This document shows positions 1 to 24,750 of a DNA stretch of 24,750 nucleotides, piece by piece (position 1 is the first letter of the stretch; each line of letters opens with the position of its first letter). Below the pieces are notes generated by a model. The model was not told where the DNA came from. It saw only the letters and a program-made list of their open reading frames with translations, and did not search any database. A program made the translations under genes and the position numbers. Origin of the DNA: a virus; IMG/VR virus record IMGVR_UViG_3300042892_000880, positions 1 through 24,750 of that record, one strand, 5' to 3'.

Positions 1-569
1 GTTCCAAACTCTCTAATACGCATACGCAACGGTTCTGAATACTTACGTTGAAAGGTAAGGTCGTCATTGTCTACACTTATAGCTTCTAAGTAACTTTTAT
101 TAAAGAAGTTACTGAAATTATTCATACGGCCTTCTTTAATACGCATTTCGTAATCTTCGGCTGTAGTTGGTATTGTTTCTGTAAGATTAGTTTCGTCAAC
201 TGGGACGCTATGAAAACTTTTGTGATATCTAAATTTGAATTGCTCGATGCCGGTCAGTTTTCCAACTCCGTCGAGTATCTCCATAATCTGCTCCCCAACT
301 AGACGATTTCTCTCAATTTCCACAAACACTTTATAACGACCGTCTTCAACTTCCCCGGGTGTAGCATCTGCATCTAATACGAAATCATAACCTCTCTCTA
401 CAAAATTAACAAGGTCTTTAGCTGGCGCTTGTTCTTCTACAGTAAAGCTGAGAACAACAATATCTTTATCGTTGCCCATCTTGCTAGCATAGCTGTCAAT
501 TTCGAATATGTTGTCAACAAGGTTTCGTAAATCTTCTTGACGTAGGTCTTCATTAAACTGTTGGGACAC
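1..569 (-). CDS. Hypothetical phage protein, 3' end outside the window
   Basis: An open frame runs from a GTG codon at 569-567 to the left edge without a stop, giving 189 visible residues (begins MSQQFNEDLRQED, ends near RMRIREFG). I chose the GTG because a strong ribosome binding site, AGGAGG, lies 8 bases upstream. That site sits inside the last codons of the upstream gene, and the two genes overlap by 17 bases in different frames. The protein is acidic and mixed alpha/beta in character, with no signal peptide, membrane segment or known motif that I recognise. It is co-directional with the upstream 187 aa gene, so the pair is probably translated from one late message. I do not recognise the family. 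Similar unannotated genes are common in T4-like marine phages, but I cannot name a homologue. Confidence 0.8.
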   Translation of the reverse strand, partial: MSQQFNEDLRQEDLRNLVDNIFEIDSYASKMGNDKDIVVLSFTVEEQAPAKDLVNFVERGYDFVLDADATPGEVEDGRYKVFVEIERNRLVGEQIMEILDGVGKLTGIEQFKFRYHKSFHSVPVDETNLTETIPTTAEDYEMRIKEGRMNNFSNFFNKSYLEAISVDNDDLTFQRKYSEPLRMRIREFG

Positions 570-1116
570 TTGGTACTCCTCCTGTAGCTGGAGCTGCGGC
601 AGGCACTGCCGCTGGCGCTGCTTGTGCATTGTCGGCCTCTTCAGCTGGAGCCGCTTGTGCGCCTTCAGTGCGTCCGATGCCCATACTTTCTCGCATCTTA
701 GTCATGTATCCGTTGAAAGTGTCTTCGACTAGTTTCTTTGGCATAGTAATTTCGACAATCCAAATGGGTGTTCGATCTAATTTGCCCTTTTTAGTTCCTG
801 GTCGCATGTCATCCGGCTTCTCGATTTTTCGAGGTTCTATTAGGAATGATTTTTTGTAGCTTACTTTACAACCGTAATCTAATAATCGTTTACCGGCCAT
901 GGGATCGGGCATCTTATCCTTGGGCCACATAAAACTGGCCTTAACCCAATGTCGTTCCACAAGAGGGCCTTCAGCAAGTTCGCCATCTTGCCAGTTTTTA
1001 TATACGTACATATCCATCTCATCTAAGACCCTCTCAAAATCTTTGAGTACGCCTAAACTGCTGTTTGCTGAGTAGATTGATTCTACGTTCTTAATAACGT
1101 CCAATATATCGTGCAT
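553..1116 (-). CDS. Hypothetical phage protein with Ala/Pro-rich tail
   Basis: This is a 187 aa protein starting at an ATG preceded by AGGA. Residues 1 to about 147 look like a compact globular domain. It contains the stretch YVYKNWQDGELAEGP and a beta-rich part, PIWIVEITMPKKLVEDTF. From about residue 150 the sequence becomes a low-complexity Ala/Pro tail (QAAPAEEADNAQAAPAAVPA and onward), probably a disordered linker. The end of this gene contains the ribosome binding site and GTG start of the next gene, so the two are likely translationally coupled. A T4-like late box (GCTAAATA, 1149-1142) lies 25 bases upstream of the ATG, which fits a late role such as a virion or assembly protein. That role is inference. 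I do not recognise the family. Confidence 0.8.
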   Translation of the reverse strand: MHDILDVIKNVESIYSANSSLGVLKDFERVLDEMDMYVYKNWQDGELAEGPLVERHWVKASFMWPKDKMPDPMAGKRLLDYGCKVSYKKSFLIEPRKIEKPDDMRPGTKKGKLDRTPIWIVEITMPKKLVEDTFNGYMTKMRESMGIGRTEGAQAAPAEEADNAQAAPAAVPAAAPATGGVPSVPTV

Positions 1117-1141
1117 GTTTATTCCTAGAAGCTTCTATACT

Positions 1142-1149
1142 TATTTAGC
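1142..1149 (-). promoter_or_regulatory. Putative T4-like late promoter box
   Basis: GCTAAATA on the minus strand lies 25 bases before the ATG at 1116. It matches the G[ACG]TAAATA octamer seen before several tail genes in this window and resembles the T4 late promoter TATAAATA. There is no -35 element, as expected for that class. Confidence 0.4.
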
Positions 1150-1153
1150 TTGG

Positions 1154-1182
1154 TTTAAATCATTGTGTTATGTTATTATTAT
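1154..1182 (+). promoter_or_regulatory. Possible sigma70 promoter for phoH
   Basis: TTTAAA (1154-1159), a 17-base spacer and TATTAT (1177-1182) match the TTGACA/TATAAT consensus at 4 and 5 of 6 positions. Transcription would start near 1189, leaving an 85-base leader that contains the hairpin at 1207-1251. The region is AT-rich, so a chance match is possible. Confidence 0.35.
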
Positions 1183-1206
1183 TCCAAAGATTGAGTAAAT
1201 AACAAT

Positions 1207-1251
1207 GTAGGGCCTGTAGTTATCAAAGGCGGTCGCTACAAAAGGTCCTAC
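1207..1251 (+). promoter_or_regulatory. Structured 5' leader hairpin of phoH
   Basis: GTAGGGCC (1207-1214) pairs with GGTCCTAC (1244-1251) with one G-U wobble. Above it TGTAG (1215-1219) pairs with CTACA (1236-1240). Three unpaired A (1241-1243) form a one-sided bulge and the apical loop is 16 bases. The stem is followed by TTTATTTTA and, 6 bases further on, by the GGGAGA ribosome binding site of phoH. It could be an attenuator, a protein-binding leader or a small stable RNA. I do not match it to a known riboswitch class. Confidence 0.45.
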
Positions 1252-1274
1252 TTTATTTTAAGTGGGAGAACTTA

Positions 1275-1994
1275 ATGAGTAAAAACCGAGTGAAAAAACG
1301 TTGTACTTCCAATGTCAACGTAATTGATTTCCATACGTATGCACCTCAAAAGAAGCATAGAGTAACGCTTCTGCCTCGCAATAAAAACCAAGAAACATAC
1401 TTACAAAAGCTACAAGATGATCAAAAGAACATCGTGTTTGCTGTCGGTCCTGCTGGTACAGGAAAGACGTTGTTAGCTGTGTTACATGGTATTAAGTTGT
1501 TGCAAGAGGGCGTAATTGATAAAATTATTGTGACAAGACCCGCCGTATCCGTAGATGAAGATATTGGATTCTTACCAGGAACTCTTAATGAAAAGATGGC
1601 ACCGTGGACAAGACCAATTTTTGATGTTTTAGGAGAATACTATCAAACTAAAGAAATAGCAACAATGCTTGAAGAAGGCATTATTGAAATCAGCCCACTT
1701 GCTTATATGCGTGGCCGTACGTTTAAGAATGCGTACATCATTGCAGACGAGATGCAGAATGCCACACAGAATCAAATGAAAATGTTACTAACTCGACTAG
1801 GTGAGAACAGCACTATGGTCGTAACAGGAGACTTAGCCCAAGCAGATAGATTAAAAGATAACGGTCTTATTGATTTTATCGGCAAGATCGAAGGACGCAA
1901 AACCCAACATATAGATGTTGTGCGATTTGATCATCGAGATATTGAAAGACACAAAGCAGTCGCAGAAGTATTAAATTTATACGGCGACGATTAA
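1275..1994 (+). CDS. phoH: PhoH-family P-loop ATPase
   Basis: This is a 239 aa member of the PhoH family, predicted ATPases of the superfamily-1 helicase-like fold that are widespread in marine phages. The exact cellular role is unsettled, and the link to phosphate starvation comes from the E. coli namesake. Visible motifs are Walker A GPAGTGKT (residues 58-65), the family signature around TRPAVSVDEDIGFLPG (87-102), Walker B with IIADEMQN (155-162, D158/E159) and the motif III-like TGDLAQ (184-189). The length fits phage PhoH proteins, which have the ATPase core and no long N-terminal KH-type extension. The ATG follows GGGAGA at good spacing. It is the only convincing plus-strand gene and is convergent with the dCMP deaminase gene, sharing a terminator. 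Its leader is unusually structured. Confidence 0.96.
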   Translation: MSKNRVKKRCTSNVNVIDFHTYAPQKKHRVTLLPRNKNQETYLQKLQDDQKNIVFAVGPAGTGKTLLAVLHGIKLLQEGVIDKIIVTRPAVSVDEDIGFLPGTLNEKMAPWTRPIFDVLGEYYQTKEIATMLEEGIIEISPLAYMRGRTFKNAYIIADEMQNATQNQMKMLLTRLGENSTMVVTGDLAQADRLKDNGLIDFIGKIEGRKTQHIDVVRFDHRDIERHKAVAEVLNLYGDD

Positions 1995-2000
1995 GAAATA

Positions 2001-2026
2001 AAAAGGACTCTCAGGAGTCCTTTTTT
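2001..2026. terminator. Bidirectional intrinsic terminator between phoH and dCMP deaminase
   Basis: A perfect 10-bp stem AAAAGGACTC (2001-2010) / GAGTCCTTTT (2015-2024) with a 4-base loop, flanked by an A run on the left and a T run to 2026 on the right. It would therefore act in both directions. The minus-strand gene reads into it: its last codons form the right arm and its TGA stop (2013-2011) lies mostly in the loop. Confidence 0.9.
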
Positions 2027-2472
2027 ACCTGGGTAACTTCGACCCCGGACTTTTCCAGAAACGTAACACCACCAGTATCCCTATAAGCGTCCCTATATAG
2101 AACACTACTAATACCGCTTTGGTAGATAAGTTTGGCACAGTCCAAACATGGAGCATGGGTAATAAACATGCTAGCACCCAAACCAGACTCGTTAGATTTA
2201 GCCAGCTTGGCAATTGCGTTGGTTTCGGCATGGAGGACCTCTGGTTTAGTTTTTAACACGGTACGATGTATTGCACCTTCGTACCCTGAATAGAGTTCAA
2301 CAGTTTCGTCTTCACAATTGTTATCCCAGCCTGCCGGCATACCATTGTAGCCGATAGAGATAATACGGTCATCCTTGACTACAATAGCACCGACGTGCAA
2401 TCTACGTGCAGAACTTAATTGTGCGAAACGTTCTGCAACGTCCATATATGCATTTACAAACTTTTCTTTCAT
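2011..2472 (-). CDS. dCMP deaminase (deoxycytidylate deaminase)
   Basis: This 153 aa zinc-dependent enzyme is predicted to convert dCMP to dUMP, feeding thymidylate synthesis for phage DNA replication. The catalytic and zinc-binding motifs are clear: H81-A-E83 (zinc ligand and proton-shuttling glutamate) and P-C109-L-D-C112 (the other two zinc ligands). Residues 26-48 ([19 protein letters not shown]) match the start of the deaminase fold. At 153 residues it is nearer the short bacterial ComEB-type enzymes than the roughly 190 aa T4 enzyme. The ATG overlaps the stop of the ferredoxin gene by 4 bases (ATGA), so it is the last gene of the clamp-loader operon. Its final codons lie in the shared terminator. 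The deaminase family is certain. The dCMP specificity is inferred from the phage context and motif pattern. Confidence 0.93.
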
Positions 2473-2792
2473 TCTTCTAGCAGATCTAATTTATTAGGCT
2501 TATCTTTCCACTCGTCGGCATCAGGCAATGCCGGTTTCTTTTTAGTAATGTTAGGCCATTTCTTACTTAATTTAGTATTAAGGTCAGTCCAGAACACAAC
2601 ATTAATATTGGTATCATTATCGGGAACAATAGCATCAACTGGGCACTCTGGCACACATACTCCGCAATCAATACACTCGTCGGGATTGATAACTAGAAAG
2701 TTTGGGCCTTCGTAGAAACAATCAACTGGACAAACGTCAACACAATCGGTGTGTTTACATTTAATACAATTTTCAGTAACTAGGTATGTCAT
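2469..2792 (-). CDS. fdxA: 7Fe ferredoxin ([3Fe-4S][4Fe-4S]), FdxA/FdI type
   Basis: This is a 107 aa low-potential electron carrier. Cysteines at 9, 12, 17, 21, 25, 40, 43, 46 and 50 fall exactly where the cluster ligands and the extra cysteine of Azotobacter vinelandii ferredoxin I lie. C9/C17/C21/C50 correspond to the [3Fe-4S] ligands and C25/C40/C43/C46 to the [4Fe-4S] ligands. The surrounding sequence ([19 protein letters not shown]) and the C-terminal extension with [17 protein letters not shown] are also of this type, and the length equals the family norm of about 106. It is not the plant-type [2Fe-2S] ferredoxin usually found in cyanophages. It overlaps the clamp loader stop and the deaminase start by 4 bases each, so it is fixed in the early operon. 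The physiological partner is unknown. The phage-encoded desaturase at 20557-21264 is one candidate. Confidence 0.96.
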
Positions 2793-3712
2793 TGTAATCT
2801 CGATAATCTAATTAAGGTTGCAGCAAGGTTAATCTCAACATCGGAAACTAGTGCGTGGTCTACTAGACCTTGTTTAATAATTAACACAGCACTATCTTGA
2901 ACTTGCTCGTCTGCGCCAAACAAGTTGATATTGTCATACATCCAGCGATATATTTCCTCCATCTCTTCGGGTCTTGCTTGACTACATAGCAGTTTACGTG
3001 CTTCATTGATTTTACCTTTCTTAAAAAGCTCAACCATTTCAATTCGATAGTCAGTACTTGAGTCAGCGGACTCTGCGCCATGCAACTTGCTATCTAAACT
3101 GTTCATTTGTACATTGTTAATGCACTTACGTAGATCCGGATAAGTTCCTTTCACATACGTATCCAGTGTATCGAGTTCAAACTCTACTCCTTCTTCAACT
3201 AGAATAGTTGCTACTCTAGCTGTAAATTCTGTTAAGTCAGTTTTCTCAATATGCAATCGTTGGCAACGACTGTGTAACGCTGGGATAATCTTATTTGGAT
3301 AGTTACAAGTAAGAATAAATCTTACTGAGTGACTGTATTCTTCCATTAGATTACGCAGTGCCGGTTGTACCGATTGTGCATTTAGATAATCAGCCTCGTC
3401 AAGAATAACAACTTTAAACTCGCCGAACGGCATAGTTTGACAGAAGCCTGTTAGCTTGTCATTCAACCATTCAATCTTTCGACCTTCTTTACTAGCATTG
3501 GCCATTAGTACATCGCTATCTTGCACATCTAGCATATTGACCAGAATCTTTGCTAGGGTAGTTTTACCTACTCCGGCATTGCCGCTAAACAGTAAATGCG
3601 GAATACTACCGTCTTTAACCCAACTTTCAATTTGACTCTTCTGATGCTCGTCTTTAAACACATAACCGTCAAGTGTTGCCGGACGATATTTTTCTACCCA
3701 TAGTTCTTTCAT
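2789..3712 (-). CDS. 44: Sliding clamp loader large subunit (T4 gp44-like AAA+ ATPase)
   Basis: This 307 aa protein (T4 gp44 is 319 aa) is the ATPase subunit that loads the sliding clamp onto primer-template junctions for the phage replisome. Visible motifs are the N-terminal [15 protein letters not shown] clamp-loader signature (4-18), Walker A GNAGVGKT (44-51), Walker B VVILDEAD (101-108), sensor 1 TCNY (135-138) and the SRC motif (148-150) with its arginine finger. The small C-terminal collar region is all-helical. The ATG is preceded by GAGG at 7 bases and overlaps the stop of the upstream membrane-protein gene (ATGA). It is followed by the ferredoxin gene with another ATGA overlap. The partner gp62-like subunit and the clamp (gp45) are not in this window. 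Confidence 0.96.
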
Positions 3713-3876
3713 ACCATTTCCTCTACAATGCCCAGCACTTCTGCTAGAATAAATCCAGTGCCAGCAAACACAAAATTACCGCTAACTAGACATACGCCAG
3801 CAACGATTCGAATTACACTCTTAGCAAGGCTAACATAAAAATGTCCCTTGCTTGTATCCTTAGGTTGGATTTCCAT
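3709..3876 (-). CDS. Small single-pass membrane protein, 55 aa
   Basis: This short gene fills the space between the clamp loader and the 91 aa gene. The frame encodes MEIQPKDTSKGHFYVSLAKS, then a hydrophobic stretch (about residues 21-49) ending [13 protein letters not shown]. The ATG has AGAGGT 8 bases upstream. The start overlaps the preceding gene by 17 bases and the stop overlaps the gp44 ATG by 4 bases, which is good evidence of a real, translationally coupled gene. It probably crosses the inner membrane once. I recall similar small proteins ending in AEILGIVEE in T4-like marine phages, but their function is unknown. Confidence 0.75.
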   Translation of the reverse strand: MEIQPKDTSKGHFYVSLAKSVIRIVAGVCLVSGNFVFAGTGFILAEVLGIVEEMV

Positions 3877-4135
3877 CTTTTAATACCTCTTCTATTTCTG
3901 GTTGTTCATCAAAGTAATGAACATGATACTCTTTACCACTTAGATGATAAACATCAGTCCATGTTCTTTGATTATTTGATTGACTAGTAGGTTCAACTAA
4001 TTGAAGTAACATCCATACATGTTCTTTTTCTTTGCCTTCTAGACTTCGTCTAGTCGGCCCCATAACTTTACGAACAAATGCTTTAGCTTCTTCAACTGTC
4101 ATTTTATTCACAAAGTCGCTATACAGGTTAGTCAT
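3860..4135 (-). CDS. Hypothetical early protein, 91 aa, leaderless start
   Basis: The protein begins MTNLYSDFVNKMTVEEAKAF and is charged, with a helical N-terminal half and a possible small beta part (TDVYHLSGKEYHVHYFDEQ, residues 60-78). There are no membrane segments, signal peptide or recognisable motifs. The ATG is not preceded by a ribosome binding site. Instead the last base of a perfect -10 box lies only 6 bases upstream, so the mRNA would start at or next to the A of the ATG. An internal ATG (residue 12) has no better ribosome binding site. It is the first gene of the operon with the membrane protein, gp44, ferredoxin and dCMP deaminase. The function is unknown. It might be an early host-takeover protein by position, which is inference only. 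Confidence 0.8.
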   Translation of the reverse strand: MTNLYSDFVNKMTVEEAKAFVRKVMGPTRRSLEGKEKEHVWMLLQLVEPTSQSNNQRTWTDVYHLSGKEYHVHYFDEQPEIEEVLKDGNPT

Positions 4136-4141
4136 AGCTAT

Positions 4142-4170
4142 ATTATATAGATTAAAAAAGGGTCTGTCAA
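4142..4170 (-). promoter_or_regulatory. Consensus sigma70 promoter (leaderless) of the gp44 operon
   Basis: On the minus strand a perfect TTGACA (4170-4165) is separated by exactly 17 bases from a perfect TATAAT (4147-4142). The start codon begins at 4135, 7 bases past the -10 box, the usual place for +1. The -35 box lies in the loop and adjoining arm bases of the upstream terminator hairpin. Confidence 0.88.
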
Positions 4171-4178
4171 GACCCTTT
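4154..4178 (-). terminator. Intrinsic terminator of the GroES-MazG unit
   Basis: On the minus strand AAAGGGTCT (4178-4170) pairs perfectly with AGACCCTTT (4165-4157) around a 4-base loop, followed by a T run reaching 4154. It starts 5 bases after the MazG stop codon. Its loop overlaps the -35 element of the next promoter. Confidence 0.9.
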
Positions 4179-4182
4179 GGTG

Positions 4183-4545
4183 TTATTTTACGAACGGTTT
4201 AAGATCGGGCGGAGTCCAGCCAACAGGCTTTAACACCTTGCCATCTTCACGTTTACGAACTTTACCGTCTGCTTCAATTTTAGCAAAGTTTGTTTTCATA
4301 ACTTCTTTCCAAGCACCTTCAGCATCTGCACCCATTGAATGGATTGCACCGATAGTTACCACTAAGATGTCAATTAGCGCATCTAACTGTTCTACACGAT
4401 CGTTAGCTAGTTCGGCTGTTGTTAACTCGTTGAATTCTTCTTCAATCAAATTTTTGTAAAGTTCAAACTGTGCAGAATTTATCTCGCCCACAGTTTGATC
4501 ACAGGCTTTCATAAATTTTTCTTGGTCTCTGAATGGATTTGTCAT
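4183..4545 (-). CDS. MazG-like nucleoside triphosphate pyrophosphohydrolase
   Basis: This 120 aa all-alpha NTP-PPase of the MazG/PRA-PH superfamily hydrolyses (d)NTPs to monophosphates and pyrophosphate. Phage members are thought to alter nucleotide pools or alarmone signalling. The metal-binding pattern EExxE (E36, E37, E40) followed after 11 residues by ExxD (E52, D55), with a further D59, is present. The C-terminal end, REDGKVLKPVGWTPPDLKPF (residues 99-118), resembles a common tail of phage single-domain MazG-like proteins. It starts one base after the stop of the GroES-like gene, with no clear ribosome binding site of its own, so translation is probably coupled. A terminator follows directly. 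The superfamily is secure. The substrate is not predictable from sequence. Confidence 0.88.
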   Translation of the reverse strand: MTNPFRDQEKFMKACDQTVGEINSAQFELYKNLIEEEFNELTTAELANDRVEQLDALIDILVVTIGAIHSMGADAEGAWKEVMKTNFAKIEADGKVRKREDGKVLKPVGWTPPDLKPFVK

Positions 4546-4546
4546 A

Positions 4547-4921
4547 TTAAATTCTATAGGCCTCGTTAGGTGGTGCGGTTCCGGTATCCATGCCTAAATA
4601 TGCATCAGACGGTCTCTCATCTGCTTGTAATAAAATTGAGCTTACTTCAACTCTTCGGATGACAATTTCGTTTCCATCATCTTCAACTTTAATTCCCCTA
4701 GTCCATCTGCCGTGGTCAACATAGATCCACTCGCCGACTTTAACATCGGTTTGTTCGGGACCAACAGCCCATACTCGACACCATCTAGGTTTAACTCCAT
4801 GACTCTTTCCGTCATCGCTTTGAATAATAATTCCCGATGCGGTAGTTTGTTCTTCGAAGCTCATGTCCGTTACTAACACATTATCATGTAACGGTTTTAA
4901 TTTACCTTTGACTACGTTCAT
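4547..4921 (-). CDS. 31: GroES/gp31-like co-chaperonin
   Basis: This 124 aa co-chaperonin is predicted to cap the host GroEL (or a phage variant) and help fold the major capsid protein, as T4 gp31 does. KLKPLHDNVLV (7-17) matches the first strand of GroES. Residues 21-45 form the flexible mobile loop with SGIII in place of the usual hydrophobic tripeptide. KVGEWIYVDHG (61-71) matches the conserved GD-x-V strand region. It is longer than E. coli GroES (97) and T4 gp31 (111), mainly through a C-terminal tail from about residue 100 (ADERPSDAYLGMDTG onward) rich in acidic residues and proline. The ATG directly follows the upstream stop codon, with GAGG 5 bases before it. It sits between the conserved 73 aa gene and the MazG-like gene. 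Confidence 0.9.
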   Translation of the reverse strand: MNVVKGKLKPLHDNVLVTDMSFEEQTTASGIIIQSDDGKSHGVKPRWCRVWAVGPEQTDVKVGEWIYVDHGRWTRGIKVEDDGNEIVIRRVEVSSILLQADERPSDAYLGMDTGTAPPNEAYRI

Positions 4922-5143
4922 TTAATCCTCTTTGGGTTCTGGACGTCCGGTGTAGTATTCAGCCATGATATCTTCACGCTTCTTAATAATCTTACCGCCG
5001 GCACCGATTTCATCGCCTCGAGCGTTTACACGGGCATTTCCAACAGCCAATGTAGTTTCATTTCTATTGCGCAATTTGTCAAGGTCTACTTCTCTACCTT
5101 GCATACTTTTATATACTGTTCTACCTACTTCTTTCATGGCCAT
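4922..5143 (-). CDS. Conserved T4-like phage protein, 73 aa, unknown function
   Basis: A small basic protein whose core (TLAVGNARVNARGDEIGAGG, residues 31-50) followed by KIIKKREDIMAEYY I recognise as a motif conserved in T4-like marine phages. I do not know an established function. There are no membrane segments or cysteines. The start is ATG at 5143 with GGAG 7 bases upstream. The next ATG (codon 3) is also possible but badly spaced. A weak late-box-like octamer (GATAAGTA, 5174-5167) lies 23 bases upstream. It leads a three-gene unit with the GroES-like and MazG-like genes, with zero or one base between genes. Conservation beside the co-chaperonin may hint at an assembly role, but that is speculation. 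Confidence 0.82.
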   Translation of the reverse strand: MAMKEVGRTVYKSMQGREVDLDKLRNRNETTLAVGNARVNARGDEIGAGGKIIKKREDIMAEYYTGRPEPKED

Positions 5144-5166
5144 AATAGCTCTCCTTGTTATATATG

Positions 5167-5174
5167 TACTTATC
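5167..5174 (-). promoter_or_regulatory. Weak late-box candidate upstream of the 73 aa gene
   Basis: GATAAGTA on the minus strand, one mismatch from GATAAATA, 23 bases before the ATG at 5143. It overlaps the end of the preceding gene. No good -35/-10 pair was found at this position. Confidence 0.25.
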
Positions 5175-5670
5175 TCAAAAATTCACGCCAATCTAAATCG
5201 TATTTAATGCTATCGATTTTATGAACACCTATTAAGAATAATACATAACTAGCAACACTTGACCCCCTACCTACTCCCCAGAGTACGTTATTTTGCGTCA
5301 GTGTGTCTACTATATATTTAAGCACTCTAAGCAAGGGTAGCATATTTCTTGCTCTAAATTCTTGCAATTCTTCAATTAGCCGCGGATAGTGCTCTTCGGG
5401 ACACTGACCGACTAAAAAGTCTTCAATGTCTAGGGTTTTGTATTCTTGGGGTATAAACCAATCAGTTTGACACATTGTATCAAACTCCGGTATGTCTAGT
5501 TCTAGCTCTTGGTGTATATTGAAGCCAAGATCACTAGCATTTTTAAATTGAGCAATTGATTGAGTATTTTCTGCAATGATGCAATCTATCAGATTTACAT
5601 TACCGTTGTAAATTAACTTTACAATGTCCTGTTCTTGATAGATTACATTACTGAATTTGTCATTAAGCAT
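5170..5670 (-). CDS. DNA polymerase III alpha-like fragment (palm/thumb region, no catalytic Asp)
   Basis: A 166 aa protein. Its C-terminal 45 residues match the conserved stretch of bacterial C-family replicative polymerases (DnaE/PolC; Pfam calls this region DNA_pol3_alpha). G-V-G-R-G-S-S-V-A-S (residues 132-141) aligns with GPGRGSAAGSLVAY. IDSIKYDLDWREFL (152-165) aligns with the DPLKYNLLFERFL element. The protein stops exactly where a real polymerase would continue into the motif with the catalytic aspartates (PDIDIDF), so it cannot be a polymerase by itself. The N-terminal 110 residues contain TDWFIPQEYKTLDIEDFL and a helical part that may correspond to a thumb-like segment. There is no ribosome binding site. 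A promoter with its -10 box 6 bases before the ATG suggests a leaderless mRNA. The role is unknown. Confidence 0.75.
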   Translation of the reverse strand: MLNDKFSNVIYQEQDIVKLIYNGNVNLIDCIIAENTQSIAQFKNASDLGFNIHQELELDIPEFDTMCQTDWFIPQEYKTLDIEDFLVGQCPEEHYPRLIEELQEFRARNMLPLLRVLKYIVDTLTQNNVLWGVGRGSSVASYVLFLIGVHKIDSIKYDLDWREFLR

Positions 5671-5676
5671 CTAGCT

Positions 5677-5705
5677 ATTTTAGCTGACTTTAATGAGACT
5701 GTCAA
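5677..5705 (-). promoter_or_regulatory. Second leaderless sigma70-like promoter
   Basis: TTGACA (5705-5700), a 17-base spacer and TAAAAT (5682-5677, 5 of 6 matches) end 6 bases before the ATG at 5670. This is the same geometry as the promoter at 4142-4170. It lies within the last codons of the 77 aa gene, whose TAA stop is part of the -10 box. Confidence 0.7.
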
Positions 5706-5913
5706 GATCTTTATCTCTCTTTTGGTATTGTTGCTCTACTAGTTTGGCTCTACGAGAACTTAGCTCAGTTTTATACAAGCCAATAAAGATGCTGATTTGT
5801 TCTTTTACAGATGGATTGGCAGTTTGCCAATATTTCTTACTTAGATCTTGCAACTTGTTTTCAATTTCGATATCTTTAAGTTGGCTAAAATCTTCTGCTA
5901 ATGGATGTATCAT
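5680..5913 (-). CDS. Conserved phage protein, 77 aa, predicted helical
   Basis: A short, charged, probably all-helical protein (begins MIHPLAEDFSQLKDIEIENK) with heptad-like spacing of hydrophobic residues and many Lys/Glu/Gln, which suggests a coiled coil or helical hairpin. No catalytic motif or membrane segment is visible. The ATG overlaps the stop of the upstream fibre gene by 4 bases (ATGA), and GGAG lies 10 bases upstream, so it belongs to the late tail transcript. Proteins of this type (NPSVKEQISIFIGLYKTEL) seem familiar from T4-like marine phages, but I know no function. Its last codons carry the promoter for the next gene. Confidence 0.78.
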   Translation of the reverse strand: MIHPLAEDFSQLKDIEIENKLQDLSKKYWQTANPSVKEQISIFIGLYKTELSSRRAKLVEQQYQKRDKDLDSLIKVS

Positions 5914-7169
5914 GCGAATGCAGCTCCGTTGTTACCAATACAGAACCATTTGTCGTTGATGTATTGTAGTGTACAGGCCTGCCCAGCTGCACTAAATGTG
6001 ATGGTTCCGGCACCACCCCATGCCGGGTTAGTTACAGTAATAACCATATCTCCAACATCGGCAAACATAGCAAACGTTTTAACTTGACCTGCAGTGCCTA
6101 CAGCTAGAGTAGCTGTCTCAGCGGCAGCGGTTGAAAAATAACTTACAGATTTTGTTAAATCTGCCGCACCTGCATCAACAAGATCTTCACTACCGGTGTA
6201 GTAAGGATCTGGAATTAAATTTGTTGTATCTGTTAAGTCGCTAAGATCAGCTGGAATTAAATTTGTTGTATCTGTTAAGTCGCTAAGATCAGCTGGAATT
6301 AAATTTGTTGTATCTGTTAAGTCACTGACATCAGCTGGAATTAAATTTGTTGTATCTGTTAAGTCACTGACATCAGCTGGGATATCTAGTACATCATTGA
6401 TCCACTTGCTAGTAGCGGTATCATATACTATTACTTGCCCATCAGTCGGAGTACCAGTAATAACTACATCAGTTAAATTATCTAATGTTAAACTATCACC
6501 TACATTATCTATACCATTAACCCACGCTGTTCCGTTATACTTTAGTACTTGTCCGTTAGTCGGACTAGTGATAGTAACATCAGTTAAATTATCGATAACA
6601 GAAATTGTTGGACTAGCATCTAATTTGAAATATACAGTTGCACCTTGGTCAATTGTCCATACATCTATAATTTGAAGGTCATCATCGACGGTCACTATGC
6701 CAGTTGCTGGCAGACTATTGAATACTTTATTACTTCCACCTGCAGCACTTAATGTAACTTGATAGGCTGTAGCTGTGCTGCTTTTAATAGCTAGTTTCAT
6801 AGAAGCATAAACGTCTTCAGTAGGCCAACCGTCAATGATCAAGGTAGCTGTACCAGTTACTGTAATTTCTTGGTATAGTCCATTGGCTAAATCTACATTA
6901 ATTGATCCCGCATCAACTATTGGATAAACGGTTCCGTATAATCTGTTAGTTCTTGCGTTATCAATTAAGTATCCGCCAAAATTATTGTTGTCGTCTAGTC
7001 TAGCTGAATTAGTTTGTAAGTCGGTTAGCTCAGCCTTAGCAGTTGCAAGCCCGTCTTTAATCACGCTAAAATTATCTCTAAAACCTTGGCTGTCGTTGTC
7101 TTGTCCAGCAACTGGATAATCAGCGTCGATTGTTTCTGCTATTACTTCACTTGGGAATTGTCTGCTCAT
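5910..7169 (-). CDS. Tail fibre-like structural protein with 14-aa tandem repeats
   Basis: A 419 aa protein. The N-terminal region contains AGQDNDSQGFRDNFSVIKDG (22-41), a motif seen in structural proteins of T4-like marine phages. A beta-rich part follows (about residues 55-200). Next come two copies of a module of the form LTDV-I-T-PT-GQV--Y-T--W (about 193-270), then a run of near-identical 14-residue units PADVSDLTDTTNLI (about 265-325). The C-terminal domain ends with NDKWFCIGNNGAAFA, resembling fibre tips that report 'image-type' beta folds. There is no signal peptide, as expected for a phage virion protein. A GATAAATA late box lies 33 bases upstream. The ATG overlaps the stop of the preceding adhesin gene by 4 bases. 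The fibre or baseplate assignment is by composition, repeats and neighbours. Confidence 0.8.
   Translation of the reverse strand: MSRQFPSEVIAETIDADYPVAGQDNDSQGFRDNFSVIKDGLATAKAELTDLQTNSARLDDNNNFGGYLIDNARTNRLYGTVYPIVDAGSINVDLANGLYQEITVTGTATLIIDGWPTEDVYASMKLAIKSSTATAYQVTLSAAGGSNKVFNSLPATGIVTVDDDLQIIDVWTIDQGATVYFKLDASPTISVIDNLTDVTITSPTNGQVLKYNGTAWVNGIDNVGDSLTLDNLTDVVITGTPTDGQVIVYDTATSKWINDVLDIPADVSDLTDTTNLIPADVSDLTDTTNLIPADLSDLTDTTNLIPADLSDLTDTTNLIPDPYYTGSEDLVDAGAADLTKSVSYFSTAAAETATLAVGTAGQVKTFAMFADVGDMVITVTNPAWGGAGTITFSAAGQACTLQYINDKWFCIGNNGAAFA
6211..6378 (-). repeat. Four tandem copies of a 42-bp unit inside the fibre gene
   Basis: Units at 6211, 6253, 6295 and 6337 are nearly identical. The first two differ from the last two at a few positions around the Val/Leu codon. 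Each encodes 14 residues with the core SDLTDTTNLIP, so gain or loss of units keeps the frame. A diverged relative (SNLTDTTDLIPA) occurs in the 1084 aa fibre near 18770-18830. Confidence 0.97.
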
Positions 7170-10100
7170 GTTATTGTAGTCCTATCGTTTCTAAATACAA
7201 GATATTTATCTGTATACTCACCGGTCACAGAATCTATTATATATCTGTCAATGGTGTAATCTAGCAATTTAAAATCAAAATTGCTGTTTTTAATGTTTAA
7301 CAATATGGCATCTGCTGTTCCGGGTTTGCAATAGCATAGCGGAACCGCTGGCACATAGTTAATTTCTTGGCTTTGGCCTGGTTGAATACTGCGCATCCAT
7401 AATGGCATATAGTTGCGTTCAGACAGCGTATTCGGCATATTCTTAATTCTATAACGCCATAGACTAATACTGCTTGGAAATCTCCAAGCTGTCTCAGGAT
7501 CGCCCGCAAATACATCAGTCCTATCTAAAGTAATACTTAGCGGAATTGGACGTTTCCAAAATGGATTATCAACGTTAAATGGTCCGTTATAAAATTCGTT
7601 TGTAGTATCAGTGGTAATATTTAGATTATTTTTACTGTATTTTATAGTTGCCGGTAGCCGTGTTTTGTCTTTTTCTAGTGGATCTAATACTTCTAAGTAT
7701 ATAACTTCGTACAGCACATCATTAGTTCCGGGAACTTTAGCAACAGCTTTTTTAACTTGACCTAGTTTAAATCTCTTTGGCTTGTGATTTCTGCCCATAG
7801 CACTGACATACTCAACCGCTAGTTTTGTCTCTACACCACCGAATACCAACATGGTCAAATTACGCTGTATACCAAAATACGGATCGTTGGCTCTGTAAAT
7901 TAGAGTTGGATCAAAAATAGTTGGATCAGTAATAAAATCTTTAAATCTAGTTCGTTGATCAATTTTTAAGAATGGTCTTGCTGATAAATTGCTATAGTAG
8001 GTATTGTTAGGAGTATTAATAAACAACGTAAATTCTTTAGTAACAGCACTATATCCCAGTTGATCCCTTGCTCGGACAGTAAACGAATAGCTTCTATCAG
8101 TTGTAGTTGCGCCGCCATCAAAGGTCAATGTATTGTTATCGTAGGTAGTTAACGATTTGTCTGCCTCAGGGAATCTATAAACAGTCCAATTTGTAGGGCT
8201 AAATGATAGGCCACTGACATGCTCTGTTTTTGCTTTATAATATGTTGGAGCATTGTAAGTAGTACCGCTGGCTACTTTCATAGATATACTAGTTCCCTTG
8301 TTAGGGTAGCTAAAGTAGTTCAATGGGATAATCAATGTCTGTGCTTCATATGTTCCTGGACCAGTTGTTGTACTAATTGTACCAGTACCCCATGTTCCTG
8401 GATTAGTGTTAAAGTTTAACGTTACTGTATTTAAGGTACTTGCAGTTGCAAAGAATCTACCATTATAATTAGTATTACTGTTTCCGTTAATCCTGTACCA
8501 AAATTCTAATCCTGATGAAGTAGTAACAGTTAAGTCATGAACTCCGTTAACCCCACCTAGGTCAGCACCACTAATAGTGATTCTTTCTCCTGGCAAATAG
8601 CCGGTACCTGGATCTACTAATGTAACGGTAGTTACTCCTATATAAGTCGGCGTTGATAGGTTAAGCCCTTTCTCAACTCGAAATCTTGCACCTACTCCAT
8701 TACCAGTTGACGATGCGGCTGGCACATTGTTATATACAGCTGGAATAGTAGAAATAGCCAAACCCTTTATCAAAGTAAACACCGGTGCCAGCGGAGCTAG
8801 AGTCTGCGTTGGAATACCAAATGTAATTCGATAAGGTCCACTACCGGTGATAGCTACAAACGATTCTAGTTGAATAGCAGCAATGGTAACACTTACAGCA
8901 TCGTAATAGTTAAAATTTAAATCGTCTGATACAATCTCAACTAAGTCGCCTGTAACAAAATCGTGATCTACACTGGTTACAACACTGGCTGTATTTTTTC
9001 TTCTAGTAAGAGATTTAATACCTTTAATATTATTCTGTTTAATAATATCATTTACAATATAGAGTTTATTAGGCTTCCAGTAGCTGTTATAATGGAATTC
9101 GCTGCTTAACTGATTAACCTTGCCAACAATTTCACCGTCTAAGTTTAGCGTTAATCCGGATGGTAATTTACCATCTTCGAGTGTATACAGCACTGCTGAA
9201 GTTGACAATGTGCTGACTGCCACAACACTTAGCGTACTTACATACCCAGTATCAATTGTACCCAAGTCAGTTGGAGTTATCCAAGTCATTACACTTTCAA
9301 TTTCGCCTAGGATGTCAACAGTAAACACACGCCTGCTAATTGATGTCTCGGAGCCTTGACCAAATCTAATAGCCTTAATGGTAAATGAATAAGTCCGTGT
9401 AATAGCCGGCTGATAAGGAACTACACCAAACACTTCACTTGATGTAGTATCAAACTCCATTCCGGGAGGCAGTACACTATCGGTGCCGATATAAATTGCT
9501 GATCCGTTAGGTATAGTTAGCTCAAGCGGCACATTGACTGATATTCTATAAGTATCACCGCCTAGCACATCAACTCCGGTGATAGTGTATATTTGTTCAG
9601 TTCCGCCTTCGATCTCACCGTTAAATGTTATTTTATATCCTACTTCCGGAACTCCACTGGCACGTTCCACTCGTATATTATTTAGACCTAATCTATTATC
9701 GCTAGAGAGTTCTCGTATGCACACTCCGCTTATTAATGCATTGACATCGGCAAATGCATAGACTATCGGACCTAGATCGCTGAATCCTTCGTAGACATCA
9801 ATCTTAAATGTTTGATAATTATTGGCTCTACGTAGTCCTAAGTAGTTGGCAGTTGTAAATATTGGAGCTCGTACATAAGTAATATCTGCTGTGTATGCTC
9901 CAGTACCTGCTGACGTTATAACGTTATCAGCACGGAAGAAATCGTCCCCTACTACAAATATTCTAAACTTTCGTTTAGCAACAGTATCGCCGTCAGTAAT
10001 AGTAGCAATAAATTCGTAGTTTCGATTTAATTTACGAGGTCTAGCTGTTGGCACACTGAAGTCGTAGACTGTTAAATCATATACGTATGTGTCATACCCG

Positions 10101-10690
10101 TTGCTAGATCTGTATCCAAAGTCGTAGGCAATGTCGTCGTATAGACTCTTATCATAATTTCCATTACCTGACTTTAATGGTATTGCTAGTAACGGTTGTA
10201 CAAATCCTGTGATCCTTCCGGTATTAGTTAAAATTAATCCAGGCGGAAGTTCGCCATCATCGCTAGCAATGAAAAATTGTAATTGTTGTCCGGTGGCTGT
10301 ATCAGTATCTTTAGCACTTAATTGAAAATCAATAAAACTACTATCTAAGATGTAATACGCATTATTGGTTCCTACTGGTAGTAATCCTTCGGGGCTTAAC
10401 CATTGAGGTTCATCGGATCCCACTACTGTTAATGAAAACGTTCTATCAGATAAATCAGTACTATTACTGGCTCTGATAACAAATTTAAATTCAGTAGTTC
10501 TTGGCACTTCAAAGGGAGTACCAATTATACTGCTACCGGAAATACGTAACCCTTGGGGTAATTTTCCCGATATTAATTGAAATGTAAGTCCGTAGTTAGA
10601 GATTATAGGTAACGCAATGTTTACCGTTTGTCTTTCGTTTAATGTTCCTAGACTAAAGCCCGAGGATTGTGTCCATACAGATAATGCCAT
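7166..10690 (-). CDS. Large Ig-like (cadherin-like) adhesin or fibre protein
   Basis: A 1174 aa protein built from repeated beta-sandwich domains of the putative-Ig (He_PIG/cadherin-like) kind. The telltale element LP-GL-----G-I-GTP or a close variant appears at about residues 44-58 (LPQGLRISGSSIIGTP), 148-160 (LPPGLILTNTGRITG), 405-420 (LPPGMEFD) and 525-540 (LPSGLTLNLDGEIVG). Each is followed by strands such as YSFTIKAIRFGQGS. Around residues 562-625 an HxF-TGDLVEI module resembles the E1-FCCH-like insert found elsewhere in the tail genes. The last ~170 residues (from FYNGPFNVDNPFWKRP) look like a distinct C-terminal domain. No signal peptide. The ATG has CGGAG 5 bases upstream and a late-box variant GGTAAATA 17 bases upstream. 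A host-binding role is inferred. Confidence 0.82.
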   Translation of the reverse strand: MALSVWTQSSGFSLGTLNERQTVNIALPIISNYGLTFQLISGKLPQGLRISGSSIIGTPFEVPRTTEFKFVIRASNSTDLSDRTFSLTVVGSDEPQWLSPEGLLPVGTNNAYYILDSSFIDFQLSAKDTDTATGQQLQFFIASDDGELPPGLILTNTGRITGFVQPLLAIPLKSGNGNYDKSLYDDIAYDFGYRSSNGYDTYVYDLTVYDFSVPTARPRKLNRNYEFIATITDGDTVAKRKFRIFVVGDDFFRADNVITSAGTGAYTADITYVRAPIFTTANYLGLRRANNYQTFKIDVYEGFSDLGPIVYAFADVNALISGVCIRELSSDNRLGLNNIRVERASGVPEVGYKITFNGEIEGGTEQIYTITGVDVLGGDTYRISVNVPLELTIPNGSAIYIGTDSVLPPGMEFDTTSSEVFGVVPYQPAITRTYSFTIKAIRFGQGSETSISRRVFTVDILGEIESVMTWITPTDLGTIDTGYVSTLSVVAVSTLSTSAVLYTLEDGKLPSGLTLNLDGEIVGKVNQLSSEFHYNSYWKPNKLYIVNDIIKQNNIKGIKSLTRRKNTASVVTSVDHDFVTGDLVEIVSDDLNFNYYDAVSVTIAAIQLESFVAITGSGPYRITFGIPTQTLAPLAPVFTLIKGLAISTIPAVYNNVPAASSTGNGVGARFRVEKGLNLSTPTYIGVTTVTLVDPGTGYLPGERITISGADLGGVNGVHDLTVTTSSGLEFWYRINGNSNTNYNGRFFATASTLNTVTLNFNTNPGTWGTGTISTTTGPGTYEAQTLIIPLNYFSYPNKGTSISMKVASGTTYNAPTYYKAKTEHVSGLSFSPTNWTVYRFPEADKSLTTYDNNTLTFDGGATTTDRSYSFTVRARDQLGYSAVTKEFTLFINTPNNTYYSNLSARPFLKIDQRTRFKDFITDPTIFDPTLIYRANDPYFGIQRNLTMLVFGGVETKLAVEYVSAMGRNHKPKRFKLGQVKKAVAKVPGTNDVLYEVIYLEVLDPLEKDKTRLPATIKYSKNNLNITTDTTNEFYNGPFNVDNPFWKRPIPLSITLDRTDVFAGDPETAWRFPSSISLWRYRIKNMPNTLSERNYMPLWMRSIQPGQSQEINYVPAVPLCYCKPGTADAILLNIKNSNFDFKLLDYTIDRYIIDSVTGEYTDKYLVFRNDRTTIT
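7203..7210 (-). promoter_or_regulatory. Putative T4-like late promoter box
   Basis: GATAAATA on the minus strand, 33 bases before the ATG at 7169 and inside the end of the upstream adhesin gene. It is identical to the box before the 1084 aa fibre gene. Confidence 0.5.
8815..9005 (-). repeat. Diverged E1-FCCH-like module in the 1174 aa protein
   Basis: Encodes ASVVTSVDHDFVTGDLVEIV and a following strand pattern. The H-x-F-x-T-G-D-x-V-x-I core matches the A-H-G-L---D-V-I modules at 13275-13490, 14961-15206 and 17539-17770, though the rest is diverged. Confidence 0.4.
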
Positions 10691-10707
10691 TTCTGCTCCG
10701 TTTTATG

Positions 10708-10715
10708 TATTTACC
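10708..10715 (-). promoter_or_regulatory. Putative late promoter box, variant
   Basis: GGTAAATA on the minus strand, 17 bases before the ATG at 10690, in the 61-base gap between the 730 aa protease gene and the 1174 aa adhesin gene. Confidence 0.4.
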
Positions 10716-10751
10716 GAAAAACAGAACTATAAGTAGCGAGGATTGTCTAAA

Positions 10752-12944
10752 TCACAACGTTCGATATATATTCGGTCTAGGATAAACCATGCCTATTGCT
10801 GGTCTAGGTTTAAAGACTACATTAGGAAATACAGATCCAGACGATTCTCTTGGATTTTTAAAATACAAGTACTTGTTATTACCGCCTTGAATCCACGCAT
10901 AATTAGAGTAGTTATATCCTGCTCCTAGTACTTCAGTAATCTTGTTGTTCCCGGCCTTCTGTAATAACCATGCTAACGCTTCACTTTGCGTTAGTCTTGG
11001 GTATATTTCTAACAAACATGCTAGTACACCACAGACCTGTGGGCTAGCCATACTAGTTCCGTCATACTTAGCATAAAATCCCGCACCGGTATCTAACCCA
11101 TCATCGTACGTGGACGATATAATCGAACTACCTGGTGCATAGATATCAACCCTTGGCCCGGTATTACTATAGCTTGCTTTGGATTCGTTACCGGTAGTTC
11201 CTATAGCACCGACGCATATCATACCTGTGGCCGAGCCAGGACTAGAGCCTCGATGATAATATACTGATTGGCTAGCTGATAAAATCATTCGATTGTTGTA
11301 GTCGACTCCGCCAGGCACATCAATTTTATAAGAATCGTTACCTGCAGAACCTACAAATATAATTCCATCGTTGATTGCATCTGCAATATCTGCATCTAGT
11401 GAATCAACTCGTACTGGAAGCGAGGCACTTGAGGCATTAACTAGTCCATACGTAGCTACATTAGATGACGTAAATGTTGCGGCATATTGTGCATTTTGGC
11501 CAATCTGAATTTCAACACGATTTGGAAATGCTTCAAAGAATTTAGCTTCCCATACTATATCGGGACTATCTACAATGCCGCTAGAAGCAGCTGTTCCTTC
11601 CCATCTAACTGTGTACGTTCTAGTACCAGAGTCGCCTTCTACTCCGTAGTAAATTTTTTGACAGCTTAAATCTGCAGCATTGATGCTTATTTTTGGAAGA
11701 AGCGGAGTATTAGGAGCTGTGGGGATTACCATGCTACCGGCACCAAAAGTTATATATCCGTTAGTACCAACGTATATACTAGTGTAATTAACTGTAAAAT
11801 ATGTGATAGTAAATGGCAAATCTAACTGCCAATAGCCGTCATCGTTAGCGTTAACGCCACCTATTGCATCGAATACATCAGGAGTGGTCGAACTGGCCAG
11901 TCCCGCACCGCCTCGTAGCACAAACGGAATACTGCTACCGACACCTCCCGTTGTAGTGTTACTGACTAATCTGCTGCCTGTATTCACATTTCCTTGAAGA
12001 ATAACACGTCTATTGGATTCAGTAAAAAATCCAAATTGCCCTAATGAAACAGGAACATTGCCCACGCCAGCCGGTGTAAAATTTGCGCCTTGGTGGTCGA
12101 TTGATTTTATAGATGCTAGTAAAGTCGACGACCAATTTTGAATAGCATACCCCCAACTGTTATTACAGATTGTAGGATTTTTTCTGCCAGTTTCCGGATT
12201 AACCGGTTTGGTCCTATGAAATTCTCTAATATAGTCAATTAGATATTGTACTTGTGTGTAGCTGCTACTGAATCTTAAATTGTAGATATTAGCTTCCCTA
12301 GCCCATCCTTGCGTATTTCCTGCTGCGGTTCCGGATGTATGTGTACCATGATTATTATTACCTGAGTAATTGTCGTATAGGTACGTACCAGTTGCGCCAC
12401 CAGTTACTTCTGGATTATGTTGGAACCAGTTATACTGAACATAGCGTGTGTCGAATTCTGGATGATCGGGATAGGCAATTGAGTCAACAATTATTACATC
12501 AACGTTTCTTCCGGATGTTGGAACAGTTATAGTTGCTGTTTGTGTAGGACTTGCAATAGGAGTATTACTTCCCCAAGGACTCGGTGTAAATATACTCTCC
12601 GGTAATGTGCAACGAAGCAATCCCCAGTTTTTCATAGTAGCAGTAGTAGATGTACTTTTATCCCATGCATCTGAAGTTTGAGTATAGTGTGCTACTGGAG
12701 TATAGCCTAACTCGTCGGGAGTTAATGCCACTGATTGTACTCTAGGATCCTGTCGAAGTTGCTCTGCTTCTTCGTAGGTTAGCATATAATTTGTATTTCT
12801 ACTTATAGGTCTTTTGTGCGCAACTTCTACTCGTCTATTGGGAATGTAAAGATTACCACCTTCTGTTTCCATGTCTTGATAAAATTCTTCTAGATCATCG
12901 TAGTTTGTCAAAGTTACTACGTGCTCGTGTACAAAGTCAACCAT
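10752..12944 (-). CDS. Subtilisin-like serine protease (S8) in the tail module, copy 1
   Basis: A 730 aa protein with a complete subtilase triad: D154 in VDVIIVDS, H199 in NNNHGTHTSG and S631 in GTSMASPQ. The oxyanion asparagine is N536 in GSAGN. Residues 1-80 (with the RPISRN motif and DPRVQSV) form an N-terminal domain shared with the next protease and may act like an I9-type propeptide or attachment domain. Between NNSWG (261-265) and the oxyanion region lies an insertion of roughly 220 residues (about 295-515). It is a beta-sandwich with WQLDLPFTITYF and YVGTNGYITFG, reminiscent of NIDO-type domains. The C-terminal tail contains RPAIGMVYPRP. No signal peptide, so it is probably a virion protein rather than a secreted one. 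It follows its paralogue after a 9-base gap, with AAGGAT 5 bases before the ATG. Confidence 0.88.
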   Translation of the reverse strand: MVDFVHEHVVTLTNYDDLEEFYQDMETEGGNLYIPNRRVEVAHKRPISRNTNYMLTYEEAEQLRQDPRVQSVALTPDELGYTPVAHYTQTSDAWDKSTSTTATMKNWGLLRCTLPESIFTPSPWGSNTPIASPTQTATITVPTSGRNVDVIIVDSIAYPDHPEFDTRYVQYNWFQHNPEVTGGATGTYLYDNYSGNNNHGTHTSGTAAGNTQGWAREANIYNLRFSSSYTQVQYLIDYIREFHRTKPVNPETGRKNPTICNNSWGYAIQNWSSTLLASIKSIDHQGANFTPAGVGNVPVSLGQFGFFTESNRRVILQGNVNTGSRLVSNTTTGGVGSSIPFVLRGGAGLASSTTPDVFDAIGGVNANDDGYWQLDLPFTITYFTVNYTSIYVGTNGYITFGAGSMVIPTAPNTPLLPKISINAADLSCQKIYYGVEGDSGTRTYTVRWEGTAASSGIVDSPDIVWEAKFFEAFPNRVEIQIGQNAQYAATFTSSNVATYGLVNASSASLPVRVDSLDADIADAINDGIIFVGSAGNDSYKIDVPGGVDYNNRMILSASQSVYYHRGSSPGSATGMICVGAIGTTGNESKASYSNTGPRVDIYAPGSSIISSTYDDGLDTGAGFYAKYDGTSMASPQVCGVLACLLEIYPRLTQSEALAWLLQKAGNNKITEVLGAGYNYSNYAWIQGGNNKYLYFKNPRESSGSVFPNVVFKPRPAIGMVYPRPNIYRTL

Positions 12945-12953
12945 ATGTTATCC

Positions 12954-15746
12954 TTATCTTCTACGTATTTTAGGTCTTGGAAACACGTTACCCGATGCTG
13001 GACGTATTTTATAATTAGTCTTTGGAAATAAATTTCCGGAATCTTGACGCTCTTTATTATAAAATAAAAATCTATTTTCCCCGCCTTGCAGAGATGTAGT
13101 GTCATTGAAGCCACCTAGTGTTTCGTACATCTTATCAATTTTACTATAATTTAAAATGTATGTCTTGGCATCTGCTTGCGTCATTGTTGGGTATGTTTCT
13201 AATGCAATAGCCAACACTCCCGCTACTTGAGCAGAACTCATGCTAGTTCCGCTATATTTTTGATACAAATATCCTTCAGTAACAACGCCAGTATCTAAAG
13301 TAGTTGTTAAGTCTGTACCAGTATTTGCATAGGTAAACGTATTTGTACCAGTTCGAGTTATCAACGTCATTGATGTATTAAACGTTGTCTGTCCAGTGCA
13401 TACAATTGATACTAGATCGTTAGTCTGTAATCCGTGAGCAGCAGTAGTTGTAATAGTAGCAACGTTGCCGCTTCTAGCCACAGATGCTAGATCTGTACGT
13501 ACAACTGATCCATCATTAACTGGATCGTTACCACTCCAACTAGTTCCAGTAGTTCCAGCACTGTCATATACACCGCTCATGATATTATACCCGGGAGCAT
13601 ATATGTCAACACCTGGCCCGGTATTGCTATTTTGTCCTTTACTTTCTTCTGACGTGCTAGCAACTGAACCTACGGATATCATATTTAAATTTGCATCTGC
13701 TGTACCTCTAGAATTTGCAGGAGTAGACCCTCTATGATAATAGAAAGGAACGCCATTATCTAAAAAGTAATTATTATAATCAGTACCGCCTGGCACATCA
13801 ACTTTAAAACCGCCGTTGCCAGCCGAGCCTACAAATATAATACCGTCTGCTACTGCATCTTCGATGTCTGCATCAAGTGCAGGATCTCTATAAGGTGCTA
13901 GTTCTCCGCTTTGCATAATTCCGTAATCTTGTAATTGCGCTAGAGTAAATTCAGCCCTATATGCAGCGTTCTGATCTATATGTAAGTCAATTTGATTTTT
14001 TTTGGCTGTAGCTTCGTAGAAAGTCATTTCCCACAACATAGTTGGTGAACCTAATACTCCTCCGCTAGCAGCATCATGTCCTTCCCATCGTACTCTAAAT
14101 GTTCTATTAGGAGTAGATCCAGTTACACCGGTCCATAGACTTTGACAACTGCGATCGCCCGCTGAAATACAAATTTTTCTAGCACTGGGTGATCCCGGAC
14201 CAATGTCTACTGTGTATGGGTTACCGTACCCGCCGAATGTAACAAGACTGTTAGTATTCACGAATAGATATTGATTATTTCCCGACGTTCCTGTTCCGTA
14301 GTTTTGACCAAAGAAGGTAATTTGGAATGGGAATGTAATTTGCCACGCTGAGTCGTCGTAGTCATCACGCCCGTCAGGGCTTATGAATGTAGGTGCACCT
14401 GCATTGGTTAATCCGGTGCGTCCGCCGATAACTTTACTTATACTACCTACACTGCAACTAGCCGGACTAGTGCTCGTAGTGACTATTTGATTACCACCGT
14501 TACTGATGTTGGCTAATGCTGATGCCAATACTGTAGTAGTACACACACCACTAAAGCCTGTGTCTACTACAGGTTCCCCTATGCCGGTTGCTGTGAAATC
14601 TGTACCGCGGTATCTTATTTTACTAAATCTTGAATTGCCGAGACCATTAAGTGTATTAGTTACATTAACTTTTGTACCTAATCCCCAGCTGTTATTGACA
14701 ATCGTTGGGTTGACAACACCAGTAGCGGTGTTAACTGATTTTGAATTATGCCATGCTCTAACATAATCGATAACATATTGAGAAGGTGTAAATGATCCGC
14801 TAGCATCTCCGTCGTTACTAGTAAACCCTTCAGTATCGTGTCTAAAATTATAAACGTTGGCGTCTCGTGCCCAACCCTGTGTACTACCCGTTATAGTAGC
14901 AGCCACATGAGTTGCATGATTATTAACACCGGTATAGTTATTATATTGATATTTGCCAGTCCAAGTTCCGCTAGCTGAAACTCTTCCTACTGTTGCTCCT
15001 GCATTAGCATAGGTAATAGTATTAATAGTAGTGCCGTCTCCGCCTTCGCCACTAGACGTAACCCCAACAGCAGTTACTGTTGCAGACGTAGTACTAAATG
15101 TTCCGTTAGATGTACATATAACATCGATTACTGCGCCCACATTAATATAATGTGCAGTTTGAGTAGTAATTGTTGCATTGCCGGTTGTTCTAGCCACATG
15201 TGTGATAGTGCAACCTGTACCGCGTACTTCGAGATCGTGCTGACTAAACCAATCATATTGAACTAATCGTCCGCCGAATTCTGTATGTCCGGCGTAGGCT
15301 ATATCGTCAATAACTACTACGTCGACATTTTTACCCGAACCTGTTATGTTAATTGTAGCCGTTTGACTACTTGCACCACTTTCCGAACCCCATCCTGATA
15401 TGTTATCACTTAGGGTAGATCGATACAATCCCCAATTCTTCTGACCCACAATAGAATTATTGCCACGACTCCATGCTGCGGTCTGGCTGTGTAATTTTGT
15501 TTTAATTCCTAGTTTTGCCGCAGGTGTACTAACTGACTGTACTCGAGGATCGTTTTTAATATTTTCAGCTTCGTCGGGAGTCAAATAGTAATGTGTATTT
15601 CTACTAATAGGCCTTCTGTTAGCACATTGAACAGCACGTTCGGGAATAAATCCTCCCGAACCTGTGTTTTCCATTTCAAAGTAGAACTGTTCTAAGTCGT
15701 CTTTATTTTTAAGAGTAACAATGCATTCTCTAAAAATTGTTGGCAT
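12954..15746 (-). CDS. Subtilisin-like serine protease (S8) in the tail module, copy 2, with nested modules
   Basis: A 930 aa paralogue of the adjacent protease. The triad is D147 (VVVIDD), H277 (NNHATHVA, where the usual HGTH has Ala for Gly) and S835 (GTSMSSAQ). The oxyanion asparagine is N644 (GSAGN). The N-terminal ~80 residues (RPISRN, DPRVQSV) and the C-terminal RPASGNVFPRP match copy 1. It is 200 residues longer. A module of about 80 residues is inserted between Asp and His (181-262) and a related one of about 70 residues between Asn and Ser (753-824). The NIDO-like insertion (about 390-615) is also present. Insertions at surface loops of an intact subtilase fold suggest it can still fold. 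Activity is plausible but unproven. It follows the 1084 aa fibre gene after one base, without an obvious ribosome binding site. Confidence 0.87.
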   Translation of the reverse strand: MPTIFRECIVTLKNKDDLEQFYFEMENTGSGGFIPERAVQCANRRPISRNTHYYLTPDEAENIKNDPRVQSVSTPAAKLGIKTKLHSQTAAWSRGNNSIVGQKNWGLYRSTLSDNISGWGSESGASSQTATINITGSGKNVDVVVIDDIAYAGHTEFGGRLVQYDWFSQHDLEVRGTGCTITHVARTTGNATITTQTAHYINVGAVIDVICTSNGTFSTTSATVTAVGVTSSGEGGDGTTINTITYANAGATVGRVSASGTWTGKYQYNNYTGVNNHATHVAATITGSTQGWARDANVYNFRHDTEGFTSNDGDASGSFTPSQYVIDYVRAWHNSKSVNTATGVVNPTIVNNSWGLGTKVNVTNTLNGLGNSRFSKIRYRGTDFTATGIGEPVVDTGFSGVCTTTVLASALANISNGGNQIVTTSTSPASCSVGSISKVIGGRTGLTNAGAPTFISPDGRDDYDDSAWQITFPFQITFFGQNYGTGTSGNNQYLFVNTNSLVTFGGYGNPYTVDIGPGSPSARKICISAGDRSCQSLWTGVTGSTPNRTFRVRWEGHDAASGGVLGSPTMLWEMTFYEATAKKNQIDLHIDQNAAYRAEFTLAQLQDYGIMQSGELAPYRDPALDADIEDAVADGIIFVGSAGNGGFKVDVPGGTDYNNYFLDNGVPFYYHRGSTPANSRGTADANLNMISVGSVASTSEESKGQNSNTGPGVDIYAPGYNIMSGVYDSAGTTGTSWSGNDPVNDGSVVRTDLASVARSGNVATITTTAAHGLQTNDLVSIVCTGQTTFNTSMTLITRTGTNTFTYANTGTDLTTTLDTGVVTEGYLYQKYSGTSMSSAQVAGVLAIALETYPTMTQADAKTYILNYSKIDKMYETLGGFNDTTSLQGGENRFLFYNKERQDSGNLFPKTNYKIRPASGNVFPRPKIRRR
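13275..13490 (-). repeat. E1-FCCH-like module nested between Asn and Ser of protease copy 2
   Basis: Encodes residues 753-824, with VARSGNVATITTTAAHGL and NTFTYANTG as landmarks. Clearly related to the module at 14961-15206 and to that at 17539-17770 in the 1084 aa fibre. Confidence 0.75.
14961..15206 (-). repeat. E1-FCCH-like module nested between Asp and His of protease copy 2
   Basis: Encodes residues 181-262, with VARTTGNATITTQTAH and TITYANAGATVG as landmarks. It interrupts the loop that in copy 1 joins the Asp strand to the His helix in about 45 residues. Confidence 0.75.
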
Positions 15747-15747
15747 A

Positions 15748-18700
15748 TTAAGCTTCTAGTTGTAATGCAGTTAACGTGACTGTAATAGCAGCTTCTGCGC
15801 CGCTCTTGTTAGTAACTCTAACAGGAATATTTGTAGTTACAGTGCTTTCATTATTAAATCCTAATGTACCTGGACTAATTAATACTGTCTGTGCTCCTGT
15901 AGTGATAACTTCTGCAATTACACCTGCGCCCGGTAATGGGTCGGTTCCCTCAAGACGACTAGCATCGGCAATTCTAGCAGCCTCGCTGACATAGATTCGT
16001 ACCCAAGCTGCTGCACTAGTTTCCACTCTCATCAGCATATACGACTTATATCCAGTGATGTTAATTGGTCCGGTTAATCCATCTGCTAAACTGCTAGTTG
16101 TACCGGATAAGGTAGCTCTAGTTGGCAAGCCGCCGCCGGCTGCGTCTGTACCGTTAACCCACTTGCTAGTGCCAGTATCATATTTTAATACTTGACCATT
16201 CGTTGGAGTTCCAGTGATTACTACATCTGACAAATCATCTAGCGCACTTGCTCCGCCACCACTAGCATTGATAGTGATAGTGTCAGTACCGTCATTAGTA
16301 GTGATAGTAACATTAGTACCAGCTACTAAGGTCAATGTATCAGTTGCGCTATCAGCAGCCACGCTAGTTTGACCCGCTACTGCAATAGTACTAAAACTAT
16401 TGCTTGCAGTTCCGCCGCCACTAGCGTCAATTGTTATTTCGTCAGCACTGGTTCTAGTCAACGTGATGTTAGTACCTGCAGTTAGCTTAACATTATCAGT
16501 TGTTGAATCGCTACCTGTTAATCTTAAATTTACTCCGCCGGTTGCAGTTTCTGCGCTAATACCGTATGTAGTATTAGTATCAGTAATTGTAGATGCAATA
16601 GTAATTGTATCTGTTCCATCATTAGTAGTTATACTAACTCCTGTACCAGCTACTAATGTCAATGTATCAGTTGCGCTATCAGCAGCTACGCTAGTTTGAC
16701 CTGCTACTGCAATAGTACTAAAGCTATTGCTTGCACCGCCTGATGCTACAGTAGTGAATGTAAATACACCAGCTCCGTCAGTAGTTAATACTTGACCAAC
16801 AGTACCGTCTGTGATACCAAAACTAGTAATGCTTGTGGGCTTGCCAGATAGGTCAGCATAGACACCACTGAACAATGTTGGCTTATCAGTCAAATCATCA
16901 TAGTCACCACTGAACAATGTTGGCTTACCAGCTAGATCAGCGTAATTACCAGTAGTTGCCACAGCAGATAATGAAATCCACTCTGTGTTATAATTTGTTC
17001 CGTCAATCTTTGCAAGTACTTGTCCTGATGTACCTCCAATTACTACACCTTGGCCATTAGTACCGTTAGTACCATTAGTACCAGCAGCACCCTGGAATGG
17101 TCCAAGATCGACCCATGCACTGCCAGTATAAGACCATAAATGATAAGGAGAAACATCTAGCAACACATAGGCATCACCTGCTACCATACCAACTACAGCG
17201 TTTAATGCTGTGTTGTCTGCTTTTGTACCAAGTACTTTAATCGAACCAATAGCCACGCCTGCAATAGTTGATCCTGCTGGTAGTACTATGCCTGTACCGC
17301 TTGCAGTAATTAATGCGCCGCCTGCCCCAGCAGTACTACCAATTCGTAGTCCACTACTTGCACCGTTAATTGCAATTGAGTTATTTGCATATACAGTCTG
17401 ATCTGAGTTTATAAGTAAACCTGTAACTAATGCTCCTGTACTATTGGCAACCATTAGGCGTAAGTTACCAGGAATGATATTAGTACCGATTGTGCCAGTA
17501 GCTTCTGCTCTAATAACAGCAGCTCTTACATCAAAGTTTCTACTAACTACTGTACCTGTAGCTAAAGTTGACAGTACAGCGATTCCAGCATTGGCAATAG
17601 TAAATGTTGTAGTATTAGGTACTGAAATTACAGTTGCATGAACCGTACTAAACGTAGAGTCACTACAGGTAATACTAACTACCCATCCAATAGGACCACT
17701 AGTCCCTACAGGTAATCCGTGAGCTGAATCGACTGTGTAAGTTGCAACACCTAGTAGTCTAGATACATTGGTAATATTTGTAGTTGTTGCTACTCCGTCA
17801 AATGATGAGAATCGTATCGCTGAAATAACATCACCAGTTGCAATAGCATCAGGCGCATTATATGTAGCTCCCTTAATTTTTTGTAGTGTAAATGCCGGAG
17901 TATATGCAGCAACGTTACTATGACTTCTCATAGTTAATGGATTTGATCCACCAGCTATTCCAGTGCCTGCATCAATCAATGTCAGTGATGCACGAAGATT
18001 TGGTGCGCCCATTGTTGCTACCGTTGTGGTGATAGCTAAAGCAGTACCACTGATTGTATTAGCTGAACTTTGTATTGTTGCACTGCCTGCTGTACTCAAA
18101 CTAATGCCGATTGGGGCATTCAACGCTATTGATCCTACTCCAGTTAACGAGATGGTATCTACTCCAGATTGTAATCCACCCACCGGTACGCCTAATGCAG
18201 TTTGCAAAGATACTTGACCTTTTACAACAAATCTAGATGTATCTGAATCATAAAATAGTTGAGAGTCAGGTAATGCACTTAACGCAGTGCCGTTAGCAGC
18301 ATAGAACGGAATACCGTATCGCAAGCCGCTGCCAACAGTACCACTTGTAGAATCTATTCTAATGATACTGTCAGTTTCGTCAGTGACTGTAATATTAACA
18401 CCAGCTTTTAAAAATAAATTCTGAGCACCTGTGCCGCTGCCGCCAGCAGTCAATACTACATTAGCACCGCCTGCTTGAGTTCCAGCTGATATTGCATAGG
18501 TAGTGTTAGTATCAGTAACTGTACTAGCAATGGTGATAGTTTCAGCATCTGTGCGAGATACTGAAATTCCAGAGCCACTAGCAAATTTAACATCGTCTGT
18601 ACTAGCATCACTTCCAGTTAAACGTAAGTTAGTACCACCAGTTGCTGTTTCAGCACTTATAGTATAGGTTGCACCTGTGCCGCCGCCAGTTGAATCAGCT

Positions 18701-19002
18701 GCCGGTGCCCATGCTGTACCGTTCCATTTTAGAACTTGTCCTGAACTTGGAGCATCGCCGGTTACATCCGCAAGATCTGCTAAAACTGCGGGAATTAAGT
18801 CGGTAGTATCGGTTAAGTTACTAACATCAGTTGGAATAGTGCCTACAGCATAGGGCAATGCTGACCACGCTGTAACACCGTTTCCAATTTTAAATTTACC
18901 AGTATTTGTTTCAAACCCAGGTTCCCCTGCGGCTAAAACAACTGATCCTGCAGCGTCCCAGGCAGCTGAAGTTCCTCTTCTTAATATAATTTGTTGTGGC
19001 AT
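15748..19002 (-). CDS. Long tail fibre protein, 1084 aa, modular
   Basis: The first ~50 residues (MPQQIILRRGTSAAWDAAGS, then FETNTGKFKIGNGVTAWSALPY) are the N-terminal domain typical of phage fibres and of the Bordetella phage tropism determinant Mtd, usually used for attachment to the tail. Then come an LTDTTDLIP unit, a GQVLKWNGTAW module and duplicated beta-strand repeats. An E1-FCCH-like module lies at about 411-488, followed by a short collagen-like GTNGTNGTNG stretch (about 640-650) and DL--KPTLFSG repeats (about 685-722). A C-terminal domain (about 955-1084, ending TVTLTALQLEA) resembles receptor-side domains of other phage fibres. No signal peptide. GATAAATA lies 23 bases upstream and GAGG 9 bases before the ATG. 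The fibre role is well supported. The receptor is unknown. Confidence 0.87.
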   Translation of the reverse strand: MPQQIILRRGTSAAWDAAGSVVLAAGEPGFETNTGKFKIGNGVTAWSALPYAVGTIPTDVSNLTDTTDLIPAVLADLADVTGDAPSSGQVLKWNGTAWAPAADSTGGGTGATYTISAETATGGTNLRLTGSDASTDDVKFASGSGISVSRTDAETITIASTVTDTNTTYAISAGTQAGGANVVLTAGGSGTGAQNLFLKAGVNITVTDETDSIIRIDSTSGTVGSGLRYGIPFYAANGTALSALPDSQLFYDSDTSRFVVKGQVSLQTALGVPVGGLQSGVDTISLTGVGSIALNAPIGISLSTAGSATIQSSANTISGTALAITTTVATMGAPNLRASLTLIDAGTGIAGGSNPLTMRSHSNVAAYTPAFTLQKIKGATYNAPDAIATGDVISAIRFSSFDGVATTTNITNVSRLLGVATYTVDSAHGLPVGTSGPIGWVVSITCSDSTFSTVHATVISVPNTTTFTIANAGIAVLSTLATGTVVSRNFDVRAAVIRAEATGTIGTNIIPGNLRLMVANSTGALVTGLLINSDQTVYANNSIAINGASSGLRIGSTAGAGGALITASGTGIVLPAGSTIAGVAIGSIKVLGTKADNTALNAVVGMVAGDAYVLLDVSPYHLWSYTGSAWVDLGPFQGAAGTNGTNGTNGQGVVIGGTSGQVLAKIDGTNYNTEWISLSAVATTGNYADLAGKPTLFSGDYDDLTDKPTLFSGVYADLSGKPTSITSFGITDGTVGQVLTTDGAGVFTFTTVASGGASNSFSTIAVAGQTSVAADSATDTLTLVAGTGVSITTNDGTDTITIASTITDTNTTYGISAETATGGVNLRLTGSDSTTDNVKLTAGTNITLTRTSADEITIDASGGGTASNSFSTIAVAGQTSVAADSATDTLTLVAGTNVTITTNDGTDTITINASGGGASALDDLSDVVITGTPTNGQVLKYDTGTSKWVNGTDAAGGGLPTRATLSGTTSSLADGLTGPINITGYKSYMLMRVETSAAAWVRIYVSEAARIADASRLEGTDPLPGAGVIAEVITTGAQTVLISPGTLGFNNESTVTTNIPVRVTNKSGAEAAITVTLTALQLEA
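16294..16408 (-). repeat. Direct repeat, copy 1, in the 1084 aa fibre gene
   Basis: About 115 bp that recurs at 16621-16735 (offset 327 bp). The 87-bp core from 16321 is roughly 94 percent identical by eye. It encodes SFSTIAVAGQTSVAADSATD and what follows. Confidence 0.9.
16621..16735 (-). repeat. Direct repeat, copy 2, in the 1084 aa fibre gene
   Basis: Second copy of the repeat at 16294-16408. The two copies frame the SAETATGGVNLRLTGSD unit, which itself has another relative near 18560-18665. Confidence 0.9.
16838..16948 (-). repeat. 42-bp tandem repeat encoding DL-x-KPTLFSG units
   Basis: Two full 42-bp units (16838-16879, 16880-16921) and a partial third one encode the common phage-fibre pattern Y-DL--KPT-FSG. 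The unit is again 14 residues, as in the repeat at 6211-6378, though the sequence differs. Confidence 0.85.
17539..17770 (-). repeat. E1-FCCH-like module in the 1084 aa fibre
   Basis: Landmarks VSRLLGVATYTVDSAHGLP and TTFTIANAG match those of the two modules nested in protease copy 2, showing exchange of this module between tail genes. Confidence 0.65.
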
Positions 19003-19025
19003 GTCTTAAAATCCTCTATCTTTGT

Positions 19026-19033
19026 TATTTATC
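19026..19033 (-). promoter_or_regulatory. Putative T4-like late promoter box
   Basis: GATAAATA on the minus strand, 23 bases before the ATG at 19002, in the 44-base gap after the Calx-beta-like protein gene. Confidence 0.5.
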
Positions 19034-19046
19034 TATTAAACACTTG

Positions 19047-19625
19047 TTATGGCGCACCGCCGTCGATAACCACAGTATATACTGTGTCAGGACTTCCACC
19101 ATCTAGTATTAGATCAAAGTCTCCTCCGCCCGGAGTACCACCGTCTAATATACTGCTAGAACTATCTTCAATCCCTACACTTACAGAAACAGCTGGAGTA
19201 ATTCCAGTTAATGTTACTGTAAATGTTTCTAATCCTTCAGTAGTAAAATCATTTGAAATATTAATTACAAGATTTGCTGTGTTAGAATTTACAACAAAGT
19301 TTCCAGTTAACGCACTTAGACCTAAATCGCCTGCGCTAATACCAGTTCCCGTAATAGTAAATGGTACCGAAGTTCCATTACTTACGTTGGTTGTTGTTAG
19401 TGTAATTGTTACAGTATCGCCTTCGTTGGCTATGTTAGTACTTCTAGCTAAACTGTATGTCGGAGTTGTTGGGGGTTCGCTGCTACCCGCTAAGATATTG
19501 CCACCTGGAGTTATACCGTCTCCGATATACAGTAGCTTAGTATCAGTTACATAGATCAACTCACCCTCTTCTGGAGTAAAATTTAATCTGTCTGCTTCTG
19601 CTCCGCGTCTTATTAATAATGCCAT
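19047..19625 (-). CDS. Short fibre-like protein with Mtd-type N-terminus and Calx-beta-like domain
   Basis: A 192 aa protein. Residues 1-46 (ALLIRRGAEADRLNFTPEEG, then LIYVTDTKLLYIGDG) are a short form of the phage-fibre attachment domain also seen at the start of the 1084 aa fibre. Residues about 56-150 look like one Calx-beta domain: ANEGDTVTITLTTTNVSNGT, then NFVVNSNTANLVINISND and EGLETFTVTLTG. Such domains are often Ca2+-binding beta-sandwiches in adhesins. The end is Gly/Asp-rich (LDGGTPGGGDFDLILDGGSP) and may be a flexible tail. AGGGG lies 6 bases before the ATG. It stands between two other fibre genes, so it is probably an accessory fibre or tip protein. The Calx-beta call is from pattern only. 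Confidence 0.75.
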   Translation of the reverse strand: MALLIRRGAEADRLNFTPEEGELIYVTDTKLLYIGDGITPGGNILAGSSEPPTTPTYSLARSTNIANEGDTVTITLTTTNVSNGTSVPFTITGTGISAGDLGLSALTGNFVVNSNTANLVINISNDFTTEGLETFTVTLTGITPAVSVSVGIEDSSSSILDGGTPGGGDFDLILDGGSPDTVYTVVIDGGAP

Positions 19626-19641
19626 TGAAATCCCCTAATCT

Positions 19642-20535
19642 TTAAAATGAGCCCAAATCTAGGCTAAAGCCAGCTGGACTAATAAATGATCCAAAATCTA
19701 AATCCCCACCCGGGCTACTGCTAATAACATCTGCCGGACCCCACTTACTAGCGGTAGTATTCCAAACTAATGCTTGGCCGTTTAACGGTGGTGTTGATGA
19801 AATATCCCCTAAATCGTTTAGATCATGGTTATCAATGCGACTAATAATACCGTTTACATTGCCGATAACATTACCGATGAATGTGTCGGCAGTAATTGTA
19901 TCTTCAGTAACTACATTGCCTACTAGTCTAATTTCTCCAGAGACTGCTGTTAATTCTAAATTAACTTCGGAGATGATATTTAAACCGTCTCCGGGTAATG
20001 TGGATATGTAAGTAGTACCGGCTGTGGAAGAATTATTTCCACTAATGGTCAACGCATTAATAACTATTGGTTCAAAATCGCCGGTGCTTTCGGTAATTGA
20101 CGAAATCGCAATAGGTGTATCTAATCTAAAAATATTTCCGTTTAATGTGCCTACAAAATTATTAGCTAATACATTACCTTCAATATCAACATTGCCTAAT
20201 CCTACAATATTATAACCGTTTAAATTTAAATTTCCGCCTAGTGTAGGTGTAGGATCTTCGTTTAATTCGTTAATACTATCTGGTGTAGATACTGTAATTT
20301 CGTTGGCTGTTTCTACAACTGTTATGTTTAAACCCTGCTTAATAGATCGTAACTTTAAGTTATTACCTACTTTTTCTTTAAAAATGCCTGCGCCTGTTCC
20401 TAGATTATCTGCGCTTATAACGCGGGTTAAATCTATATCAGAAAAATTAGCATTGGCTTTTTCAAAGGCCGTGCGTAGATCATCGCCGGTTCCGTCGTTT
20501 GCGTAAGACCCTAGATTAACTTGAAGTATGCTCAT
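19642..20535 (-). CDS. Tail fibre-like protein, 297 aa
   Basis: The N-terminus, VNLGSYANDGTGDDLRTAFE followed by KANANFSDID, is a well-known opening of T4-like phage fibre and virion proteins. The middle is a regular beta-rich repeat region (LGGNLNLNGYNIVGLGNVDI, and GNV--N-FVGTLNG type strands) suggestive of a trimeric beta-helix. A LNDLGDIS-T-P-NGQALVW module near residue 245-270 is shared with other fibres here. The C-terminal 25 residues are Gly/Ser/Phe-rich (DLDFGSFISPAGFSLDLGSF). GAGAG lies 6 bases before the ATG, and a GCTAAATA box overlaps the stop of the desaturase gene 18 bases upstream. No signal peptide or enzyme motif. Confidence 0.8.
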   Translation of the reverse strand: MSILQVNLGSYANDGTGDDLRTAFEKANANFSDIDLTRVISADNLGTGAGIFKEKVGNNLKLRSIKQGLNITVVETANEITVSTPDSINELNEDPTPTLGGNLNLNGYNIVGLGNVDIEGNVLANNFVGTLNGNIFRLDTPIAISSITESTGDFEPIVINALTISGNNSSTAGTTYISTLPGDGLNIISEVNLELTAVSGEIRLVGNVVTEDTITADTFIGNVIGNVNGIISRIDNHDLNDLGDISSTPPLNGQALVWNTTASKWGPADVISSSPGGDLDFGSFISPAGFSLDLGSF

Positions 20536-20553
20536 GAATCACTCTCTTTAGTA

Positions 20554-20561
20554 TATTTAGC
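20554..20561 (-). promoter_or_regulatory. Putative late promoter box, variant
   Basis: GCTAAATA on the minus strand, 18 bases before the ATG at 20535. Its TAA is the stop codon of the desaturase gene, so coding constraint could also explain it. Confidence 0.3.
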
Positions 20562-21264
20562 TGGTTCGCACTTTTGCTAAACCTAGCACTTTTAATATAC
20601 TAATATAAAACCAGCCTATGTCAAATTCCCACCATTTTTGACTAAACTTAGGATTAGCGATGTCTGCATGGTGGTTATTATGCAGTTCTTCCCCGCCAAT
20701 CCATATGCCCCATGGCATTAAATTTGTACTTTTATCGTTGGTGTTGGTGTTGCGATAGCCCCACCAGTGTGCCATTCCGTTGATAAATCCAGCGGCCCAA
20801 AATGGAATCCATAACATTTGTACACCCCACACTAGAAATCCCCATGGCCCAAATAACAACAAGTCTATGACTAACATTAAGAGAATGCCAAGGCGATGGT
20901 AGGGTGTATAAAGTTTACGTTCGATCCAGTCTTTGGGAGTACCCATTCCGTATTTCATGATCATGCCAGCATCACTGCCTGCACGATTGTAATACTTGAC
21001 TCCGCCAAACACTAGATTCCAAATGCCGTATACGTGTGGACTATGTGGATCGCCTTCTACATCAGTGTTCTGATGATGCTTACGATGTACTGCTACCCAC
21101 TGCTTGGTAGTCATGCCTGTAGTCAGCCACAACCAGGCTCGCATAGCGTGTGCCAGTACCGGGTGAAACTCTACACCTCTATGACTTTGACTACGATGTA
21201 GATACAGGGTAACTGACACTATAGTCAAGTGTGTCATTAAAAGTGTTATTAGTATTAGTTCCAT
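20557..21264 (-). CDS. Membrane fatty acid desaturase (Delta9 acyl desaturase type)
   Basis: This is a 235 aa diiron desaturase predicted to insert a cis double bond into acyl chains at the inner membrane, using O2 and two electrons. All three histidine boxes are present: H23-RSQS-H28, H60-RK-HH64 and H195-NN-HH199. The N162-GMA-H166 element and the GEELHNNHH context are typical of the family. Membrane segments are likely near 3-22, 38-52, 126-145 and 148-162. The end (KWWEFDIGW, GLAKV) resembles short proteobacterial desaturases of about 250 residues, so it appears full length or slightly short at the N-terminus. I chose the ATG at 21264, with GGGA 6 bases upstream. A TTG at 21276 would add four residues and overlap the upstream gene. 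It is an isolated metabolic gene between fibre genes. Confidence 0.93.
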   Translation of the reverse strand: MELILITLLMTHLTIVSVTLYLHRSQSHRGVEFHPVLAHAMRAWLWLTTGMTTKQWVAVHRKHHQNTDVEGDPHSPHVYGIWNLVFGGVKYYNRAGSDAGMIMKYGMGTPKDWIERKLYTPYHRLGILLMLVIDLLLFGPWGFLVWGVQMLWIPFWAAGFINGMAHWWGYRNTNTNDKSTNLMPWGIWIGGEELHNNHHADIANPKFSQKWWEFDIGWFYISILKVLGLAKVRTS

Positions 21265-21266
21265 GA

Positions 21267-24200
21267 TCAATCCCAATTACCGCCAGTTTGTTTCCAACTA
21301 CCGTCTGTAAAGATTAAAGTACAGATTCCAGTGTTGTCAACAGTGGTAAATCCAAGATTAGTTCTAAAAGGATGTAGTGGACTTGAACCATCAGCATTGT
21401 CTACATCCACATATACATTCTCAGAGATAGTTTCAGGACTTCTAACCAGATACATGATCTGTCCTTCAACACCATTGGCCAATGAGTAAACACCGTCTGC
21501 TAGTTTGTTGACTGTTTTTGTTAGGTCTATGGCTAAGGGTGCTAGAATGTCAGTTAATGTGGCTACAGTAAATATAATATTGTCTGCTGGAGCAGTTCCG
21601 CCCCACGGTCCTTGCCCAGCAACAAAAACTCCCGAGTCACCAACCGCAACATCTGGATCGCTTAATGTTACTGTTGCTGTAATATCTCCATTTTCTGCTA
21701 CAGTGACATTGACTGCAAAATTATTAAATGTTACACCAAGATATGTTCCAGGAACTAGGTTAGTGTTGTTGCTGGGCGATGCTGTGACAGTTGCCGCACG
21801 ACCTTTGACTCCAACGTCTGCAGAAGCCGGACCGTCTTTGGCCACTGTGGTAATACCGGGATAAGCAGTGGTTTGAACTGTACCATCTGGGAATGTTAAG
21901 GCACCATTGTTATCAAATGACCAACTTTCTGTTCCAGCTGTAAGTGTTACCTGTGGATCGGTGCCGGCTGCGTAGTCTGAGCTGGAAAAAGTAACTGGCA
22001 TTACATCGCCTGCCGACCAGTTGTACCCAGAGTCGAAACTAATATTCCAATAAGTACCTAGTGGTTGCCATGCATCTTGTGACACAGTGCGAGTCACTCC
22101 GCTGGCAAAGGTCACTGTCCAACCTGCTTTTACATTTTGAATAGTACCGTCAGCTCCAAAATTAAGGAACCCAATAGTGCCGCTACCAGTTGAATAATTG
22201 TCTCCGGTGTTGTCCACTGTCTTGGTTATTATAGTTCCGGTTCCGCCGAATGTGTTGCCTTCGATTTCATTGCCGGTAAATGTAATGGCACCTGTTCCAG
22301 TAAATGCTGTGGTCTGAACTGTATCATCTGAGAATGTTAGGTTACCATTTACACCAAAGGTCCAAGTCTTGTACGATTCCGCAAATGAAACTGTTTTCGG
22401 TCCAGCATCAAATCCTGCGGTAATATCTTGAGCAACAAGAATTATCCACCTGTCGGTGTTGGTATCTTCTTGGATATCTGTGATTGTAGCAGTTATCGGT
22501 GTTCCCCATGCTGTGGTCACAGTACCACCTATATGAACAGTTGTACCCAAGGCAGGGTATATATTGGAGTCAATAAACAAACGCCAAACATCGCCTGGTG
22601 GCACAAGCTCATCTACAGTGGCCACAACGACACCACTTACAAGTGGATTTCCTATTTTTATAGATGTATTGGCTACGTTTTTAATGGTGTTTTCAGGGAA
22701 TGTTGTAGTACCATCTGTACCAAATCGCCATACCTGTTGAGCACCACCATTATTATCGTTGGCACCAATCTCTACACCGTATGCTGGGGCGCCGCCGTAT
22801 GCGGATGGGCGTTGAAGAACATAGTTGTAGTCGTCACCGAAGTACAAGTCTGTACCATTATCACCAGCAGGTCGCATAATGTGGAAGTGTGTTGGTCCAC
22901 CTGGTTCTGGTAATGCACCAAACTCTAAGTTACCACGACTTGTAACCATAGTAACAACGCCATCAGTGCCTACGCTAACTGAGTATTGGCCGTTGTCTAT
23001 ACTGTTGATAGTGCCAATGCTACCTTGTGTGTACAGTGTACCGATTAGGTCACTGTTAAGATCAAAGTCTGGATCAAAATCAGTTATGGTAAACTCACCA
23101 GCGTAGTTGCTGTCTGTTTTGGCAGCGTTAACCACTGTGATGTTGCTGGCCGAACTATCTAATGTGCCGCTAAATGTAGCAGCCTTAAAGTCATAGTCGC
23201 CTGCCGCGAACACTGTTCCGTCATCGGAAAACTGTGCCACAATAGCGTGGTCAACTGTACCAAACGGATCACCGAAGCCGCCGGCCACTGCTACGTAGCC
23301 TGTTTTAACTGCTAGATTACTGCCACTGCCTTGTGGACCGAACCAAATGCCGCCATTAAATGTCCAAGTGGTTGTGTTGTCCAGTAATCTCTGCCATGCC
23401 ACAGTACCGTCTAGATTATACTTGGCAATGACCATGCTGTAGTCACTATTATTGTTATTGCCAGTTATTGCCGATAGGTATAGGCAATCGTCGGGACCAA
23501 CTACAATACTGTTAGCAAAATCATCACAATCGCCTACTACCTTACGTGTCCATTGTTTAACACCTAGGCTGTTAAACTTGATTATGATCATGGCGTTGTC
23601 ATCATCAAACAGTTCAGGTCCTTCATAGACATAGTTTCCGCAAACATAGATGTTGCCTTCACTGTCTATATCAGCATCTGCTCCTTTACAGGCGAATCCT
23701 GCGTCAACTTGTATAGCTCGTTGCCACTGAATTGCGCCGTCGCTATCGTACTTAACAACCAACATACGATCGTCAGTGTCGTTGGCAACCAGTGTGCCAA
23801 CTTTGATTATCATGTCGTCTACGCCTGTTACTCCACCAAATGACGCTCCGTTGATTGTGACAATAGTCTCGTCTACTGTGCGGCCGCCTTGGGGATCAAC
23901 AATGTTAGTAAATGTTGGAACACCATCAGTAAAATCAACCCTTACGTTAATTCCGCCTGTTATGCCAGCACCCTGTGTCCAGTTGGGATTGCTTGCTGGT
24001 TCAGTATACAGGGTGGCCACCGCATCGATGAGGCCCAGTTGATCCATGTAGCCTACAGTGACTACTTCATTGAGTGGGCCAACAGCCATGCCATAGGCTT
24101 GTTCACCGCCTTGTCCATTTAATGCTCTTGACCAAGTGATTGCTCCAGTGCTGGCTTCGATTTTACTAGTGACTATTTGACTGTCTGTGCCGTTGTCGGT

Positions 24201-24750
24201 ATAACCAACTACAATAGGACTACCATCCGATGCCACATCAACTACTGAGTTGGTGTTATCGTCACCGACATTATACTTCTTGCTCCATACTACATTGCCA
24301 TCTAGTTGACTGAGTTTAGTTAAAATGGCAGTATCAGTTTCTGTATCATTGGCCACACCCGCAACGTAGATAAATCCATTAACATTGTCCACTGCCATGC
24401 CCCAACCGTCAGTTGTTGTAGCACCTTGAAAGTTCATACTCCAAATCTTTGTACCAAGAGAATCAAATCTTGCCACACTATTGAAACTACCACTAGCGAT
24501 AGTATCGTGATTGATTAAGGCAACAATGTCACCGTTGGCTAAATATTCAACACTTGTCGCCATCCCTGGTACATCGGCAGGTGCTCCTGCCGCGGTTTCA
24601 AAATCCTGTACCCACACATTAGCATTGTTGCCAGTGTAGGCAGTGGTCTGTACTGTGTTGTCAGGGAATGTAATGTGACCAGCTTGATCAAACATCCAAG
24701 TTTTTGATCCTAGAGTATTCTCAGCGGTAATGGTCACTGACTTATCATCA
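21267..24750 (-). CDS. Very large tail fibre-like protein with beta-propeller repeats, 5' end outside the window
   Basis: The frame is open to the right edge, so the N-terminus is missing. At least 1160 residues are visible. Near the visible start comes a module W-F---G-I-FPD-TVQTTAYTG (24630-24707), related to others at about 22302-22379, 21856-21930 and, partly, 22678-22735. This is a common phage-fibre unit. Between the first and second copies are about 470 residues of beta-propeller-like repeats with the pattern G-IYV-G------D--I-K---DG---W----G. Examples are NGFIYVAGVANDTETDTAIL, GNIYVCGNYVYEGPELFDDD and CLYLSAITGNNNNSDYSMVI, similar to SBBP/PQQ-like blades. The C-terminal part ends with TDGSWKQTGGNWD. 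The desaturase ATG lies 2 bases after the stop. A receptor-binding or fibre role is inferred from modules and position. Confidence 0.85.
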   Translation of the reverse strand, partial: DDKSVTITAENTLGSKTWMFDQAGHITFPDNTVQTTAYTGNNANVWVQDFETAAGAPADVPGMATSVEYLANGDIVALINHDTIASGSFNSVARFDSLGTKIWSMNFQGATTTDGWGMAVDNVNGFIYVAGVANDTETDTAILTKLSQLDGNVVWSKKYNVGDDNTNSVVDVASDGSPIVVGYTDNGTDSQIVTSKIEASTGAITWSRALNGQGGEQAYGMAVGPLNEVVTVGYMDQLGLIDAVATLYTEPASNPNWTQGAGITGGINVRVDFTDGVPTFTNIVDPQGGRTVDETIVTINGASFGGVTGVDDMIIKVGTLVANDTDDRMLVVKYDSDGAIQWQRAIQVDAGFACKGADADIDSEGNIYVCGNYVYEGPELFDDDNAMIIIKFNSLGVKQWTRKVVGDCDDFANSIVVGPDDCLYLSAITGNNNNSDYSMVIAKYNLDGTVAWQRLLDNTTTWTFNGGIWFGPQGSGSNLAVKTGYVAVAGGFGDPFGTVDHAIVAQFSDDGTVFAAGDYDFKAATFSGTLDSSASNITVVNAAKTDSNYAGEFTITDFDPDFDLNSDLIGTLYTQGSIGTINSIDNGQYSVSVGTDGVVTMVTSRGNLEFGALPEPGGPTHFHIMRPAGDNGTDLYFGDDYNYVLQRPSAYGGAPAYGVEIGANDNNGGAQQVWRFGTDGTTTFPENTIKNVANTSIKIGNPLVSGVVVATVDELVPPGDVWRLFIDSNIYPALGTTVHIGGTVTTAWGTPITATITDIQEDTNTDRWIILVAQDITAGFDAGPKTVSFAESYKTWTFGVNGNLTFSDDTVQTTAFTGTGAITFTGNEIEGNTFGGTGTIITKTVDNTGDNYSTGSGTIGFLNFGADGTIQNVKAGWTVTFASGVTRTVSQDAWQPLGTYWNISFDSGYNWSAGDVMPVTFSSSDYAAGTDPQVTLTAGTESWSFDNNGALTFPDGTVQTTAYPGITTVAKDGPASADVGVKGRAATVTASPSNNTNLVPGTYLGVTFNNFAVNVTVAENGDITATVTLSDPDVAVGDSGVFVAGQGPWGGTAPADNIIFTVATLTDILAPLAIDLTKTVNKLADGVYSLANGVEGQIMYLVRSPETISENVYVDVDNADGSSPLHPFRTNLGFTTVDNTGICTLIFTDGSWKQTGGNWD

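Follow-up and report, generated by a model that had tools for sequence, protein, structure and literature searches.

Two adjacent proteinase-K-type subtilases with fibre-type inserts in a phage tail gene block, likely mounted on the virion tail

The virus fragment analysed here (IMG/VR record IMGVR_UViG_3300042892_000880; 24,750 b, in the following termed the window) carries within a block of fibre and tail genes two adjacent subtilases, P2 and P1, which share domains at both ends and exhibit large insertions around the active site. We propose that both are zymogens that would mature themselves, would be mounted on the phage tail and would cut proteins of the host surface, with binding modules that can be swapped; we give this proposal about an even chance.

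The block is arranged in the order Mtd_N-type protein (19047-19625), fibre protein with an Mtd_N domain (15748..19002, minus strand; Mtd_N E 2.3e-11), P2 (12954..15746, minus strand; 930 aa, three insertions), P1 (10752..12944, minus strand; 730 aa, one large insertion), and the tail protein W3 (7166..10690, minus strand; 1174 aa). The intergenic gaps amount to 1 bp between the fibre gene and P2, 9 bp between P2 and P1, and 61 bp between P1 and W3. Both P1 and P2 match Pfam Peptidase_S8 (E 2.3e-34 and 1.2e-17, respectively), and the two tandem subtilase genes described from the letters alone in an earlier, sequence-only reading (10752-15746) coincide exactly with the open reading frames. The same reading had placed the pair among fibres, with common terminal domains and without signal peptides, which agrees with the present results: the neighbours are fibre and tail genes by their profile matches, P1 and P2 share the protease core and the C-terminus as well as the N-terminus, the latter with 49% identity over 191 aa, and a signal-peptide-like hydrophobic stretch was found in neither P1 nor P2. 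The profile of phrog_9158 covers the N-terminal domain plus the protease of the pair (E 4.6e-106 and 4e-73).

Concerning the remaining genes of the window, the fibre gene contains a direct repeat of 138 bp (16271-16408 and 16598-16735; 88% identical). A fatty acid desaturase gene with a TTG start and three histidine boxes (20557-21276, minus strand) is situated inside the tail block; it is 95% identical at the amino acid level and 89% at the nucleotide level to that of a related locus (L095), whereas the adjoining genes reach 47-72%, such that it is either unusually conserved or recently exchanged. The large protein at 21267-24749 (minus strand) is 88% identical to its relative in L080 over the first 821 residues, where the match ends; judged by the sequence, this break is the tip exchange typical of fibres. 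Beside the tail block, a GroES-like co-chaperonin (4547-4921, minus strand) and a ferredoxin with DUF3470 (2469-2792, minus strand) are host-like. A protein of 166 aa (5170-5670, minus strand), which is a separate gene in many relatives too, matches a fragment of the DNA polymerase III alpha family and is possibly a split polymerase.

In an alignment of 108 family members, the catalytic residues are D154/H199/N536/S631 in P1 and D147/H277/N644/S835 in P2, such that Asp, His, Ser and the oxyanion Asn are intact in both, as had been noticed before, and, apart from the first copy of locus L087, no full-length family member deviates at these four positions. Structure prediction, which the sequence-only reading had recommended, yielded a complete proteinase-K fold for each protein (AlphaFold; P1: pLDDT 81.2, pTM 0.74; P2: pLDDT 73.8). 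The models match proteinase-K-like enzymes over almost the whole chain at Z about 35-36, the values to 5wsl_A being Z 35.4 over 271 residues at 2.6 A for P1 and Z 36.2 over 276 residues at 2.2 A for P2. Against close relatives, the dN/dS ratio of P2 is about 0.07 overall and 0.03-0.08 in the Ser segment, the second small module evolving faster (0.15-0.20). Because triad, fold and strong purifying selection all support activity, we infer that P1 and P2 are catalytically competent S8 proteases of the proteinase-K type.

The subtilase fold might instead serve as a scaffold for binding modules, with catalysis being secondary or lost in one copy, such that a pseudo-protease would accompany an active partner. 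In L087 (1451-3721), the P2-type first copy runs from the second small module directly into the C-terminal tail; an in-frame gap of roughly 60-70 aa takes out the segment with the catalytic Ser, yet modules and C-terminal tail are kept. Unless this gap stems from an assembly error, a naturally occurring pseudo-protease here accompanies an intact partner, and P2-type catalysis may thus be dispensable in some phages. The variants HATHVAA around His and SSAQV around Ser in P2 point in the same direction, as does the Foldseek list, which includes structures of Clostridioides CspA and CspC, the latter titled pseudoprotease. However, the deletion in L087 may result from faulty assembly, the four residues are retained in all further full-length P2-type copies, and the constraint on the Ser segment is strong, so that we regard a mainly structural role as distinctly improbable.

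The N-terminus of both active-site-bearing proteins resembles a prodomain (residues 1-85; 15492..15746, minus strand, in P2 and 12690..12944, minus strand, in P1). The modelled residues 1-74 follow the order beta-alpha-beta-beta-alpha-beta, with the elements E6-12, H15-26, E41-43, E50-55, H57-63 and E69-74 in P1, where pLDDT is mostly about 90. This is the element order of subtilisin propeptides (I9), and mature proteinase-K-like chains align from P2 residue 86 onward; Pfam matches to Inhibitor_I9 are weak and below the cut-off (E 0.19 in the window, 0.015 at best in the family). From the topology together with these matches we infer an I9-like prodomain. Within the cell that makes them, P1 and P2 would be kept folded and inactive by this domain, which would then be removed by self-cleavage near residue 85.

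At the opposite end, a C-terminal tail is conserved in the family, being kept in 118 of the 131 complete members. In P2 it comprises residues 896-930 (12957..13061, minus strand) and ends in GNVFPRPKIRRR, and in P1 residues 703-730 (10755..10838, minus strand), ending in GMVYPRPNIYRTL. A docking motif common to other tail proteins was considered and rejected, the YPRPxIR-type tail not having been encountered outside the protease family.

The most conspicuous insertion, of about 220-235 aa, is situated in P1 and P2 directly after the substrate-binding strand (P1: residues approximately 289-508, 11421..12080, minus strand; P2: residues approximately 377-612, between this strand and the oxyanion Asn, 13911..14618, minus strand). 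The distance from the Asn-Asn-Ser-Trp-Gly strand to the oxyanion Asn thereby amounts to 275 and 293 residues in the pair, whereas it is 74-109 residues in relatives without the large insert; a big insertion ahead of the oxyanion segment, as reported earlier, is thus present. Its designation as NIDO-like found no profile support: no NIDO match was obtained in Pfam, either for the insert with E values up to 5 or for 55 family members with E values up to 1, and the sequence of the insert gave no solved relative. The P1 insert is similar to a stand-alone protein of 286 aa in S-SRM01 (E 2e-15) and to part of a tail fibre protein of a Stenotrophomonas phage (E 2e-3). In S-SRM01 (L012), the gene of the former (5644-6504) is located in the tail region, directly upstream of a gene for 1540 aa.

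P2 carries in addition two modules of about 85 aa that the sequence-only reading had overlooked: module 1 (residues approximately 176-262, between Asp147 and His277; 14961..15221, minus strand) and module 2 (residues approximately 741-826, between Asn644 and Ser835; 13269..13526, minus strand). These resemble each other and residues approximately 402-485 of the neighbouring fibre protein 15748-19002 (E 5e-6 to 5e-4; module 2 versus fibre E 5e-6), where the small module lies at about 17548-17799. Several large ORFs of a 383 kb relative contain it as well, and it is weakly similar to tail proteins of other phages; in Pfam, module 2 comes closest to E1_FCCH (E 0.0014), followed by the beta-barrel of phage endosialidase (E 0.056), both matches remaining below the cut-off. 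Module 1 is absent in L080 and L084, relatives that are 83-85% identical to P2 over the best segment, and was therefore recently gained or lost, with the triad unharmed.

Across the family, the alignment reveals extra domains at three sites around the active site. The site between the Asn-Asn-Ser-Trp-Gly strand and Asn holds about 330 aa in a clade of proteins of 875-910 aa and little in the cyanophage members. At the site between Asn and Ser, L064/L066 possess about 80 aa, as compared to about 85 aa in P2 and in several of its close relatives. The Asp-His site is occupied by about 85 aa in P2 of the window and of the near-identical contig L088; L121, L124, L127 and L128, which are otherwise short family members, carry there a separate insertion of about 320 aa that is missing in the close relative L099.

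Family scans revealed about 115 loci, 15 of which, including the window, contain two family genes. Of the 59 loci flanked by more than 2.5 kb on each side, 6 are tandems, which bears out the earlier remark that paired S8 proteases are unusual. The search for tandem S8 genes proposed at that time thus led to 15 such loci, in 14 of which, L058 being the exception, a P2-like gene comes first, with a clade support of 100 where tested. The second gene belongs to another clade (support 99); the window deviates from this, as its P1 lies beyond that clade and nearer to P2, with a support of 89 that is not decisive. Over aligned columns, the window and L081 are 88% identical in P2 and 95% in W3, whereas their second proteases share 46% and the upstream fibres 53%; between L081 and L095, the slot-2 proteases reach 72% identity. 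With P1 at 46% amid P2 and W3 at such values, the second slot of the window is most simply interpreted as a replacement cassette, swapped relative to a close relative. No P2 relatives were found in plasmids. The record G009, to which locus L054 belongs, contains a second, unlinked S8 gene at a distance of about 33 kb to the family protease (37796-38797; E 3.1e-42).

The gene arrangement bears also on the main rival to surface proteolysis, i.e., fibre maturation, according to which P1 and P2 would process adjacent fibre or tail proteins during assembly, or free their folding domains, and remain in the virion as remnants. The spacing of 1 and 9 bp within the fibre operon would suit such a role, the next gene is a W3-like tail gene in 25 of 110 loci, and most of the well-conserved peptidases of jumbo phages mature virion proteins, as argued in PMC7824862. 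A processing enzyme would, however, be expected to co-vary with its substrate, whereas the second protease of L081 is a different paralogue beside a W3 that is nearly unchanged; this argues against W3 as a dedicated substrate, but not against other fibres. Furthermore, many relatives are without a W3-like neighbour, and a dedicated processing enzyme needs neither fibre-type inserts nor the gain and loss of whole modules. We consider fibre maturation unlikely, and surface proteolysis is retained as the preferred reading.

That such surface-directed proteases are borne by the virion, as the sequence-only reading had suggested, gains support through homologues rather than from the pair itself. 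ORF228 of S-SCSM1 (L010, QFG06492.1) is a family member and bears the GenBank note '(virion protein)'. This tag is found on 48 proteins of the record, as compared to 45 virion proteins identified by MS in the corresponding paper (PMC9602691); since ORF91, ORF213 and ORF214, which are MS-detected according to the same paper, bear the tag and some predicted structural proteins do not, it most likely records detection. In gp329 of Atu_ph07 and XYS97278 of Sinorhizobium phage Phosso, the S8 protease, which possesses the triad, precedes He_PIG repeats and a C-terminal domain; the latter is homologous to W3 residues approximately 863-1154 (hhalign probability 98.9, E 1.2e-17). PMC6102473 assigns the virion proteins of Atu_ph07 found by ESI-MS/MS mainly to CDS 31-76, 170-215 and 284-329, such that gp329, the protease, constitutes the last CDS of the MS-defined cluster 284-329. 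Taken together, the S-SCSM1 tag, the fusion in Atu_ph07 and Phosso, and the Atu_ph07 cluster make it likely that P1 and P2 are mounted on the virion tail. For S-CREM1, 14 virion proteins are reported, and the protease is not named in the text of that paper. Effectors that are released or intracellular, and that would target host proteins once infection has taken place or upon lysis, without being parts of the virion, appear very improbable in the light of the tagged homologue, of the fusion to a tail protein, and of the position in a fibre block together with the fibre-type inserts.

Among the records with a tandem of this kind, the longest comprises 383 kb; its Gp23 capsid protein is 78% identical to that of Phosso and 71.5% to that of PA5oct. 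The earlier designation as T4-like is thus roughly right, with the capsid pointing more precisely to kin of jumbo phages, and the gene order shared with this record suggests that the window probably stems from a similar large phage. An origin from a photosynthetic phage was rejected: psbA-type PF00124 is lacking in 15 records of relatives, which are in many cases fragments and include the 383 kb record, and the capsid kinship is with jumbo phages.

Despite the general similarity to known proteases, there are clear differences. The cyanophage 'subtilisin-like serine proteases' of phrog_9158 (P-SSM2 PSSM2_297, Sf-FR1 SfFR1_192, S-H38, S-CREM1) share with the pair the N-terminal domain, the S8 core, the C-terminal tail and the tail-gene setting at about 31-47% identity, whereas they occur as single copies of mostly 550-690 aa without large insert or fibre-type modules. 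ORF228 of S-SCSM1 (1411 aa, 'baseplate wedge subunit') possesses the family protease at its N-terminus, but as a single copy fused to C-terminal regions of virion-structural type. The proteins of Atu_ph07 and Phosso (phrog_3677 'protease') combine an S8 protease and the W3-type C-terminal domain in one fused protein with He_PIG repeats, a different N-terminal region and no large insert, whereas the window encodes the tail protein apart from the protease and possesses the latter twice. With proteinase K, aqualysin I and subtilisin (MEROPS S8A), P1 and P2 have in common the complete fold, the triad, the oxyanion Asn and the prodomain-like N-terminus, but they differ in the missing signal peptide, the large inserts at the rim of the cleft and the location in a tail gene block.

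Following self-maturation, P1 and P2 would thus form part of the tail or fibre complex, docked probably via the conserved C-terminal tail and W3, the latter being suggested because protease and tail protein are fused in Atu_ph07 and Phosso. During adsorption, proteins at the host surface or in its vicinity would be cut by the virion-borne proteases, and the fibre-type modules at the rim of the active site may add binding of substrate or surface. By gain of modules and exchange of cassettes, the protease would evolve like a receptor-binding protein. A further-reaching and rather doubtful interpretation takes the protease as a determinant of host range, in which a fixed proteinase-K core would accept binding modules at the Asp-His loop, the pre-oxyanion loop and the Asn-Ser loop, and in which swapped cassettes and two differently aimed copies would unite recognition and surface proteolysis in one act.

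Virion enzymes against sugars and peptidoglycan are well known in phages, whereas enzymes of the tail that cut proteins are, to our knowledge, hardly studied. The family is so far known by annotation ('S8 peptidase', 'subtilisin-like'), its function being untouched in the open literature found, in which no functional study of virion S8 proteases was encountered. The words subtilisin and subtilase are absent from the jumbo-phage survey PMC7824862, and an S8 peptidase of P-HM1 and P-HM2, which may or may not belong to this family, is mentioned by Sullivan et al. 2010 (PMC3037559). Neither the tandem nor the fibre modules inside a catalytic domain, the cassette swap or the link by fusion is described in the literature found. 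Since family members exist in cultured cyanophages and related proteases in rhizobial jumbo phages, the proposal can be tested now. If it is true, these proteins constitute a naturally occurring design, a protease with built-in binding modules close to the active site, and, if tail-mounted, self-activated and programmable by modules, they would provide phages with a route past protein barriers.
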